Source: Bacteroidetes bacterium 2013_40CM_41_45
Lineage (GTDB): Bacteria; Bacteroidota; Bacteroidia; AKYH767-A; 2013-40CM-41-45
DNA: 64,000 bases
Reading direction: 5' to 3'
NCBI GenBank assembly: GCA_002215675.1
Contig: NGFH01000002.1
Coordinates: 719,887 to 783,886, forward strand
Under the pieces are notes generated by a model, which was not told where the DNA came from, ran no database searches, and worked only from the letters and a program-made list of their open reading frames with translations. Below are positions 1-64,000 of the stretch, piece by piece. The position numbers and the translations under genes were made by a program. The first letter of the stretch is position 1, and the number at the start of each line of letters is the position of its first letter.

Positions 1-328
1 CTGCCTCTTCGACGGAAGGAGATATATTAAAGACTGTGTTCAGCTTGGTAATGTTAAACAGCTCATTGATTTTGTTAGGGACACAGCATACAAACGTATC
101 ACCTCCGGCTTTGCGCGATTTAGTCAGCACGCTCACCAGCACATTTAAGCCTGTGCTGTTTACAAAGCGCGCATCCTCCATTGAAACTACAAACGACTTG
201 CAGTCCCTGTCAATCAAGTCTTCTATTTCTTCCAGGAGCGGCACAGCCTGGTTTCTGTCCATCAGGTCGCCATGCATGCTGATAACGGCATAATCGCCTT
301 TGTTATCGGTTGAATATTTGAATTCCAT
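1..328 (-). CDS. STAS-domain protein (anti-sigma factor antagonist-like), partial
   Basis: The gene runs off the left edge, leaving about 109 residues from the start codon. The protein begins MEFKYSTDNKGDYAVISMHG. It shows the STAS pattern: an N-terminal strand pair, then a strand ending in FVNSTGLNVL, where the Ser of NSTG is the residue normally phosphorylated in SpoIIAA/RsbV proteins, then a helix and the strand DTFVCCV. STAS proteins of this type bind anti-sigma kinases or act as partner-switch modules, but no kinase partner is visible here. It lies 10 bp downstream of the Fur-family gene on the same strand, so the two are probably co-transcribed. The fold call is firm and the partner is unknown. 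Confidence 0.85.
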   Translation of the reverse strand, partial: MEFKYSTDNKGDYAVISMHGDLMDRNQAVPLLEEIEDLIDRDCKSFVVSMEDARFVNSTGLNVLVSVLTKSRKAGGDTFVCCVPNKINELFNITKLNTVFNISPSVEEA

Positions 329-338
329 TTCGGTTCGT

Positions 339-833
339 TTAGTGTTTTATGTATTTGCAAGCACCTGTTTCTTTCAGCTCAATGCAGGAGCCAAAAAGAT
401 TCAGCGCGTGCTGTCGGACGTCAAAGTTAAGCATCCTTCCCACCATAGTCTGAATTTGCTGGATGCGTGGGTCGCAGAATTCAAAAACATGCTCACAGTT
501 GCTGCATATTAAATGGTCGTGCTGCCGGTATTCATAACTCTTTTCATACACCGCCATGTTCCTTCCAAACTGGTGCCGCGCAACAAGGTTGCATGCAACC
601 AGGTGTTCTATCGTGTTGTAAATAGTAGCACGGCTCACACGGTACTTTTTATTTTTCATGCGAAGATGCAGCTTCTCTGCATCAAAATGTTCATTAACAG
701 AATATACTTCATCCAATATGGCAAACCGCTCAGGTGTTTTGCGGCACCCGCTCTTCTCAAGATACTCTGTAAAAATTTTTTTTACCGCTTCCTTCGTTTT
801 CTGCTGTTCCATCATACTTCTCTCAAATCCCAA
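339..833 (-). CDS. Fur-family transcriptional regulator (Fur/PerR type)
   Basis: The product has 164 residues, the usual length for Fur, Zur or PerR. An N-terminal winged helix (about 15-90) contains the recognition-helix pattern RVSRATIYNTIEHL. It is followed by the HDH metal-sensing segment (about 105-107), a CxxC pair (C110, C113) and a second Cys pair (C150, C159) that would hold structural zinc. Which metal or peroxide signal it reads cannot be decided from sequence. Translation could also start at M7 or M8 (MMEQQ), because the first six residues are not typical of the family. It is followed after 10 bp by the STAS gene. A candidate dyad operator lies just upstream. Confidence 0.9.
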   Translation of the reverse strand: MGFERSMMEQQKTKEAVKKIFTEYLEKSGCRKTPERFAILDEVYSVNEHFDAEKLHLRMKNKKYRVSRATIYNTIEHLVACNLVARHQFGRNMAVYEKSYEYRQHDHLICSNCEHVFEFCDPRIQQIQTMVGRMLNFDVRQHALNLFGSCIELKETGACKYIKH

Positions 834-843
834 AATAACGAAT

Positions 844-862
844 TTTGAATTGAATGTTCAAA
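844..862 (-). promoter_or_regulatory. Candidate operator dyad upstream of the Fur-family gene
   Basis: TTTGAA (844-849) and TTCAAA (857-862) form an inverted repeat with a 7-base spacer, 11 bp upstream of the Fur-family start codon. AT-rich dyads in this place are often autoregulatory Fur/PerR sites. The match is short, so this is only a candidate. Confidence 0.3.
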
Positions 863-877
863 TGCAATCAACAGCCT

Positions 878-1699
878 CTAAAATAGTTTACTAACTGAAA
901 TATAAAATGAATCATCAAAAGCGCCTTCAAGATTAACTTTCCTGTCAAAAATACCATAAACAGCGGAGCCGCTGCCGCTCATAAGTGCGAAAACAGCGCC
1001 CGTTTCATAAAGTTTTTTCCTGACGGATTCTATTACTGGATACTTTTTAAATACCGGCTCTTCAAAATCATTGGTGAGTAAGTCCTTCCATTTTTCCAGA
1101 AGTTGTTGTATGACGGAAAGCAGCGCCACTGGGGGCTTCTGCGGCTTCACCATTTTATATGCTTCGGCAGTGGATACGCTTACCTGCGGCTTTACAATGC
1201 AGATGAAATAATCTTTCAGCGAAAGTTTGATGTCTTCCATCTCTTCTCCTCTGCCTGTCGCATACACGGGTTTGCCTTCAACAAAAAAGGGACAATCGCT
1301 TCCGATTTGAAGAGCATATTTTTTCAATACATCGTTGCTTAGCTTCAGTTCAAAAAGCTTGTTCAAAAGCTTCAGCATAAACACAGCATCTGCAGAACCG
1401 CCACCCAGTCCGGCTCCTGTAGGAATTATTTTGTGAAGATGCACCTTTACAGATGGCAACTTAAAATCTTTATTCAAAAGCTCATATGCCTTTACACAGA
1501 GATTGTCATTTGCGCTCAATGACTCATTGCCTGTGACGGTAAGATTGATTTTGCCAGAAGAAGATACATCCTCAATTGCTTCCAGCACATCAGATAATGG
1601 TATAGGATAGAAAACGGTCTCGATGTTATGATAACCGTCATCGCGCCTGCCAGTAACGTGCAGTCCTAAATTTATTTTAGCGTGAGGAAAAACAACCAA
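878..1699 (-). CDS. ispE: 4-diphosphocytidyl-2-C-methyl-D-erythritol kinase (IspE)
   Basis: This GHMP-superfamily kinase phosphorylates CDP-methylerythritol at the 2-hydroxyl with ATP, in the cytosolic MEP pathway to isopentenyl diphosphate. The 273-residue length is normal. Near the N-terminus it has the substrate-binding segment AKINLGLHV with its conserved Lys. The GHMP ATP-binding loop PTGAGLGGGSADA lies at about 93-105, the catalytic-Asp region IGSDCPFF follows at about 132-139, and the C-terminal glycine motif LMSGSGSAVYG is present. It shows that the organism uses the non-mevalonate route. It lies 44 bp upstream of the Fur-family gene on the same strand and could be read with it. Confidence 0.97.
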   Translation of the reverse strand: MVVFPHAKINLGLHVTGRRDDGYHNIETVFYPIPLSDVLEAIEDVSSSGKINLTVTGNESLSANDNLCVKAYELLNKDFKLPSVKVHLHKIIPTGAGLGGGSADAVFMLKLLNKLFELKLSNDVLKKYALQIGSDCPFFVEGKPVYATGRGEEMEDIKLSLKDYFICIVKPQVSVSTAEAYKMVKPQKPPVALLSVIQQLLEKWKDLLTNDFEEPVFKKYPVIESVRKKLYETGAVFALMSGSGSAVYGIFDRKVNLEGAFDDSFYISVSKLF

Positions 1700-1708
1700 C
1701 GGGAGAGC

Positions 1709-1743
1709 GTTAGACGTTATAATGTTAGACGTTGGACGTTATG
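1709..1743. repeat. Short direct-repeat tract (GTTAGACGTT words)
   Basis: GTTAGACGTT occurs twice (about 1709-1718 and 1724-1733) with a further partial copy GGACGTTA after it. It sits in the gap between ispE and the secreted repeat protein. Similar low-complexity, word-repeating spacers occur elsewhere in this window (about 3300, 22620 and 26645). Confidence 0.6.
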
Positions 1744-1760
1744 TAAAGCTGTAGATGATA

Positions 1761-3101
1761 TTAGTCCACAATAAATTTTCCGGTTAAAGAATGGCTGTCT
1801 TTGGATAATATTTTATAAAAATAAATCCCACTTTTCAAGTTGCCACGTTGGATTTTAGAATTCCCTGACTGATTTCTTAAATGAATGACATTCTTTCCCG
1901 AAATATCATAGACAAGCAAATCGTAATTCGTAAATCGTATATCGTAAATCACTATTGTGGCTTCTTCGCTGAATGGATTCGGATAAATTGAAACAGAAGA
2001 ATTTACTTGCACGGCATCCTGAATGGCAGTGGGCAAAACCCAGTGCGCCACATAATGTGCGGTTACACTTCCGGCGTTAAGAAACGTGCCGCCCGCATAA
2101 ATATCACCATTGAAATCCGCTATCGCGTAAACGTAATTATCCGTTCCTGTTCCAAGCGCAGACCAACTTGTTCCGTTCCACGAGGCAATATGAGAGGCGG
2201 GCGTACTTCCTGAAGATGTGAGCCATCCACCAGCATAGAGCAATGTATTATATGAATACAATGCGAGAACCCTGCTGTTAAAACCATTGCTTAGGGAATC
2301 CCAACTCGTTCCATTCCATGCAGCAATACACTTGGCGGGATTGCCTCCGGCCATGGTAAAAGAGCCGCCGGCAATCAGCGAACCGCCATAAGAGGTAAGT
2401 GCATAAACAAAGTTATTCGTTCCGGTGTCAGGAGAAACCCAATTTGTTCCGCTCCACTTCGCAACATAATTTGTCGTATCAGTCCCTGACATTGTAAAAA
2501 AACCTCCTGCATATAATTCATTATTATACACCGCCAGTGCTTTTACCTGTGCATTAAACCCTGCACCAACCGCATTCCAGTTTGCTCCGTCCCATTTTGC
2601 AATCCTGTTTGCGGGATTTCCGCCTGCAGTCGTAAAATTTCCTCCGGCATATAACTCACCGTTAAAGACAGTCAAAGCATTCACAAAAAAATTCATTCCG
2701 GTTCCTACTGCGCTCCAATTAGTGCCGTCCCACTTCGCAATATAATTTACCGTATCCGTTCCTGACATTGTAAAAAATCCTCCCGCATATAACTCGTTGT
2801 TGTAAACAGTCAAAGCCAGGACAAAAGAATTCATTCCTGAATCCACCGGAGACCATGCTGCACCGTTCCACCTGGCTATTTTAGATGCGGGAGCGCCATC
2901 GGCTGAATCAAAAGCTCCGCCGGCATAAAGTTCTCCGTTAAAGGTTGCCAATGCGGAAACGTTAGTGTTAGCAGATACATTCATTCCGCCCCCTGCAGCC
3001 AACCAGGTTTGCGCATTGGAATTATTATAAAATAACAACGCAATCACCACATAAATTGATTTTAACAACCCAGTTTTGACAAACAATGATGATGTTTTCA
3101 T
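1761..3101 (-). CDS. Secreted repeat protein with T9SS type A sorting domain
   Basis: The product has 446 residues. A signal peptide spans about residues 1-31 and ends ...NNSNAQ. The body (about 33-360) is a run of roughly eight repeats of about 40 residues on the pattern A-x-tyr-x-G-x-LYAGG-x-F-x-x-AGG-x-PA-x-x-IA-x-W-(N/D)G-x-x-W. These should form a beta-propeller-like surface protein. The last 80 residues are a type A T9SS sorting domain: it contains SIYPNPFSEEATI, then a DISGK turn and the final GIYFYKI...GKFIVD. The protein is expected to cross the outer membrane by T9SS and have this tail removed. No catalytic residues are apparent, so the function is probably binding or display. The gene is flanked by tRNA-His. 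Confidence 0.85.
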   Translation of the reverse strand: MKTSSLFVKTGLLKSIYVVIALLFYNNSNAQTWLAAGGGMNVSANTNVSALATFNGELYAGGAFDSADGAPASKIARWNGAAWSPVDSGMNSFVLALTVYNNELYAGGFFTMSGTDTVNYIAKWDGTNWSAVGTGMNFFVNALTVFNGELYAGGNFTTAGGNPANRIAKWDGANWNAVGAGFNAQVKALAVYNNELYAGGFFTMSGTDTTNYVAKWSGTNWVSPDTGTNNFVYALTSYGGSLIAGGSFTMAGGNPAKCIAAWNGTSWDSLSNGFNSRVLALYSYNTLLYAGGWLTSSGSTPASHIASWNGTSWSALGTGTDNYVYAIADFNGDIYAGGTFLNAGSVTAHYVAHWVLPTAIQDAVQVNSSVSIYPNPFSEEATIVIYDIRFTNYDLLVYDISGKNVIHLRNQSGNSKIQRGNLKSGIYFYKILSKDSHSLTGKFIVD

Positions 3102-3154
3102 GGCCGTAATTTTTAGTTATCCAAAAGTAATCAATTCCCACAACTTAAAATTTA

Positions 3155-3184
3155 TTGGAGCAGCGCGGAGAATTTTTACTTTTG
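3155..3184 (+). promoter_or_regulatory. Bacteroidota-type promoter for tRNA-His
   Basis: TTG at 3155-3157 is followed after 19 bases by TACTTTTG at 3177-3184. This is the Bacteroidota -33/-7 architecture (TTG, about 19 bases, TAnnTTTG). Initiation would fall near 3190, about 28 bases before the mature tRNA. Confidence 0.75.
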
Positions 3185-3218
3185 CGCCCCGCACTATTCC
3201 AAGTGGAAGGTGTACATG

Positions 3219-3292
3219 GTGGTTGTAGCTCAGCTGGTTAGAGCATCAGATTGTGGTTCTGAGGGTCGCGGGTTCGAACCCCGTCATCCACC
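3219..3292 (+). tRNA. tRNA-His (GTG anticodon)
   Basis: A complete cloverleaf can be drawn. The acceptor stem starts GTGGTTG, the D-arm is GCTCAGCTGGTTAGAGC, the anticodon loop TTGTGGT carries GTG, and the T-arm contains TTCGAAC. The base before position 1 (G3218) faces C73 (C3292), the extra G-1:C73 pair that marks histidine tRNAs. The acceptor stem has one T-T mismatch at the fifth pair. CCA is not encoded. Confidence 0.95.
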
Positions 3293-3296
3293 CAAA

Positions 3297-3340
3297 ATAA
3301 GTTATTCGTTATAAGCTATTGGTTATTAGTTATAGCGGTA
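3297..3340. repeat. Word-repeat spacer (GTTATTCGTTAT / GGTTATTAGTTAT)
   Basis: Downstream of tRNA-His lies a tract of near-repeated words, GTTATTCGTTATAAGC then TATTGGTTATTAGTTATAG. The same word GTTATTCGTTAT recurs as one arm of the palindrome at 22619-22650, so this is a dispersed intergenic repeat family. Confidence 0.5.
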
Positions 3341-3412
3341 CTCTTTTCTTAATTATTGCCCCTCATTTACAGAGTAAAATAAAAACAGAACAGCCTCGTT
3401 ATTGTACTCTTT

Positions 3413-4570
3413 ATGCCGAAAATACTTTTTGTTTCAGGATGGTATCCTTCAGATGAAAATCCTTCGTACGGAATATTTGTAAAACGTCATGCGCAGGCGG
3501 CAGCATTAAATAATACGGTTTCCGTTCTTTATGTACATACAGTTTCGTCTGATGAAAGTAATATCATTCGTATTAAAACCTCTGAGAGCAATAATTTCTT
3601 TGAAATAAAAATTTCCATCAATAAAAAACAATTCATTTTTGGGATATCCTCTTTGCAAAAAGCATATTATTTTATGTGGGCAATTGTGGCGGGATATTTT
3701 GCCGTTAAAAAACATTCCGGCAAACCGGACCTTGTTCACGCCAATATTTTATACGAGGGAGGAAGGCAAGCGCTGTTGCTCAAATTTCTTTTCGGAATTC
3801 CTTTTGTTTGCTCTGAACACTGGACAGGATATCACCCGCAGGACGGAAGCTACAAAGGATTTTTCAGAAAGATGATTTCCAAAATGGTTGCGAGAAACGC
3901 CAGGTTTATTTTACCGGTAACCCAAAATCTTGCCGATGCAATGCAATCACATAAGCTGAATGGAAAATATAGAATTGTACCGAATACAGTTGATACAAAA
4001 ATATTTAATACCGGGAGGAGAGAAGTTCGCCATCAATTTGCACACATATCGTCATTGGATGAGCGGCAGAAAAATTTTTCAGGAATTATTAATGCATTCA
4101 GAATAGTTTCCGATGCAAATCCCGAGTTAAAATTGGTAGTCGCAGGCGGAGAAAATAATATTTCGCATACTAAAGAAATGGTTGCACAATCAGGAATTGA
4201 TAAAGAGAAAATAATTTTTGCAGGAAATAAGAACCCGACAGATATAGCACAATTGCTTTCACAATCTATGGCCTTGGTTTTATTCAGCAATTATGAGAAT
4301 CAACCCTGTGTTATTCTTGAAGCGCTGGCATGCGGTACGCCCGTAATTACAACAGATGTTGGCGGAGTGGGGGAGGTGGTCAATGAAAAGAATGGAATTC
4401 TTATTAGGCCTCAGGCAGAAAATACGTTAGCAGCGGCCCTGCTCTTGATGCTGGAAAAAAAGAATACGTTTGCTCCGGGACAGCTGGCAGAGAAAATTAA
4501 ACAGCAATACAGTTATGAAGCGGTGAACGCCCGGTTAGATGAAGTTTATAAATCTGCATTGTCGAACTGA
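3413..4570 (+). CDS. Glycosyltransferase family 4 (GT4), surface polysaccharide
   Basis: The 385-residue GT-B-fold enzyme transfers a sugar from a nucleotide-sugar donor with retention. The N-terminal acceptor domain starts MPKILFVSGWYPSDENPSYG, typical of GT4 enzymes of exopolysaccharide and O-antigen clusters. The C-terminal donor domain has the diagnostic EALACGTPVITTDVGG, with the first Glu near residue 303. A conserved segment ERQKNFSGIINAF precedes it. It is the first gene of a rightward cluster. The flippase gene starts 3 bp after its stop, which indicates translational coupling. Donor and acceptor sugars cannot be read from the sequence. Confidence 0.9.
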   Translation: MPKILFVSGWYPSDENPSYGIFVKRHAQAAALNNTVSVLYVHTVSSDESNIIRIKTSESNNFFEIKISINKKQFIFGISSLQKAYYFMWAIVAGYFAVKKHSGKPDLVHANILYEGGRQALLLKFLFGIPFVCSEHWTGYHPQDGSYKGFFRKMISKMVARNARFILPVTQNLADAMQSHKLNGKYRIVPNTVDTKIFNTGRREVRHQFAHISSLDERQKNFSGIINAFRIVSDANPELKLVVAGGENNISHTKEMVAQSGIDKEKIIFAGNKNPTDIAQLLSQSMALVLFSNYENQPCVILEALACGTPVITTDVGGVGEVVNEKNGILIRPQAENTLAAALLLMLEKKNTFAPGQLAEKIKQQYSYEAVNARLDEVYKSALSN

Positions 4571-4573
4571 AGA

Positions 4574-5902
4574 ATGAAAAAATTTATCTCGGAAATTTTT
4601 CTTTCTTTTCGTAAAAGCCATGGAACAGCAGTTACATCATTGTCGCTGCAGGTGGGTTCTGTAGGACTTACATTTATCACCAATCTTTTTCTTGCGCGCA
4701 TCATGCTCCCCTCCAATTATGGTGCATTCGCTTATGCCTCCTCGCTCATTTTTGTGCTTGCGGGTTTAGGAACATTCGGAACGCCGACCCTAATTGTCAA
4801 AGAAACGGGAGCGGTAAAAGACATATCGTATATTAAAAAACTGCTTCGCTGGTCAGCAAGCAGAAGCGGCATTTTTGTGTTGCTGATTCTTGCGGTATTT
4901 ATTTTTATCTCGCTGCAGTTTCATTTGTTTTTCGGAGCAGAGCAGATGCGAGAGTTCAGAACACCCATGTTGGTTTCGCTCCTTTCTATACCACTGCTTT
5001 CGTTCTTATATATATGCCAGGCGTTTCTGCAGGGAAAAGGAAAAATTTTCAGCGCATTGTTCAGCGAGAAAATTCTGAAGTCGGTCTTTTTTCTTTTTGT
5101 ATCCGGCATCTTTTTTTTTGCTGCCGGAAAGCAGCCCCTTGGTTTCAGCACAGTCGCTGTTGTAAACGTTGCATCATTTTTCGTTGCGTTTTTTTTCATT
5201 TTTCTTGCGGTGCGAAGACAAACAGCAGGAAATACCATTACGGATGTATCTGCTGACGCTATAACCCGGTGGAAAAAAAGTGCACGTACGTTTTTTATGT
5301 TCAGCATATTCTCTATGGTTTACTTGCGAGCTGATATGCTTTGCCTGGGATTTTACGAGTCGCCTGAACAACTTGGCGTTTATAATATATCCAGCAGGGT
5401 CGCTGAAGCCATATCTTTTCCGCTGCATGTAATTATGTTTGGAATTGCTCCGGTTGTTGCCGAATTATTCAGTTCAAATGATAAAAAAAAGCTGCAGCAA
5501 ACGATAACGTCGGCAGTGCGGTTTATGTTTGTACTCTCGGTCGTTCCTGCTGTTCTTTTTGCAGTATTTGGAACACCTTTGCTGAATTTATTTGGTGAAA
5601 ATTTTGCAAGCGGTTACCTGCCGATGGTTATTTTAATTATTGGGCATATGGTTAATATTATTGCCGGGCCTGCGGGCTACATTCTCAATATGACAGGCCA
5701 TGAGCGGCTGGCATTTATTGCAATGGCTGTGGCCTGCATCGCAAACCTTGCTTTCAATCTTATCCTGATTCCGGGGTATGGAATTGCAGGGGCAGCGATA
5801 GCAATGAGCTTGGGAATGTTGGTGTGGAATGGGCTGATAATGTATTTTGTGATTTCCAGAACGGGAATTCGTCCCGATATTTTTTATTTCTTTAGGAAAT
5901 AA
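4574..5902 (+). CDS. Polysaccharide flippase, MOP superfamily (Wzx-like)
   Basis: This 442-residue integral membrane protein has about twelve hydrophobic segments and belongs to the oligosaccharidyl-lipid flippase family. The N-terminus is typical for RfbX/Wzx: a polar start, then SLQVGSVGLTFITNLFLARIMLPSNYGAFAYASS. A conserved loop, YNISSRVAEAISFPL, follows in the second half. It would move the undecaprenyl-linked repeat unit across the inner membrane. Its position between a GT4 and a methyltransferase/AsnB pair supports a role in surface-glycan assembly. The substrate is not predictable. Confidence 0.88.
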   Translation: MKKFISEIFLSFRKSHGTAVTSLSLQVGSVGLTFITNLFLARIMLPSNYGAFAYASSLIFVLAGLGTFGTPTLIVKETGAVKDISYIKKLLRWSASRSGIFVLLILAVFIFISLQFHLFFGAEQMREFRTPMLVSLLSIPLLSFLYICQAFLQGKGKIFSALFSEKILKSVFFLFVSGIFFFAAGKQPLGFSTVAVVNVASFFVAFFFIFLAVRRQTAGNTITDVSADAITRWKKSARTFFMFSIFSMVYLRADMLCLGFYESPEQLGVYNISSRVAEAISFPLHVIMFGIAPVVAELFSSNDKKKLQQTITSAVRFMFVLSVVPAVLFAVFGTPLLNLFGENFASGYLPMVILIIGHMVNIIAGPAGYILNMTGHERLAFIAMAVACIANLAFNLILIPGYGIAGAAIAMSLGMLVWNGLIMYFVISRTGIRPDIFYFFRK

Positions 5903-5931
5903 AATTTGTAGTTGATTCGCACCGTATTACA

Positions 5932-6735
5932 ATGGGAAGTAAAATTATTAAAGCAATAAACGGGCTGCTGCTCATGCTGAAATACCCTTCTGCACTGAGG
6001 CGGATTTACCTCGATGAAGATATTCACAAGAATGAAGTCATCGGGAAATACAACCTTCCGCAAGGCCTGCCTATTATTGACATTGCTGACCTGCTAAAGA
6101 CGATTGATGAAAAAATCACTCCATTCAGTTTTCTCGAGGGCACTTCTTCTCCCATGGATATGGTACTTCTTAAAGGCCTTGCAAAAAGATTTCGGGGAGG
6201 AGAATATTTCGAAATAGGAACATGGCGCGGAGAAAGTGCCGCCAACATTGCTGACACCGGAATTAACTGCACTACTTTGAATCTTTCAGATGAACAGATG
6301 CGGGCGAAAAATATTTCTGAAAAAATTATTTCGCTGCATGGATTTTATTCAAAGAAAAATCCTTCTATAGCTCATGTTTATGGCGATTCACGGACTTTTG
6401 ATTTTAAATCACTTGATAAAAAATTTGATTTAATATTTATAGACGGTGACCATAATTTTGAATTTGTAAAAAACGACACGGCAAAAATGTTTGAGCTTCT
6501 TAAAGATGAACACTCGGTAATGGTGTGGCATGATTATGGAAATACACCGGAAGACATACGGTGGGATGTCCTTCACGGAATTCTTGAAGCCACTCCTGAA
6601 CAATACCGGAAAAATCTTTACCGTGTTTCTAATACCATGTGCGCCATTTTTACGAGGGAAAATGTTAAGAGTTATTATTCCGATTTTCCTCAGACACCTC
6701 GTAATAAGTTTTCTGTTCACATCAAAGCAGAATAA
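5932..6735 (+). CDS. Class I SAM-dependent methyltransferase (Methyltransf_24 type)
   Basis: The 267-residue protein has a Rossmann-type SAM domain in its centre. The glycine-rich motif I is EYFEIGTWRGES (about 91-102). The acidic and catalytic region is FDLIFIDGDHNFEFVKND (about 165-182), where IDGDH is the hallmark of the family that includes glycan- and macrocin-type O-methyltransferases. The first 60 residues have no clear motif. It sits 29 bp after the flippase and 20 bp before asnB, so it probably modifies a sugar of the same surface polymer. A role on a small acceptor rather than glycan cannot be excluded. Confidence 0.82.
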   Translation: MGSKIIKAINGLLLMLKYPSALRRIYLDEDIHKNEVIGKYNLPQGLPIIDIADLLKTIDEKITPFSFLEGTSSPMDMVLLKGLAKRFRGGEYFEIGTWRGESAANIADTGINCTTLNLSDEQMRAKNISEKIISLHGFYSKKNPSIAHVYGDSRTFDFKSLDKKFDLIFIDGDHNFEFVKNDTAKMFELLKDEHSVMVWHDYGNTPEDIRWDVLHGILEATPEQYRKNLYRVSNTMCAIFTRENVKSYYSDFPQTPRNKFSVHIKAE

Positions 6736-6755
6736 ATTTAAGATTCAATTTTTCT

Positions 6756-8735
6756 ATGTGCGGAATATCAGGAGCGGTTTCATATAACAGGGACTCTGTT
6801 GCAGGGCATGTAGCCGCTATGACATCGCGGCTCCGGCATCGCGGGCCGGACGGAGAGGGATATGTTTTTTTTTCAGGTGACACTATTCTTACCGCGTGGG
6901 GAAATGATACTGCTAAATCGCTTCGCAACTCAGCGTTGCCGTATGCTCCATCAAATAGTATTGACGCGGTTCCAGATTCATTCCATATAGGATTAGGGCA
7001 CCGCAGGTTAGCGGTTATTGACTTGCATGATACCGGTCACGGGCCCATGTGCGATTCGGAAAAACGTTTCTGGATTACATACAACGGTGAGATTTATAAT
7101 TACAAAGAGCTGCGCAATGAGCTGAAACATAAATACAATTTCATTTCTGAATCGGATACAGAAGTTATCCTGTATGCGTATAAAGAATGGGGAGCAGAGT
7201 GCCTGCAGCGGTTCAATGGCATGTGGGCATTTGTAATTTATGATACGCATGAAAAAAAAATCTTCGGTGCGCGCGACCGCTTCGGAGTTAAGCCGTTTTA
7301 CTATTATCACAATAAAGAATATTTTGCTTTTGCATCGGAGCTGAAAGCGCTGGTGCAACTTCCTTTCTACAAAAAAGAAATTAATAATGGAGCTGTCTTT
7401 GATTTTTTTGTCTCGGGAAAAATGGAAACGGAAGAGGAAGGATTTTTCAAAAATATTTTTGAACTTTTTCCTTCAACATATTTTGTTCTTGATGTTTCCA
7501 CCGGGACGCTGAAGAAAACAAAATATTATTCTCTCAACTATTCATCTGCTTTTTCAGATTATGACGAAATTCAATCCGGAAAATATAGTGCCGGGGTGCG
7601 CGATAAACTGATTGAGTCTGTGTCGTACCGCATGCGCTCCGATGTGCCGGTGGGTGTTTGCCTTAGCGGAGGCGTGGACAGTTCGGTGATAACAGGAATT
7701 ATTTATCATCTGCTTAAACAAAGTATTCCGCTCAACATAGGTGACCGGCTGAAAACATTTACGGCATCGTTTCATGAAAAAAAGTTTGATGAAAGCGACT
7801 ACGCTGAGTCGGTAATACAACATACGGGAGCACTGTGGGAGCGTGTATTTCCTGACGAGAAACAACTGATGAAAAACCTGGGCGACCTGGTCTTTTCGCA
7901 AGATATGCCGCTGTGGTCTACCAGCACGTTTGCACAACACAGTGTGATGCGGCTGGCAAAAGAAAACGGAATTAAAGTAGTGCTGGACGGGCAAGGCGGT
8001 GATGAACTTTTTGCCGGCTATAGGAATTATTATCCTTATTTCTGGAATGAGCTTTTCTCTCACAACAGGTACCGGGATTTTTTTAAGGAGATTAATTCGG
8101 ACGATAACAATATCGGTTTGCTTGCAAAAACTTTTTTGAAAAACAAAGTAGTTGAACAGCTTCCACTGCCTCTCAGAAGTGATTTTTATAAAATGTATAA
8201 TGAGAAACTTGCATTTCTTAACCCTGATTTTTTTTCAGCGTACAAGAGCAGAATGGTGTCTGAGCCGGAAGCACATTCATTAAACGAAGAGTTGCATAAT
8301 GACTTCCTTATAAAGCGCCTTAAAATTTTCCTGAAGTGCGAAGACCGCTGCTCCATGTGGCACAGCGTGGAATCGCGTGTGCCTTTTACTGATGACCACA
8401 ACCTTACTGAATATGTTTTTAATATTCCTGCCGTTTATAAAATAAGAAAAGGGGTGAACAAATACCTGCTGCGCGAAGCGATGAAGAATTTTATTCCGCA
8501 AAAAGTTTACGAGCGAAAAGATAAAATGGGGTTTAACACTCCTCATAATGCCTGGTTAAGTAAAATTAAGGATGAAGTGCGCCCGCTGTTTAATGAGAAA
8601 CTCAGCAACTACATAGACGTGAAAAAACTTAACAGGAATTACGACCGCTTGTTTTCGTTTGACAACAAGAACGATGACAAAATGGTTTTCCGCTACATCA
8701 CTTTTGCAAAATGGATGGAAGTTTTTGGAATGTAG
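6756..8735 (+). CDS. asnB: Asparagine synthetase B (glutamine-hydrolysing)
   Basis: The 659-residue protein starts MCGISGAV, placing the catalytic Cys2 of the class II glutamine amidotransferase domain after Met removal. RHRGPDGEG and GHRRLAVIDL are normal parts of this domain (about 1-220). The synthetase domain has the PP-loop LSGGVDSSV near residue 303, then GQGGDELFAGYRNYYP and SRVPF. It makes Asn, or amidates a carboxylate, from ATP and Gln. AsnB-like enzymes inside glycan clusters are common and may amidate uronic acids instead of Asp, so the substrate is open. It is the last gene of the rightward polysaccharide cluster. Confidence 0.93.
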   Translation: MCGISGAVSYNRDSVAGHVAAMTSRLRHRGPDGEGYVFFSGDTILTAWGNDTAKSLRNSALPYAPSNSIDAVPDSFHIGLGHRRLAVIDLHDTGHGPMCDSEKRFWITYNGEIYNYKELRNELKHKYNFISESDTEVILYAYKEWGAECLQRFNGMWAFVIYDTHEKKIFGARDRFGVKPFYYYHNKEYFAFASELKALVQLPFYKKEINNGAVFDFFVSGKMETEEEGFFKNIFELFPSTYFVLDVSTGTLKKTKYYSLNYSSAFSDYDEIQSGKYSAGVRDKLIESVSYRMRSDVPVGVCLSGGVDSSVITGIIYHLLKQSIPLNIGDRLKTFTASFHEKKFDESDYAESVIQHTGALWERVFPDEKQLMKNLGDLVFSQDMPLWSTSTFAQHSVMRLAKENGIKVVLDGQGGDELFAGYRNYYPYFWNELFSHNRYRDFFKEINSDDNNIGLLAKTFLKNKVVEQLPLPLRSDFYKMYNEKLAFLNPDFFSAYKSRMVSEPEAHSLNEELHNDFLIKRLKIFLKCEDRCSMWHSVESRVPFTDDHNLTEYVFNIPAVYKIRKGVNKYLLREAMKNFIPQKVYERKDKMGFNTPHNAWLSKIKDEVRPLFNEKLSNYIDVKKLNRNYDRLFSFDNKNDDKMVFRYITFAKWMEVFGM

Positions 8736-8750
8736 GTTTTACCCGTTCTT

Positions 8751-11700
8751 TTATTCCGTCTTAACAATCCTCAGCATCTCTCGCTTTTCTCCCTGTATGA
8801 TTTCGGCAAAATAAATTCCAAAGCCAAGGTTTTCACCGAAGACATTTTGTTCCGATATAGCCGAATGCGTTTCCACTTTTCTTCCGGCTAAATCATAAAT
8901 GTTCAGTTGCACTTTTGCATTTGACGGAGAAATAATTTCCAGGTTAAAACCGCTGGTGAAAGGATTGGGGTAGGCATACACGAAAAATTCTTCGCTTCCG
9001 GAAATGCTGTTCCTGTTGGGATAATACAAGCTGCACGGGCCAAGGCAATCATATTGGTGCAAAGCAAGATGCGGAGGAATTGCCGGTGCACCCACGCAAA
9101 TGGTTTGCGGGTTCTGAATGTTGCCTTCGGGCACATGGCAGAGAATAATTTTCGTCATATTATGCCCGCAGCGTATGTCTATAACTTGAATGTTGATGGA
9201 AGATTCAGGCGTTTGCGGTGACGGGCAGCCATTGGCATCGTAAGCAGTTACACTGTATGTACCTGCTGCATTCACAGAAATGGACTGGGTGATTTCTCCC
9301 GTTGACCATAAATATGAAACGGCTCCTGCACTCACCGCGGTGAGTGTAATACTCTGCGGGCCATATCCTATAAAGATGGTGTTTTGAAGACATCCTGTTC
9401 CGGGCGATGAAACAATTACAACATCGGGTCCCAGGCCCTGGATGACCTGCACGGGTGAAGAGCTTGCAGAGCAATTATTCGCATCCGTTACCACTACAGA
9501 ATAAAATCCTGTTGCGGATGCATTAAGTTGCGAATTGATTTCACCTGGCATTATCACATCATTCAAATACCATTGATAGGTATATCCGGGTCCTGTGTTG
9601 GCAGAAAGCAAAGCAGGATTATTAGTGCATATTAAAACAGGGCCCGCAGGAGAAATGACTGCGGCAGGTAAAGGGTTAACCGTAACCGTTTGTGAAACGC
9701 TTGCCGTGCAGTTGTTGATATCAGTAACCGTAACTATATAGACCCCTGAAGTATTAACAGACAAATCGGGAGAAGAAGAATTATCTGACCAAGAATAACT
9801 TACACCACCTGATGCAGTTAATAGTACTGAGCCGCCGTCACAAAATTCTGTAGGACCATTCGGTGTAATGGTTGCAACCGGCAATGGATGAACAATTACA
9901 CAAATGGGCGAAGAGCTTCCTGAACATCCTGTGGAGTCAAATACAGTTACGGTCAAGCAGCCTGAAGAATTAATTGTTATGCTTGGTGTTGTGGCTCCAT
10001 TGCTCCAGAGATATGCTGTAATAGTTGCTAAAGGAACAATGCAAATCAATTCAACCGAGCCGCCTTCACAAAATTCTGTCGGGCCATTGGGAGTAATTAC
10101 AGGCACCGGGTTTGGATTAACGGTAACACTTACTGGGGAAGAGATACCAATGCATCCATTCGCATCTGTAACGGTAACGGTAAATGTTCCGCTTGCAGTT
10201 ACATGGATACTTTGAGTTGTGTCTGATGTGCTCCAGAGATATGTTCCGGTGGGTGTTGCGGTAAGGTCGACAGAATTTCCTTCGCAGAAAGTAGTGGGTC
10301 CGCCGGGAGTAATAACCGGCACCGGGTTTGGATTTTCAGTTACGCTCATCGGTGCAGAAACACCTGAGCATCCGTTAGCATCTGTAACAGTTACGGTAAA
10401 TGTTCCGCTCGAAGTAACATGGATGGTTTGAGTTATATCAGAGGTATTCCATAGATACGTTCCAACGGGAGTTGCTGTTAAATCAACCGAGCCGCCTTCG
10501 CAAAATACAGTCGGTCCATTGGGAACAATTACTGCAACCGGATTAGGATTAACAGTTACAAGAAAACTGATGGATGCAGAACATCCTTCCACAGAAAATC
10601 CTGTAACGGTGTAGGTGATAGAATCATTCAGTGTTGCGGTAACGCTGGTACTATCAGAACCGTTTGGATTGCTGAGCCCGGTCTGCGGAAACCAGTGATA
10701 ATACTGTGCGCCAGACATGGTAAGAACAATACTTCCCCCCGAACAAACAGCGGGTGCGGGTGGAGAAACCACAAGCGGATTAGGATTAACGGTAACTGAA
10801 TAACTTGCCGTGCCCGTGCAGCCATTAGCATCTGTAGCGGTTACAGAATACGAAGCAGTAACAGCGGGTGTAACAACAATCGAAGCAGTTGCATCGTTTG
10901 TGCTCCAGAGATAGCTTATTCCGCCTGTTGCTGTAAGCATCGTAGAATCGCCAATACAAATGGAGTTATTTCCTGAGATGGATGCGACCGGCTGCGGAAA
11001 CACTTGTACCTGCAAGGAGAATGTATCATTGGGAACATAAAGACAGCTGGTTACTGCGTGAACAATAAGCGTTACATTATAAATGCCCGGTTGCGAATAC
11101 GTATGTGATGGATTGAAGTTAATAGTGTCCTGCGTTGCATCACCAAAATTCCAAATCCAGGAATTCACAAGCCCAGTGCTTGTATTATTGAACTGAAAAG
11201 TGAAAGCGGGAGTGCCGCATCCCGTTGGTGGAGAAGCGTTAAAGTCGGCAATAAGAGTGGGGCAGGGGAACGAAGCCATATCGCAGCCGCAGGGATTTGC
11301 AGTTCCTTCGGGAAAAGAATACACCAATCCCCCGGGAGTAAATGTGGTGAGGTTGAACATATATAAATCTCCCGTAGTGGAATTGTTTGGAATGCCGTAA
11401 AGATTACCGTCAGCACCAATGGCAAAACCGCCATACGAGCCGGGCCCGCTGAAACCGGGAGACCACGTTCCGGTAATCACTCCGTTCGTATCCACCTGGA
11501 TTACGCTCGTATTATCAGCCATATAAAAATGACAATCGGCAGAGCTGAATACGAGGTCGATGCCGGCAATTTGCGCAAGAGGATAAGGCCCTGCAACCTG
11601 CGTGCATGTGCTTAAATCATATGCCAGCATATTATTAGAATTATCAATGACCCAATATCTTCCAAGATAGTCGAAACATCCTTTTACCGTGCTTGCTATG

Positions 11701-12005
11701 CTGGTGCAAACTACTGTTGTGTTACAGCTGGCATCCATCCGGTAAACAGAATTATTTGGGTCTGCAGTAAAATAAATATAATGGTCAATAGGGTTTGCTC
11801 CCAACGCATTTTGCCCCGTAACGGTAAGCGAACACACATCGGCAACTACAGGAGTTGGCGTAAGATACCCGTCAACATACGAAAGCCAGTTTTGGCCATT
11901 TGAGTAGCGGAAGAAATATAATTTCCCGTCGCAGGGAAATTGTTGTGCCAATACATTGACTGTGAACAGAAGCGCAAGAGATAGCGCAGGTATAATTTGT
12001 TTCAT
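8751..12005 (-). CDS. Large secreted protein: propeller-like head, PKD and Ig-like repeats, T9SS type A tail
   Basis: The product has 1084 residues. A signal peptide occupies about 1-20. Residues 25-245 form a Cys-containing segment with repeated strand patterns such as DGNLYGIPN, resembling a small beta-propeller. A PKD domain follows (about 250-340; SWIWNFGDATQDTINFNPSHTY). About eight Ig-like repeats (340-950) share the words VTVTDANGCSG and VTVNPNPVPVITPNGPT. A Cys/His segment with ILCHVPEGN lies near 960-1000. The T9SS type A sorting domain (about 1010-1084) contains VYAYPNPFTSGFNLEI. An adhesin or surface-display role is likely, and no enzyme motif is visible. Confidence 0.85.
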   Translation of the reverse strand: MKQIIPALSLALLFTVNVLAQQFPCDGKLYFFRYSNGQNWLSYVDGYLTPTPVVADVCSLTVTGQNALGANPIDHYIYFTADPNNSVYRMDASCNTTVVCTSIASTVKGCFDYLGRYWVIDNSNNMLAYDLSTCTQVAGPYPLAQIAGIDLVFSSADCHFYMADNTSVIQVDTNGVITGTWSPGFSGPGSYGGFAIGADGNLYGIPNNSTTGDLYMFNLTTFTPGGLVYSFPEGTANPCGCDMASFPCPTLIADFNASPPTGCGTPAFTFQFNNTSTGLVNSWIWNFGDATQDTINFNPSHTYSQPGIYNVTLIVHAVTSCLYVPNDTFSLQVQVFPQPVASISGNNSICIGDSTMLTATGGISYLWSTNDATASIVVTPAVTASYSVTATDANGCTGTASYSVTVNPNPLVVSPPAPAVCSGGSIVLTMSGAQYYHWFPQTGLSNPNGSDSTSVTATLNDSITYTVTGFSVEGCSASISFLVTVNPNPVAVIVPNGPTVFCEGGSVDLTATPVGTYLWNTSDITQTIHVTSSGTFTVTVTDANGCSGVSAPMSVTENPNPVPVITPGGPTTFCEGNSVDLTATPTGTYLWSTSDTTQSIHVTASGTFTVTVTDANGCIGISSPVSVTVNPNPVPVITPNGPTEFCEGGSVELICIVPLATITAYLWSNGATTPSITINSSGCLTVTVFDSTGCSGSSSPICVIVHPLPVATITPNGPTEFCDGGSVLLTASGGVSYSWSDNSSSPDLSVNTSGVYIVTVTDINNCTASVSQTVTVNPLPAAVISPAGPVLICTNNPALLSANTGPGYTYQWYLNDVIMPGEINSQLNASATGFYSVVVTDANNCSASSSPVQVIQGLGPDVVIVSSPGTGCLQNTIFIGYGPQSITLTAVSAGAVSYLWSTGEITQSISVNAAGTYSVTAYDANGCPSPQTPESSINIQVIDIRCGHNMTKIILCHVPEGNIQNPQTICVGAPAIPPHLALHQYDCLGPCSLYYPNRNSISGSEEFFVYAYPNPFTSGFNLEIISPSNAKVQLNIYDLAGRKVETHSAISEQNVFGENLGFGIYFAEIIQGEKREMLRIVKTE

Positions 12006-12216
12006 GTTTGATGATTTTGAAAATTAAATTTTCAAGCAACTATTTAACGGTAAATAGCATCTATATTTAATAAGATATTGACAGCTTAAATATAGAAATA
12101 GTTTAAACAAGTGCTTATAAAATTGTGCGAGAGTGGTATTTTTTATGGGCGAACGTTTATTTATAAGGGATTAATAACTTTTTTTGATTAAATTCCCTCT
12201 TTAAGCTCTGTGTTCG

Positions 12217-12224
12217 TATATTTG
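12217..12224 (+). promoter_or_regulatory. -7 promoter box TATATTTG
   Basis: TATATTTG matches the Bacteroidota -7 consensus TAnnTTTG. It ends only 3 bases before the first possible ATG (12227). Transcripts starting about 7 bases downstream would therefore lack that codon, which supports the ATG at 12248 as the true start. No convincing -33 TTG lies at the usual spacing. Confidence 0.5.
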
Positions 12225-12247
12225 TAATGTTTAAAATAGAAACCTTA

Positions 12248-15022
12248 ATGAGACGTCATCAAAATATATACAGGCAAAAAACAGTTGCCTGTATGGCTTT
12301 TATTTTAGCAATAGTTTATTCTGAAACATCTGTTTCGCAACTTGTTGTCAATCCCGGGGGTAGCCCTGCCACCATCATCAATAACCTTATAGGCGCAGGA
12401 CTAACTGTAAGCAACGTGCAGCTGGTTTGCGGACCTAGCGGCCCGAACGCTCAATACGGAACATTTAACGGAGCGGCTTCAAATATCGGTTTGCCTAACG
12501 GGGTAATTCTCACATCAGGGGCAGCTTCCAATGCAGTTGGCCCAAATAATTCTAACAGCCAGGGTTCCTGCCCGGTTGGCAATATGACTCCTGACCCACA
12601 GCTTTCAACTATAGACCCCAACGCTTACCGTGATATTTGCAAGCTTGAGTTCGATGTAATTCCACACTGCACTTCGTTGCAGCTTAGATTTGTTTTCGGT
12701 TCCGAAGAATATCCTGAATATGTCAACACGGTATACAATGATGCATTCGGATTTTTTGTCACCGGACCGGGCGGGCCTAATTGCACTCCCAGTTTCTTTA
12801 ATAACACCAATGTTGCTATTCTGCCGAACGGAGCCCCTGTAAGTATTAATAATATTAATAATGGTAATACCAATTGTCCATCGCCCATGCCCGGACCTTG
12901 CGTTAACTGTGCATACTATGTAAATAATTGCGGAGGCGCCACCGTTCAGTACGATGGCTTCACCACCCCTATACAGATTAACCTGGCCGTATGTGCATGT
13001 TCTACATATCACTGGAAATTTATAATTGCCGATGCGCAGGATTGTATTTACGATTCCGGCGTGTTGCTCGATTACCTTAACTCATGCAATTCTCCGCTGG
13101 CTTATAATGTCAGCACCGTTCCTTCAGCATGTGGTTGCAATGGTTCTGCTACTGCAAACATTACCACCGGAACACCCCCATACAACTACCTTTGGATGCC
13201 GGGCGGCCAGACTACTCAAACAGCAACAGGTCTTTGCCCGGGGATTTATACTGTAAGCGTTATGGATGCTATTTCGTGCAATACACCTGTGGTGCAGAAT
13301 GTTGTTATAACGGGGTCATCAACCCCCACAGTTGCCAATGTGTCTTCTATTATTGACGTACAGTGCGCAGGAGATACAACCGGTTCTGCAACCGTATTTG
13401 CTTCCAGCGGCAGTTCACCGTTTTCTTATTTGTGGAGTACTACACCTCCTCAAACCACGCAGGTTGCCACAGGATTGGCGGCAGGCAATTACACCGTAAT
13501 TGTTTCCGATGTCAATGGCTGCGCAGATACCGTTCAGGTGACTATCAATCAACCGCCTGTATTGAACATCGCTTTCAATAATTTTACTCACACCACATGC
13601 GCTCATAACAATGGCTCCATTTCTCCGACATATTCCGGTGGAACAGGAACACTTTCTTATTTGTGGAACACAACCCCGGTTCAAACAACTGCTTCGGTAA
13701 ATAATCTTGCCCCGGGAACGTATACCGTTACCGTTACCGATGCAAATAATTGCGTGGCCACTGCAAGCTTTACTATTAATTCATCAACCGTTCCTGTGCT
13801 AATTACATCACCTAATGTTACTATCTGTGCCGGTGATGTAACCATACTTACCGCAAGCGGTGCAGATTTGTATTACTGGTCACCGGCTTCCGGGCTTAGT
13901 GCAACTACCGGAACTACTGTAAATGCCAATCCTCTCACATCCATGATTTATCAAATCATTGGTACCGATACGCTTGGATGTGCTGATACCGCACTCATTA
14001 ATGTAACCGTAAATCCGCTTCCTGTGCTGGCAATTTCTCCTTCGGCTTCTATTTGCGAAGGCCAAACCACACCCTTGATAGCCACCGGTGCCACTACATA
14101 TTCATGGAGCCCCACAACCGGTTTGGATAATCCATCTTCGGGGTCTGTCAATGCATCGCCTGCGCAAACTACAATATATACCGTTACCGGTGATAACTTA
14201 GGATGCACCGCGACGGCTTCTGTTACCGTTACAGTTAACACCATGCCCGTTGTTGCATTTATTCCTCCATATAGTTCATCGTGTGCCCCATTGTCAGTTC
14301 AGTTTTCGGATGCTTCAACAGTTGTTCCCCCGGGTTCTGTTTATTACTGGCAGTTTGGTGACGGAGGCACCAGCACTCAGCAAAATCCCGCTTACACTTA
14401 CAATACAGCAGGGACCTATACCGTTACATTAACCGTTACTTCACCTGCCGGATGTTCTGCGTCTTCCGCAGTCCAGGCAGTGGATGTGTTTGCGAATCCT
14501 GTGGCTGCATTTTATGTAGCTCCTACAATTAGTACCTTGGGAATGCTCGTATCTTTTTATGACCAGAGCCATCCGCAAATTGCAACATGGAATTGGAACT
14601 TCGGTGACGGAGTAGGAACAGCCATTATCCAAAACCCTACCTATACATACGCCGATACCGGAACCTATACTGTTATCCTTATTGTTACCACTGCCGGCGG
14701 CTGCATAGACAGCACTTCGGCTACCATATTGGTAAGGGATGATTTCTTTTCACTGTATGTTCCTAATGTCTTTACGCCTAATGGTGACGGCGTTAACGAT
14801 GTATTTCTTGCTAACGGAATATTTGAAAAGATTTCAGTTTATGTATACGACCGCTGGGGCGAGGAGGTTTTTCACACCACCAACCCGGGCGATGCATGGA
14901 ATGGAAAATTCAGAGACCACAAAGGCGACTGTCCTAACGGAACATACGTGTACATGATTGACGCATGGGATGTTTATGACAGGGTGCACCACTTTATAGG
15001 AAAGGTTACCATAATCAGGTAA
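12248..15022 (+). CDS. Choice-of-anchor L, SprB-repeat and PKD protein with gliding-motility C-terminal domain
   Basis: From the chosen start MRRHQNIYRQ the product has 924 residues. An earlier ATG at 12227 would sit on top of the -7 box. A signal peptide ends near SVSQ. The N-terminal choice-of-anchor L domain (about 35-290) contains LRFVFGSEEYPEYV and NDAFGFFVTGP. Three SprB-like repeats follow (about 290-510; pattern G-x-x-P-F-x-Y-L-W-x-T-x-x-x-x-Q-T). Then come Ig-like segments and two PKD domains (YWQFGDGGTSTQQNPAYTY and WNWNFGDGVG). The last 90 residues are the gliding motility-associated C-terminal domain (type B T9SS signal): VPNVFTPNGDGVNDVF and YDRWGEEVF. It is a secreted surface adhesin or structural protein. 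Confidence 0.88.
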   Translation: MRRHQNIYRQKTVACMAFILAIVYSETSVSQLVVNPGGSPATIINNLIGAGLTVSNVQLVCGPSGPNAQYGTFNGAASNIGLPNGVILTSGAASNAVGPNNSNSQGSCPVGNMTPDPQLSTIDPNAYRDICKLEFDVIPHCTSLQLRFVFGSEEYPEYVNTVYNDAFGFFVTGPGGPNCTPSFFNNTNVAILPNGAPVSINNINNGNTNCPSPMPGPCVNCAYYVNNCGGATVQYDGFTTPIQINLAVCACSTYHWKFIIADAQDCIYDSGVLLDYLNSCNSPLAYNVSTVPSACGCNGSATANITTGTPPYNYLWMPGGQTTQTATGLCPGIYTVSVMDAISCNTPVVQNVVITGSSTPTVANVSSIIDVQCAGDTTGSATVFASSGSSPFSYLWSTTPPQTTQVATGLAAGNYTVIVSDVNGCADTVQVTINQPPVLNIAFNNFTHTTCAHNNGSISPTYSGGTGTLSYLWNTTPVQTTASVNNLAPGTYTVTVTDANNCVATASFTINSSTVPVLITSPNVTICAGDVTILTASGADLYYWSPASGLSATTGTTVNANPLTSMIYQIIGTDTLGCADTALINVTVNPLPVLAISPSASICEGQTTPLIATGATTYSWSPTTGLDNPSSGSVNASPAQTTIYTVTGDNLGCTATASVTVTVNTMPVVAFIPPYSSSCAPLSVQFSDASTVVPPGSVYYWQFGDGGTSTQQNPAYTYNTAGTYTVTLTVTSPAGCSASSAVQAVDVFANPVAAFYVAPTISTLGMLVSFYDQSHPQIATWNWNFGDGVGTAIIQNPTYTYADTGTYTVILIVTTAGGCIDSTSATILVRDDFFSLYVPNVFTPNGDGVNDVFLANGIFEKISVYVYDRWGEEVFHTTNPGDAWNGKFRDHKGDCPNGTYVYMIDAWDVYDRVHHFIGKVTIIR

Positions 15023-15045
15023 TAAGTAAATAAGATTTTAATTAC

Positions 15046-15077
15046 TCCCCCTCGCAATTCTGCGGGGGATTTTTTTT
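15046..15077 (+). terminator. Rho-independent terminator
   Basis: A GC-rich hairpin (CCCTCGCA, loop ATTC, TGCGGGGG with one G-T pair) is followed directly by eight T. It lies 24 bp after the stop of the gliding-motility protein and just before the stop of the convergent gene, so it ends the rightward transcript. Confidence 0.85.
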
Positions 15078-15080
15078 GAG

Positions 15081-16049
15081 TTATTCCTTTACAAACTTTC
15101 CAATCAGATGAGTTCTATCTGTGTATACTCTTACAACATAAATCCCCATGCTAAGACTGCGGATATCAATTTCAGATTTCGGAGATTCAGATTTATAAAC
15201 TCTTTCTCCAAGCATATTATAAATCTCAATATTTTTAATTCTTAATTCTGAATTTTTAATTCTTAATTCATTTGTGGCGGGGTTGGGGGAAAGGGAAAGC
15301 GAAGAAGAATTCTGCTCATTGATTCCTCCCGGAAAAGAATAATGGCATGAATCTGTGGCAAACATTTGGTAGTTGTTCCAGAAGCAAGTATCAAAAAACT
15401 GCTGGACTCCGTCTTTATGTTCACAAGCAAGAGCAAAACGAAAATAGACCGGACAATTGTCGCTTAAAGGGCCATATTCCGGAGATCTTAAATAGATATA
15501 AGCAGGATGTATATTACTACCTATTCCTTCTATCCATACAAGATAAAACCGGTTGCCATTATCCATCATATTAACAGGGCTTGCAGGATTTGACAGGTAA
15601 TAGAATTTTCTTGAACCTATGGTAATATTACGCGTAACGACAGAGTCTACATAATACCAGCCGGTAGGAAATGCATCACCGGAAATGTAATTAGGAAACG
15701 TAAGAAATACACTATCGTTCTGGTTTAAGGAAAAATCATAAAGTAGTAGTTCCGGTGATGCTGCATCTTCGCGGAACCACACTTTTTGTGTTGAGGTATC
15801 CTCTCTCATGTATCCAATCAGTGACCACCATTGTTGCTCAAAAATTTTATAATTCAGTCCGCCAATTATCGTATCTCCCCAAGCGACCTGGTTACCTTCT
15901 ACAATGTCGAAAAAACTTCTTTCGTGTATTACCGGAAAAACATCTAGCACGACATTCCATTCAGTAGTATCTCCTAAAAGCGAATTATAACTTTGACCTT
16001 CGGAGGTAAGAAAACTTATAAAGAACAAGAAGAAAAAATTTTTTTTCAT
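15081..16049 (-). CDS. Secreted protein with T9SS type A sorting domain, unknown function
   Basis: From the chosen start MKKNFFFLFFISFLTSEGQS, a good signal peptide, the product has 322 residues. An ATG 48 bases upstream would add a polar leader in front of the signal peptide. The body (about 25-240) has no domain I recognise. It carries strand-like segments such as VWFREDAASPELLLYDFSLN, a pattern often seen in Bacteroidota T9SS cargo. The C-terminal 80 residues are a type A sorting domain (LSLSPNPATNELRI ... MLGERVY ... GIYVVRVYTD ... GKFVKE). It is convergent with the preceding gene. Confidence 0.8.
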   Translation of the reverse strand: MKKNFFFLFFISFLTSEGQSYNSLLGDTTEWNVVLDVFPVIHERSFFDIVEGNQVAWGDTIIGGLNYKIFEQQWWSLIGYMREDTSTQKVWFREDAASPELLLYDFSLNQNDSVFLTFPNYISGDAFPTGWYYVDSVVTRNITIGSRKFYYLSNPASPVNMMDNGNRFYLVWIEGIGSNIHPAYIYLRSPEYGPLSDNCPVYFRFALACEHKDGVQQFFDTCFWNNYQMFATDSCHYSFPGGINEQNSSSLSLSPNPATNELRIKNSELRIKNIEIYNMLGERVYKSESPKSEIDIRSLSMGIYVVRVYTDRTHLIGKFVKE

Positions 16050-16326
16050 GGTGTCAGGTTTTAATTTCTCATGTAAAATTAACTCATTTTCTCTCAAATA
16101 AAAAAATTCGCTGATTCCCTCTCACCCTTTTTATCCCTTCTCCTGCGGGACGGGATTCTGCATGAAGCCATTCTTTCAACACTATTTTTTTAAAATAACA
16201 GGCATCTTTTTTCCGTTGAGGTGCGTAATAATATTAACATTCAATCTTGGTAATTTGCTTCATATCATATAAGCCCGCTATGAGCGGAATGATATATTTA
16301 CGGCACGCGATAACTACAAATCCTTA

Positions 16327-18756
16327 ATGGCAAAAAATTCCGGTTCTGACGAGAAGCCGTCAGGAAAATCATCCCCAAAACGTTTAAAGCGGGTGCGCAA
16401 TGCTATCCGCTCTGTTGTAGATTTCTTTTATGACGAGCGCTCTCACAAGGTGTTTGGATTGTTCCTGCTGCTTTTCTCTGTGTATCTTTTTGTGGCATGC
16501 ATCTCTTACTTTTTTACTTTCAATGCTCCGCAAACTGCCGGCCAGACAGACCATGACTTGGTGAAAACCTATGGTTGGTCGCTGCTGTGGCAGAAAGATA
16601 TGGTTGCAGCTAACTGGTTGGGAAAGCTGGGGGCTGTATTGGCAGATACTTTTATATGGCAGTGGTTTGGCATTATGTCGCTGGCATTTGTGCTGTTGTT
16701 TTTTGTGATGGGAGCGCGTATTGTTTTTCATGCGAAAATTCTTCCGCTGGCAAAAACCATTGCGTATTCTTTTCTAGGGATGGTTTTCTTCTCCACATTG
16801 CTGGGTTTTATTTTCCATAGCGGGAACCTCACTGTACTGGGCGGAGCGTATGGTTACCAGGCAAACGTATGGTTGCAGGGAATCCTTGGTGTAATAGGTA
16901 CCGGGGCGCTGCTCATATTTTGCGCGCTGGTATTCCTGGTAGTGGTTTACAATATTTCTTTCACCCGTAAACCTAAGCCGGCCGAAGCAGTTCAGCCGGC
17001 AATAGTAGCAGCGGCAGTACCTCTTACTAAAACAGATATTATTGCTAAAGCCGAAGAATTAATTTCTACTCCCATAGAATTAACACCGGAGTCGGAACCG
17101 ATTGAGCCCAAGCGCCAGGAAGAATTATCGCCTGAAATAACAAGCAAAGCAACTAAAGAACCTGCAGGTGAACTCGAGCTTGTAGTGGAAGAACATACAG
17201 AGGAAGAACCCGTTTTTGTCAAGGATGAAAATGAAATGCAGCATGCCTTTGGCGACTACGACCCTACGCTTGAATTAGGTAAATACCAGTTTCCTACACT
17301 TGAATTGCTTTCTGACCAGGGCAGCAGCCGCATCGAGGTTAATAAAGATGAGCTTGAAGCCAACAAGAATAAAATTGTCGAAACGCTTAGTCACTACAAT
17401 ATTGGAATAGACCGCATCAAAGCAACCATTGGCCCTACTGTTACACTGTTTGAAATTGTTCCATCGGCAGGCATACGTATTTCCAAAATAAAAAATCTTG
17501 AAGATGATATTGCATTGAGCTTATCTGCGCTTGGAATACGGATTATCGCTCCCATCCCGGGCAAGGGAACCATCGGTATTGAAGTGCCTAACCAGAAGCC
17601 CGAGATTGTTTACATGAAATCAATCCTCGGCTCAGAACGGTTTCAGAATAATGAAATGGCGCTTCCCATCGGTTTGGGAAAAACCATTTCAAACGAAGTA
17701 TATGTAACCGACCTTGCCGACATGCCTCACCTTCTGATGGCGGGTGCAACAGGACAGGGAAAATCCGTAGGGCTAAATGCCGTGCTGGTTTCGCTGCTCT
17801 ATAAAAAGCATCCTTCGCAGGTAAAATTTATTTTGGTTGACCCAAAGAAAGTAGAGCTCTCATTATTCAAAAAAATTGAACGGCATTTTCTTGCCAAGCT
17901 GCCGGGAGAAGAGGAAGCCATTGTAACGGATATCCGTAAAGTGGTGAGTACGCTCAACTCGCTTTGTATAGAGATGGACCAGCGTTATGATTTGATGAAG
18001 GATGCTAATGTTAGAAACATCAGGGAATACAACGCAAAATTTGTTGCACGAAAGCTAAACCCCACGAACGGGCACCGCTTTATGCCTTACATAGTTTTGG
18101 TGGTGGATGAATTCGCAGACCTTATCCTGCAAACGGGCAAAGAAGTTGAAATGCCTATTGCCCGGTTGGCGCAGCTTGCAAGAGCTATCGGCATTCACCT
18201 CATCATCGCAACGCAGCGCCCGTCTGTTAATATTATTACAGGAACTATAAAGGCAAACTTCCCTGCGAGAATTGCATTTCGCGTAACGTCTAAGATTGAC
18301 TCAAGAACCATTCTGGATACCGGAGGCGCAGACCAGCTTGTAGGCCGCGGAGATATGCTTTTATCAATGCGCAGTGATGTAATCCGCCTGCAATGTGCTT
18401 TTGCAAGCACTGAAGAAGTAGAGCAGGTAACCGATTTTATTGGCTCGCAAAAGGGCTATGCAGATGCACATCTTTTACCTGAATATGTTGACGAAGCCGC
18501 AGGGGGCAGCAAAGATTTTGACCCAAACGACCGCGACCAGCTCTTTGATGATGCGGCCCGTATTGTGGTGCAGCACCAGCAGGGCTCTGCATCGCTGCTT
18601 CAGCGCAGGTTAAAGCTGGGGTATAACAGGGCGGGAAGAATTATTGACCAGCTTGAGGCGGCAAAAATTATTGGCCCTTTTGAAGGAAGTAAAGCCAGAG
18701 AAGTGTTTATTAAGGATCCATTATCTTTGGAACAGATTTTGACAGGACTGAAGTAA
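16327..18756 (+). CDS. ftsK: DNA translocase FtsK
   Basis: The 809-residue protein is the septum-anchored motor that pumps chromosomal DNA during division. The N-terminal 210 residues hold about four to five membrane spans. A variable Glu/Pro/Lys-rich linker follows (about 215-300). The motor domain has Walker A GATGQGKSVGLNAVL (about 471-485), Walker B IVLVVDEFADLI (about 588-599) and the ATQRPS motif. The C-terminal gamma winged helix (about 735-800; SASLLQRRLKLGYNRAGRIIDQLE) reads the orienting KOPS-type sequences. The linker is short compared with E. coli FtsK, which is normal outside Proteobacteria. lolA starts 10 bp downstream. Confidence 0.97.
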   Translation: MAKNSGSDEKPSGKSSPKRLKRVRNAIRSVVDFFYDERSHKVFGLFLLLFSVYLFVACISYFFTFNAPQTAGQTDHDLVKTYGWSLLWQKDMVAANWLGKLGAVLADTFIWQWFGIMSLAFVLLFFVMGARIVFHAKILPLAKTIAYSFLGMVFFSTLLGFIFHSGNLTVLGGAYGYQANVWLQGILGVIGTGALLIFCALVFLVVVYNISFTRKPKPAEAVQPAIVAAAVPLTKTDIIAKAEELISTPIELTPESEPIEPKRQEELSPEITSKATKEPAGELELVVEEHTEEEPVFVKDENEMQHAFGDYDPTLELGKYQFPTLELLSDQGSSRIEVNKDELEANKNKIVETLSHYNIGIDRIKATIGPTVTLFEIVPSAGIRISKIKNLEDDIALSLSALGIRIIAPIPGKGTIGIEVPNQKPEIVYMKSILGSERFQNNEMALPIGLGKTISNEVYVTDLADMPHLLMAGATGQGKSVGLNAVLVSLLYKKHPSQVKFILVDPKKVELSLFKKIERHFLAKLPGEEEAIVTDIRKVVSTLNSLCIEMDQRYDLMKDANVRNIREYNAKFVARKLNPTNGHRFMPYIVLVVDEFADLILQTGKEVEMPIARLAQLARAIGIHLIIATQRPSVNIITGTIKANFPARIAFRVTSKIDSRTILDTGGADQLVGRGDMLLSMRSDVIRLQCAFASTEEVEQVTDFIGSQKGYADAHLLPEYVDEAAGGSKDFDPNDRDQLFDDAARIVVQHQQGSASLLQRRLKLGYNRAGRIIDQLEAAKIIGPFEGSKAREVFIKDPLSLEQILTGLK

Positions 18757-18766
18757 ACCTATTAAA

Positions 18767-19426
18767 ATGAAAAAAGGATTTTTAATCTTCCTGATTGCTT
18801 TAGTTACCTTTTCTCTATCCTTTGCCCAGTCGGATGAGAAAACGGAAAAGAAGGCGAAGGAAATTCTGCGCAAAGTGAGTGCAAAGTTTAAATCTTTTAA
18901 ATCACTCAAAGCGACCTTCATTCTCACCATTGAAAACCAGAAGGACAAAACGAACGATGTTCAGAAGGGGACTATTCAGCTTAAGGGAGACAAATACCGT
19001 TTAAATGTTGCCCAACAGGATATAGTTTCTGACGGAAAAACAGTATGGACGTACATGAAAGATGTAAATGAAATCCAGGTAAACAGCGCGACAAAGGATA
19101 CTAATACCATTACCCCCGCGAATTTTCTGACACTCTACGAAAAAGGATACCTCTTTAAATTTACGGGTGAGGAAAAAGAACAAGGTATGGTTTACCAGTT
19201 AGTGGAACTGGTGCCCATAGATCCGAAAAAAAAATCGGTAGTAAAAGTAAAACTGAAAATAAGTAAGAAAGACCAGATGGTATATTCGGCACGCCTTATT
19301 GACAGAAGCGGCACCATTGTAACGTATAAAGTTGAAAAATTTTCTCCCGAAGCTGCGGCAGCAGATTCTATTTTTACTTTCAACACAAAAAATTATCCGG
19401 GAGCTGAAATTATTGACCTGAGGTAG
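18767..19426 (+). CDS. lolA: Outer-membrane lipoprotein carrier protein LolA family
   Basis: The 219-residue protein has a signal peptide (about 1-20, ending LSFAQS). It then shows the LolA half-barrel pattern: KAKEILRKVSAKFKSFKSLK, ATFILTIEN, KGTIQLKGDKYRLNV, SDGKTVWTYMKDVNEIQV, and PANFLTLYEKGYLFKF. It would carry lipoproteins through the periplasm. Pairing with ftsK in one rightward unit is common in Bacteroidota. Its 3' end overlaps the convergent bshC gene by 17 bp. Confidence 0.9.
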   Translation: MKKGFLIFLIALVTFSLSFAQSDEKTEKKAKEILRKVSAKFKSFKSLKATFILTIENQKDKTNDVQKGTIQLKGDKYRLNVAQQDIVSDGKTVWTYMKDVNEIQVNSATKDTNTITPANFLTLYEKGYLFKFTGEEKEQGMVYQLVELVPIDPKKKSVVKVKLKISKKDQMVYSARLIDRSGTIVTYKVEKFSPEAAAADSIFTFNTKNYPGAEIIDLR

Positions 19427-21017
19427 GCGGGAAGGCTGCTTCAGAGGTTTTACCTTCCGGCGTTTTTCCCCCGTGCAAAACATTCAGCTTGAAATCAAAA
19501 ACATCTCCGTTACTAAGGAGCATTTCAAAAAATTCTTCCCGGTATTTCAGATAATAAGGAATAAAATTTTCATACCGTTCCTGTGGCATTCCTTCGGGGA
19601 ATAATTTTTCTTTCAGCTTTTTTATTTTCCCTATCTCAATATCGTGCTTGTTTTTTTCTGCTTTGCGAAGCTTCAATTCAAGTTTCTCTATAGATTGAAG
19701 CGCTTTTTCCCGCTCCGCTTCTGCCGATGATTTCAGTGTAGCGTCTGTGCTTGATAATTTTTCAATAACAGACAAAAAAGATTTTTCAATTGCTTTTCTT
19801 TCATCATCCAGGTTTACGCCCGGAATTCCGTCAATGAAATTATTTATCAAGTCATCTACAGGAAGAAATAAATCTTCAACGTTGAGGTTAAGTTGCTTCA
19901 TTACACCGGTAACTTTTTCATCCAGGAACATAAAAGATTTTCTAAGCACCAGCATGGGGAAATTTACATTGTAATATTCCAGCATTTTTTTGTACTGCAG
20001 CCAGTAGGCAATTTCAGCCGGGCCGCCAACTATGGCAACGTTCGGCAAAAGCATTTCCTGGTACAGTGGCCGCAGCACTACATTAGGGCTTAATTTTTCC
20101 GGTGCAGTTTCCAGCTCTTTTAAATATTTTTTATCATCAGCGGCAATTCTTTCCCTGCTGTTATCCGTCATATAAAACAGGTTTATTTCTCTCGGGTGAA
20201 CCTGTACATCATATTTTTCTTCCAAACGCTTTGATGTTTCATTGACAAGCTTAAAAGAAGTATGGTTAAGTAAATCATCTTTCATCACTTCAGCAAACTT
20301 TTCTTTAAGCTGCCTTTCGTTTGCATCTAAAATAAGCAAACCATATTTCCCGAAAAGTTCATTGACTAAATATTGCGTTGCAGCAGCAAGGCTGTGGTGT
20401 TTCACATATGCGTTTCTCAATAGCTCAATCACTTTTTCGCTCCCATTTTCATTTTTGATTTTTTGCCCGATGAGCTCAATCAGCGGTTCAATATTTTCAG
20501 TTCCCAGTTTTCCTGACGGGCCTCCTGCATTTTTGATTCCTTTCTTCTGCCATTCAAGTTTTTCACCGAAAAGATGAATATGGTTTATTTCTTCAAAGTC
20601 GTGGTCTTCAGTTGCCATCCAGTACACAGGAACAAACCGGTATTCAGGGAAACGCTCTGAAAATTTTGCAGCAAGCTGAATGGTTGTCAGAATTTTGTAG
20701 ATAAAATAAAGCGGGCCTGTAAAAAGATTAAGCTGGTGCCCGGTGGTAACGGTAAATGTTTTTTCTGATTTCAGGAGAGAAATATTTTCCTTCACTTTTT
20801 CGGAAGGATTGATAGAAGAATATTGTTTCGTCAGAATTTCGGAAAGTAAATTTCTATCAATCTTTTGGCCGCTCTTGTCTTTAATTACAGACGGAACGGA
20901 ATCATAAGAAGGAATGTATTTGTAAAATGGTTTCAGAAAATCGTTACCAGCCAGATAATCGGTAACAATAGGGGGGAGTAAGCGATGAGAAAAAAAATCA
21001 ACCTGCCTGTTTTTCAC
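19410..21017 (-). CDS. bshC: Bacillithiol biosynthesis cysteine-adding enzyme BshC
   Basis: The 535-residue protein has the standard length for BshC, which completes bacillithiol by adding Cys to glucosaminyl-malate. Recognisable blocks are TVTTGHQLNLFTGPLYFIYKI (about 94-114), VPVYWMATEDHDFEEINH (about 148-165), and LRPLYQEMLLPNVAIVGGPAEIAYW (about 318-342). A coiled-coil segment (about 420-470, LRKAEKNKHDIEIGKIKKLKE) precedes the C-terminus, as in solved BshC structures. It implies that this organism uses bacillithiol as its low-molecular-weight thiol. Its 3' end overlaps lolA by 17 bp in the convergent direction. Confidence 0.95.
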   Translation of the reverse strand: MKNRQVDFFSHRLLPPIVTDYLAGNDFLKPFYKYIPSYDSVPSVIKDKSGQKIDRNLLSEILTKQYSSINPSEKVKENISLLKSEKTFTVTTGHQLNLFTGPLYFIYKILTTIQLAAKFSERFPEYRFVPVYWMATEDHDFEEINHIHLFGEKLEWQKKGIKNAGGPSGKLGTENIEPLIELIGQKIKNENGSEKVIELLRNAYVKHHSLAAATQYLVNELFGKYGLLILDANERQLKEKFAEVMKDDLLNHTSFKLVNETSKRLEEKYDVQVHPREINLFYMTDNSRERIAADDKKYLKELETAPEKLSPNVVLRPLYQEMLLPNVAIVGGPAEIAYWLQYKKMLEYYNVNFPMLVLRKSFMFLDEKVTGVMKQLNLNVEDLFLPVDDLINNFIDGIPGVNLDDERKAIEKSFLSVIEKLSSTDATLKSSAEAEREKALQSIEKLELKLRKAEKNKHDIEIGKIKKLKEKLFPEGMPQERYENFIPYYLKYREEFFEMLLSNGDVFDFKLNVLHGGKTPEGKTSEAAFPPTSGQ

Positions 21018-21088
21018 GCAACAAATGTAACAGACAGGTTGAAAACTAAAACGCTAAACGGGGACGGACTTATTTTTATTTCTAAACA

Positions 21089-22558
21089 TTAAAATTTAAC
21101 TCCAAAAGTGAGGGTAATATTATTGGTTTGCATTTCTGTGGTAGCTCCCTGTACCTGCTCGGTGCTCAAAGTATAGGGTACGTAATAATATTTTCCTGTG
21201 GTAAATACGTAAGCAAGGTCAATAAAATAATCCTGGTCGCGTATTCCAAGTCCGGCAGAGAAAGCATTGCGCGCCTGGTCAGCACCGCTTACGCCCTGGC
21301 CGGCGGCAAAAGGAGTTGGAAACATGGCATAACCGGCACGGAAACTATAGGTTTCGTACCTCCATTCGGTACCGATTTTCAAGTTCCCTGTTGCGGTATA
21401 TTTACTCCGGGTAGCACCATTTTCAACGGCATAGTTGTAGCTGCCCGAATTGAGTTTCGCTTCGGAGTAATCTATAAATTCATAGTCAGCGCCAATGAGT
21501 CCCATTTTCCCGATAACAAAACCTATTCCGACTATAGCTTTCATGGGAGTGGTGAGTTCATAATCATACGAGCCGCTTGGAGAATCAAAAGTATGGCTGC
21601 TGCCGTCATCAAATTTTGAACTCATGGTACCCGAATATTCATCATGCATCTGGTAGAATGTAGGCGTATGCAAGGCCAGCCCGATACGTACGAAATCAGT
21701 GGCTCTGAATATCATGCCGAGCTTAAAATTTATTCCTGTGCCTGTTGTTTTCAAATCGTTATTCAAACGGAATGACGTAAAACCCGGAATCGAATTCTGT
21801 TGGTCAATTTCTTCATACGTGCTGCTTTCTATATATCGGATAGAAGCAATTCCAAGTGTGGCCCCAAGGTATAGCCGGTTGCTGTAATTTCCGCCAAAGG
21901 TCAGGTCAAATTCGCCCATAGAACCCTTGCTTTCCATCGAACGCCTCTGCAATTCTCCTGCATTGGGGATAACATTATAATAATGGGAGTTGTCACCTGC
22001 AAGCGTATCTATAAGATAGGTCTGGTAAGCTAAACCGGCCCCGAAAGGAAACGTGCTTGTGAGAAAGCTGTAATTTATACCATTCGCCTGCTCAACGTAA
22101 TAATCCAGCAAAGAATTATTATTGTTAGTCCCCTCGTATGTTGAAGCAGCATGAAAATTATTGAGCCGGTTGTAACCGATTCCAAAGTTCCAGTTTTTCC
22201 ATCCGCGCGAGGTATCATTGCGCGTAGGCCGGTATGTAAAAACAAAACCTGCATTGCCAAAATTAAAATTGTATTTATTATCTGATTCTTTTCTGCCGAG
22301 GTAATCGCTTTCTGATTTCTCTTTAAAGAAAGACGGAGACATGCTGAACTCCGATTTCTTATATATGGCAATACCTGCAGGGTTTGTGCTTAGCACAGAG
22401 AAATCGCCTCCAAGCGCGCTGAATGCACCCGCCATTGCGGTGAAACGCGCCGTTCCGGTAGGTGAAGTTTGAGAATAACGCAATGCATCTATATCATTCT
22501 GTGCTGCAGCACTCACAGAAACCAGCAATAAAGCTGCAAGAAAATATTTTGGTCTCAT
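21089..22558 (-). CDS. Outer-membrane protein, OmpP1/FadL/TodX family-like
   Basis: The product has 489 residues from the chosen start MRPKYFLAALLLVSVSAAAQ, which gives a clean signal peptide. An ATG 21 bases earlier is possible. The mature N-terminus DIDALRYSQTSPTGTARFTAMAGAFSALGGDFSVLSTNPAG matches the FadL hatch-like start with its NPAG motif. The rest alternates hydrophobic strands ending in aromatic residues, with a final F, as expected for a beta-barrel. It may transport hydrophobic compounds. The ligand is unknown. Confidence 0.85.
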   Translation of the reverse strand: MRPKYFLAALLLVSVSAAAQNDIDALRYSQTSPTGTARFTAMAGAFSALGGDFSVLSTNPAGIAIYKKSEFSMSPSFFKEKSESDYLGRKESDNKYNFNFGNAGFVFTYRPTRNDTSRGWKNWNFGIGYNRLNNFHAASTYEGTNNNNSLLDYYVEQANGINYSFLTSTFPFGAGLAYQTYLIDTLAGDNSHYYNVIPNAGELQRRSMESKGSMGEFDLTFGGNYSNRLYLGATLGIASIRYIESSTYEEIDQQNSIPGFTSFRLNNDLKTTGTGINFKLGMIFRATDFVRIGLALHTPTFYQMHDEYSGTMSSKFDDGSSHTFDSPSGSYDYELTTPMKAIVGIGFVIGKMGLIGADYEFIDYSEAKLNSGSYNYAVENGATRSKYTATGNLKIGTEWRYETYSFRAGYAMFPTPFAAGQGVSGADQARNAFSAGLGIRDQDYFIDLAYVFTTGKYYYVPYTLSTEQVQGATTEMQTNNITLTFGVKF

Positions 22559-22618
22559 GGGATACATCGTGCTAAACAATTATAGCTTATTTCAAAAATA
22601 TTTTTCTCCTCCATAACA

Positions 22619-22650
22619 ATAACGGATAACTATTAATAGTTATTCGTTAT
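22619..22650. repeat. Palindromic intergenic repeat (16-bp arms)
   Basis: ATAACGGATAACTATT (22619-22634) is followed at once by its inverted copy AATAGTTATTCGTTAT (22635-22650), with one mismatch. The right arm contains the word GTTATTCGTTAT also present near 3300. A T-run follows on the plus strand, but no rightward gene ends here. Confidence 0.6.
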
Positions 22651-22656
22651 CTTTTT

Positions 22657-24339
22657 TTATCTTCTCCCTCCCCGGCCACCGGAATTGCTGCGGTTCTCAT
22701 TTCTGGGACTCGGAGCGTTATATTGAGGCGTACTTTGCTGCCTTGGCGCTTCTCTTTCCATCCTCGGTGTTTCCATTCGTGGTGATTGAGAAGGAGCGGA
22801 TTGACTTTCTGACCTGCGTTCGTAATTTCTCTGCGGTGCTGCTTCGCGTTGCGGAGCAGGGCTGTTGTACTCACTATTACGCTGCTGCGAATCAGAGTTT
22901 TTTCTTTCATAAGAATTGTTCTGCCCACTTCTCTTTTGCGGATAAGAATATTCCTGTGAAGGTGCGTAGCGCGAATATCCTTCGCGGTTTTGCGAACGGC
23001 TGTCAGGTGCAGTGCGGTTTTGGCGGTTATCCTGCCTTTGCTGAACAGGTTGTTCGGCTTCTCTTTGCGGATAAGAATATTCCTGTCTGCGCTGATGTTC
23101 CTGCACGCGGCTGTTAGAATTGGGCACCTGGATTTGCGTGTTGCTTCTTTGCTGCACATTGCTTTCACTGCTGCGCGAAACATTGCCTGAACGCTGGCCT
23201 CCTGCATTCGGCTTGCTTTCCTGCATATTCTGAACAGGTGATTCCGTAGGCCTGCCCGTATATTGGTCAGCAGGATTTTTACCGGAAGAATTCTGGCTAT
23301 CTATATTTCCTTTTGAGGGATTTGTCTCAACAGCATTACCTCCTTTATTTACTGGAGCGGTATAATTATTTATTGCAGCGTTGCCGGGGGTTCCCTGCTT
23401 TACAGAACTGTTTTCTTTTATGGGAGAAACTGCCGGAGATTCCTTTCCGCTCGCTGCACCTTTATCAGCAGGAGTAAAAGATGTTTTACCTCCTGTAATT
23501 ACCTGGTCAGAACCTTTTGAAGGCATAGTAGGCAAGCTGGTTTTTTCCATCGCCATTTGTGTTTGATACTTTTGACCTACTGACTTATAATAATTACCAT
23601 AGGTGTTTCCTGAGGATGAGGAAGCGGAATAGTTATTGGAACTTTGCGTGCCGCGAGGTCCATAATAATAACTGTTGTTATCGTAGCTGTTAAAATAATA
23701 GGGGTTATCATAATACGGATTGCCATAAGCGTTTGCATAATATCCGTCCCAGTACCCATGATTATAACCGGACCAGTAGGGCGAATACCCATAATAGTAA
23801 GGTGACCAGGGCCTGTAAAAACTATAATACCCATAGCAGAACGGGTCATAATAAAACCATGAAGGCGACCAAAAGTTATAACCCAGGTAAATACTTACTC
23901 CCCACGAATAGGGGTTGTAATCATACCAGTAAAGATTGGTGTAATACGGGTCGTAATAGTTAGAGTAGTACGGGGTGTAAAATCTCCTAAGGCGCGCTGA
24001 ATAAGAATAATCATAATAATCATCGGAGTTATAATAATTGTTTGTGATATAGGTGCTGCCTCCTGATTGCTCGGTAGTAGAATAATCGGGCTGAGGGTTA
24101 CTTTTTTCAACATAATCCTGGGATGAATTTTGCTGGTTATCCTGAGAGTACTGGTTGTCTTGTGAATATTGGTTCGCAGGAGCTTGGGTTTGAGTCTGAG
24201 TTTGCTGAGGAGCAGGCCTTGAAGCATCTTTCGAAGAATAATAGATATCATCGTCAGCGCTGCGCGTCTGGTTGGTGGTGGTACATGAAGAAATTGCCAG
24301 TGCACCCAAAATAGCGATAGAAAGTAAATAGTTTTTCAT
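22657..24339 (-). CDS. Low-complexity Tyr/Asn/Gln/Ser-rich lipoprotein
   Basis: From MKNYLLSIAILGALAISSCT the product has 560 residues. An AAGGAGG ribosome-binding site 7 bases upstream decides this start over an in-frame ATG 36 bases earlier. The lipobox SSC (Cys19) marks a lipoprotein. Residues about 30-110 are Gln/Ser/Asn-rich. Residues 110-240 are extremely rich in Tyr, Trp, Pro and Asp (YYDPYYTNLYWYDYNPYS). The C-terminal 300 residues are Ser/Asn/Gln/Arg-rich and end GGRGGRR. No folded domain is recognisable. Similar tyrosine-rich lipoproteins recur in Bacteroidota without a known function. Another long open frame over 22647-23207 is a by-product of the repetitive codons. Confidence 0.75.
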   Translation of the reverse strand: MKNYLLSIAILGALAISSCTTTNQTRSADDDIYYSSKDASRPAPQQTQTQTQAPANQYSQDNQYSQDNQQNSSQDYVEKSNPQPDYSTTEQSGGSTYITNNYYNSDDYYDYSYSARLRRFYTPYYSNYYDPYYTNLYWYDYNPYSWGVSIYLGYNFWSPSWFYYDPFCYGYYSFYRPWSPYYYGYSPYWSGYNHGYWDGYYANAYGNPYYDNPYYFNSYDNNSYYYGPRGTQSSNNYSASSSSGNTYGNYYKSVGQKYQTQMAMEKTSLPTMPSKGSDQVITGGKTSFTPADKGAASGKESPAVSPIKENSSVKQGTPGNAAINNYTAPVNKGGNAVETNPSKGNIDSQNSSGKNPADQYTGRPTESPVQNMQESKPNAGGQRSGNVSRSSESNVQQRSNTQIQVPNSNSRVQEHQRRQEYSYPQREAEQPVQQRQDNRQNRTAPDSRSQNREGYSRYAPSQEYSYPQKRSGQNNSYERKNSDSQQRNSEYNSPAPQREAAPQRNYERRSESQSAPSQSPRMETPRMEREAPRQQSTPQYNAPSPRNENRSNSGGRGGRR

Positions 24340-24401
24340 GGTTTGTCCTCCTTGGTATTTTGTAATGTTGTGCATTAAAAATTTAAAGGTTTTATAATTA
24401 T

Positions 24402-24409
24402 TACTTTTG
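24402..24409 (+). promoter_or_regulatory. -7 promoter box TACTTTTG upstream of proS
   Basis: TACTTTTG matches TAnnTTTG and lies 55 bases before the proS start codon. It is the same octamer as the tRNA-His box. No TTG sits at the usual -33 spacing. Confidence 0.45.
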
Positions 24410-24464
24410 TTTTTGCGCGATGAGCTTTACAAACACTGTACCAAGCCATTTATAGACTAAATTT

Positions 24465-25940
24465 ATGGGAAAAGTTTTAACTTCAAGAAAAGAAAATTAT
24501 GCACAATGGTACCAGGACCTGGTATTAAAGGCCGGATTGGCCGAAAATTCGGCCGTTCGGGGCTGTATGGTTATTAAGCCCTATGGCTATGCAATTTGGG
24601 AGAAAATGCAGGCCGTTTTGGATGGAATGTTCAAGGAAACAGGCCATTCTAATGCGTGTTTTCCGCTGCTTATTCCCAAGTCGTTTTTTAGCAAGGAAGC
24701 ATCGCATGTCGAGGGGTTTGCAAAAGAGTGCGCTGTAGTTACTCATTACCGCCTGAAAAATGCCCCGGATGGAAGCGGGATAATTGTTGATGAAACAGCA
24801 AAGCTCGAAGAAGAATTAATTATTCGTCCTACATCTGAAACCATTATATGGAACACCTACAAAGGTTGGATTCAATCTTATCGCGATTTACCCATACTGA
24901 TTAACCAGTGGGCCAATGTGATGCGCTGGGAAATGCGTACGCGGTTATTTCTGCGCACCGCAGAATTTCTTTGGCAGGAAGGGCATACGGCTCATGCAAC
25001 GGCCGAAGAAGCGATGGAAGAAACAGCAAGAATGCTGAATGTGTATGCAACGTTTGCAGAAAAATATCTTGCCATTCCTGTTTACACGGGAGCTAAAACG
25101 GCAAGCGAACGTTTTGCCGGGGCGGTTGAAACATATTGCATTGAAGCGCTGATGCAGGACGGTAAGTCTTTGCAGGCAGGCACTTCGCATTTTCTTGGAC
25201 AGAATTTTGCAAAAGCATTCGATGTGAAATTTACCGGTAAGGATGGAAGACTTGATTATGTCTGGGCTACTTCATGGGGTGTTTCCACCAGGTTGATTGG
25301 CGCGTTGGTGATGGCGCATTCTGATGATGACGGATTGATACTTCCTCCGCTGATGGCGCCGGTGCAGGTAATCATCGTTCCCATTTACAAAACCGATGAG
25401 CAGCAGAAACAAGTCTACGATGCAGCGGATAAGATCTGTGCAGAACTGAAAGCGAAAAAAATTATAGCGCAGGTTGACAAACGGGATACGCAAACGCCCG
25501 GATGGAAATTTGCAGAGCACGAGCTGAAAGGTGTGCCGGTGCGCATAGCTATTGGCCCGCGCGATTTGGAAAATCAAACAGTGGAAGTTGCGAGGCGCGA
25601 TACAAAAGAAAAAAGTATTTATCAGCTCACAGACCTGGCTCTGAAAATTGAACACCTGCTCGACCATATCCAGGATAACATATATAAGAAGGCGCTCAAC
25701 TTCCGCGATTCTAAAACTGCAAGCGCTGATACGTATGATGAGTTTAAGCGCCTGCTGGATGATGAAGGCGGATTTATACTTGCGCACTGGGACGGCACAG
25801 CAGAAACCGAAGCGAAAATTAAAGATGAAACCAAGGCAACCATACGCTGCATTCCTGATAATGCAAGGCATGAAGAAGGTAAATGCATCATCAGCGGCAA
25901 GCCATCACACCGCAGAGTTTTATTTGCACGCGCTTATTAA
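24465..25940 (+). CDS. proS: Prolyl-tRNA synthetase (short, archaeal/eukaryal-like type)
   Basis: This class II synthetase charges tRNA-Pro. At 491 residues it lacks the large editing insertion of E. coli ProRS and belongs to the type 3 group common in Bacteroidota. Motif 2 is visible around [30 protein letters not shown] (about 146-175). The [14 protein letters not shown] segment follows near 240 and motif 3 is around [13 protein letters not shown]. The anticodon-binding domain starts near VQVIIVPIY, and the C-terminal extension ends in Tyr, as is typical of this type. A small unknown gene starts 6 bp downstream. Confidence 0.96.
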
Positions 25941-25946
25941 TTTATC

Positions 25947-26639
25947 ATGGACAGCAAACAAAACCCCCGCGAGCTGATTTTAAAAATGCTGGAGGAAAAA
26001 TCACTCCTCAAGCAGGATGTATTTACTAAAACCAAACAGGTTTTTGCTGACCTTAAATCTATTTTAAGAGAAGTTCATTCTGACCTGAAGACCTCCGTAA
26101 AAATTTACCAGGAAAAATTGTCACTCGAGTTCCTGGAGCGGGGCGACTATGAAGTTGAATTCCGCATAGCGGGCGACTCTATTATTTTCGTGATGCATAC
26201 CAATGTTTTTACTTTCGACAGGGAGCACAGCATGTGGAAAACATCATACGTTCAGAAAGACAATTCGCTTTCTTACTGCGGAGTTATTTATATCTACAAT
26301 TTTCTTGCTGATTCGTTCCGCTATAACCGTGTGAATGATGTCGGTTATATGATAGCGAGGTTATATATTAATAAAGAGCTGCATTTTTTTGTCGAGGGTA
26401 AGCGCCAGATGGGGTTTCTTTACAACGATTTTTCGCGGGCGGCTTTAGACAAGAACCAAATCCGCTCTGTGATTGAATCAGCTATACTTTATTGCCTTGA
26501 CTTTGACCTTTACACTCCTTCCTTTGATGAGGTGAAAGAAATTTCAGTGCAGCAAATTCTTGAATCTACTATTCAGCAAAAAATAATCACAGGCAAACGG
26601 CTCGGCTTCAGATTCCAGGCCGATGATGATAAAGTTTAA
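25947..26639 (+). CDS. Conserved hypothetical protein downstream of proS
   Basis: The product has 230 residues and no signal peptide or membrane span. I do not recognise a named domain. The N-terminal 60 residues look helical (PRELILKMLEEKSLLKQDVF ... LKSILREVHSDLKTSVK). The middle is strand-rich (YEVEFRIAGDSIIFVMHTNVFTFD, YCGVIYIYNFLADSFRYNR). The C-terminal segment contains FFVEGKRQMGFLYNDF. It starts 6 bp after the proS stop, so it is probably co-transcribed with it. Confidence 0.75.
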   Translation: MDSKQNPRELILKMLEEKSLLKQDVFTKTKQVFADLKSILREVHSDLKTSVKIYQEKLSLEFLERGDYEVEFRIAGDSIIFVMHTNVFTFDREHSMWKTSYVQKDNSLSYCGVIYIYNFLADSFRYNRVNDVGYMIARLYINKELHFFVEGKRQMGFLYNDFSRAALDKNQIRSVIESAILYCLDFDLYTPSFDEVKEISVQQILESTIQQKIITGKRLGFRFQADDDKV

Positions 26640-26644
26640 ATAGT

Positions 26645-26700
26645 TTGTAGTTTGTGGTTTGTTGTTAAAACAACACCAAACAACGAACAGCAAACTACCA
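26645..26700. terminator. Imperfect hairpin between convergent genes, possible bidirectional terminator
   Basis: GTAGTTTG (26648-26655) pairs with CAAACTAC (26691-26698), and GGTTTGTTGTT pairs partly with AACACCAAACAAC inside. The tract is made of repeated GTTTG words and lies between two convergent stops, which fits a bidirectional terminator of the word-repeat kind. It lacks a clean T-run. Confidence 0.35.
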
Positions 26701-26703
26701 ACA

Positions 26704-27180
26704 TTATTGCATCAACTCCAGCTCCTTAATTTTGTTTCTTACAATCGCTAGTGGAATTATTCCGATTGCGCCAAAAGAACAATCAATGAGGATGTGAAAA
26801 AAAGGAATACCTCTGATGGGGCCGGCAATAAATGCCAGCGGAAAAACCGGCAGGCAGGAGATGATTGCCCAATCAATCACCCATTTATTTTTGACAGGAT
26901 TCAATAATGGCCCCATAAATAAAAGTGCAATAACCAGGTGGGCAAATGCAAGCCAGTCGGTACCGTAGGCCAGGAAGGGATAAGAAGCATTTGTTTCTTT
27001 TACCCCGGTATAAATCCTGTGAATCCATTCCTTCATAACAGAGGGAAAGATATTCGAATGAGCATCCAAAAATTTTATTTCTGTTTCAATCGGGAAAGCG
27101 GTAATGCCACTCAATGTAATGGCTACCATGAAAAATAAAATCCAGTTGCGTATTTGCCGTCTCAGAATTTTTTCACGCAT
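26704..27180 (-). CDS. Small integral membrane protein, unknown function
   Basis: The 158-residue protein has about four hydrophobic segments (about 12-30, 73-93, 101-122 and 128-148) joined by short loops. A longer periplasmic loop after the first helix contains NIFPSVMKEWIHRIYTGVKE. I do not recognise the family beyond its similarity in layout to small Bacteroidota membrane proteins. It is 21 bp downstream of the DUF1801 gene and probably shares its transcript. Confidence 0.7.
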   Translation of the reverse strand: MREKILRRQIRNWILFFMVAITLSGITAFPIETEIKFLDAHSNIFPSVMKEWIHRIYTGVKETNASYPFLAYGTDWLAFAHLVIALLFMGPLLNPVKNKWVIDWAIISCLPVFPLAFIAGPIRGIPFFHILIDCSFGAIGIIPLAIVRNKIKELELMQ

Positions 27181-27201
27181 CCCTATAAAGATTAAACGTG
27201 G

Positions 27202-27594
27202 TTACTTCACATACCCTGCTTTTTTCCAGGCAGCCGCTCCTTTTTTCAGAAGTGCATTAAGTTCTTTTTCGTTCACCTCTTCAGGTTTCCTGAAATGAAA
27301 GCATGTTTTTCCTTTCAGGTATTTGTAAAGTGATGGTGCAGCTTTTTTTAAATCCGCATTCATATAGCAGGGAAAGAAATGAAAAGCAACACTGTCTTTT
27401 CGCTGCGCAACGGCAGCAAAGAACATTCCCGGAATTATTTTTTTATTGTATCCGTACGGAACGGGTTTGTTACCGATAAGCTCGTAATGATGATGCGCTA
27501 AACCGGTCGTTTCCACCATAGGCGGAGTGAATTTCTCAAGATTCTTTTTCAGCCTGCTGAAAATTAAATTTCTTGCTTCTTCTGTAATTGGCAT
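27202..27594 (-). CDS. DUF1801-like (YdhG/frataxin-like fold) protein
   Basis: From MPITEEARNLIFSRLKKNLE the product has 130 residues. The pattern GYNKKIIPGMFFAAVAQRKDSVAFHFFPCYMN and the C-terminal LKKAAPSLYKYLKGKTCFHFRKPEEVNEKELNALLK match the DUF1801 fold. Its biochemical role is unknown. An alternative ATG at 27657 would add a polar 21-residue leader and overlap the MATE gene by 26 bp, preceded by AAGGTGG with no spacing. I prefer the inner start but am not certain. Confidence 0.7.
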   Translation of the reverse strand: MPITEEARNLIFSRLKKNLEKFTPPMVETTGLAHHHYELIGNKPVPYGYNKKIIPGMFFAAVAQRKDSVAFHFFPCYMNADLKKAAPSLYKYLKGKTCFHFRKPEEVNEKELNALLKKGAAAWKKAGYVK

Positions 27595-27631
27595 TTTCTT
27601 ATTTGAAGTTGATTGAGATTTTTCGCTTGCA

Positions 27632-29074
27632 TCATACCCGTGTTGTTTTCCATCCACCTTTCTTAAAAAGCCAGAGGGTGAACAAACCTACAGAAGTTTC
27701 TGAAATAAATACACTCCAGAAAACTCCCGATTGTTGCCAGCCTAATTTAATAGCTAAAAAATAGGAGAGAGGTATCTGGATAAGCCAGAAAAAGACAAGG
27801 TTTATTTTGGTTGGCGTTTTTGTATCTCCCGAGCCATTGAATGCCTGCACCGATACCATCCACCATCCATATACAAAGTACGAATATGAAAGTATCCGTA
27901 TCCATTCCGAACCGATCGCTATTACTCTTTCATCATCAGTGAAAATTCTTATCAGCGATTCGTTGCAGAAAAAATACACGATAGAAACTGCAATTAAAAA
28001 TATCATGTTTATAACGCCTGTTTTCCACACAGAAGCTTCAGCCCGTTCAGGATTTCCGGCGCCAAGATTTTGTCCAACCAGAGTTGCCGCAGCATTAGAC
28101 AATCCCCACGCCGGCATAAGTGTAAACATCATGAGACGCACTACAATGGTTGCACCTGCAACTGCTTCGCTGCCCACATTGGCGAGTATGCGCATAAGGA
28201 AAATCCATGACGTCATGGACACAATCATTTGCCCGACACCACCCAATGAAGTGCGAATAATGCTGACCATGATTTTTGCATTCCAATACACTTGAGAAAA
28301 AGCAGCACGGATATGTTTTCCTCCTTTGAAAAGTGTCCACAGTTGAATCACCACACCGGTGCCGCGCCCGATAGTAGTAGCAACGGAAGAACCCTCTATT
28401 CCTAATGCTGGAATAGGCCCCCAACCGAAAATAAGAAGCGGGCATAGAACAATATTGATTGCATTGGCAATCCAAAGCACGCGCATAGCGATGGCGGCAT
28501 CGCCGGCACCTCGAAATATGGCGTTGATTACAAACAGTAAAACAATGACGACATTTCCCCCAAGCATCCATCGCGTAAAACGATAACCATGTTCGATGCT
28601 CCAGGCATCAGCGCCCATTATGGTGAGCAAATTTTTAGAAAAGAATATTCCTGCAATTGAAAATGGAATGGAAATGAGAGCGGCAATAAAAATCGCCTGC
28701 ACCGCTGCTAAGCCTGCTTCTTCTTTTTTCTTTTCGCCAATTCTTCTTGCAATAATTGCAGTAACGGCTGTTCCAAGTCCCATAGCAAGTGAATATAAAA
28801 GGAACATATATGTTTCGGTGAGCCCCACGGTTGCTACCGCAGAGGAGCCCAGCTTGCTCACAAAATAAATATCCGCTATAGCAAAAGTAGATTCCATGAG
28901 TAATTCCAACATCATCGGAACGGCGAGAAGAAAAATTGCTTTCTTCAGACTGATTTGCGTATAGTCAGCTTCTGTGCCGCGTATGGCATCTTTAAGAGCC
29001 TGCCATATTGAACTTGCAGGCGAAGGCGCAACAGATTCTGCAGAAACTATATTTATACTTTTATCTTCCTCCAT
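27632..29074 (-). CDS. MATE-family efflux transporter
   Basis: The 480-residue membrane protein has twelve hydrophobic segments in two related halves. It uses the cation gradient to export cationic drugs and metabolites. Family blocks include VPMMLELLMESTFAIADIYFVSKLG, GLTETYMFLLYSLAMGLGTA and VGQNLGAGNPERAEASVWKT. A cytosolic N-terminal extension of about 45 residues precedes the first helix. The substrate is unknown. It is first in a short leftward unit with the DUF1801 and small membrane-protein genes. Confidence 0.92.
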   Translation of the reverse strand: MEEDKSINIVSAESVAPSPASSIWQALKDAIRGTEADYTQISLKKAIFLLAVPMMLELLMESTFAIADIYFVSKLGSSAVATVGLTETYMFLLYSLAMGLGTAVTAIIARRIGEKKKEEAGLAAVQAIFIAALISIPFSIAGIFFSKNLLTIMGADAWSIEHGYRFTRWMLGGNVVIVLLFVINAIFRGAGDAAIAMRVLWIANAINIVLCPLLIFGWGPIPALGIEGSSVATTIGRGTGVVIQLWTLFKGGKHIRAAFSQVYWNAKIMVSIIRTSLGGVGQMIVSMTSWIFLMRILANVGSEAVAGATIVVRLMMFTLMPAWGLSNAAATLVGQNLGAGNPERAEASVWKTGVINMIFLIAVSIVYFFCNESLIRIFTDDERVIAIGSEWIRILSYSYFVYGWWMVSVQAFNGSGDTKTPTKINLVFFWLIQIPLSYFLAIKLGWQQSGVFWSVFISETSVGLFTLWLFKKGGWKTTRV

Positions 29075-29187
29075 AAATTCAAGCGCAACAAAACCTTATT
29101 TATTTTTTTTTGAACGAGAGGCAAATCTACGACTCGCCCAGGAACAATTAACGGAACGAAAATCCTTAATGCAGAAATAGCAATAAT

Positions 29188-29217
29188 AAAAAAGCCCCGC
29201 TTTAGCAGGGCTTTTTT
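29188..29217 (-). terminator. Rho-independent terminator after the YceI gene
   Basis: The hairpin GCCCcGC-TTTA-GCaGGGC (29194-29211, one internal mismatch) is flanked by A6 and T6, so it can work on both strands. It lies 15 bp after the YceI stop on the minus strand. Confidence 0.88.
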
Positions 29218-29231
29218 GTTTTACGATTTCA

Positions 29232-29780
29232 TTACGGTTGTTTTGCTAACTGCACTTCACAGCTAATCCAGACTTCCTCGCTTACCAGAATGCCTCCTGT
29301 TTCCAAGGGGGCATTCCAGTTCAATCCCCAGTCTTTGCGGTTGATTTTTCCGGTGATGCTGAAAACCGCTTTATGATTTCCCCACGGGTCTTTCATCACT
29401 CCGCTGAATTCCACATCCAACACCACGCGTTTTGTAATTCCTTTAATCGTAAGGTCTCCATGCACTTTGTAATGACCGGCATGGTCGAGATTCTCATACG
29501 TGTTGCCCGTGAAATTTATCTCTTTGAAATTTTCAACATCAAAGAAATCTGCGCTCCTCAGGTGATTATCTCTTTTTTCATCACCGGTATCAACGGATGC
29601 AGGATTCAGCCAGAAGTCGATTTCAGAACTCATGAAATCTTCTTCGGTGGTGTAAATGCTTGCGTTAAACTCTTTAAAAACTCCCCTCACGTTTGCAATC
29701 ATAAGGTGTTTCACTTTAAAGCCAACCTGGCTATGCATCGGGTCAATGACCCATTTTGTTTTTACTAATTGTGTTTCCAT
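29232..29780 (-). CDS. YceI-family protein
   Basis: The 182-residue protein has the lipocalin-like YceI fold that binds polyisoprenoid or other hydrophobic ligands. It begins KTKWVIDPMHSQVGFKVKHLMIANVRGVF, the standard YceI opening. Later it has VDTGDEKRDNHLRSADFFDVENFKEINF and the GDLTIKGITKRVVLDVEF strand pair. There is no signal peptide, so this copy is probably cytosolic, unlike many homologues. It follows the pirin gene by 12 bp, and the two appear to form one stress-responsive unit ended by the terminator just downstream. Confidence 0.92.
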   Translation of the reverse strand: METQLVKTKWVIDPMHSQVGFKVKHLMIANVRGVFKEFNASIYTTEEDFMSSEIDFWLNPASVDTGDEKRDNHLRSADFFDVENFKEINFTGNTYENLDHAGHYKVHGDLTIKGITKRVVLDVEFSGVMKDPWGNHKAVFSITGKINRKDWGLNWNAPLETGGILVSEEVWISCEVQLAKQP

Positions 29781-29792
29781 TTTTTTTGTTTT

Positions 29793-30716
29793 TTAATTGT
29801 AAATAATCTGACCGTATTTGCCCGCATGAAAATCCCTGTAGGCCTGGGCAATTTCGTGTTCACTGTTCATCACAAACGGACCTTGCGCAACAATCGGTTC
29901 CGTATATGTTTCACCTCCAAACAGGATAATGTCAACTGCATCTTTGGAATTGTTGCTCATTACAATTACTCCGCCATTCCTGTCGAACTCAATGAATTCT
30001 CCTTTGCGATATTCTTCGTCATTGATGACGACATTGTGCAAGGGAAGGAAGGCAGCGTATTCCAACCCGCGTTCTGTTGTGATTGAAAATTGTTTTCCAG
30101 CTTCCAGGTGAATGTGATATAAAAATTGCGTGGAATAATTCGGAATCCGGGAAGCCAGCTTTTCATATTCACCGACAATCACTTTAATCCATCCTCTCTC
30201 ATCACTCAATTTTTGTTGAGGGATTTCATTGGCCTGCACCGGCAGATATTTTGGCGGCTCGGCTTTGTTCTTTGCCGGCAGGTTAATCCAGAATTGCATG
30301 GCGTGCGTAAGCAGGTCGTTGGTTTTAGAATCTACATTCACCGCTTCGTCATGAATAATTCCGTTGCCGGCTTTCATCCATTGCGCTCCGCCTGAATGCA
30401 CCAATGCGCGGTGTCCATAGCTGTCATGGTGGTCGGCTTCACCGTTAAGGATGTACGTCAATGTTGCAATGCCCCTGTGAGGATGCGCACCGGTTCCGTT
30501 CACTTCTTTAAGCGGTTCGCCCGGCGAATGTTTTGCAGGCATCACGTGGTCGAGAAAAACAAACGGCCCCACTGCGTCTGCATACCGGTTCGGTAACATG
30601 CGGTTGATTTTGTATTCACCGATGTCGGCTCTGAAGCCTTGTGTCGAAAAACTGATTTTCTTTTTACTCGCGGTTTCATTTTTTTCTTTTTGGTATTCGT
30701 GAATCTTCGTGTTCAT
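29793..30716 (-). CDS. Pirin-family protein
   Basis: The 307-residue bicupin has the N-terminal metal site GAHPHRGIATLTYILNGEADHHDS followed by MKAGNGIIHDE, which supply the His and Glu ligands. The C-terminal cupin lacks metal ligands, as in other pirins. Bacterial pirins can act as quercetin dioxygenases or as redox-sensing partners. It lies downstream of the Crp/Fnr-like gene with a 151-bp gap that carries a Crp/Fnr-type dyad, so it is a likely target of that regulator. YceI follows in the same unit. Confidence 0.9.
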   Translation of the reverse strand: MNTKIHEYQKEKNETASKKKISFSTQGFRADIGEYKINRMLPNRYADAVGPFVFLDHVMPAKHSPGEPLKEVNGTGAHPHRGIATLTYILNGEADHHDSYGHRALVHSGGAQWMKAGNGIIHDEAVNVDSKTNDLLTHAMQFWINLPAKNKAEPPKYLPVQANEIPQQKLSDERGWIKVIVGEYEKLASRIPNYSTQFLYHIHLEAGKQFSITTERGLEYAAFLPLHNVVINDEEYRKGEFIEFDRNGGVIVMSNNSKDAVDIILFGGETYTEPIVAQGPFVMNSEHEIAQAYRDFHAGKYGQIIYN

Positions 30717-30796
30717 CGTTTTATTTTTTAATCGTTAATCAATAATGTTGTTTAATTTCCTGATGTAAAAATGCATCCGCGGCAGAGGAGAAAACG

Positions 30797-30834
30797 ATGA
30801 TAAATGCCAAAAAAAAACGTTGACAAATGTCAAC
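30797..30834 (-). promoter_or_regulatory. Tandem Crp/Fnr-type dyads upstream of the pirin-yceI unit
   Basis: GTTGACAAATGTCAAC (30819-30834) is a dyad of seven-base arms around AA. Its core TTGAC-N4-GTCAA differs from the FNR consensus TTGAT-N4-ATCAA at one base per arm. A degenerate copy ATGATAAATGCCAA (30797-30810) matches 11 of the 14 core bases, 23 bp away, about two helical turns. Both lie between the Crp/Fnr-like gene and the pirin gene. Confidence 0.6.
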
Positions 30835-30867
30835 GGAATTGAAAGGGAAGAAAAAGTAAAGGAGCCG

Positions 30868-31452
30868 CTATTTTTTCACTGCCTGGTGGCGGATGCGGCT
30901 AAGCGTTTCTTTGGTAATACCGAGATAGGAAGCAATGATATGCTGCGGGAAACGCCTTATAAATTCGGGATATTGTTTTGCAAAATCATCATACCGTTTT
31001 TCAGCCGACAAGCTGATGGAGGCGTTCACTCTTTTCTGCACAGCAATGGAATGCCGTTCGTCCAGCTTTCTCAACATTTCAACGAGGGCAGGAATTTTAT
31101 TTGCTAACTCGTTCATATCTGCATTTGTAATGAGCAAGGCATCGGTGTCTTCCCAGGCATCTATATTATATATGGAAGGTGTGAGCATGAGAAAACTTTC
31201 ACGGTCTACAGCCCACCAGTTCTCAATAGATAAACGAACAATATGCTCAGCGCCTTTATCATCAACACTGTATTGCCGCATGGCGCCCTTAACTATAAAT
31301 GCCCCGTATTTGCATACCTCGCCTGCCTGCAGCAAGTATTGTTTTTTTCTTATCCTCTTAGGAAGAAAAGTATTTTTAATCAACTCTATATCGCCGTCTG
31401 TAAGCGGAACAGCAGAGTGCCTGTTGATATATGAGATGAGAGGGTCGTGCAT
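30868..31452 (-). CDS. Crp/Fnr-family transcriptional regulator
   Basis: The 194-residue protein has an N-terminal cyclic-nucleotide-binding-like barrel (about 20-115; LLQAGEVCKYGAFIVKGAMRQY). A dimer helix and a short C-terminal helix-turn-helix follow (about 150-190; FPQHIIASYLGITKETLSRIRH). The barrel lacks the canonical arginine-containing cAMP pocket motif, as is usual for the Bacteroidota members, so the ligand is unknown. It starts 4 bp after the second pirin gene and ends the dps-led gene string. A dyad fitting this family lies directly downstream, before the other pirin gene. Confidence 0.88.
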   Translation of the reverse strand: MHDPLISYINRHSAVPLTDGDIELIKNTFLPKRIRKKQYLLQAGEVCKYGAFIVKGAMRQYSVDDKGAEHIVRLSIENWWAVDRESFLMLTPSIYNIDAWEDTDALLITNADMNELANKIPALVEMLRKLDERHSIAVQKRVNASISLSAEKRYDDFAKQYPEFIRRFPQHIIASYLGITKETLSRIRHQAVKK

Positions 31453-31456
31453 ACTG

Positions 31457-32173
31457 TTAATTCATCGGCACTTCCATCAGGAGCACTTCTGCATCCTGCG
31501 AATTTGATTTGAGAGAAATCTTATCGGTATTCCAGACCCCTAAGCCATCTCTTTCGTTCAATGCATTTCCGTCAATGGTTACATCGCCCTTAATTACAAA
31601 TGCGTACACACCGTTTCCTTTTTTATGAATGGCGTAATCGGTGGAAAAATTTTTGTCGAGTCTCCCGAGATGAAACCACGCATCCTGGTTAATCCACACA
31701 CCCGGCTCACCTTCATGAGGCGAAACAATTTGCTGCAGCTTATTATGTCGGTCTTTTAAGTCCAGTGTGATTTGTCCGTAACGGGGTTTCACATTTCTCT
31801 TATTGGGGAAGACCCATATCTGCAGAAACTTCACCGGCTTGTCTTTATTCCTGTTGTATTCACTGTGCGTAATTCCCGTGCCCGCGCTCATGGCCTGCAC
31901 ATCCCCGTTTTTTATGACGGCCACATTTCCCATGCTGTCCTTGTGTTCCAGGTCGCCTTCGAGAGGAATGGAAACAATTTCCATGTTATCGTGTGGGTGA
32001 GTACCGAATCCCATGCCTGCCGCAACTTCGTCATCATTTAAAACACGAAGCACACCGAAGTGCGTCCGCTCGGGATTGTGATAATCTGCAAAGCTGAATG
32101 TGTGCCTGCTGTGAAGCCAGCCGTGATTGGCATCACCACGGCTGTTCGCCTTATGAAGAATTGTGTTTGCCAT
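31457..32173 (-). CDS. Pirin-family protein, YhhW-like
   Basis: The 238-residue bicupin begins with a typical segment, HSRHTFSFADYHNPERTHFG. Its metal site is GFGTHPHDNMEIVSIPLEGDLEHKDS, completed by SAGTGITHSEYN. E. coli YhhW, the closest well-known relative, has quercetinase activity in vitro. This copy is shorter than the pirin at 29793-30716 and belongs to a different subfamily. It lies between the GNAT gene (12 bp) and the Crp/Fnr gene (4 bp), within the stress gene string. Confidence 0.9.
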   Translation of the reverse strand: MANTILHKANSRGDANHGWLHSRHTFSFADYHNPERTHFGVLRVLNDDEVAAGMGFGTHPHDNMEIVSIPLEGDLEHKDSMGNVAVIKNGDVQAMSAGTGITHSEYNRNKDKPVKFLQIWVFPNKRNVKPRYGQITLDLKDRHNKLQQIVSPHEGEPGVWINQDAWFHLGRLDKNFSTDYAIHKKGNGVYAFVIKGDVTIDGNALNERDGLGVWNTDKISLKSNSQDAEVLLMEVPMN

Positions 32174-32185
32174 GATAAAATTTGC

Positions 32186-32494
32186 TTAATGACTTATGAT
32201 AAAATGTTTTACATACTGTTTCCACTCAGGGTGTTCCTTGATGTACTTCGCAATGAAAGGACAATAGGGCAATATTTTAAGTTGATGTTCTTTGGCATAA
32301 TTGAGCGCGTAAAGCGCAAGCTTCGTTCCCAAACCTTTTCCCCTGTATTCATCGGGCACTTCGGTATGAAACAACGCTATCATATCATCTCTGAAATTAT
32401 AAGGAATCATTGCAACAGAATCGTTGAAACGAATTTCAAACTGACGCTGCTTTTCATTATTTACAACCTGAACGTCTTGAATATTTTCTATCAT
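32186..32494 (-). CDS. Small GNAT-fold acetyltransferase, YjdJ-like
   Basis: The 102-residue protein matches the short GCN5-related family: strand-rich start, then FHTEVPDEYRGKGLGTKLALYALNYAKEH with the acetyl-CoA loop RGKGLG, then ILPYCPFIAKYIKEHPEW. Its start overlaps the end of the OsmC/[4Fe-4S] gene by 4 bp, so it is translationally coupled. In E. coli a protein of this family (YjdJ) is encoded next to a [4Fe-4S] protein of the type found here in the fused partner (YjdI). The substrate is unknown. Confidence 0.88.
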   Translation of the reverse strand: MIENIQDVQVVNNEKQRQFEIRFNDSVAMIPYNFRDDMIALFHTEVPDEYRGKGLGTKLALYALNYAKEHQLKILPYCPFIAKYIKEHPEWKQYVKHFIISH

Positions 32495-33147
32495 GCCGGT
32501 TTGGGCTTTTCAGAATTGTAATAAAATCTCAAAGCACCGCTTGGACACCTCTTCACCTGTTCATCAATTTTTTCCGGTGAAGCGCCATTCGGGTCAATCC
32601 ATTTTTTTATTCTAGGATTAAAAACTTCCGGTAATTGCGTAAAACACCGGGTAGAATGCTGGCAAAAACCCGGTTTCCACACTACCGTTATTTCATCGTT
32701 GGAATAATTTATTTTTCTTTTAGTATCTTCATCCTTAAAAAGAAAAGTGCGGATTTTTATTTCACCCTGCAGAATTTTTGAAATGGGACAACGCTCTGCA
32801 ATTTCATGTAAGCGGTTTTTCTGTTCTTCGCTCACTTCGCTTGAAAAAATAATGTCCTGGTCAACTATGGTTGTTGCCGTTCCGTCTTTTGTTTCCTGGT
32901 ACATGTTTGTGTTCACGGCAATTTGGGGAACGTTCCAGCCCTTGCGGTCAATGTACATCCGCAACGTGATTAAAGTGCAGGACGTAAGCGATGAAAGCAA
33001 AAGAGTATCAGGGTCAGGGCCTGCATCTTTTCCTCCTGATGTTACCGGCTCATCCGAAATAAATTTTCCGTTACGCCATTCAATGGTGCACTGGTATTTC
33101 TCGTTGCCGATTATTCCGTGAACCGGTTTTTCAAATTTATATTGCAT
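32491..33147 (-). CDS. OsmC-like domain fused to a divergent [4Fe-4S] domain
   Basis: The 218-residue protein has two parts. Residues 1-135 are an OsmC/Ohr-like peroxide-reductase fold (PDTLLLSSLTSCTLITLRMYIDRKGW, with the reactive Cys in SC, and a second Cys in ERCPISKIL). Residues 145-218 are the Fer4_19 type mono-cluster domain (VVWKPGFCQHSTRCFTQLP ... VKRCPSGALRFY), with three Cys visible near 157, 163 and 200. The usual forms are separate proteins. The fusion next to a GNAT and Dps suggests a role in oxidative or electrophile stress. The electron partner is unknown. Confidence 0.85.
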   Translation of the reverse strand: MQYKFEKPVHGIIGNEKYQCTIEWRNGKFISDEPVTSGGKDAGPDPDTLLLSSLTSCTLITLRMYIDRKGWNVPQIAVNTNMYQETKDGTATTIVDQDIIFSSEVSEEQKNRLHEIAERCPISKILQGEIKIRTFLFKDEDTKRKINYSNDEITVVWKPGFCQHSTRCFTQLPEVFNPRIKKWIDPNGASPEKIDEQVKRCPSGALRFYYNSEKPKPA

Positions 33148-33165
33148 ATCGAAACATTACTTTTC

Positions 33166-33636
33166 TCACAAATGCGAACGGAGGAACCATGCCATCTTTT
33201 CATGCTCCTCCATCAGCCCCGTGATAAAATCGCTTGTGCCCAGGTCCTGGAACTTATCAGCAAAAGAATTTATGTTTTCCCGAAGTTTGATAATGATGCT
33301 TTCGTGGTCAGCCACAAGCTCTTTGATAAAACCTTTGCTGTCATTTTTTTCGCGACTCGCTTCTGTGAGTGAGGTTAGTTCGAGAAATGATTGCAACGTA
33401 GCAGGCGTATAATGTCCCAGCATGCGGATGCGTTCGGCTACCTGGTCAATAAATTCATCCAGTTGCTCATACTGGCTTTCAAAAAATTTATGTTTATCAT
33501 AAAAATCTATATCCTCTACATTCCAGTGTGCGTTTCTTGTTTTAGTGTAAAGCACGTATTCGTCTGCAAGGATTTTAGACAATTCATCTGCAACAGCCTG
33601 TCGGTTGCTGTCTTTTATTCCAATGTTTGCTTTCAT
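33166..33636 (-). CDS. dps: Dps-family ferritin-like DNA protection protein
   Basis: From MKANIGIKDSNRQAVADELS the product has 156 residues, the normal Dps length. An ATG at 33780 would add an unrelated leader and overlap a promoter box. The ferroxidase site is visible as NAHWNVEDIDFYDKHKFFESQYEQLDEFIDQVAERI. This has the His and Asp/Glu ligands that sit at the dimer interface. Dps stores iron by oxidising it with peroxide and may bind DNA. It is the first gene of a leftward string with OsmC/[4Fe-4S], GNAT, pirin and Crp/Fnr genes. Confidence 0.93.
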   Translation of the reverse strand: MKANIGIKDSNRQAVADELSKILADEYVLYTKTRNAHWNVEDIDFYDKHKFFESQYEQLDEFIDQVAERIRMLGHYTPATLQSFLELTSLTEASREKNDSKGFIKELVADHESIIIKLRENINSFADKFQDLGTSDFITGLMEEHEKMAWFLRSHL

Positions 33637-33664
33637 TTTTATTTTATGTTTTGAATTAATATAA

Positions 33665-33672
33665 CAAATGTA
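33665..33672 (-). promoter_or_regulatory. -7 promoter box TACATTTG for dps
   Basis: On the minus strand TACATTTG matches TAnnTTTG and lies 28 bases before the dps start codon. It overlaps a sequence resembling the Crp/Fnr dyad downstream, but the -7 reading explains it better. No TTG is found at the usual -33 distance. Confidence 0.55.
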
Positions 33673-33751
33673 AACAGAAAGGATGTTAAATGCTATGATG
33701 GATTTGACTGCAAGTATCTTAAAATGTTTTCTCCGGCCATCGCTACCCTCT

Positions 33752-33808
33752 GCCTCCCTAAAGGGAGGACTCCTTCCCACACTTTGGAGCGCGGATTCCC
33801 CTTTAGGG
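33752..33808. repeat. REP-like palindromic intergenic element
   Basis: CCTCCCT (33752-33758) and AGGGAGG (33761-33767) form a hairpin, followed by CCCC-TTTA-GGGG (33797-33808). A similar palindrome, CCTTCTCC with GGAGAAGG, occurs at 37583-37601. Such elements recur in Bacteroidota intergenic DNA. The 227-bp gap they fill between dps and the MBL gene holds no gene I can support. Confidence 0.55.
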
Positions 33809-33863
33809 GTAAGGGGTCAGCGAAGGATATAAATAAACTAAAAAACATCTTTAAGATAAGTTC

Positions 33864-34904
33864 TCATTTTACTTTTTCCCACCAGTTCAAAGCCTGAACC
33901 GGGTTCTCCAAATCCATTTTCTCACCTATCATGGGATGAATCAAAGAAACATTTTTTTTCAGGGCTTCTGCGGTCACTCTTTTAATGGGTTCATCCCAGT
34001 CATGCAATGACAGGGAGAATTTTCCCCAATGCACCGGCATTATTTTTTTTGCTTTCAAATCAATTCCCGCTTGCACAGTTTCTTCAGGCATCATATGTAT
34101 ATACTTCCAATAGGCATTGTATTGACCGCACTCTAAAATGGCGAGGTCAAAAGGGCCATGTTTGTTGCCAATGTCTGCAAAATGAGTGTCGTAGCCGCTG
34201 TCACCGCCTAAAAATATTTTCCTGGACGGAGTTTGTAAAACAAGTGACAGCCAGATAGATTTATTTCTATTAAATGTGCGTCCTGAAAAATGTCTTGCAG
34301 GTGTGGTGTGTGCAATGAAGCCATCGTTTAAAATTATTTTTTCATTCCAGTCTTTCTCTGTAATTATGTTTTTATCGAAACCCCAATATTCCAAGTGCTC
34401 TGCTGTGCCAAGGCCTGTGATTATTTGCTTAACCTTCGGCTTAAGTTTAACAACCGTTTTATAATCCAGGTGGTCCCAATGGTCATGTGTTATAATGAGA
34501 TAATCTATGTCAGGGATGTCATCAGTTGTATATACATCGCTGCCGGGAAAACTTTTTGCAGTGAATGAAAAAGGAGAAGCAGCGCCACTGAAAACCGGGT
34601 CTACAAGTATTTTTTTTCCGTCAACCTGCAGGTAGTAAGAGGAATGACCGAACCAAACCAGGCAATTCTTATCTCTGCGTAAATTCAACAGGTTTGTTTT
34701 TGTGGAAGGTAAAACATCCGGTGGCCTGCTGTTTTTACTTTTCCCGAAAAAAAATTTCCTCATGACCGTAAACAAATTCGCCCCGTCCACAAGCTGCGGT
34801 GTAAAGCTCAGGTTCCGGAATTTCCCGTCTTTGTAATTAGGTGAGCTTTGAATGCGTTTTAATCTTTCACCCGAAGGAAGTTTTCCGAATCTTAATGGAA
34901 GCAT
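33864..34904 (-). CDS. MBL-fold metallo-hydrolase, NAPE-PLD/UlaG-like
   Basis: The 346-residue protein has the metallo-beta-lactamase zinc motif ITHDHWDHLD (about 136-145), preceded by CLVWFGHSSYYLQVDGKKILVDPVF. Later come FLGGDSGYDTHF (with the bridging Asp) and PVHWGKF with a final His. This layout belongs to the N-acyl-phosphatidylethanolamine phospholipase D-like subgroup. Substrates in bacteria are mostly unknown. There is no signal peptide. It is 34 bp downstream of the flavin reductase gene on the same strand. Confidence 0.88.
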   Translation of the reverse strand: MLPLRFGKLPSGERLKRIQSSPNYKDGKFRNLSFTPQLVDGANLFTVMRKFFFGKSKNSRPPDVLPSTKTNLLNLRRDKNCLVWFGHSSYYLQVDGKKILVDPVFSGAASPFSFTAKSFPGSDVYTTDDIPDIDYLIITHDHWDHLDYKTVVKLKPKVKQIITGLGTAEHLEYWGFDKNIITEKDWNEKIILNDGFIAHTTPARHFSGRTFNRNKSIWLSLVLQTPSRKIFLGGDSGYDTHFADIGNKHGPFDLAILECGQYNAYWKYIHMMPEETVQAGIDLKAKKIMPVHWGKFSLSLHDWDEPIKRVTAEALKKNVSLIHPMIGEKMDLENPVQALNWWEKVK

Positions 34905-34938
34905 AAAAAAATAAAAAATACTACGCGGAGTTTATTAC

Positions 34939-35601
34939 CTATTCCACCCGCTCTGTGACGGGGTCGGGTTTCTCTCCCAAAAATTCCACCCATGCTTTTT
35001 TAATGCACGGATAATTCTTTGCCGCTTCAACCAAGCTCATGAAAGCAACAATGTTATCCTCAAACCGCTTTGTAAGGATGGGGTTGCTGATGGTTCCTTC
35101 AGGGGTGAAGGCCTGGTGCGCCATTGCCAATGAAAACATATCGGGAAAAACTCTTGAGCCCAAATGCTCCAACGGAACTCTTAGCGACCACAACCCGCGG
35201 TTACCTCCCGCCATGGAAGGCGAAGCGGAAAGTAACAGCGCATGACGTTCATTAAACGGCTGCGGGCGAAATCTTGAGACCCAGTCAATAATGTTCTTGA
35301 TATTTCCCGGCATGGAGCCATTATATTCCGGCGATACAATAATAAAAGCATCGTTTGCCAAAAGGCGTTTGCGGAATTCTTCCGCCCCGGCAGGATGCGA
35401 ACCATCCGGTTCCAGATCCGTATTGAAAGAAGGGCAATCAAATTCGCTCATGTTGGCGAAATCCACTTTGCCGCCATTCTTCTCAATGGCAAGCGCGGCC
35501 AGTTTTGCCAGCCGTGTGTTGAGCGAACCCTTTCGCAGCGATGCTGCAAAAACAAGGATGCGCAAAGGCTCCTGTTTATGTGTTGGTTGATGCGAGTCCA
35601 T
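34939..35601 (-). CDS. NADPH-dependent FMN reductase-like flavoprotein
   Basis: The 220-residue flavodoxin-fold protein has the FMN phosphate loop in ILVFAASLRKGSLNTRLAKL (about 14-33). The active-site region SPEYNGSMPGNIKNIIDWVSR lies at about 98-118. These are standard for NADPH-dependent FMN/azo/chromate reductases. A C-terminal tail of about 25 residues rich in Pro and Glu is not part of the core. It probably reduces quinones or other electrophiles, in keeping with the redox genes around it. Confidence 0.9.
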   Translation of the reverse strand: MDSHQPTHKQEPLRILVFAASLRKGSLNTRLAKLAALAIEKNGGKVDFANMSEFDCPSFNTDLEPDGSHPAGAEEFRKRLLANDAFIIVSPEYNGSMPGNIKNIIDWVSRFRPQPFNERHALLLSASPSMAGGNRGLWSLRVPLEHLGSRVFPDMFSLAMAHQAFTPEGTISNPILTKRFEDNIVAFMSLVEAAKNYPCIKKAWVEFLGEKPDPVTERVE

Positions 35602-35642
35602 TATTTTATTCTGAATAGATTAGTAAATTCAAACTCACATTC

Positions 35643-36437
35643 TCACATCCCCTTACTATTCAGCCACGAGAAGCAATATTCAGCAACTTCTTTCCAGCCG
35701 TGGTCAATGGTAAGTGAATGCCCGCGTCCCGGAAACGATTTGAAATCTGTAACAGCCGCTGACTTATCGTATTTTCTGTACGCAGCTTTTGCAAGTACCG
35801 GTGGAACGGTATGGTCTTTTTCTCCTGAAGTGATGAGCAAAGGCCCACGGTTCGGGTTCGTTATGTTCACCTTTGTTTCTGCGCCAGGGTTGAGCGTGGC
35901 AGTTGCCGCCTGGAAAAGCGGCCGGCCGGGCGAAGGCACCGTCCAGCGGCTATAAAGTTCTTTGGCTTCCTGCTCGGGAAGCATGTTTGCAAAGGCATAA
36001 CGAAACTGGCTGTAAGAAAGTGAAACAGATTTTGTGAGATTGAAAGGATTGCTGAGCACGGGAAATGCGGAGCGAAGTGCAGAGAATGGGAGCTGCCAAA
36101 CTCCTTTCATTGGTGCGGGGTCTATGGCGATAGCCGCTGATGCCACTCCCCGTGCAAGGAGAATCTGTACCAGCAGCCCTCCAAAGGAATGTCCAATCAA
36201 AATGGGCGGCTCTTTTAATGTTGCAATTTTATTTGCGTAGCTGTCGGCAACCTCTTTCACTCCGTGATTAGAGATAGCTTTTGGGTTGGCGCGGGAAGAC
36301 TCCACCGTATCTCCGTCTCCGGGCCATGATGGATTCAAGGTTTCATAACCATGCTCTGAAAAAAATTTCATCCAGGGTTGCCATGTGTTGGAATGCATCC
36401 ACAATCCATGAACAAATACAATCGGTTTTTTTGCCAT
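35643..36437 (-). CDS. Alpha/beta hydrolase
   Basis: The 264-residue protein shows the oxyanion-hole start KPIVFVHGLWMHSNTW and the nucleophile elbow IGHSFGGLLVQ (Ser near residue 104). The Asp and His region is LITSGEKDHTVPP and GRGHSLTID. There is no signal peptide. The substrate is unknown, but the family includes esterases and haloperoxidase-like enzymes. It lies 41 bp upstream of the flavin reductase gene and is probably co-transcribed. It diverges from the HtrA-like protease gene. Confidence 0.88.
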   Translation of the reverse strand: MAKKPIVFVHGLWMHSNTWQPWMKFFSEHGYETLNPSWPGDGDTVESSRANPKAISNHGVKEVADSYANKIATLKEPPILIGHSFGGLLVQILLARGVASAAIAIDPAPMKGVWQLPFSALRSAFPVLSNPFNLTKSVSLSYSQFRYAFANMLPEQEAKELYSRWTVPSPGRPLFQAATATLNPGAETKVNITNPNRGPLLITSGEKDHTVPPVLAKAAYRKYDKSAAVTDFKSFPGRGHSLTIDHGWKEVAEYCFSWLNSKGM

Positions 36438-36600
36438 GATTTTAATTTTTTAAGTGAAACAATTTTTTTAAAAGGTATCAAAGTTAGCTATTTTTAAAAT
36501 AATTCTTTGCAATCCTGCGGGGCTCATTACGTCATACTGTCACTCCATAAGCTATGGCGTTGATTTTGATATAGAGAAAGCAACAAACGAAAGGAAAAGA

Positions 36601-37530
36601 ATGGATACCATATCTGATATTATTGTCACCGCGGTCGACAACAGCAAAAATGCCGTGGTGAAAATCGACTGCTTTAAATCCGACAAAGGAAAAAACGTTC
36701 AGGCCGGCAGCGGCTCGGGATTTATTTTTTCGAGTGACGGATATATTTTCACCAACTACCACGTGATTCAAAACGCGGAAAAAATTATTGTTACTCTCAT
36801 TGACGGGCGCGAAACGCAGGGCGAAATCGTAGGTAAAGATTCCGACAGCGACCTTGCCGTCATCAAAATTTATGAAACCAACCTGGCCGTTTCAAAGCTC
36901 GGTGATTCATCCGATTTAAAAATCGGTCAGCTAGTAGTTGCCATCGGCAACCCATTCGGATACCAGCATACCGTAACCGCAGGAGTCATCAGCGCGCTGG
37001 GAAGAACACTGCGCTCCACAACCGGGCGCATGATTGACAACATCATCCAGACCGATGCTGCGCTGAACCCCGGTAATTCGGGCGGGCCGCTCATCAACAC
37101 TTCCTCCGAAGTGATTGGCGTAAACACCGCCACCATCATGCAGGCGCAGGGGCTTTGTTTTTCCATCAGCATCAATTCAGCAAAAGAAATTGCCGACATG
37201 CTGATTCGCGAAGGGCGGGTGCGCAAAGCATACCTCGGCATCAGCATGCAGGATGTGAACCTGCACCAGCGCGTCATCAATTTTCATCATCTCCCCAACA
37301 GGCGCGGCATTTTCGTGATGTCGGTGGAAAAAAATTCACCCGCTGAACAAGCCGGTATAAAAGAGGGCGATGTGATTGTGAACTTCAACGGAACTCCCGT
37401 CAACAGCGGTGATGAGCTCTTTCGCCTGCTCAACAAAGAAATCATCAGCGTTCACACGCGCCTTTCGGTAATCCGGAAAAATTCTTTTATGTTTTCTTTC
37501 GATGTAACACCCATTGAAAAGGCAGCTTAA
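36601..37530 (+). CDS. HtrA/DegP-like S1C serine protease with one PDZ domain, no signal peptide
   Basis: The 309-residue protein has the trypsin-like triad: His54 in TNYHVI, Asp84 in DSDSDLAVIKI and Ser160 in LNPGNSGGPL. A PDZ domain follows (about 215-305; RGIFVMSVEKNSPAEQAGIKEGDVIVNFNG). Unlike periplasmic DegP it starts MDTISDIIVTAVDNSKNAVV, without a signal peptide or membrane anchor, so it seems to be cytosolic. Upstream ATGs were not seen in frame, so a missing leader is unlikely to be a start-choice error. Its substrates are unknown. Confidence 0.92.
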   Translation: MDTISDIIVTAVDNSKNAVVKIDCFKSDKGKNVQAGSGSGFIFSSDGYIFTNYHVIQNAEKIIVTLIDGRETQGEIVGKDSDSDLAVIKIYETNLAVSKLGDSSDLKIGQLVVAIGNPFGYQHTVTAGVISALGRTLRSTTGRMIDNIIQTDAALNPGNSGGPLINTSSEVIGVNTATIMQAQGLCFSISINSAKEIADMLIREGRVRKAYLGISMQDVNLHQRVINFHHLPNRRGIFVMSVEKNSPAEQAGIKEGDVIVNFNGTPVNSGDELFRLLNKEIISVHTRLSVIRKNSFMFSFDVTPIEKAA

Positions 37531-37538
37531 AAAACGCC

Positions 37539-37601
37539 TCATCCCTTCGGTCGCCATAGGCTTGCCGAAGGCGATGCTAAATCCTTCTCCAAAGGAGAAG
37601 G
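37539..37601. repeat. REP-like palindromes downstream of the HtrA-like gene
   Basis: CCTTCGG and CCGAAGG form the arms of one hairpin (about 37543-37571). CCTTCTCC (37583-37590) with GGAGAAGG (37594-37601) forms a second. They resemble the element at 33752-33808. They could also terminate the HtrA transcript, but lack a T-run. Confidence 0.5.
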
Positions 37602-37661
37602 CTCCTGCGACCCGAAAGCGGGACGGTAAGTTGAGAAAGGGGGAGAGGTTGGCTTCTAAAA

Positions 37662-38099
37662 TCAGATTAACCTTCTGTGGTAATTAATTTGCCCCAGGTG
37701 ATACATGAAATGACCTATGAAATAAGACAACATATATTCCGTGCTCCGCTTTCCGAATATTTCAGTCGGAAAGTCCTTTTTCATTTCATCGGGCTCCGCA
37801 TTACCTAAAACTTTTTCAACCATAGCTTTGGCCGATGTAATATCATCGAGCAATTTTTCTTTAGAAATATTTTTCAGGGTAAATTCTTCATCACGTTTTC
37901 GCACGTACCCGGTTTTACCTATTAAGGCGCCTATGTTATGGTTTACATTTCCAAGTAAATGAATGCAGAGATTTCCCGGAGGATTTTTTACGTCTCCGGC
38001 TACCATCCAAAGTTCTTTTTCATCTACGTAAGCAGAAATCTCTTTGTGCAAATTATCAAGCTCGCGAACATATAGTTCTTTAAAATCCATTGGTGTCAT
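37662..38099 (-). CDS. DinB-family protein (DUF1572-like)
   Basis: From MTPMDFKELYVRELDNLHKE the product has 145 residues. An ATG 24 bases earlier is possible. The four-helix DinB/YfiT fold is indicated by LCIHLLGNVNHNIGALIGKT and by the C-terminal FIGHFMYHLGQINYHRR, which supply the His residues of the metal site. Members of this fold include thiol transferases, among them bacillithiol S-transferase-type enzymes. As this organism carries bshC, a bacillithiol-dependent role is possible but unproven. Confidence 0.82.
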   Translation of the reverse strand: MTPMDFKELYVRELDNLHKEISAYVDEKELWMVAGDVKNPPGNLCIHLLGNVNHNIGALIGKTGYVRKRDEEFTLKNISKEKLLDDITSAKAMVEKVLGNAEPDEMKKDFPTEIFGKRSTEYMLSYFIGHFMYHLGQINYHRRLI

Positions 38100-38617
38100 A
38101 ATTGGTTTGAAATTTAAATACAATATAAATCTATCTGTGCTAAGGTATAGTCGAACGGTTTCGAAAGTAACATTAGAAAACCAAATTTGTCATTAGGGTT
38201 CATATATTTTTTCGCAACTGTTAAAACAAAATCGTGAAGCGGATTATCACCGGGTACGCCATTCAAAAATTAAAAAGACGGTCGGCATCATAGGCCAACT
38301 GACAGATAAAATAGGCGGGCGCAATTTTATAGGGAATACAATCAGGAATAACATGGATAAACTTTCGGTTTTTTTTCCCTTGGTAATGCCCCGTTTGAGA
38401 AAGTTTTTGCTCGGGCTTAATTAATCCGAAAAACAAACAAAATCGGCAAGAATAGAGGTTATTCGGCAGTTTTTCTTTTGGCCACATGCTGTAAACCCTC
38501 CTATTCCTCAGCGGGGGGTGGGGTTGTTATATTCTGACATTGTCATATTAAATTTACGTTAAAGTTTTGAGCATTGAATAATATTTTCTAATCTCGTATC
38601 CCTTTTTCAAATCAACC
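38100..38617. other. Intergenic stretch without a supported gene
   Basis: I see no convincing gene, RNA or repeat in these 518 bases. A 74-codon open frame on the minus strand (38263-38487) has an unusual composition and no recognisable family. The G-rich run GCGGGGGGTGGGG near 38511 and the AT-rich stretch before the SixA-like gene could be regulatory. Confidence 0.5.
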
Positions 38618-39463
38618 ATGATGAAGTTCCTGATTCTTGCCAGACACGGAACAGCACAAGACAAGCTGAAGACAACCGATGATTTTGAACGTGCCCTTAC
38701 CACAAAAGGAAAAGCGGAATCTGAATTTGCCGGCAAAAGATTAAAGGAAATGCAAGTGATGCCGGACCTGGTTATGTCGAGCCCGGCAACGCGAGCGCTT
38801 TCTACGGCAATAGCTATTTGTAATAAAATAAATTATCCGCAGAATAAAATTATTTCCGTAAGCCCGCTTTACGAGGGAAAGCTTAGAGAAATTGTTTCGT
38901 TGCTGCGCAGTATAAACAACAGCGTGACTTCTGTTATGCTGGTTGGCCACAACCCAATGTTTGACCAGTTATATGCTTACTTGTGCGAGAGGCCTTCGGT
39001 GAGCATTAAAAAAGGAGAAGTAGCTGCGCTTATTCTTAACATAAGCAGCTGGAGTGAATTGAATAAAAATACCGGGCGATATTATTTCTACATATCTCAA
39101 AAAACCAACCAAACAAAACCAACCATGAAAAATAAAAAATCGAAAAGCAGGAAAAAAGATCTGAAGGAACAGATAGCCGTGCTCATCTACGCTTTTGCAA
39201 AATCAATGACCAATACCGATTCTAAAAAAATCCAGAAAGCCGTTAAAAGTGCAAGCAAGCTTCTTGCAAAAGCCATTCTTAAATCGATGAAGAGTGGTAA
39301 AAAGAAGAGCGAAAAACCTGTAAAAAAGAAACAAACGGTTGCACGTAAACGCACCTCTAAACCAAAATCAAAGCCGAAACCGCAAAATAAACCGAAACAA
39401 AAGCCCATTCCGGCAGCGACTCGCGTATCGCAGCAATCCCTGGCTGAAACGCCTACGGTTTAA
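38618..39463 (+). CDS. SixA-like histidine phosphatase with a lysine-rich tail
   Basis: The 281-residue protein has an N-terminal SixA/histidine-phosphatase domain (about 1-165). The catalytic RHG is at 9-11 (LILARHGTAQ), then come SSPATRALSTA, an acidic YEGKLREIVSLLR and the second catalytic His in VGHNPMF. Residues 170-281 are a highly basic tail with dense Lys runs (KNKKSKSRKKDLK, KKKSEKPVKKKQT, KPKSKPKPQNKPKQKP), like histone H1 or AlgP tails. SixA enzymes dephosphorylate phosphohistidine. The gene is 53 bp upstream of ppk1. The tail may bind polyphosphate or DNA, which is inference. The fusion is unusual. Confidence 0.85.
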   Translation: MMKFLILARHGTAQDKLKTTDDFERALTTKGKAESEFAGKRLKEMQVMPDLVMSSPATRALSTAIAICNKINYPQNKIISVSPLYEGKLREIVSLLRSINNSVTSVMLVGHNPMFDQLYAYLCERPSVSIKKGEVAALILNISSWSELNKNTGRYYFYISQKTNQTKPTMKNKKSKSRKKDLKEQIAVLIYAFAKSMTNTDSKKIQKAVKSASKLLAKAILKSMKSGKKKSEKPVKKKQTVARKRTSKPKSKPKPQNKPKQKPIPAATRVSQQSLAETPTV

Positions 39464-39516
39464 AGCAATCATAATTTCGGCAACCCAAATCAGTATTTTT
39501 AATACTGATTTTTTTT

Positions 39517-41574
39517 ATGAAATTAAAAAAGCGTCATAAGACAAGGGAGATAAGCTGGCTTTCCTTTAACGAGCGTGTGTTGCAGGAAGCGGGCGACAGC
39601 AATGTGCCTCTCATCGAGAGAATAAAATTTCTCGGAATATTTTCTTCGAACCTCGATGAGTTTTTCAGGGTACGTATTGCAACGCTCAGGCGCCTGTCGA
39701 ATCTGAAAAACAAAAAGCACATCCTTGATATAAACCCGGATAAGGTGCTGGATAAAATTCATAGCATTGTTATCGGCCAGCAAAATAAATTCGACAGGAT
39801 TTATAAAAAAATCCTGGACGAGCTTACCGAGGAAAAAATTCACATCGTTAATGAAACACAATTAAGCTATACCCAGGGACGGTTCGTCAGGAATTATTTT
39901 CAGCAGCAGGTTCTCCCAACGTTGGTGCCCATCATGATAGACAAGATTGCGGACTTCCCTTTTTTGAAAGACAAATCCATTTATCTCGTCATTCGCCTTA
40001 TCAAAAAAAATAACGGGGGAAAGCAAAAGCTTGCGCTCATTGAAATTCCTACTGACAGGGTTTCGCGCTTTGTAACACTGCCGCGCATTGGCGATAACAA
40101 ATTCATCATTTTACTGGATGATGTTATTCGTTATTGCCTGAAGGATATATTCTATATTTTTAATTACGACCAATTTGATGCATGGATTGTAAAGCTTACC
40201 CGCGATTCAGAGCTCGATATTGACCAGGATATTTCAGGGACCATCGTTGAAAAACTTTCGCGCGGTTTGAGCAAGAGGAAAAAGGGAGCGCCCGTTCGTT
40301 TTGTTTATGATGCGTCCATGCCGCAAGATATCCTTCAATACCTCGTCAAAAGAATTCACCTGAACAAAAAGTATCTTATTGCAGGCGGACGCTATCATAA
40401 CTTCAAGGACTTTATGAATTTCCCCGACACCGGAAGGACAGACCTTGTTTATGAAAAGGTAAACCCGGTGCCGCATAAATACCTGCGCCCGGGAAAAAGC
40501 ATTATCCGGACGGTGAAAGAACAGGACTGCATACTGCACCTTCCGTATCAATCGTTCGATTATGTAATCCAGTTCTTAAGAGAGGCATCGCTTGACCCGA
40601 AAGTAAAATCAATAAAGATTGCATTATACCGTGTAGCGCAAAACTCAAATATTGTAAATGCGCTTATCAACGCAGCGAAGAACGGAAAATCGGTGACTGT
40701 AGTCATGGAATTGCAAGCGCGCTTTGACGAAGAAGCAAATATTTTCTGGGCAAGGCGGATGGAGGAAGAAGGCGTGCGCGTGATTTACGGTGTGCCGGGA
40801 TTAAAAGTGCATTGCAAAATGTTTGTCATCAGCCGGCATGAAAAAGGAAAGCTAAGACATTACCTGAATATTGGCACGGGAAATTACCACGAAGACACTG
40901 CGCGTTTATACTGCGACCACAGCTTGTTTTCAGCCGACCAGCGGATTGCAGCGGAAGCATACCAGGTATTTCGCTATCTCGAAGAAAAAAAGAAACCTGC
41001 AGACTTTGAGCATCTGCTTGTTGCCCCTTTTGATATGAGAAAAAAAATTCTGCGGCTTATCGAGAATGAAATCAAAAATGCTAAAGAGGGGAAAGAAGCA
41101 TACATCATCATTAAAGTCAATCACATTGTTGATAAGGAAATAATTCAGAAGCTGTACGAGGCGTCTAAGGCCGGAGTGAAAATCGAAATGATTGTGCGCA
41201 CCACCTGTTCACTTATCCCCGGCATTAAAGACCTAAGCAGCAATATCCGTGTCATCAGCATCGTGGATAGATTCCTTGAACATGCCAGGGCCTTTATTTT
41301 TTGTAATGGCGGAAATCCGAAATATTATTTGTCTTCGTCCGACCTGATGGCTCGTAATCTTGACTACAGGGTTGAAATCACTTTTCCTGTGTACGATGAG
41401 GAAATCCAGAGTGAGCTGAGAGAAATTATCGGGATACAATGGAATGATAACACCAAAGCGCGCATCATAAATGCACAGCAGAATAACCGTTACCGCAAGA
41501 GCCAGTCTATAACAAAAGTGAGAGCTCAGTTCGAAATCTTTGATTACCTGCGCAGCCGGATAGCAAGTTTCTGA
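39517..41574 (+). CDS. ppk1: Polyphosphate kinase 1
   Basis: The 685-residue enzyme makes polyphosphate from ATP through a phosphohistidine intermediate. The N-terminal domain shows SWLSFNERVLQEAGDSNVPLIERIKFLGIFSSNLDEFF. The phospholipase D-like catalytic half has GLKVHCKMFVISR, whose His (about 433) is the phospho-acceptor. It also has YLNIGTGNYHEDTARLYCDHSLFS and a second conserved His in RFLEHARAFIF. The length is typical. It lies between the SixA-like gene and ppx in one rightward unit, a polyphosphate cluster. Confidence 0.96.
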   Translation: MKLKKRHKTREISWLSFNERVLQEAGDSNVPLIERIKFLGIFSSNLDEFFRVRIATLRRLSNLKNKKHILDINPDKVLDKIHSIVIGQQNKFDRIYKKILDELTEEKIHIVNETQLSYTQGRFVRNYFQQQVLPTLVPIMIDKIADFPFLKDKSIYLVIRLIKKNNGGKQKLALIEIPTDRVSRFVTLPRIGDNKFIILLDDVIRYCLKDIFYIFNYDQFDAWIVKLTRDSELDIDQDISGTIVEKLSRGLSKRKKGAPVRFVYDASMPQDILQYLVKRIHLNKKYLIAGGRYHNFKDFMNFPDTGRTDLVYEKVNPVPHKYLRPGKSIIRTVKEQDCILHLPYQSFDYVIQFLREASLDPKVKSIKIALYRVAQNSNIVNALINAAKNGKSVTVVMELQARFDEEANIFWARRMEEEGVRVIYGVPGLKVHCKMFVISRHEKGKLRHYLNIGTGNYHEDTARLYCDHSLFSADQRIAAEAYQVFRYLEEKKKPADFEHLLVAPFDMRKKILRLIENEIKNAKEGKEAYIIIKVNHIVDKEIIQKLYEASKAGVKIEMIVRTTCSLIPGIKDLSSNIRVISIVDRFLEHARAFIFCNGGNPKYYLSSSDLMARNLDYRVEITFPVYDEEIQSELREIIGIQWNDNTKARIINAQQNNRYRKSQSITKVRAQFEIFDYLRSRIASF

Positions 41575-41683
41575 AGAGTATTATTGGAAAAACATGGGGA
41601 TGTTGATAAATGATATTTCCGGCTCGCTCAAAATAATTTTGCTGACGTAAATTTCGCTTCCGAAACTAAGAGAAACCCATCCT

Positions 41684-42586
41684 GTGAAATTCGCTGCAAT
41701 CGACATCGGCTCCAATGCAATACGCCTTCTTATTACAGAAGTGATAGAGGACGATAAAAATGTAAAGTACAAAAAACGGCTCTTTGTACGTGTGCCGCTG
41801 CGCCTGGGAGAAGATGTTTTTATATCACATGTTATCACGGAGGAGAAGTCGTACCAGCTCGTAAAATCTATCCAGGCATTTAAAAACCTGATAGAGTTAT
41901 TTAAGGTAAGCGAGTTTAAAGCATGCGCCACATCTGCGCTGCGCGAATCCTTTAATGGTAAGGATGTGATTGATAAAATTTTTGCCCATACCGGAATCTA
42001 TGCCGACATTATTGACGGAAAAAAAGAAGCAGAAATCATTTACACCAATCATGTAGCCGAAACGCTTAACCCCGATGGCGATTACTTATACGTTGATGTT
42101 GGAGGCGGAAGCACGGAGCTTACATTATTTGCTCACGGTAAAATTATTTTCTCGAACTCGTTTCCTGTGGGCGCGGTGCGAATGCTCATGAACCGTGTAA
42201 GCGAAGAATCGTGGGATGAATTTAAAAAGTTTGTAAAGGAAAATTGCCGTGATGCAAAGCACCTTGTAGCTATAGGCACCGGGGGAAATATTAACAAGCT
42301 CTGCAAAATGGCGGACGGAAAAAACGGAAAGACCATTACATCGCAGGAACTCAAAGACCTTTACCAGAAGCTAAGCGATTGTTCGTACGAGGAAAGAATA
42401 CATCGCTTCGGGTTAAACGAGGACCGCGCTGATGTTATAGTTCCGGCAGCAAAAATTTATAACTCGGTTATGAAGTGGGCGCAGATAGACGAAATGTACG
42501 TTCCGAAACTTGGCCTGGCCGATGGAATCATTCACCTGCTTTACGAAAAACATCTTGCGCAGAAAGCGAAAAGTATTCCGCGCTGA
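41684..42586 (+). CDS. ppx: Ppx/GppA-family exopolyphosphatase
   Basis: The 300-residue protein has the actin-like ATPase fold of Ppx/GppA enzymes, which remove terminal phosphate from polyphosphate or hydrolyse pppGpp. It shows phosphate-1 AIDIGSNAIRLLI (about 4-16) and phosphate-2 YLYVDVGGGSTELTLF (about 127-142). The segment AIGTGGNINKLCKM and the catalytic-Glu region ATSALRES are also there. It lacks the C-terminal HD-like domain of longer Ppx proteins, so it is the short form. Together with ppk1 it would set polyphosphate level. Confidence 0.93.
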   Translation: MKFAAIDIGSNAIRLLITEVIEDDKNVKYKKRLFVRVPLRLGEDVFISHVITEEKSYQLVKSIQAFKNLIELFKVSEFKACATSALRESFNGKDVIDKIFAHTGIYADIIDGKKEAEIIYTNHVAETLNPDGDYLYVDVGGGSTELTLFAHGKIIFSNSFPVGAVRMLMNRVSEESWDEFKKFVKENCRDAKHLVAIGTGGNINKLCKMADGKNGKTITSQELKDLYQKLSDCSYEERIHRFGLNEDRADVIVPAAKIYNSVMKWAQIDEMYVPKLGLADGIIHLLYEKHLAQKAKSIPR

Positions 42587-42608
42587 TTTTTTTTGAGCGT
42601 AATAATTT

Positions 42609-42818
42609 TTAAAAAGTCAATCGCCTTTCAAGCTGTTGCATTAAATCAGGCAAGTCGCGATAGAGATATTTGTTGAGGAGGTAATATTCAAGCGGAAAAT
42701 TTTCTCGCGCCTCTTTTTCGTGCCCTTCTTTAATTTCATTAAACACACGTTCGCAGCGCTTTAACAGTGATGAATACTCACTGCTGTTCCGGTCGGTGAG
42801 GTTTATAGAAGTAGTCAT
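42609..42818 (-). CDS. Small conserved hypothetical protein
   Basis: From MTTSINLTDRNSSEYSSLLK the product has 69 residues. An upstream ATG 45 bases earlier is possible. It looks all-helical, with acidic and basic runs (KRCERVFNEIKEGHEKEARE, LEYYLLNKYLYRDLPDLMQQLERR). I do not recognise a family. It lies convergent to ppx, 22 bp from its stop. Codon pattern and composition agree with a real gene. Confidence 0.55.
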   Translation of the reverse strand: MTTSINLTDRNSSEYSSLLKRCERVFNEIKEGHEKEARENFPLEYYLLNKYLYRDLPDLMQQLERRLTF

Positions 42819-43053
42819 AATTTTATTAGTTATTATTTCAAAGATAGCTGAACATAAACTCATTGAGGGGGCCTGTTGATATTATGTTATTGTTAAATTT
42901 TCAAATGCTTCTTATTTCGCAAATTAATTAGGTTCTGGGGACCTAGACCTTATACAACACTTCCGTTTTTAATGCAAGTTTTACATTTACTTAAACTTGT
43001 ATTTACGCGCTCTAAATATTTTTCGATTCTTTATTACGAAAGATACTATCAAC

Positions 43054-43344
43054 ATGAACGCACAAGTACAAAACGGAGGATTTTATATTGACAGAGAAAG
43101 TTACCTGGTATTTAAAGGTGAAAAGACGTTCACGTTTCCACGTAAAAAATTTGAGTTGCTTATTCTTCTTGCATCAAAGCCGGGAAAAGTTTTTACCCGC
43201 AGCGAAATTTCCAATGCCATTTGGAATCGTGAAATAAAATCGGGCGCCCGCTCTATTGATGTCTACATCAGGCACATCAGGAAAAAACTTGGCGAGGATA
43301 TAATTTATACGGTTGTAGGAGTAGGGTACAAACTGGTAGTTTAA
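43054..43344 (+). CDS. Stand-alone OmpR/PhoB-type winged-helix DNA-binding protein
   Basis: From MNAQVQNGGFYIDRESYLVF the product has 96 residues and consists of only the effector domain of OmpR-family regulators. The landmarks are KTFTFPRKKFELLILLASKPGKVFTRSEISNAIW and the recognition helix in ARSIDVYIRHIRKKLGED, ending with the wing YTVVGVGYKLV. There is no receiver domain and no room for one upstream. An upstream ATG at 42997 adds a leader of no family pattern. It lies between the polyphosphate cluster and the giant T9SS protein, which it might regulate. Confidence 0.85.
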   Translation: MNAQVQNGGFYIDRESYLVFKGEKTFTFPRKKFELLILLASKPGKVFTRSEISNAIWNREIKSGARSIDVYIRHIRKKLGEDIIYTVVGVGYKLVV

Positions 43345-43511
43345 TACAACCAATGCCTTAAGACGTAATTGAAACAGCTCGCTGTTATTCCGGCATTGCT
43401 TTCATAATTTATTTAGGAAACGTTTCTGCAAACAACGTTTCGCCATTTTACCGCTCGTCAAAAATATTGACCGCTTGTAAAAATTTCGATACCCCTGAAT
43501 TTTTTTGTATA

Positions 43512-43519
43512 TATGTTTG
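43512..43519 (+). promoter_or_regulatory. -7 promoter box TATGTTTG before the giant T9SS protein
   Basis: TATGTTTG matches TAnnTTTG and lies 62 bases before the start codon of the 2771-residue protein. A suitable -33 TTG is not present at the usual spacing. The 237-bp gap holds no other gene. Confidence 0.5.
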
Positions 43520-43581
43520 GCTTCAAGTAACGCAGAAGTTGCAATCCGCCTTTTTTTAATGAATCAATAAATCATAAAGTC

Positions 43582-46500
43582 ATGAAAACAAAAGCATTTC
43601 TATTGACCTTGCTTAACCTGGTTTTTCTGAATAGCATTGCTCAGAATGTTACGGTAAATATTACGTCTGCGGGGCATGATCCTGAAGTGTGCGCTTCAAG
43701 CACCTTTAACGTTGAAATAATTTTGTCAGGAACTTTAAATTTTTCCAACTTTCAGTTCGGCATAGAAGACGTAAGCGGCCTTACCTTTTCCAACAATCCC
43801 ACCAGTGCCACTATAGGCCCTGTAAGCTATAAGCTATATTCCCAGGGAAATCTGAATTGCACTTCAAGCTGTACCACAAGTTTTAGTTTCAATATAAGTT
43901 ATGCATGCAGTCTTATTCCGCAAACCAACTTTACTACAGGACAAGTTGTTTCCATAGCTCAGCACCTGATAATAACCGATGGACTGACTCCCTATTCAGG
44001 AAATGTAAGCTGGACATTTAACACGAATCCTTTGACCCAACCGCAGGTAACATACGACCTGGATTATTATTACCTCGCATTGCAGAACTTTCCGGCAGCT
44101 GTGCTTTCAAATAAAGGCCGCACAGAATTCCGTGATATTGTATACCAGAACAATGGCAACAGTGCATTCAATGGTTCTTTGGCGTTTCATGATAATTTTT
44201 CGTGTGATAAATACACGCTTACAGAAATCCGGCTATATGATCGGATTGGAGCGACCGACGTCTTAATTACTCCTGCTTTTACCCCGGGTATGAGCGGCAC
44301 AGACCATTATTTTACATACAATGATTTTTTTAGTGCACCTATTGAAGCGGGCCATCAGCTTGTGATAAGAGAGGTCATACATATTGACGACTGTCTTGAC
44401 AATTGCCCTGCAAATTCCAATGTGTCAACTTTTAATATCAGTTGGGGATGCGCGGGAAATCTCTGCCGCCATACAACGCCCTTTACCTCAAACGTTGTTC
44501 GAAGCCTGGACCGTCCGAAATTAACTATGTACAGGATGTTGCCCGGCCCTTCAGGCAACTTAGGTAATTACGGTTATTGGGATCAACCCAATTGCACCGA
44601 TGGCACAATTGCATGGGAATACCGCATTGGAAATGATGGTCATGATATTGCCTATGATGTTGTCATTCCGTTGGACAATCCTGGTAATGCATCCTCATAT
44701 TTGATTGACCTGCCATCGGTACACCTTGACCAATGCCCCACGTGCAGCTTATCAATACAGGAAAATCACTCGGTAATACTTTTGAGCGGGCCCCATATCA
44801 AATGCGCAGAAAATATGGCCACACCAATTAGTGGTATAAACTTTCATATAGATAAACTGGAAGCAGGGAAGTATGTAACTCTCAGCTTTACTACAAAATA
44901 TTGCTGTCCCGGATTAAGCACGGGCACGGACCCGAATGTATATAACCTTTTTAATGAACCCGAAAAATATTTTAACACCTGGCGGCTTTATCCCGTTTCA
45001 AAAGATGAATGCGGAGTTCAAACAAGTTTTGCTTCTGATACTCCTACCACTAACACATATGTAACCGGTTATAATATCGGACAAAATGAACAGTGGCACC
45101 TAAGGCAAACTTTTGACCCAACCACAACTGAAATGTCGGGCCTTATATGCCCTAATGCATGCGATGAATCGAACCCTGTAAATTTTCAGATTACCAATTC
45201 AAATTTTAACGCAGAAGGCATACAGACCGGGATGTATAGTAAAGGGATAGCTACAATGTTTTGCTCTTCGTACAATGATAATCCGGCGCTTATGGCCATG
45301 GGCGTCAGAATAAAACTGGTTTTTACAATGGGCGCAGCCTTGCGGCTCCTTCCGCTTACTACATCAGATATTTTTATTCAAAATGGAGCCACCGTATGGC
45401 CCCCTGTCACTCCTTTGTCTTCAGCCGATTCCTGTAATGCCAACGGTCCCACACGTACTTATGAAGTTATTTTCGATGGCGCACAGTTAGCATCGGCTCT
45501 GTCTCTATCGGGGCTTGACCTTAAACATTTCATGAATTTCTTCAATGGCTCGGTCATTAATTTTTCCTTAGTTGCGTGCTGTTGCGCAGCAGACGATAAT
45601 CCAACTTATTCTGTCAAAACATACATGGAAGGATTGTGCCCCAATTGTTGGATTCCTTTTTCGGAAGTAGGGGCAGTTATACATGTGCATTGTCCCGGCT
45701 GCCGCACGCCTGGCGCTCGAACTACAAGCGCCTCCCTTACCAGGGACGTCTCAAGTTTAGGATTTCCGGACAGTGATAATGACGGGATAAAAGACACTAT
45801 CATTCCGATTGATACTGCAAACTACCCGGCAAAATATAATTTAAAATATAACCGGTCCATCCAGGGCGATAAGCTGGTGGGAATTGTTAATGGAGAATTT
45901 TTTGGAGGCAGCGCTCCTGCGTGTACAACCGGTACCGGAATGAACTATTCCACATTACAATCAAAAGATTGTAATAGTGCAGCCCCTCCGTGTACTTCCA
46001 CAGTTACTGCACCGTATGTATTTTCTCATCTTTATCTTGACCAAACGATTCCCTTCTCCGGACCTATCGAATTTAATCTTCAATTGCAGTCGTGTACACT
46101 TACCATAAAAAGATCAGCAACTGAGATTTATGAATATATATTTCCCAGTACCAGGATTGATGATATTAATGCTGCCCATACGGGATCGCAATTTCGGTTT
46201 GATGTAACACCGGCAGATGTATCGCCCACGTTCGCTTTCACACCAGGGGAAACTTACAGGGCCGTGACCACTTACATTACTTGTTCTAATTATGACCCTG
46301 ATTCAACCAGTGAAGCTTCTATCTATAACAAATCACGCTCCGAAGTATTCAACGCATTTTATTTCTCGGTTATGCCATTGCCCCCACTGGCTTTCCCGGA
46401 TTATGAGCAGTTTGATGAAAACTTTATTGAAGATCCGAACAATGATTGTAACGGCCTTTGTCATAATTATATATTTCAATGTTCACCGGTTACCTGTCTA

Positions 46501-49500
46501 CATTATTTTTATACCATTCACACGAAAAATTACGGCTCATTCTTTAATAACTTTCCTCTGAGCAGTTCATCGGTTAATGCGTGCGGCAAATATTTAAATG
46601 CAATAGGAATAGGCACTATAGGAGGGACAGACGATACTCATTATCCTGTTTCCTCAAATATTTTCCCTTATGAATTCAGACCATCCCCGGTGCTGAATAG
46701 GTTCCACATCACGATTCCGACAGGATACAAGGTTAAAGCTGGTACCCAAAGATTAGGAAACCTTTTTGCTACGTGGGGGGCTTGCTATCCGTTTGCACAG
46801 GAAGTCAGCAGAAAATGGATAACGACTCAATTAACAGGTGATTTTTATGTATACCCTAATGCTATTGATGCAGGCAACAACATGGGACTCAATATCGCAA
46901 ATGAATGCGGTTACGACAATTATGAGTCAGGACCAATAATAAAGGGAGACGAAAACACTTACTTCAGTTTATTTATGGAACTTGAAGTTGAGGATTGCCC
47001 TAACACTCCTGCCCTTGTTGATATAAATTCTACAGACATTCAATTGGAATTTGCAGGCCATAATTGCCCACCCTCATCTCCTGTAACTGATCATATGTCG
47101 TGTACCAATTGTGACCAGCTTCAGAAACCGGCTCCCGTTCTTACCCTAAATGTTATAAGCAGCGTGTCACTGGTTACTACAACTGTATTTAAGGATACCA
47201 TCCGCATTACAAATCCTCCTATAAACCCCAACCTTATCCCTAATGGTCATGCCGCTGAAAATGTGTTTTTACATTTTCCTCATTCAGACAATGACTCCGT
47301 TCTAAATGTAAGCTGTATTTCAAGTTGTCCTTCAACTCCCCAGTTGGTATCCGGCTTCTGGAGGTTAGGAATGATTCCCGTTAATTCAGTTGTCGATTAT
47401 GAAATCACTTATCAGATTACCAATTGTGTAGGTACAAGCGGCAACCTTCCTATTTCATTTTATTATGGTTGGAATTGCTATGCATATCCTACCGATATTA
47501 ATGATCCTGCCCTATGCTCAAAAACATTATCCTATATGTATTACCAGGAAAGCCCGGCTAATGTTCTGAGTTCAATGAAAATAAACGATGTAATTGCAAA
47601 CAGCACGTTCCAATTGTGCCATGATGAGAAATATGAAGTCAAGATTGCTACTATTGAAATTGGGGGAGTAAATAATATTCGTGTTTCAGTAAGTCTTCCT
47701 GCGCATCTCGACTTTAGTACCATCCTGCCGGAGCTGAAATATTGCGATATCGCAGAAGATAGTTGTACAACTGTTGCCGTTGCCACGCCTTCAGGTTCTT
47801 TGTTCAGTTTCAATTTAAATCTTCCACCCGCTGCAAATGGCTATCTCTCTAACGGACATAAACTTATTTTAACTTTTTATGTAAGAGGCAAATGCGAATA
47901 TAATGGAGCGCCTCCCCAGGTAACAGTCAGAGCATCTCGTTATTGCGACAATGCAAATCCGCTGGCATTTGATTTGACTCAGCCGTGGACATTCTCAGGC
48001 GTTGATAATTGCTCTCCATTGTGCTGCTCCAGCTTTTCTGCTTCGGTTAGCGGCACTAATGTTTTATGTGCAGGCTCCTCTCACGGCTCTGCTACAGTTA
48101 GTGTGACCAACGGGAATCCGTCCTTCTTATATATTTGGAATACAGTTCCGCCCCAGATAACATCTACAGCTCTCAATTTAGCAGCAGGAACTTATACCTG
48201 CACCGTTACAGATTTTATTGGATGCACCGCTTCAGCATCTGTTACTATCACCCAACCGCCGGCAATCAGTATTAATATTAGTAGCGTTAATGTCACCTGT
48301 AATGGCGGCAGTAATGGAACAGCAACAGCTAATTCAAGCGGAGGAACAGGAGCGCACACTTATTTATGGAGCAATGCCCAGGCAAATTCAATTGCTACAG
48401 GGTTAGCACCGGGTATCTATACTGTTACCGTTACTGATGCCAATTCGTGTACCGCTACTGCATCGGTAACCATTACACAACCAGCAGTAATAAACGTTTC
48501 AATGTCTTCAACTCCGCGCTGCTATCAATTAAATAATGGAACAGCTACCGCAAATGTAACAGGGGGCACTTCACCGTATTTTTATTTATGGAATACCTCT
48601 CCTGTACAAACGACATCAACAGCTAATAATCTTACAGCAGGCACTTATACATGTACCATTACAGATAATCACGGATGTCAGCAACAGGGAACAGCAACAG
48701 TCTCTGTAAATTCTCAAATTATTCTTTCATCTCCCACAGACCCTGCGGCAATAATTCCGCCTACCTCAGCCGGAGGTAATGACGGAGCAATAAATCTTTC
48801 GGTCTCGGGCGGTACATCACCGTATACATATTTGTGGTCCACTACAGCCACAACCCAGGACATATTAAACTTAATTTCCGGAACCTATACCGTTACCGTT
48901 ACCGATGTTTATTTATGTACTGCAACTCAATCATATTTTGTTCCCGAACCGTCCAATGAATGTGATGCCGGCTTTGCTACCTACACCCAGGGGGGCTATG
49001 GTAATTGCGGATTTCCCGGCCAGTTTATGCAAAACAATTTTGGTAATGAATTTACAAGCGGATTAACCATTGGCTGTTCGGGAACCGGTCACTATCAATT
49101 GACTGCCGGCTGCTACCAGGCTGTACGGAATTTTCTCCCGTCGGGAACCAAGAATAACGGACCTCAAATATTGAATGCGAACTACACAAACCCCATTAAG
49201 CCCGGTTGTAATTTCGGCGGTAACTGCGCATGTACAACAAATGTTGCTTGTGTTCCGGCTAACCCCACCGTCTATTCCAATGTATTTGCAGGACAAGTTA
49301 TGACACTTACTCTGAATGTTGGGTTTGATGGTACAACAGGTTTTTCTACAAATACATTTCCGTTAAGCCAATTATATTATGTAGGCAGTGGTCAGTTTTA
49401 TGGATTAACGGTTGGTGACATATTAACAGAAGCAAATGCAAAATTGGGAGGATGTTCTACAACAGTATCTTTTACATACACCACCAGTGAACTAAATTCT

Positions 49501-51897
49501 GTTGTCGACTTAATAAATAAAAGCTGGGACAATGCTCAATGCCCCAATGGAAGCTGCGGTATTTTATCTTGTACCGCTTCGCAAAATAGTTTTTCTTTTT
49601 CCTCATCTGCTTCCGACCTCCAGGTCGCATGTATGCCATACAACCCAACCTGTGTTAACGGTTACTCCGCAAGTATTCTTACCAGTGTGCATGGTGGAAC
49701 ACCTCCCTATAGTTACCTCTGGAGCAATGGTGAAACAGGGGCTGATTTAATACATCTCTCTCCCGGAATTTATGCTGTTACAGTTACAGATGGTGACGCA
49801 AACACTGCGGTAAGATTTGCGTATGTTTATTCAGATGCATCCATGAATCAGCCGGCATATTTTTCAGAAAGCATAACAAACCTGACTGCTTACTTCACAG
49901 ATAACAGCATGGAAAGTTCGTCAGGCGCTACTCAAACCTGGCTGTGGAATTTTGGAGACCCTTCAAGCGGTACTAATACTTCTACACTTCAAAATCCTTC
50001 GCATACTTTTACCGGTGATGGAGCATATAATGTGTGCCTTACCGTATCGTACACAAGCAATTTGTCTTTATGCTCTGATACATATTGTAGCAGCGTTTGT
50101 ATTACTCCGCAGGTAACCGCTTCTCCCTCATCCGTTTCATTTTGCGATGGCGGCAATGCGTCATTAACTGCTGCTGTAAGTGGTTCAAATTCCTATTCTT
50201 ATCAATGGAAGAAAGATGGAAATGTAATTACGGGTGCAACCTCATCCGTTTACACCGCAACTACAGCAGGCAGCTATACTTGTGTTGTTTCTAATTCATG
50301 CGGCAGCAGCACTTCCAATGCTCTTATTGTGACTGTAAATTATTTACCTTCAGCAAGTATCTCTGCCAGTGATGCTACAACATTTTGTTCAGGCAATTCA
50401 GTCACGCTGAATGCAAATACCGGAGCAGGTTTAACCTATCAATGGAAATTAAACGGCAACACAATTTCAGGAGCAACCTCATCTTCTTATTCTACTTCAA
50501 GCACCGGAAATTATACATGCGTAGTAACAAACAACTGTGGCAGTGTAACTTCTAATTCAATTTCAATAACGGTAAATTCGCTACTCCCGGTAAGTGTAAG
50601 CATCTCTGCTTCTGCTACCACCATTTGCTCCGGAATCAATGTTACGTTTACGGCAACACCTGCTAACGGTGGAAGTTCACCATCGTATCAATGGAAACTC
50701 AACGGCAGCAATGTTGGAACGAATAGTTCTTATTCAAACAGCTCGCTGGCTAATTCGGATGTTGTAACATGCGTATTGACATCCAATATCACGCCTTGCG
50801 CAACAGGAAATCCTGCCACTTCAAATTCGGTTACTATGACTGTGAATCCTCTTCCTGGGGCCAATACGGGCAGCAACCAAAATGTTTGCTCCGGTGAAAC
50901 CATTTCTTTAGGGGCAGCTCCGGTTTCAGGAAATACATATTCGTGGTCACCCTCGACTCATTTAAGCAGCGCAACGGTTTCAAATCCTACCTTCACTTTT
51001 TCAACTGCGGGTACAACAAATTATACCTTAACCGAAACCATAACAGCAACTGGTTGTCAAAAATCTAATGGCGTAAGTGTAACCGTAATTTCGGGAGGCG
51101 GTAACCCGACCTTTACTTGCAACAGTACCAATCTTGTTGTTGCAACTCCGTATACTAATTGTGTTTCGCCCGGCAGCAACGATTATTTAATGATGAAGGT
51201 GAAAATAACACTTGGAGGCGGTTGCAGTGGAGCGCAGCGAAAACTTCAAACATTAAAATTCAGCGCATCATCGGCAACTTGCTCTAATATTGAAAATGCA
51301 AAACTTTGGTATTCGGAAAGCACCAACTCATTTTCAAATGCTCAAATTGTTTCGGGTTCGGGTACTATTACTTCAGTAAGCTGCACGGCAGACAATACGT
51401 GGAATGCCGGAACATTACAAGTTATGCAACCCGGTGATAATTATTTCTGGGTCACGTATAAAATACGGTCAACGGCAACCGCTGGCCAATCGGTGCAGGC
51501 ATCGCTTGTAAACGTTACTGTAGTAGCCAATGGTAATACAACGTGCTCAACATTCGGAGGTTCTACTTCTTCAAGAACTATTCAGTCATCCGGTTGCGGG
51601 AGTGTCCGCATAGATAATCAGGAAACGGATTTACATAGCATTACCATAGCTGTCTATCCTAATCCCTTCACCGACCAAACTACTTTCCATTTCGTTTCAG
51701 AAAAAGATGCGAAAATTATGTTGGAGCTGTTTGATATTTCGGGGCAAAAACTAAAAACAATATTTCACGACCAGGTAAAAGCAGGGGATATTAATGAAGT
51801 TGAATTATTTACATCGGGAATGGGTGCAGGAATATATTATTACCGCCTGAGCACAGAAGAAGAAATAGGTGTCGGGAAACTATTGATTGTTAAGTAA
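43582..51897 (+). CDS. Giant (2771-residue) SprB/PKD/Ig-repeat surface protein with T9SS type A tail
   Basis: A signal peptide ends near NSIAQ (residue 21). Residues 22-1475 are a long Cys-rich region without recognisable repeats. Four SprB-type repeats follow (about 1480-1790; TYLWSNAQANSIATGLAPG, YTVTVTDANSC). A further Cys-rich domain spans about 1790-2020, then another SprB-like repeat, a PKD domain (about 2100-2165; WLWNFGDPSSG) and three Ig-like repeats (about 2170-2420; YQWKKDGNVITGATSSVYTA). Near 2510-2670 is a domain with YFWVTYKIRSTATAGQ, and the last 80 residues are a T9SS type A tail (IAVYPNPFTDQTTF). It is probably an adhesin. The N-terminal 1450 residues have no assigned fold here. 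Confidence 0.88.
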   Translation: MKTKAFLLTLLNLVFLNSIAQNVTVNITSAGHDPEVCASSTFNVEIILSGTLNFSNFQFGIEDVSGLTFSNNPTSATIGPVSYKLYSQGNLNCTSSCTTSFSFNISYACSLIPQTNFTTGQVVSIAQHLIITDGLTPYSGNVSWTFNTNPLTQPQVTYDLDYYYLALQNFPAAVLSNKGRTEFRDIVYQNNGNSAFNGSLAFHDNFSCDKYTLTEIRLYDRIGATDVLITPAFTPGMSGTDHYFTYNDFFSAPIEAGHQLVIREVIHIDDCLDNCPANSNVSTFNISWGCAGNLCRHTTPFTSNVVRSLDRPKLTMYRMLPGPSGNLGNYGYWDQPNCTDGTIAWEYRIGNDGHDIAYDVVIPLDNPGNASSYLIDLPSVHLDQCPTCSLSIQENHSVILLSGPHIKCAENMATPISGINFHIDKLEAGKYVTLSFTTKYCCPGLSTGTDPNVYNLFNEPEKYFNTWRLYPVSKDECGVQTSFASDTPTTNTYVTGYNIGQNEQWHLRQTFDPTTTEMSGLICPNACDESNPVNFQITNSNFNAEGIQTGMYSKGIATMFCSSYNDNPALMAMGVRIKLVFTMGAALRLLPLTTSDIFIQNGATVWPPVTPLSSADSCNANGPTRTYEVIFDGAQLASALSLSGLDLKHFMNFFNGSVINFSLVACCCAADDNPTYSVKTYMEGLCPNCWIPFSEVGAVIHVHCPGCRTPGARTTSASLTRDVSSLGFPDSDNDGIKDTIIPIDTANYPAKYNLKYNRSIQGDKLVGIVNGEFFGGSAPACTTGTGMNYSTLQSKDCNSAAPPCTSTVTAPYVFSHLYLDQTIPFSGPIEFNLQLQSCTLTIKRSATEIYEYIFPSTRIDDINAAHTGSQFRFDVTPADVSPTFAFTPGETYRAVTTYITCSNYDPDSTSEASIYNKSRSEVFNAFYFSVMPLPPLAFPDYEQFDENFIEDPNNDCNGLCHNYIFQCSPVTCLHYFYTIHTKNYGSFFNNFPLSSSSVNACGKYLNAIGIGTIGGTDDTHYPVSSNIFPYEFRPSPVLNRFHITIPTGYKVKAGTQRLGNLFATWGACYPFAQEVSRKWITTQLTGDFYVYPNAIDAGNNMGLNIANECGYDNYESGPIIKGDENTYFSLFMELEVEDCPNTPALVDINSTDIQLEFAGHNCPPSSPVTDHMSCTNCDQLQKPAPVLTLNVISSVSLVTTTVFKDTIRITNPPINPNLIPNGHAAENVFLHFPHSDNDSVLNVSCISSCPSTPQLVSGFWRLGMIPVNSVVDYEITYQITNCVGTSGNLPISFYYGWNCYAYPTDINDPALCSKTLSYMYYQESPANVLSSMKINDVIANSTFQLCHDEKYEVKIATIEIGGVNNIRVSVSLPAHLDFSTILPELKYCDIAEDSCTTVAVATPSGSLFSFNLNLPPAANGYLSNGHKLILTFYVRGKCEYNGAPPQVTVRASRYCDNANPLAFDLTQPWTFSGVDNCSPLCCSSFSASVSGTNVLCAGSSHGSATVSVTNGNPSFLYIWNTVPPQITSTALNLAAGTYTCTVTDFIGCTASASVTITQPPAISINISSVNVTCNGGSNGTATANSSGGTGAHTYLWSNAQANSIATGLAPGIYTVTVTDANSCTATASVTITQPAVINVSMSSTPRCYQLNNGTATANVTGGTSPYFYLWNTSPVQTTSTANNLTAGTYTCTITDNHGCQQQGTATVSVNSQIILSSPTDPAAIIPPTSAGGNDGAINLSVSGGTSPYTYLWSTTATTQDILNLISGTYTVTVTDVYLCTATQSYFVPEPSNECDAGFATYTQGGYGNCGFPGQFMQNNFGNEFTSGLTIGCSGTGHYQLTAGCYQAVRNFLPSGTKNNGPQILNANYTNPIKPGCNFGGNCACTTNVACVPANPTVYSNVFAGQVMTLTLNVGFDGTTGFSTNTFPLSQLYYVGSGQFYGLTVGDILTEANAKLGGCSTTVSFTYTTSELNSVVDLINKSWDNAQCPNGSCGILSCTASQNSFSFSSSASDLQVACMPYNPTCVNGYSASILTSVHGGTPPYSYLWSNGETGADLIHLSPGIYAVTVTDGDANTAVRFAYVYSDASMNQPAYFSESITNLTAYFTDNSMESSSGATQTWLWNFGDPSSGTNTSTLQNPSHTFTGDGAYNVCLTVSYTSNLSLCSDTYCSSVCITPQVTASPSSVSFCDGGNASLTAAVSGSNSYSYQWKKDGNVITGATSSVYTATTAGSYTCVVSNSCGSSTSNALIVTVNYLPSASISASDATTFCSGNSVTLNANTGAGLTYQWKLNGNTISGATSSSYSTSSTGNYTCVVTNNCGSVTSNSISITVNSLLPVSVSISASATTICSGINVTFTATPANGGSSPSYQWKLNGSNVGTNSSYSNSSLANSDVVTCVLTSNITPCATGNPATSNSVTMTVNPLPGANTGSNQNVCSGETISLGAAPVSGNTYSWSPSTHLSSATVSNPTFTFSTAGTTNYTLTETITATGCQKSNGVSVTVISGGGNPTFTCNSTNLVVATPYTNCVSPGSNDYLMMKVKITLGGGCSGAQRKLQTLKFSASSATCSNIENAKLWYSESTNSFSNAQIVSGSGTITSVSCTADNTWNAGTLQVMQPGDNYFWVTYKIRSTATAGQSVQASLVNVTVVANGNTTCSTFGGSTSSRTIQSSGCGSVRIDNQETDLHSITIAVYPNPFTDQTTFHFVSEKDAKIMLELFDISGQKLKTIFHDQVKAGDINEVELFTSGMGAGIYYYRLSTEEEIGVGKLLIVK

Positions 51898-52275
51898 ACT
51901 GACGTTCATAAGTTCATACCTCGGGTGAACTCTGTATTCAATTATAATTGCCCAATTATCAATGGTTTCGGAAGAAAATAAAAGAGGAATTAACAATAAA
52001 AACCTTGTTAATTCCTCTTATTTCGGTAGCCCCTTCTGGTTTATTATCGAACCAGCTTAAAGAGGAATTCAAGCATTTATTCCACTTAAAAGAAGATTAC
52101 GCATAGATAACAGAGAATGAATCATTTTGCAAACGTTGCGGGAAGCCGGTTTCTACACCATCGAGAGGTCGAACTTTAAAGCTGATATTGAAGCAACTCT
52201 TGAATTTTGATTGTTCTAAAAGGAATTGCACCTTCTAATGTTATTTAGTAGTACAATTCAGAGGGAATATAAGCT
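51898..52275. other. Intergenic stretch with hairpin and possible gene remnant
   Basis: Apart from the terminator hairpin (see its own entry) I see no complete gene. A plus-strand frame ending near 52209 reads LREAGFYTIERSNFKADIEA then TLEF and stop, and could be the tail of a degraded gene, but there is no start or upstream frame to support it. Confidence 0.4.
51982..52019 (+). terminator. Perfect 15-bp inverted repeat, probable terminator
   Basis: AAGAGGAATTAACAA (51982-51996) and TTGTTAATTCCTCTT (52005-52019) pair perfectly around an 8-base loop, 85 bp after the giant gene. The downstream T-run is short (TTATTT), so termination is likely but not certain. Confidence 0.65.
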
Positions 52276-53433
52276 TCATGGTTTTGAAAACGGTCCGAAT
52301 AATTTCAACGGAAGCGCCGCCCTAACGGCAATAACTATTATGTCCTCATTCCTTGAACATTGCAATTTTTGCCTCAGTGAAGCCATAATTGTTTCGATAT
52401 AATCGACACTTACGTTCATTTGTTCAGCAATTTTTTCTTTTTGTATGTTTCTCACTAGAGCTTGAAATACTTTAATTTCATCTAAAAGCAAATGTTCATG
52501 ACCAAAATCTTCCAAGTTTAAACCGTTTTCATCCATTTGGTACTTGAATGAAACATCCTGCAAATTGTCGCCAGTAACATCTACAAAATATCCAGACACT
52601 CCAATAATTCTGTTGGAGTGGTCTCTAAGTGTACTTTCATAAACAAGTATATCAGCGACTCTATCAACCATAATTTCCTTTTCAAAAACATGTAATCTTG
52701 ATAGCTCGTCCCCGGTCATTATTTTTCTATCCCCTTCCTGAAAAAATTTTGCTAAAGAACGCCAAGGCATTTCATAATCTGTTTTTCCTATCAAGGATTG
52801 AGGAGAATCCAAACCAGCAGCTTTTGCATATAGTTCACTTGCTTTCATATACCTACCAAAACGATCTTTTTCCCAAAAATAGAGACCCAATAAACTTGGA
52901 TTAATTGAAGGTTTTAAAGGTGCGGTAGGAGAGTTCAAATATTCAGCGGTATTATCAATCCCTCTTAAAATACTTTCAATGAATAATTCGGTATCTAAAT
53001 TGAATTGGCTAATGCCAAAAATTGTAGCTGAATTAATTGTCGATACTTGTGGATTCGACCAAGTATTAAGGACTTTAAACGGAACATATTTTTTATTATC
53101 AGTTTTTGTAGCCACAAGAATTGGAGGTGAGCTTTTCCGATTCTCTATCCACCAGGATATTTCATAGTCAAAATAATCCTCACTGCCTAACTTGGTTTCT
53201 ATTGCTTGAGGGCTACAAACTATGCAAAAAGAATTGGCGAGAGATAATTCCTTGTCAATGTAATTTTTTTTCCAGTCAGAACCACTCGCACCACCAGAAT
53301 CCAATTGTGATGTCAACATAACAACTTCGTCATTTACTTTATGGCTACGACCAGTCAAGTTCTTATGAATCCACTTAGCCAAATCTGCTCCGTCAGATTG
53401 TCGATAGCATATAAATATCGAGTGTTCTTTCAT
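52276..53433 (-). CDS. TIR-PAS-HTH (LuxR-like) three-domain protein
   Basis: The 385-residue protein has three parts. Residues 1-165 are TIR-like: SIFICYRQSDGADLAKWIHKN, then CIVCSPQAIET and a candidate catalytic Glu91 in DYEISWWIENR. Residues 180-288 are a clear PAS domain (GLYFWEKDRFGRYMKASELY ... GVSGYFVDVTG). Residues 320-372 are a LuxR-like helix-turn-helix (VFQALVRNIQKEKIAEQMNV). TIR domains hydrolyse NAD or act as adaptors, PAS domains sense signals, and the HTH suggests DNA binding. The architecture would couple sensing, NAD depletion and transcription. Its start overlaps the upstream gene by 4 bp. The function is inferred. Confidence 0.8.
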   Translation of the reverse strand: MKEHSIFICYRQSDGADLAKWIHKNLTGRSHKVNDEVVMLTSQLDSGGASGSDWKKNYIDKELSLANSFCIVCSPQAIETKLGSEDYFDYEISWWIENRKSSPPILVATKTDNKKYVPFKVLNTWSNPQVSTINSATIFGISQFNLDTELFIESILRGIDNTAEYLNSPTAPLKPSINPSLLGLYFWEKDRFGRYMKASELYAKAAGLDSPQSLIGKTDYEMPWRSLAKFFQEGDRKIMTGDELSRLHVFEKEIMVDRVADILVYESTLRDHSNRIIGVSGYFVDVTGDNLQDVSFKYQMDENGLNLEDFGHEHLLLDEIKVFQALVRNIQKEKIAEQMNVSVDYIETIMASLRQKLQCSRNEDIIVIAVRAALPLKLFGPFSKP

Positions 53434-54713
53434 TTCTTAGCCTGCATTTCATTTAATTCATGTTCAAGTCGTATTCTTTCTTTTTCAATTGCACGATCAA
53501 ATGACTGATATCTTTCTATTCCTAATTTTTTTAGATATGAAATGGTCGGCTTTGCAGCAATAAGCATCTCTTTAATCAATTCATCAGCATTGTATTTCGA
53601 TAACACAATGCGATATACTTCGCTTAAAGCAAGTCCTGTAACTTTCATAAAGGAATGAACTATCCTTTCAATATCAGGTAGACTTCTTGCAATTGTAGAT
53701 TTAATATAAAATTCTGAAGCATCTGTTTTCATCTGTTCGTCAAATTCTTCCCAAAGCCAATAACCCAATGCTTGAAATTGCGATGAGTGAATTACTTCGT
53801 CCCTTGCATGTGAATCACAAATTATTCGCACTGACCCAGAGAGTTCTTTATTAGCGGCAAACTTGCTAAGTTCAACTGAAATTCTTGTTTCAGTTACAAT
53901 TCCATTTATGATTGTAATGAGATCTCTGTAAAGCGGATCAGTCTCAACTGAACGTAGATTTTCTAATCTTCGCAAAAATAATGGCGGTTGTTTACCAGGT
54001 AGATAAGGAAGACCAAAATGTTTTTCTAATTCGGTCAAATACGTATTTGCTTGCTCTGCATGAAAACCTTCATCCGTAGCTGTTTTGTATAAATCTTGCT
54101 TTGGTTGAGATGGGATTTGAAATGGAATTCTCCTGAGACATACAATTGCGGGAATTACCAAACAATGTTCGACTTCAATTGTATCTCTAAGAAAAGAACA
54201 AAATTGGGCGGCACCAAAATTTTGCGATTCTATTTCAGAAGAAAAACTCGATGTCAGTAATACATTTTCTGGATAGTAAACTTCATTGATTTCTAAAGAC
54301 GGCAACGGAAATTCTTGTTTAAGTGCAGACGGTTTCTTTTCAGTATTTTTATACGTGAGATAATGCGGATATCCGTCTTTCTTGGCAACGTAGACCCATG
54401 CCTGTTTTCCCGAGGTCAGTACCTCTTTTACTCTCACATAATCCCCTACTTCATAGCTATCTGACAAAAGCAATTCTTCTACTGTAACTTCAAATACGAT
54501 TCCCTCAACGCAATCATCATTATTTTCGGAATGTATAGCAATTGGGTGGAATTTTTGTTCGCTTTTTAATAGGACCGACTCATCTTTGATTTCAAGAAAA
54601 GAAAGTTTATAGCCCTTTAAAGTATCTTTTGTGCCTGTTAAAATTCTACCGAAAGATTCTAATTGAACCTTTTCTTTTTGAAGCGTACCGTATGAGAAAA
54701 GATGTTCATTCAT
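53430..54713 (-). CDS. Gamma-glutamylcyclotransferase-like domain fused to an AurF-type diiron oxygenase
   Basis: The 427-residue protein has an N-terminal GGCT/AIG2-like domain (about 1-110; LFSYGTLQKEKVQLESFGRI, DSYEVGDYVRVKEV). The C-terminal part (about 160-350) has the seven ligands of AurF-type N-oxygenases: E182, E215, H218, E275, H302, E306 and H309. From E215 onward their spacing (ExxH, 57, 27, 4, 3) equals that I recall for AurF (E136, H139, E196, H223, E227, H230). The first Glu is 33 residues ahead of E215, against 35 in AurF. AurF-type enzymes oxidise arylamines. GGCT domains release pyroglutamate from gamma-glutamyl compounds. No biosynthetic cluster is visible around it, so the substrate is unknown. 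Confidence 0.82.
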   Translation of the reverse strand: MNEHLFSYGTLQKEKVQLESFGRILTGTKDTLKGYKLSFLEIKDESVLLKSEQKFHPIAIHSENNDDCVEGIVFEVTVEELLLSDSYEVGDYVRVKEVLTSGKQAWVYVAKKDGYPHYLTYKNTEKKPSALKQEFPLPSLEINEVYYPENVLLTSSFSSEIESQNFGAAQFCSFLRDTIEVEHCLVIPAIVCLRRIPFQIPSQPKQDLYKTATDEGFHAEQANTYLTELEKHFGLPYLPGKQPPLFLRRLENLRSVETDPLYRDLITIINGIVTETRISVELSKFAANKELSGSVRIICDSHARDEVIHSSQFQALGYWLWEEFDEQMKTDASEFYIKSTIARSLPDIERIVHSFMKVTGLALSEVYRIVLSKYNADELIKEMLIAAKPTISYLKKLGIERYQSFDRAIEKERIRLEHELNEMQAKK

Positions 54714-54824
54714 TGTATTAACTGTCTATTTAAAGAATTGAATTTTATATACTTAAATTCACTCTTTGTAAGGTGTTTCTATTGTATTGTCCTCCCATTA
54801 ATTCCTTTATGCTTTAACCATAAA

Positions 54825-56291
54825 TTAATTTTTCCATATCTCCCTATACTTGGGCAGTAGGGTGTTATTGCTGCGTTGGTAGTACTGCTCAGCCTTTTTA
54901 ATATCTCCTTTTAAAAACAAAATGTATCCGTAATGATAAAGCTCCAGTTCAGAACTTGGAATATAATCCAATGTTTTGTTTAGCACATCCTCAAATTTTG
55001 TATTCATAGCATGACCTTTCAGAATGGATAAGTATTCTGCACATATTTCAAGATCAAAAATTTCTCTGTTAATCAAACGGTCGAAACAAGCGAGTGTTGA
55101 TTCTAGATTGTTCTCTACGAAATATAGTTTTGTCATGGCATGATTGAGATAGAAATCTCCTGGAAATTTTAAAAGCGCTTTATCTAAACATTCTCTTTGT
55201 TCCTTTTTCATATTGAGGGTATCCAAAATTTCATTGAATACTAAAAAATGCTGAGGCAGAAATTCAGTCATATGCTTTTGATTGCTCATAAGATTTTTGC
55301 ACTCTTCCGTAGCGGAACTTAGCTGATTTAGCTGGAGATACGTTGAAATCCTATTTAATTTTGTAAGAGGAAGAAATTCCATATTTTTTTCAGAGTTGAA
55401 TAAATTACCCGACTTTTTTTTCGATACTTTATCTCCCTCAATAGCTTCAGTGATACGAACAGTTTTATCGTAAGCTGAAAGTGCACCTTCAAAATCTTTA
55501 ACATCATATAAGACACTTGCAAGCAGTCTCCAACCACGTGGATCGTTATTGTAAGTGTCTGTATAATTCAATAAAATCGATTTTGCCTTCGAGTTTAATC
55601 CTGCTTTTGCATATTCTGCTCCCAGTTGCAGTGTAAGTGTAGGACAGTAGATTTCCAGATGTTCGCATTCCTTAATAAACAATCCTAGACGTTCTGTTGT
55701 TCCCGGAAATTTCTGTTCGAATCTTGTCTGCATAACATCGAATTCTCTTAGGAGAATAGATTTATCAATATCTTGCAGGTTGAACTTAGAAAGCTCCTCT
55801 TCAAAATCTTTTTGAGTGCATTCAGGATACAGTGATTGGTATTTAACATCCCAAAACTTACACAACCCAGAAATGCCTAAATGATACGTCCTGTCATTAT
55901 CGTATAGGTTGGTTAGATTACTTATTGAGAAATCAAAGTATCTGAACGAATTATGATTTTCAAAAAGCTCCGGTGCAGAATGTGTTACTGTTTTATCTCC
56001 CACCAAGCAAATCGAAATTTGCTTTGCTCCATTCTTCCAATCATCATTTTGATTTAACAGTCGCCATTCATCTCTTACATATTTCGAGTAGCGGCTATTC
56101 GAGCTGTCAAAAAGAATAACGCCTTTACATTCCTGTAATGCTTGTCCAATTTCCTTATTAAAATCTTTCCCATAGCTTACGGAATAAGCATCTCTCCATA
56201 AAATACAACCGTTGCGGACAAGGTCGGAATAAATTTTCACGGCTATTCTCATATCCTTCCAAGAATAACTCATAAAGATTTTATCATTCAT
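54825..56291 (-). CDS. TIR-domain protein with TPR repeats
   Basis: The 488-residue protein begins NDKIFMSYSWKDMRIAVKIY, a classic TIR start. It has CILWRDAYSVSYGKDF, then the candidate catalytic Glu75 in YSKYVRDEWRLL. The TIR part spans about 1-140. Residues about 220-488 contain helix-turn-helix pairs of TPR type (KSILLNYTDTYNNDPRGWRL, KDFEGALSAYDKTVRITEA, DIKKAEQYYQRS). TIR-TPR proteins are often effector modules of bacterial defence systems, with TPRs binding partners or signals. It overlaps the preceding secreted-protein gene by 8 bp. A 111-bp gap separates it from the following GGCT-AurF gene. Confidence 0.85.
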   Translation of the reverse strand: MNDKIFMSYSWKDMRIAVKIYSDLVRNGCILWRDAYSVSYGKDFNKEIGQALQECKGVILFDSSNSRYSKYVRDEWRLLNQNDDWKNGAKQISICLVGDKTVTHSAPELFENHNSFRYFDFSISNLTNLYDNDRTYHLGISGLCKFWDVKYQSLYPECTQKDFEEELSKFNLQDIDKSILLREFDVMQTRFEQKFPGTTERLGLFIKECEHLEIYCPTLTLQLGAEYAKAGLNSKAKSILLNYTDTYNNDPRGWRLLASVLYDVKDFEGALSAYDKTVRITEAIEGDKVSKKKSGNLFNSEKNMEFLPLTKLNRISTYLQLNQLSSATEECKNLMSNQKHMTEFLPQHFLVFNEILDTLNMKKEQRECLDKALLKFPGDFYLNHAMTKLYFVENNLESTLACFDRLINREIFDLEICAEYLSILKGHAMNTKFEDVLNKTLDYIPSSELELYHYGYILFLKGDIKKAEQYYQRSNNTLLPKYREIWKN

Positions 56292-57591
56292 TTCCCAACC
56301 TTTTATTCGGTGGAATTATTCCATTGTTAACCGGATTGCTTTTATCAGCACTTGGACGTATTTCTTTAACATCATTTATTTCCACCATGAACCTTTTCCA
56401 CCTCGTCGGATTATTCAATTTTACATACCTGAAAAAAGCAGCATAGCGCATTGTCGTGATGCAAGAACTAAACACCACTGGATTGAACTGAAATATTTTT
56501 TGATTTATATCACGCAACTGTTTGGATTCACACAAGCGCAATTCAATTTTAGAGTCCGGAGCAGCAAACTCTAAATCATCCCATACATAAGAGAGTAAGA
56601 TTGAAAATAGCTCTGGATATTTTTGCGATAATGTATTTAGGGATTTATATACATCCGTAGGAGTCCAAGAATAAATACCTGTCCTTGTAAGGTTACAAAT
56701 AAAAGTGAAGTCGGGATCAAATAAAAATGTTTTATAGATAGAATCATTACTAAATGTTGTATCATTTTTCATTCGAGAGGCAACATCAATCAGACCGTAA
56801 ATGTCGTTAGTCGTATCAGCAATTTCTGAAGTAAGCAGGTAATAAGGCTCCCCCGTGATATAAAAGTTATTTTTAGCTACACCAAATTTTACCTCTTGTC
56901 CCCAATCTGTTAATACATATGAATTAGTTATTGTGTTCGGGTCGGTAGAAATGGAAAGCTGCTCTTTTAATTCTTGGTATAAATCGGCCGTACTATAAAT
57001 GTTCTGATACGCTCTTTTTAATCCTACTTCACTGTCAGCCATCAGAAAATTACCATTTGTATCCCTCGGTAATTCAGCCAATATAGAGCCTCCAATTTCT
57101 GTGAACAGTAAATCTGCCTGAAACATTCTTAAACCAAGCAGAGTGCTGTCAAAAGCAGGATGATACCTATACGTTCCCAGGTTTGAAGGATTGTATATAG
57201 AAAATACTGCGTTGTTTGTATCATTGGCATATTTTGCAATTGGAACCAATTGCCAGTCGGGGAGATAAACGGAATATGAGTAATCATTGCCGGTACCGAT
57301 AGATATTTTTAATCTATCCCCATCTTTTTTAAGGGCATCATATTTTAGATTTATCACACTTGTTGCTATGGCATTATCGGGTGTAGCTACTTGCTCGAAA
57401 GAAATTCCTCCAACACCCGCGTGAAATGATACTTTCCCTACAGCGGCCTTTACCAATAAACTACTTCTTTTGATTCCAACGGAAGATTTGAATTCACTTG
57501 CACCTAAATAAAAAGTGCTTACTTGAGTAAATGCAAGCTCACTCCATAACAAATAAAAAAGTAGTACCGTGTACTTTAGTAAAGTTTTCAT
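56284..57591 (-). CDS. Exported protein of unknown function in the TIR/caspase operon
   Basis: From MKTLLKYTVLLFYLLWSELAFTQ the product has 435 residues with a good signal peptide. It looks mostly beta-rich early on (VKAAVGKVSFHAGVGGISFE, SIGTGNDYSYSVYLPDW). In the middle lies RYHPAFDSTLLGLRMFQADLLF, a segment that reads like a conserved family block, but I cannot name the family. The C-terminal half is helical and ends in a polar tail (NPVNNGIIPPNKRLGNE). It stands between the caspase and TIR-TPR genes and overlaps the latter by 8 bp. As the only exported member of the set, it may sense envelope events, but this is speculation. Confidence 0.7.
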   Translation of the reverse strand: MKTLLKYTVLLFYLLWSELAFTQVSTFYLGASEFKSSVGIKRSSLLVKAAVGKVSFHAGVGGISFEQVATPDNAIATSVINLKYDALKKDGDRLKISIGTGNDYSYSVYLPDWQLVPIAKYANDTNNAVFSIYNPSNLGTYRYHPAFDSTLLGLRMFQADLLFTEIGGSILAELPRDTNGNFLMADSEVGLKRAYQNIYSTADLYQELKEQLSISTDPNTITNSYVLTDWGQEVKFGVAKNNFYITGEPYYLLTSEIADTTNDIYGLIDVASRMKNDTTFSNDSIYKTFLFDPDFTFICNLTRTGIYSWTPTDVYKSLNTLSQKYPELFSILLSYVWDDLEFAAPDSKIELRLCESKQLRDINQKIFQFNPVVFSSCITTMRYAAFFRYVKLNNPTRWKRFMVEINDVKEIRPSADKSNPVNNGIIPPNKRLGNE

Positions 57592-57618
57592 GTTAACAGA
57601 TTTCATAAGTTAAAAAAA

Positions 57619-58590
57619 TTATATTTTCCTTTCTTTTACCAATCTCCAATAATGATGGCCAAGCGTAGTTAACTTGCAGGATTTTGATTCCATTGCTGCG
57701 AAATACATAAACGGAGCGTCTACAGGAATAATTAAACCAATACTTTGAAGTTTTTGAAGGTCTTTAAATATGGCTACTTTCTCGGCAATTGCCACCGGTT
57801 CAACTAATTCATGTTTTACTTCCTTTGAGTTGGTGTCTTCAAATGAGGGGTTCAGGGGAAACTCCTTGTCAGGTACTGGAAAATATGTAATTATTTTCCG
57901 TAATACCTCCTTTGATGTCTGGGGAATGACTTCACGAAGTGAAATAAATCTAGTGATGTTTGTTTTGAATACAGGTCGCTGTCCCCATTCTCCGAGCGAT
58001 TGATCAATGTAAGCATAAACACTGCCTGGAGTTATGTGCCCTCTTAAATCTGCCGCTCCTCCTTTTAATGCATCGAGAAGAAGGCTTGTAAAAACTCCTT
58101 GACCATTTATTTCTTTTGCCGGTTCATTATCCCTGCTGGCAGAAAGTATAGTTACTCCCTGATGAAGAAAAGAAGATATACCTCCTGTCAGGTTCGGAGA
58201 ACCCATTGCTCCGGAGTGACAACAATCCAAGATAATAATTCTGTTTTGTGCTTTTGATTTATTAGCAATCTCCAGTATCTCATCCATCGATACGCCTTCA
58301 TCATATTCTTTCATATCTGGAGTCACTAAGTATCCACCACCATGCTCATTAAAAAAGCCGTGACCACTGAAATAAAAAAGTGTATAAGGAGTATCTCCTT
58401 TAAAGAGTTCAATTATTAATTTTTTAAGCCTTGATTTTGTTAGCACGTCCTTTTCAAGATGCACTTGAAAATTGGGAGAACCGTCTGCATTTAATTCCAT
58501 AACCTTTGCAAATTCCTCAGCATCGTTTACAGCTCCCTGCAAAGGAGAAAAAGGATATTTATTAATTCCTATAACCAAGGCTTTTCGCAT
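57619..58590 (-). CDS. Caspase-family (C14-like) peptidase
   Basis: The 323-residue protein has a p20-like catalytic domain (about 1-215). It begins KALVIGINKYPFSPLQGAVND. The catalytic His is H77 in LFYFSGHGFF and the catalytic Cys is C124 in ILDCCHSGAMG. The segment GVTILSASRDNEPAKE follows, as in other bacterial caspase-like proteases. Residues about 255-323 form a C-terminal module, probably a winged helix (LQKLQSIGLIIPVD ... CKLTTLGHHYWRL). Such proteases can cleave pore-forming effectors or other targets in programmed cell death. A TIR-like gene ends 10 bp upstream, and the exported-protein gene follows after 27 bp. Confidence 0.9.
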   Translation of the reverse strand: MRKALVIGINKYPFSPLQGAVNDAEEFAKVMELNADGSPNFQVHLEKDVLTKSRLKKLIIELFKGDTPYTLFYFSGHGFFNEHGGGYLVTPDMKEYDEGVSMDEILEIANKSKAQNRIIILDCCHSGAMGSPNLTGGISSFLHQGVTILSASRDNEPAKEINGQGVFTSLLLDALKGGAADLRGHITPGSVYAYIDQSLGEWGQRPVFKTNITRFISLREVIPQTSKEVLRKIITYFPVPDKEFPLNPSFEDTNSKEVKHELVEPVAIAEKVAIFKDLQKLQSIGLIIPVDAPFMYFAAMESKSCKLTTLGHHYWRLVKERKI

Positions 58591-58600
58591 GGTAGTATCG

Positions 58601-59011
58601 TTATTTATTTTTTCCTTCTTTCATACATTGATCAATATAAGCAGCTATTTTCTCCCAGCTCCATGCTACTATCCGGGTTCTTGATAAGCCGTCTGGCAGA
58701 ATAGTACTGCTATCTGCACCATCGACATAAACTCCAAAAATCGGTATGCTATTCCTCTTGGCAAAAGCGATTTCTTTTTCCACTCCAGTCGCAATACATG
58801 TATCATTACCTACTAGGACAATTAATATATTACATTTCTTAATTTTATCCTCAATAAGTTTTTCCCATTCCCTTTGAGGCAGATGATTCTTTGATGACCA
58901 ATCTTCAATGCTGAACGGTGTTTTTGAATTCTTTGCCTGCCCGGCAAAAAAATCTTTTTGAATTTTGTTATTATCAAAATCAAAACTTATGAAAGTACGT
59001 GGGTCACTCAT
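58601..59011 (-). CDS. MTH538/ThsB-like TIR-domain protein
   Basis: The 136-residue protein is the stand-alone TIR-like type of the MTH538 family, to which ThsB of Thoeris systems belongs. The signs are RTFISFDFDNNKIQKDFFAG at the start, FSIEDWSSKNHLPQREWEKLIEDKI, ILIVLVGNDTCIATGVEKEIAFAK with candidate catalytic Glu78 or Glu80, and IPIFGVYVDG near the end. ThsB-type proteins convert NAD into a signalling molecule. Its start overlaps the upstream gene by 4 bp, so the two are coupled. No ThsA-like partner is present here. Partners would have to be the caspase and other TIR genes. Confidence 0.85.
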   Translation of the reverse strand: MSDPRTFISFDFDNNKIQKDFFAGQAKNSKTPFSIEDWSSKNHLPQREWEKLIEDKIKKCNILIVLVGNDTCIATGVEKEIAFAKRNSIPIFGVYVDGADSSTILPDGLSRTRIVAWSWEKIAAYIDQCMKEGKNK

Positions 59012-59805
59012 ACATTTTCAGGCTTAAATCGTAAATCTTCATTAATAAAATCAAAGTATATTTCGTCTTTATATTTGCTCCTGGCAGTTTCCGGAGTGAC
59101 CAGGTCAAAAGCTCTCATTCCTCTATCAATAAAGCTGGGAGGTAAAAAAATTCTATTCCTTAAGCCTTTCACCTTAAACAGCGGAGTCAGTCCGCGTTGT
59201 GCAATAATTTTTGTTTCAAGTCCCTTTAAAAACGACGAGCTGAAATTGAATTGTGCATCGGCAATATCAAGATTAGAAGAATTGATATTGGCATTGGCTT
59301 TCAATTCAATCTTGGCATTGGAAGAATTGGAAAGTAAAATTGTAGCGCTTTCTGCTTTTACAAGCTGCGTGATGACTACCCAATGCTTATTCCACTTTCC
59401 CTCTTCGTATAGCTTAATAATTTCTTCCCCGATCTTATTTGTATTGTTTATTAAGATAACTTGTGCCTGGTTTGCTTTAAAAAAAATTGAATTTTGTGAA
59501 GAGAATTCAACTATAAGACCTGCATCACTATTGGTAAAAGTACTTCCTGCAGGAGATACTGTCCCGCTGATTTTTGATGTGATGGTTATCTGCCCATTCG
59601 AAGAATATTCTAAATCATCTTTCGTGTCATCCTCCCTTACCTCAAATGGGATTTGAAAAAATTCTAAAGTTGTTACCGGTGTATACACATAGTTATTTAA
59701 AATCCCTATATCTCCTAGTCGCAAAGGCATTCCCGGCAGCCAAGTTGCCTTGTATCCGAATTTTCTGCTGAGTTCATTGGTATATTGTTCCTGCGGCCCT
59801 TTCAT
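59008..59805 (-). CDS. Uncharacterised effector candidate, possibly gasdermin-like
   Basis: The 265-residue protein has no signal peptide, no Cys and no known motif. The N-terminal part has LSRKFGYKATWLPGMPLRLGD, followed by strand-rich segments (GQITITSKISGTV, KHWVVITQLVKAESATILLS) and a segment GLTPLFKVKGLRNRIF. After that comes a tail of about 40 residues with Arg/Lys sites (RGMRAFDLVTPETARSKYKD). Size, topology and adjacency to a caspase fit a bacterial gasdermin, where a C-terminal piece is cut off to free a pore former. The missing N-terminal Cys, normally palmitoylated in those proteins, argues against it. It is the first gene of the leftward operon. Confidence 0.75.
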   Translation of the reverse strand: MKGPQEQYTNELSRKFGYKATWLPGMPLRLGDIGILNNYVYTPVTTLEFFQIPFEVREDDTKDDLEYSSNGQITITSKISGTVSPAGSTFTNSDAGLIVEFSSQNSIFFKANQAQVILINNTNKIGEEIIKLYEEGKWNKHWVVITQLVKAESATILLSNSSNAKIELKANANINSSNLDIADAQFNFSSSFLKGLETKIIAQRGLTPLFKVKGLRNRIFLPPSFIDRGMRAFDLVTPETARSKYKDEIYFDFINEDLRFKPENV

Positions 59806-59881
59806 ATATTTTATTTTAAATGGTTAAAGATTATGCACGAGAATCTGACTGCAAAAATTTCTATTCAGAAGGTTTTTATCC

Positions 59882-59899
59882 ATACCTATAGATAGGTAT
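59882..59899. promoter_or_regulatory. NarL-type 7-2-7 inverted heptamer (perfect)
   Basis: TACCTAT-AG-ATAGGTA (59883-59898) is an inverted repeat of heptamers fitting the NarL consensus TACYYMT in the 7-2-7 arrangement, extended to 18 bp by flanking A and T. It lies 77 bp upstream of the leftward operon and 103 bp before the rightward start codon. The NarL-type response regulator at 62097-62705 is the natural candidate to bind it. Confidence 0.65.
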
Positions 59900-59925
59900 T
59901 TATTTCAGGTGAATAAAGTTTTAAA

Positions 59926-59941
59926 TACCTATGGGTCGGTA
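59926..59941. promoter_or_regulatory. Second, degenerate NarL-type 7-2-7 site
   Basis: TACCTAT-GG-GTCGGTA has one consensus heptamer and one with two mismatches in the same 7-2-7 frame. Its centre is 43 bp from that of the perfect site, about four helical turns, and it abuts the -33 TTG (59942-59944), a position suited to activation of the rightward promoter. Confidence 0.5.
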
Positions 59942-59973
59942 TTGGTATGCGCTTTCAGAAGATGGTATGTTTG
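59942..59973 (+). promoter_or_regulatory. Promoter of the small Cys-containing protein gene
   Basis: TTG at 59942-59944 is followed after 21 bases by TATGTTTG (59966-59973), matching TAnnTTTG. The start would be near 59980, about 22 bases before the ATG at 60002. The ATG at 59909 lies upstream of this promoter and is therefore rejected as the start. Confidence 0.65.
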
Positions 59974-60001
59974 TCTTATTAAATTTAAAAAACAGAAAAA
60001 A

Positions 60002-60568
60002 ATGAAACAAACAATCATCAAACCAGAAAATGAACTTATTTCAGAATCAAAGGAATCTGAAAGTGAGAATCCCAACAGGCAAGTCACAGAAATAAAAAAG
60101 GGTGCTTTTCAATATTTGGAATCCCTTCCAAGACCCGGCATGCCTGTGAACACACTGCTAAGGGACAGGGATCCTTCACAGCGAATTAGTATGGATATAG
60201 CGCACCAATTTACTGACCAATTCAGGTCGTCTGCTGCAGGTTCACCCATTGATATTCCATTATGCTGGAGCTTCGATAAGGATGCCTTAATTAAACTGCT
60301 TGGAATAACCTCTTATGAACACTATTCCGAAGTGAACGGTGTACGTTTTTATGCGGGCGTAAATGAATCTGGCGTTTTAACGCTGATTGCAGTGTCAACA
60401 ACGGAAGGAACTAGGGGAGGTTGCAGTGATTGTAGAAATGATCTGACCGAAGACGATAAGTATCCTTATTATGATTACGCAGACCCATGTCCAACCAACT
60501 GCAGTGAAACAGGAAACTTAAAAGCAGATGCCGGAGGAGAAGTATTGAGGACATTCCAAAAGGTCTAA
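60002..60568 (+). CDS. Small cytosolic protein with Cys-rich C-terminus, unknown function
   Basis: From MKQTIIKPENELISESKESE the product has 188 residues. The first 40 residues are acidic and Lys-rich. The middle has FSFDKDAL-type mixed alpha/beta (IDIPLCWSFDKDALIKLLGI, GVRFYAGVNESGVLTLIAVS). The C-terminus holds GGCSDCRND, then YPYYDYADPCPTNCSETGNL, with four Cys in two CxxC/CxxxC-like pairs that could bind metal. I do not recognise a family. It is framed by its own promoter and a strong terminator, so it is probably an abundant monocistronic product. It shares a direction with the sensor kinase genes and could be a co-regulated accessory. Confidence 0.65.
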   Translation: MKQTIIKPENELISESKESESENPNRQVTEIKKGAFQYLESLPRPGMPVNTLLRDRDPSQRISMDIAHQFTDQFRSSAAGSPIDIPLCWSFDKDALIKLLGITSYEHYSEVNGVRFYAGVNESGVLTLIAVSTTEGTRGGCSDCRNDLTEDDKYPYYDYADPCPTNCSETGNLKADAGGEVLRTFQKV

Positions 60569-60590
60569 TTCTGCATCTGGTTTTGATTTT

Positions 60591-60628
60591 ACAATAGGTG
60601 GGATTACCTCATCCACCTATTGTTTTTT
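60591..60628 (+). terminator. Rho-independent terminator
   Basis: CAATAGGTGG (60592-60601) pairs perfectly with CCACCTATTG (60613-60622), followed by six T (60623-60628). It closes the small Cys-containing gene 22 bp after its stop and separates it from the downstream sensor operon. The stem contains the ATAGGTG/CACCTAT words that resemble the heptamers upstream. Confidence 0.9.
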
Positions 60629-60679
60629 AAATTTGTAATCTAATCCTTTAAAAAGTCTGCACTAAAAGTTTATTAAGCA

Positions 60680-61336
60680 ATGCCCATGCATTTCGTTTTC
60701 ATAAAGCTTTCTCAAGCAACTGTTTTATTTCCTGTTCTCCTTGGCGTAATTAACTTTAAAAAATTAAATAAACCATTTAGAATTTTACTCTTTTTCTTTA
60801 TTCTATCAATTTTATTTGAGATACAGGCAAGTGTGCTAAAAACGATTTATCACAATAACATGCCTGGGTTACACTTATTCACGGTTTGTGAATTTATTTT
60901 TTTATCGTTGGTTTATTATTATCATTTTTCTAAAAATTCTGTTCTGTCCCGGTTTATAATTCTTAACACATGCCTATTCCTTTTAGCTGCATCTTTTGAT
61001 GCTTTTATAATAAACGGGATATTGGAACCTAACAACCTGAGTCGTACATATTCATCAATATCGTTGGTGACAATGTCTTTGATCTTCTTCTACAGTTTCT
61101 TTAAAAATGATTACGAATTTTATAGCTGGCAATATCCTATGTTTTGGTTTAATACGGGTGTCCTGATTTATTTTGCATTGAATCTGTTTTACTTTATGCT
61201 TAACAATTACCTGGTCGAGCACGCATATTCCATTGCGTATAACAGTATGAGAGTTCACGCAGCTATAAATATTATTTCAAATTTGTTGTATGCAAAATCC
61301 TTCTTATGCTTCTCGAAATCAGTAGTGAGATATTGA
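60680..61336 (+). CDS. Polytopic membrane protein upstream of the histidine kinase
   Basis: The 218-residue protein has about seven hydrophobic segments (for example FRILLFFFILSILFEI, FIILNTCLFLLAASFDAF, MFWFNTGVLIYFALNLFYFM) and no soluble domain. I do not recognise a named family. Its 3' end overlaps the histidine kinase gene by 31 bp in another frame, so they are coupled. The kinase itself has only one membrane span and no sensing domain, so this protein is a plausible sensory partner, which is inference. Confidence 0.75.
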   Translation: MPMHFVFIKLSQATVLFPVLLGVINFKKLNKPFRILLFFFILSILFEIQASVLKTIYHNNMPGLHLFTVCEFIFLSLVYYYHFSKNSVLSRFIILNTCLFLLAASFDAFIINGILEPNNLSRTYSSISLVTMSLIFFYSFFKNDYEFYSWQYPMFWFNTGVLIYFALNLFYFMLNNYLVEHAYSIAYNSMRVHAAINIISNLLYAKSFLCFSKSVVRY

Positions 61337-62100
61337 TTTACTACTTAGCCGGTACGCTTTTTATTTTTCTGCTTATAACCACTGTCATTATCTATATATT
61401 CCTTCATGAGAAGAAGGTAAATCTGTATCATCGACGTTTGCAGCAGGGAGAAATAAATAAAAAGCAATCTGTTTTTGCAGCTCTTCAGGAAGGAGAGGAA
61501 AATGAACGCAAAAGGCTGGCAGAAGAATTACATGATGGAATTGGCGCTAAACTGTCCGGCCTTAAAATGTACCTTGAATATCTTAAATTAAAAAATAATA
61601 CAGATGACGATAAGAATATAATCCAAAAGGTTTTTGGCGGAATGGATGAAATAATCAATGAGCTCAGGGAAATCTCTCATGGCCTTCAACCTGCTTTATT
61701 TATCGAAAAGGCCTTAGCACAACTAGTGTTTGACTATATCGAACAACTTAATTCGAAAGGGTATTGCAATTACGAGCTTTTCTGTGATACACCTAATTTA
61801 AAAATAGATTTACCACTAAAATCGCATTGCTACAGGATACTCACCGAGCTATTGCATAACATACATAAACACTCTAAGGCAACCTCAGCGCTGATTCAGA
61901 TTATTGTAGTAGAAGACAAATTACAGCTAATTGTTGAGGACAATGGAATTGGTTTTAATAAAAACCAGCCTGAAGCCAAGGGAACAGGGCTCTTGAATAT
62001 TCATAACCGAGTAGACATAAATAAGGGAACTTTAAATATTGATTCTTCGTCTTCCGGAACAACAATTATCATTGAATTACCTTTACATACTGACGCATGA
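61306..62100 (+). CDS. Sensor histidine kinase, NarL/HisKA_3 type
   Basis: The 264-residue protein has one membrane span (about 10-33) and no periplasmic or PAS domain. A short coiled coil leads to the HisKA_3 dimerisation box ERKRLAEELHDGIGAKLSG (phosphorylated His76). The HATPase domain shows the N-box CYRILTELLHNIHKHSKAT and the G-box VEDNGIGFN ... GTGLLNIHNRV. It overlaps the preceding membrane-protein gene by 31 bp and the response regulator gene by 4 bp, so the three form a unit. The signal is unknown. Confidence 0.93.
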   Translation: MLLEISSEILIYYLAGTLFIFLLITTVIIYIFLHEKKVNLYHRRLQQGEINKKQSVFAALQEGEENERKRLAEELHDGIGAKLSGLKMYLEYLKLKNNTDDDKNIIQKVFGGMDEIINELREISHGLQPALFIEKALAQLVFDYIEQLNSKGYCNYELFCDTPNLKIDLPLKSHCYRILTELLHNIHKHSKATSALIQIIVVEDKLQLIVEDNGIGFNKNQPEAKGTGLLNIHNRVDINKGTLNIDSSSSGTTIIIELPLHTDA

Positions 62101-62705
62101 AAGATAGAATCACTATTTACCTCGCCGATGACCACCAAATAGTAATTGATGGATTGCAACTATTAATCAACAATGAACCTGATCTGCTTATTGTTGGAAC
62201 TTCAAATAATGGAACGAAAGCATACGAAGAACTTCTGGATAAAAAACCTGATATTGCTTTGATAGATTGGCGTATGCCTGGCTTGAATGGGCTTCAATTG
62301 ATATTGAATTTAAAAAATAAAATTTCTACCCAGTTCATAATTCTATCGATGCATAATGACAAACGCTATATTTCCGATGCAAAAAATAATGATGCCTTCG
62401 GGTATTTATTGAAAAATGTCGGGAAGGATGAACTATTGCGCTGTATACATAGCGTTATAAATAACAAAAAATATTTTCCAGCTGAGGATTATGTTTTGCA
62501 AGAAAAGGTAAGAAAATTAACTCCACGTGAATTGGAAATTCTAAAGCTTGTAATAAATGAAAACACAACACAGCAAATTGCTGAACTTTTGAATTTGAGT
62601 CATTTCACCGTAGAAACCCATCGCAAAAATATCTCCAGTAAAACCAATACTAAAACTGTTATTGGCCTCGTAAAATATGCGCTGGATAATGGTATAGAAT
62701 ATTGA
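62097..62705 (+). CDS. NarL/LuxR-type response regulator
   Basis: The 202-residue protein has a receiver domain (1-120) with the acidic pair Asp11-Asp12 in LADDHQIVIDGL and the phospho-acceptor Asp57 in LIDWRMPGLNG. The conserved Lys lies in YLLKNVGKDEL. The C-terminal LuxR-type helix-turn-helix (about 138-200) has LTPRELEILKLVINENTTQQIAELLNLSHFTVETHRKNI. Proteins of this group bind TACYYMT heptamers, and two such arrangements lie upstream at 59882-59941. It is coupled by a 4-bp overlap to the histidine kinase gene. Confidence 0.94.
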   Translation: MKDRITIYLADDHQIVIDGLQLLINNEPDLLIVGTSNNGTKAYEELLDKKPDIALIDWRMPGLNGLQLILNLKNKISTQFIILSMHNDKRYISDAKNNDAFGYLLKNVGKDELLRCIHSVINNKKYFPAEDYVLQEKVRKLTPRELEILKLVINENTTQQIAELLNLSHFTVETHRKNISSKTNTKTVIGLVKYALDNGIEY

Positions 62706-62787
62706 ACAACCTTTTCAACTTTTGTTACACTATTGAAAAAAGACTCTGAAGAAATTTGTGAAGTGTGATGGCAAATGACTTGAGTTT

Positions 62788-63102
62788 CTATCCTTCTTGA
62801 AACAAGCTTATGATCGAAGGTGAGCCATTTCTAATTTTTTTTCCACCCTCTGACAATATTTTGGCGTAAGGCTCCGCCGTGCTAATGAAGTCAGTCCCAT
62901 TTTTGTCAAGCAAACTATAAACGAAAGAATAAAATGTCAGCAACAAAGTGTGTGTTACCTGCCTGACATTTTCCTCAGTCTGGCAATAATTGGTTCCTCC
63001 AATATTTACTTGTCGGTAAAGAAATGTTTTGTAAGCAAGGTACATTCCTACTGTTCTACCATATCGGAATCTTAGCAAATAGCGTTCTTCACTTTCGTTC
63101 AT
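62788..63102 (-). CDS. Small protein, unknown function, probably truncated
   Basis: The 104-residue open frame starts MNESEERYLLRFRYGRTVGMY and looks helical (TVGMYLAYKTFLYRQ, NVRQVTHTLLLTFYSFVYSLLDKNG). The last 15 residues (GSPSIISLFQEG) do not continue the helical pattern, as if the original 3' end were lost. I do not recognise a family with confidence. It lies downstream of a degraded region. Confidence 0.45.
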   Translation of the reverse strand: MNESEERYLLRFRYGRTVGMYLAYKTFLYRQVNIGGTNYCQTEENVRQVTHTLLLTFYSFVYSLLDKNGTDFISTAEPYAKILSEGGKKIRNGSPSIISLFQEG

Positions 63103-63240
63103 TTCTTGCAGTCAGTTTGATGCTATAGCAGCCCTTAAAAATTGCACATAACAACTGCAACGCAAAACAATGACTAAAAGAACAATTTTGTCGGCATGCT
63201 GGAAACTTTTGTTGAGTTATTCAGGGATGTTGGCCTGTGT

Positions 63241-63361
63241 AACGTTGAGTTACGGACACGAAATTAGAGTTATTTCAACATCGTGTAGGCACATAGCACA
63301 CGAAACATTGAGTTAAGGACACGAAATTAGAGTTATTTCGACATCATGCAGGCCGCATAGC
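63241..63361. repeat. 63-bp tandem direct repeat
   Basis: Two copies of a 63-bp unit lie head to tail. The best-conserved part is GGACACGAAATTAGAGTTAT (63254-63273 and 63317-63336). Copies differ at a few bases. The 3' end of the short gene at 63344-63580 is formed by bases of copy 2, so the repeat marks a rearrangement junction. Confidence 0.8.
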
Positions 63362-63580
63362 CATTTCAAAGGTATGAAGCGCCTTTGCGTATGCTTCGTC
63401 AATAAAACGATATTCGTAGTAACTGTGTGCTAACAAGTGGGTTATTACTTCAAAATTTTGTGCTACGTCTTCCGGTACATTCTTTCTTAAAAAAAATTCA
63501 GAAATTTTTGCACAAAACTCATCATACGATTGGTCTTGGAATAGACCGTATGGTTTGAGATATTTTTCAAAAGCTGACAT
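63344..63580 (-). pseudogene. Truncated helical protein gene ending in the direct repeat
   Basis: The 78-residue open frame begins MSAFEKYLKPYGLFQDQSYD and has a helical, well-patterned sequence (FCAKISEFFLRKNVPEDVAQ, FEVITHLLAHSYYEYRF, YAKALHTFEMAM). Its last residues (RPA and stop) are coded by bases of the 63-bp repeat, so the original C-terminus seems to have been replaced. I do not know the family. It lies 7 bp after the CD-NTase-like gene on the same strand, which suggests it was the partner gene of a defence operon. Confidence 0.55.
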
Positions 63581-63587
63581 TGAGTAA

Positions 63588-64000
63588 TTAGGAAATCAGC
63601 GGCAGAAACTTCTGCATTTCTAATTCCATATAATCAGTAAGATTTCTTTTTTCCAAAGTAATCAAATTCTCTTTTCTTGCTTTGAGTTCAGCAATGAATG
63701 CTTTCTGCCTTTCATTTTGGTAGTCTGCGTCCAAATCGTTTATAAGTTCAAAAAAATAATCTCTTAAATTTTTACATGAATAGCTTCTGCTTATGGCAAA
63801 CTCTTCTATTACGAATGAATCGTAAGGTCTACCTATTCTGGTATTAAAATATTTTATAAGCTTGATTAATGGAAACATGTTTCCATTTTCATTTTTATCT
63901 TTTTCTAACAGATCTTTTTTTAACTTCTCTGGGGTAGTTGTAATCCACTTTAACTCCTTATTTCTAGGCGCAGGAATTTTTAATTCCTCGCCACCGAAAA
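63588..64000 (-). CDS. CD-NTase/SMODS-like nucleotidyltransferase, partial C-terminal part
   Basis: The frame stays open to the right edge. The visible 137 residues read KELKWITTTPEKLKKDLLEK, then GNMFPLIKLIKYFNTRIG and RPYDSFVIEEFAISRSY, followed by an acidic, helical end. The segment R/KLIKYWN...xPFxSYxLE is the hallmark of the helical C-terminal part of OAS/cGAS-like nucleotidyltransferases (CD-NTase, SMODS), which make cyclic oligonucleotide signals in CBASS-type defence. The catalytic GSxxxGT and DxD region would lie beyond the window. A start at 63878 is only an internal Met. Confidence 0.65.
   Translation of the reverse strand, partial: FGGEELKIPAPRNKELKWITTTPEKLKKDLLEKDKNENGNMFPLIKLIKYFNTRIGRPYDSFVIEEFAISRSYSCKNLRDYFFELINDLDADYQNERQKAFIAELKARKENLITLEKRNLTDYMELEMQKFLPLIS

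What the first reader, a model, noticed from the sequence alone, without database searches (positions are those of the whole stretch)
59882..59941. Two NarL-type 7-2-7 sites in the divergent promoter between the immune-like operon and a sensor operon
TACCTAT-AG-ATAGGTA is an exact inverted heptamer in the 7-2-7 layout, and a second site lies 43 bp away adjacent to a TTG/TATGTTTG promoter. A NarL-type histidine kinase and response regulator are encoded 1.4-2.8 kb downstream. This ties the two-component system to the small Cys-containing gene and perhaps the TIR/caspase operon.
Basis: partly seen in the sequence, partly recalled or inferred. Interest (0 to 1): 0.75.

Follow-up and report, generated by a model that had tools for sequence, protein, structure and literature searches.

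The report
Mirror-image promoter for bacterial caspase operon
Two matching DNA sites back to back appear to let one membrane-signal relay switch on both itself and a neighbouring suicide-protease/immune gene set, an arrangement that is kept in distant relatives and suggests that this kind of bacterial immunity can be turned on by a sensed signal.

Summary
Two TACC-N8-GGTA (7-2-7) sites lie at 59883-59898 and 59926-59941. All four orthologous loci found keep two such sites between a divergent caspase operon and the cassette small protein-7TM-histidine kinase-NarL-type regulator. Each site points outward at its own promoter: a NAnnTTTG box starts exactly 23 nt past the site in 7 of 7 leftward promoters and 5 of 6 rightward ones (24 in the window). 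Two further cassettes found without using the motif obey the rule (one side degenerate in one); 15 cassettes with more distant regulators do not. So the regulator most likely activates its own operon and the TIR/caspase operon from about -42, as E. coli NarL does at napF and yeaR. Caspases of this subfamily also sit behind two-component genes in 9 of 16 other regions. Caveat: the same site grammar occurs class-wide (120 of 395 genomes, none with the reversed pattern), often at iron genes next to orphan NarL-type regulators with the same recognition helix. One such orphan is in this genome and could share the sites. Binding, signal and phage defence are untested.

The parts
59883..59898 (.). 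Site 1, TACCTATAGATAGGTA, 7-2-7 inverted heptamers; read leftward it is AAA-TACCTATCTATAGGTA-T and positions the leftward (caspase operon) promoter
59926..59941 (.). Site 2, TACCTATGGGTCGGTA; read rightward it is AAA-TACC-N8-GGTA-T and positions the rightward (sensor operon) promoter
59852..59859 (-). Leftward -7-like box AATTTTTG, exactly 23 nt past site 1; NAnnTTTG at the same offset in 7 of 7 leftward promoters
   Evidence: box type (TAnnTTTG of Bacteroidota) is recalled knowledge
59942..59944 (+). TTG, possible -33 element abutting site 2
   Evidence: role recalled, not tested
59966..59973 (+). Rightward -7-like box TATGTTTG, 24 nt past site 2 (23 in the other 5 of 6 rightward promoters compared)
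60002..60568 (+). Small protein (188 aa, CPTNC near the C end; no Pfam, NCBIfam or PADLOC match), first gene of a recurrent sensor cassette
60680..61336 (+). Multi-span membrane protein (weak 7TMR-DISM_7TM match, below cut-off)
61306..62100 (+). HisKA_3 histidine kinase; H76, N185 and the Gly residues of the ATP site kept in 5 of 5 orthologues
62097..62705 (+). NarL-type response regulator; D57 and K106 invariant in 5 of 5, recognition helix FTVETHRKNI
59008..59805 (-). First gene of the leftward operon, 265 aa, no match in Pfam, PADLOC or NCBIfam
58601..59011 (-). ThsB-like TIR protein
57619..58590 (-). Caspase-like protease (Peptidase_C14; partial match to NCBIfam caspase_w_EACC1, below its cut-off)
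56284..57606 (-). 440-aa protein with an N-terminal hydrophobic stretch (by eye), no match in Pfam, PADLOC or NCBIfam
54825..56291 (-). TIR-TPR protein
53430..54713 (-). GGACT domain fused to an AurF-like domain (the latter below cut-off)
52276..53433 (-). TIR-PAS-GerE protein (PAS above its cut-off; TIR and GerE below theirs), last gene of the leftward operon
51982..52019 (-). Terminator-like hairpin with a 15-pair stem after the last leftward gene
   Evidence: 7 terminator-like sites in the region against 7.5 expected; this has by far the longest stem

Best explanation
The 196-bp region 59806-60001 is a mirror-image, two-way activatable promoter. A dimer of the adjacent NarL-type response regulator, phosphorylated by its HisKA_3 kinase when the small protein/7TM part senses a signal, binds site 2 and activates the sensor operon (autoregulation), and binds site 1 and activates the seven-gene TIR/caspase operon. 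Each bound site sits 23-24 nt upstream of a -7 box, centred at about -42, and so touches RNA polymerase as a class II activator. The result would be a signal-inducible, self-amplifying supply of a caspase/TIR effector set that is itself probably an abortive-infection type defence. Shown here: sites, boxes, fixed geometry, conservation, cassette, kept catalytic residues. Inferred: binding, direction of control, phosphorylation, signal, defence role.
For: Two sites in 5 of 5 loci with the cassette-caspase gene order. Fixed box offset on both sides while site-to-site distance varies from 40 to 65 bp and the 23-nt spacer is 33% identical. A[AT]A before and T after the site in 13 of 13 oriented sites. 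The rule was derived from five loci and then met by L142 (both sides) and L091 (one side exact, one degenerate), which were found by protein profiles. 0 of 15 cassettes with more distant regulators carry a strict site plus box, and the recognition helices differ: (F/Y)T(V/I)(E/N)THRK in the 7 with sites against (R/K)T(V/I)(E/D)G in 10 of the 12 read of those 15. The regulators found next to the same kind of site elsewhere read T(V/I)xTHRKN in 10 of 10 helices from 9 loci. E. coli NarL dimers bind TACCCCTAAAGGGGTA and activate from 7-2-7 sites at -40 to -49 (napF) and -38 to -47 (yeaR) (PMC4549865, passages). Caspases of this subfamily lie behind kinase-regulator pairs in 9 of 16 regions chosen by the caspase alone.
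Against: No binding, footprint or RNA data. Transcription starts are not known; -42 is an estimate. Site 2 of the window is the least perfect (TCGGTA half, 24 nt). The same grammar is class-wide and lies beside orphan regulators; one such orphan with the same helix is in this genome. L157 carries RTVETHRKH and has no site; with a looser pattern (TAC-N10-GTA plus box) one of the 15 distant cassettes, L144, has a match, and L156 has a lone strict site. In the caspase loci with TPR-type kinases I found no such motif. The loosest pair search is only mildly enriched: 38 of 395 genomes, against 24 with the reversed pattern by my count of the table. In the own genome the site-plus-box pattern has 4 matches against 2 for its control.
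Confidence: 0.72

Rival explanations
1. The sites are bound mainly by the orphan NarL-type regulator encoded elsewhere in the genome (C7:142797, helix HTVTTHRKNI), so the TIR/caspase and sensor operons belong to an iron/heme-type regulon.
For: It is the only other regulator with the THRKN helix among the 13 readable GerE domains of the genome (16 matches in all). The other two site-plus-box places of the genome are beside it and upstream of a lipoprotein-feoA-feoB set. Class-wide, the grammar recurs at iron-type genes.
Against: Sites follow the local cassette regulator: 7 of 7 close cassettes have them, 0 of 15 distant ones. An orphan-driven motif would not depend on which cassette regulator is next door. 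Within several loci the two sites share inner bases (TACCTAT/TACCTAT, TACCTAG/TACCTAG, TACCTAC/TACCTAC, TACCAAG/TACCAAG), as if tuned to a local protein.
Confidence: 0.15
2. Both sites serve only the sensor operon; the leftward operon has its own unrelated promoter.
For: The leftward box lacks the first T of TAnnTTTG in all 7 leftward promoters (A or G instead).
Against: NAnnTTTG at offset 23 in 7 of 7 leftward promoters and at no other offset in 0-69; 0 of 20,000 permutations exceed 3. Spacing between the sites is not kept, as it would be for two sites acting together on one promoter.
Confidence: 0.07
3. The regulator represses both operons until a signal relieves it.
For: NarL represses frdA from a 7-2-7 site near the start; an effector operon of this kind would be dangerous if left on.
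Against: The sites lie upstream of the promoter elements, not over the -7 box or the start, and the geometry matches activating NarL sites.
Confidence: 0.08
4. Chance palindromes in AT-rich DNA.
For: The motif count in the window alone is not significant.
Against: Conservation and fixed geometry in independent loci.
Confidence: 0.01

Closest known systems
E. coli NarL activation from 7-2-7 sites (napF, yeaR)
   Same: Inverted heptamers with a 2-bp gap beginning TACC and ending GGTA, dimer of a GerE-domain regulator, site centred near -42 to -45 (PMC4549865, passages)
   Different: Bacteroidota promoter boxes, two mirror-image sites in one divergent promoter, cargo is a TIR/caspase operon; signal is not nitrate as far as the sequence tells
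Type IV Thoeris (TIR making N7-cADPR plus caspase-like protease)
   Same: ThsB-like TIR gene next to a caspase-like protease gene in one operon; description read as a passage in PMC12847820, the original paper was not in the search listing
   Different: Here behind a two-component-system promoter, with extra TIR-TPR, GGACT-AurF and TIR-PAS-GerE genes; nucleotide signal and defence untested
Immune-operon controllers CapW/BrxR, CapH+CapP, CapK+CapS
   Same: Dedicated regulators encoded beside an immune operon (PMC13373217, passages)
   Different: Those are described there as DNA-damage-responsive repressor systems; here a membrane-linked histidine kinase and an apparent activator
Bacteroidia promoters with AWATACC-N8-GGTAT-N23-AnnTTTG at feoAB, DUF4856 and similar genes
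   Same: Same site, same spacing, nearby regulators with the same T(V/I)xTHRKN helix
   Different: Mostly single sites, often with a Fur-like box in the spacer, orphan regulators

Membership tests
NarL-type 7-2-7 regulatory site | Inverted heptamers, TAC first and GTA last, 2-bp gap | tested here: met
   site 1 perfect, site 2 with two departures
NarL-type 7-2-7 regulatory site | Fixed position just upstream of a promoter box | tested here: met
   12 of 13 oriented sites have the box at 23 nt, one at 24; starts not mapped, activation not tested
NarL-type 7-2-7 regulatory site | Bound by a GerE-domain response regulator | not testable with these tools
   only correlation of site with recognition helix
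NarL/FixJ response regulator (62097-62705) | Receiver plus GerE domain with phospho-acceptor Asp and Lys | tested here: met
HisKA_3 histidine kinase (61306-62100) | HisKA_3 and HATPase with the His kept | tested here: met
Type IV Thoeris | TIR protein and caspase-like protease in one operon | tested here: met
   window. In the five loci a TIR gene is near the caspase in 4: same operon in the window, L007 and L009, behind the regulator gene in L006; none seen by eye in L008
Type IV Thoeris | N7-cADPR made by the TIR and sensed by the caspase; phage defence | not testable with these tools
   none; so the operon is not filed as type IV Thoeris
EACC1-associated caspases (NCBIfam NF047832) | Score at or over the curated cut-off | tested here: not met
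   104.3 bits against 140

The most novel reading that the evidence does not exclude
A four-gene sensor cassette (small CPxxC-type protein, 7TM, histidine kinase, NarL-type regulator), recurrent in Bacteroidia, acts as an envelope-signal controller of adjacent gene sets. In one branch it has captured a TIR/caspase immune operon through a mirror-image promoter. This would be an immune-operon controller driven by a sensed membrane or extracellular cue, unlike the DNA-damage controllers known. Two-component control of this caspase subfamily would have arisen at least twice (7TM-type divergent, TPR-kinase-type co-directional).
Probability: 0.5. Interest if true: 0.85.

Novelty: new variant of a known kind. 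Interest (0 to 1): 0.68.

Why it matters
The three dedicated families of immune-operon regulators described in PMC13373217 (passages read) respond to DNA damage. If this one works as proposed, a caspase/TIR effector set would be raised by a kinase that reads an outside or membrane signal, together with its own sensor. The promoter grammar (AWATACC-N8-GGTAT-N23-AnnTTTG) and its match to the THRKN recognition helix also give a usable rule for predicting NarL-type regulons across Bacteroidia. On print: two narrow searches gave no paper; a broader one gave 141, of which 20 were listed and none was opened, so earlier description of the motif cannot be excluded.

Tried and rejected
A count of the heptamer pattern in the window or genome as evidence: not significant. 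A loose two-site pattern in 395 genomes: only mildly above its control, many hits inside genes or repeats by eye. The motif in TPR-kinase caspase loci: not found; a different palindrome is shared only by two regions of one genus (L074, L076). Structure prediction of the small protein: mean pLDDT 36.8, useless, so no fold search was made. Relatives of the small protein in plasmids: none; relatives of the regulator in viral contigs: none confirmed. Generic sigma-70 scan: about as many sites as in shuffles (48 against 41.2). Papers with two-component terms plus caspase or anti-phage terms: 0 hits. A search for the P. gingivalis LuxR-type hmu regulator CdhR (recalled as a possible precedent) gave a listing of 8 of 23 papers, none opened. 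My gapped identity of inter-site DNA (0.77 against 0.68 for shuffled) is inflated because gaps are left out; only the ungapped spacer value is used. Two helix searches used filters that could only print some helices; one search repeats them without that filter and is the one cited.

Full report
Observation. The two sites are present: site 1 at 59883-59898 (TACCTATAGATAGGTA) and site 2 at 59926-59941 (TACCTATGGGTCGGTA), with TTG at 59942 and TATGTTTG at 59966-59973. They lie in the 196-bp gap between a leftward seven-gene set that starts at 59805 and a rightward four-gene set that starts at 60002. Judged by count alone they are not remarkable (4 matches within 3 mismatches, shuffle mean 2.16, 18 of 100 shuffles as many; 10 genome places within 2 mismatches against 20 for the reversed control), though site 1 is the only exact match to TACCTAT-NN-ATAGGTA in 3.38 Mb.

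Surroundings. Leftward genes: unknown 265 aa, ThsB-like TIR, caspase-like protease, unknown 440 aa, TIR-TPR, GGACT-AurF, and TIR-PAS-GerE, overlapping or 10-12 bp apart except for one gap of 111 bp, with a long-stem terminator-like hairpin at 52019-51982. Rightward genes: small protein with CPTNC, multi-span membrane protein, HisKA_3 kinase, NarL-type regulator. In five orthologous sets the kinase's His76 and ATP-site residues, and the regulator's Asp11, Asp12, Asp57, Ser84 and Lys106, are invariant, so the relay looks functional.

Orthologous promoters. One scan of genome contigs with the small protein gave four loci: Taibaiella koreensis (L006), a Bacteroidia MAG (L007), Taibaiella lutea (L008) and a Bacteroidetes MAG (L009). 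All four have the same cassette and a divergent caspase of the same subfamily, 54-62% identical to the window's. All four have two TACC-N8-GGTA sites in the divergent promoter. Dinucleotide shuffles of the five promoters: 0 of 20,000 each with two sites; 10 of the 13 sites in 113,914 bases of these loci are in the promoters.

Geometry. Read outward, each site is followed after 23 nt (24 for the window's site 2) by NAnnTTTG, which fits the -7 box known for Bacteroidota (TAnnTTTG; recalled). For leftward promoters (facing away from the cassette) this holds in 7 of 7 at offset 23 and at no other offset between 0 and 69; for rightward ones in 5 of 6 at 23 and 1 at 24; in 20,000 permutations (single-letter shuffles) the best shared offset reached 3 and 2 loci. 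The distance between the two sites is not kept (40, 43, 48, 60, 65 bp in the five), and the 23-nt spacer is only 33% identical. Across 13 oriented sites the pattern is A[AT]A-TACC-N8-GGTA-T (13 of 13). So these look like two independent promoters placed back to back, each with its own activator site. In L008 and L009 the leftward box implies that the real first start codon is a later ATG than that of the longest open frame (inference).

Tests outside the training loci. The rule came from the five loci. L142 was found with the 7TM profile; it has two sites, each with the box at exactly 23 nt, but its divergent gene is a 267-aa secreted-type protein without a Pfam match, not a caspase. L091 was found with the small-protein profile; it has one exact site with its box at 23 nt facing the divergent side, and a degenerate site (TACA-N8-GGTA) with a box-like TATATTG at the expected place on the cassette side. 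Of 15 further cassettes with more distant regulators, 0 have a strict site plus box, 1 (L156) has a lone strict site, and 1 (L144) has a match to a looser pattern; for L148 only 397 bp upstream were available. L143 (promoter off the contig) and L147 (broken frames) were left out before this count. The recognition helix is (F/Y)T(V/I)(E/N)THRK in the 7 site-bearing cassettes and (R/K)T(V/I)(E/D)G in 10 of the 12 of those 15 that I aligned; the other two are L156 (RTVDNH) and L157 (RTVETHRKH, no site), the latter being the nearest to an exception.

A wider grammar, and a rival. The pattern AWATACC-N8-GGTAT-N23-AnnTTTG is found in 120 of 395 Bacteroidia genomes, and the reversed-pattern control reads 0 in every row (the list of matches was cut). 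In the 30 loci given, the downstream genes include FeoA (L175) and FeoA-FeoB (L184), DUF4856 proteins (L170, L174, L178), DUF6662 (L164), and small Cys/Lys-rich proteins (L161, L162, L165, L167, by eye), next to others of no obvious iron link. Several spacers hold a Fur-like TTTAGAATnATTCTAAAT (recalled resemblance). 5 of the 30 loci also hold a NarL-type regulator in the flank. Together with 4 loci that hold one, all 10 helices read T(V/I)xTHRKN. In the window's own genome only 2 of the 13 readable GerE helices are of this kind: the window's regulator and an orphan at C7:142797 (16 GerE matches in all). The genome has 4 places with site plus box, against 2 for the control: the two of the window, one beside the orphan, one upstream of a lipoprotein-FeoA-FeoB set. 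The local regulator therefore has one plausible competitor. I favour the local one because the sites follow the type of the local cassette regulator.

Two-component control of caspases as a theme. A caspase profile found 25 places in 18 of 395 genomes. One is the window's own; 17 near full-length ones lie in 16 regions that I fetched (L074-L089). In 9 of these 16 regions a kinase and NarL-type regulator lie upstream on the same strand, directly except in L074, where two genes intervene; in 7 they do not, among them L075, whose contig begins 0.8 kb before the caspase. The 7 partial matches (L062-L066, L070, L071; L090 is the longer L062 region) show none in the stretch held. The 8 kinases of these loci that I scanned have TPR repeats before HisKA_3 instead of a 7TM partner gene (L084 not scanned), and the TACC sites are absent there. 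Some of the 16 are close relatives or share a genome, so they are not 16 independent cases.

What it works like, and membership. It works like NarL at napF and yeaR, where 7-2-7 sites at -40 to -49 and -38 to -47 activate, and NarL binds the engineered site TACCCCTAAAGGGGTA (PMC4549865, passages read). If the box is centred at -7, the window's sites are centred at about -42 (inference). The leftward operon resembles type IV Thoeris (TIR plus caspase-like protease; known here only from a passage in PMC12847820), but its chemistry was not testable, so I do not file it there. Known adjacent controllers of immune operons (CapW/BrxR, CapH+CapP, CapK+CapS) answer to DNA damage (PMC13373217, passages). 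The passages found in the two conflict-system papers PMC7159879 and PMC8195603 mention no such two-component pairing; one states that no histidine kinase was found among the vWA-associated effectors. Two searches for two-component plus caspase or anti-phage terms gave nothing. The library lacks most subscription papers.

Limits. No wet evidence; the class samples are 345-395 genomes drawn from a larger group; the ortholog scan depends on short peptide patterns and may miss relatives; the five cassette-caspase loci were selected by the small protein, so their shared cassette is partly by selection, though the caspase and the sites were not used to find them.

Noticed in passing
Class Bacteroidia, e.g. 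L160-L189; own genome G000:C6:62752-62797 and C7:142675-142720: A class-wide promoter grammar AWATACC-N8-GGTAT-N23-AnnTTTG (120 of 395 genomes, control 0) at feoAB, DUF4856, DUF6662 and small Cys/Lys-rich genes among others, often with a Fur-like box in the spacer; looks like a NarL-type iron regulon driven by orphan regulators, one of which scores below cut-off for a receiver domain. The two own-genome places fit a looser spacer (22 nt).
   Followed up: partly
L010, L011, L028, L029, L039: Pairs of TACC-N8-GGTA sites, most with a Fur-like inverted repeat (TTTAGAATnATTCTAAAT) between them, near secreted HmuY-like genes (HmuY by Pfam over cut-off in L028, under it in L029, the rest by eye).
   Followed up: partly
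window 60002-60568 and L142-L159: The small protein belongs to a recurrent family without a Pfam or NCBIfam match in the members scanned (often ending CPPxC...LNS, sometimes a lipoprotein by eye) that precedes 7TM-kinase-NarL-regulator genes; the 7TM profile matches in 44 of 345 genomes, 18 regions read.
   Followed up: partly
window 52276-53433: TIR-PAS-GerE protein as last gene of the caspase operon: a possible second DNA-binding regulator carrying a TIR domain (TIR and GerE matches below cut-off).
   Followed up: no
window 53430-54713: Fusion of a GGACT domain with an AurF-like oxygenase domain (below cut-off) inside a TIR/caspase operon.
   Followed up: no
L086:5218-13079: Two kinase-regulator pairs, each preceded by a small gene, flank a caspase: possibly a duplicated sensor unit.
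   Followed up: no
window 43582-51897: A 2771-aa repetitive secreted-type protein with a C-terminal sorting-like end (by eye) lies next to the operon.
   Followed up: no
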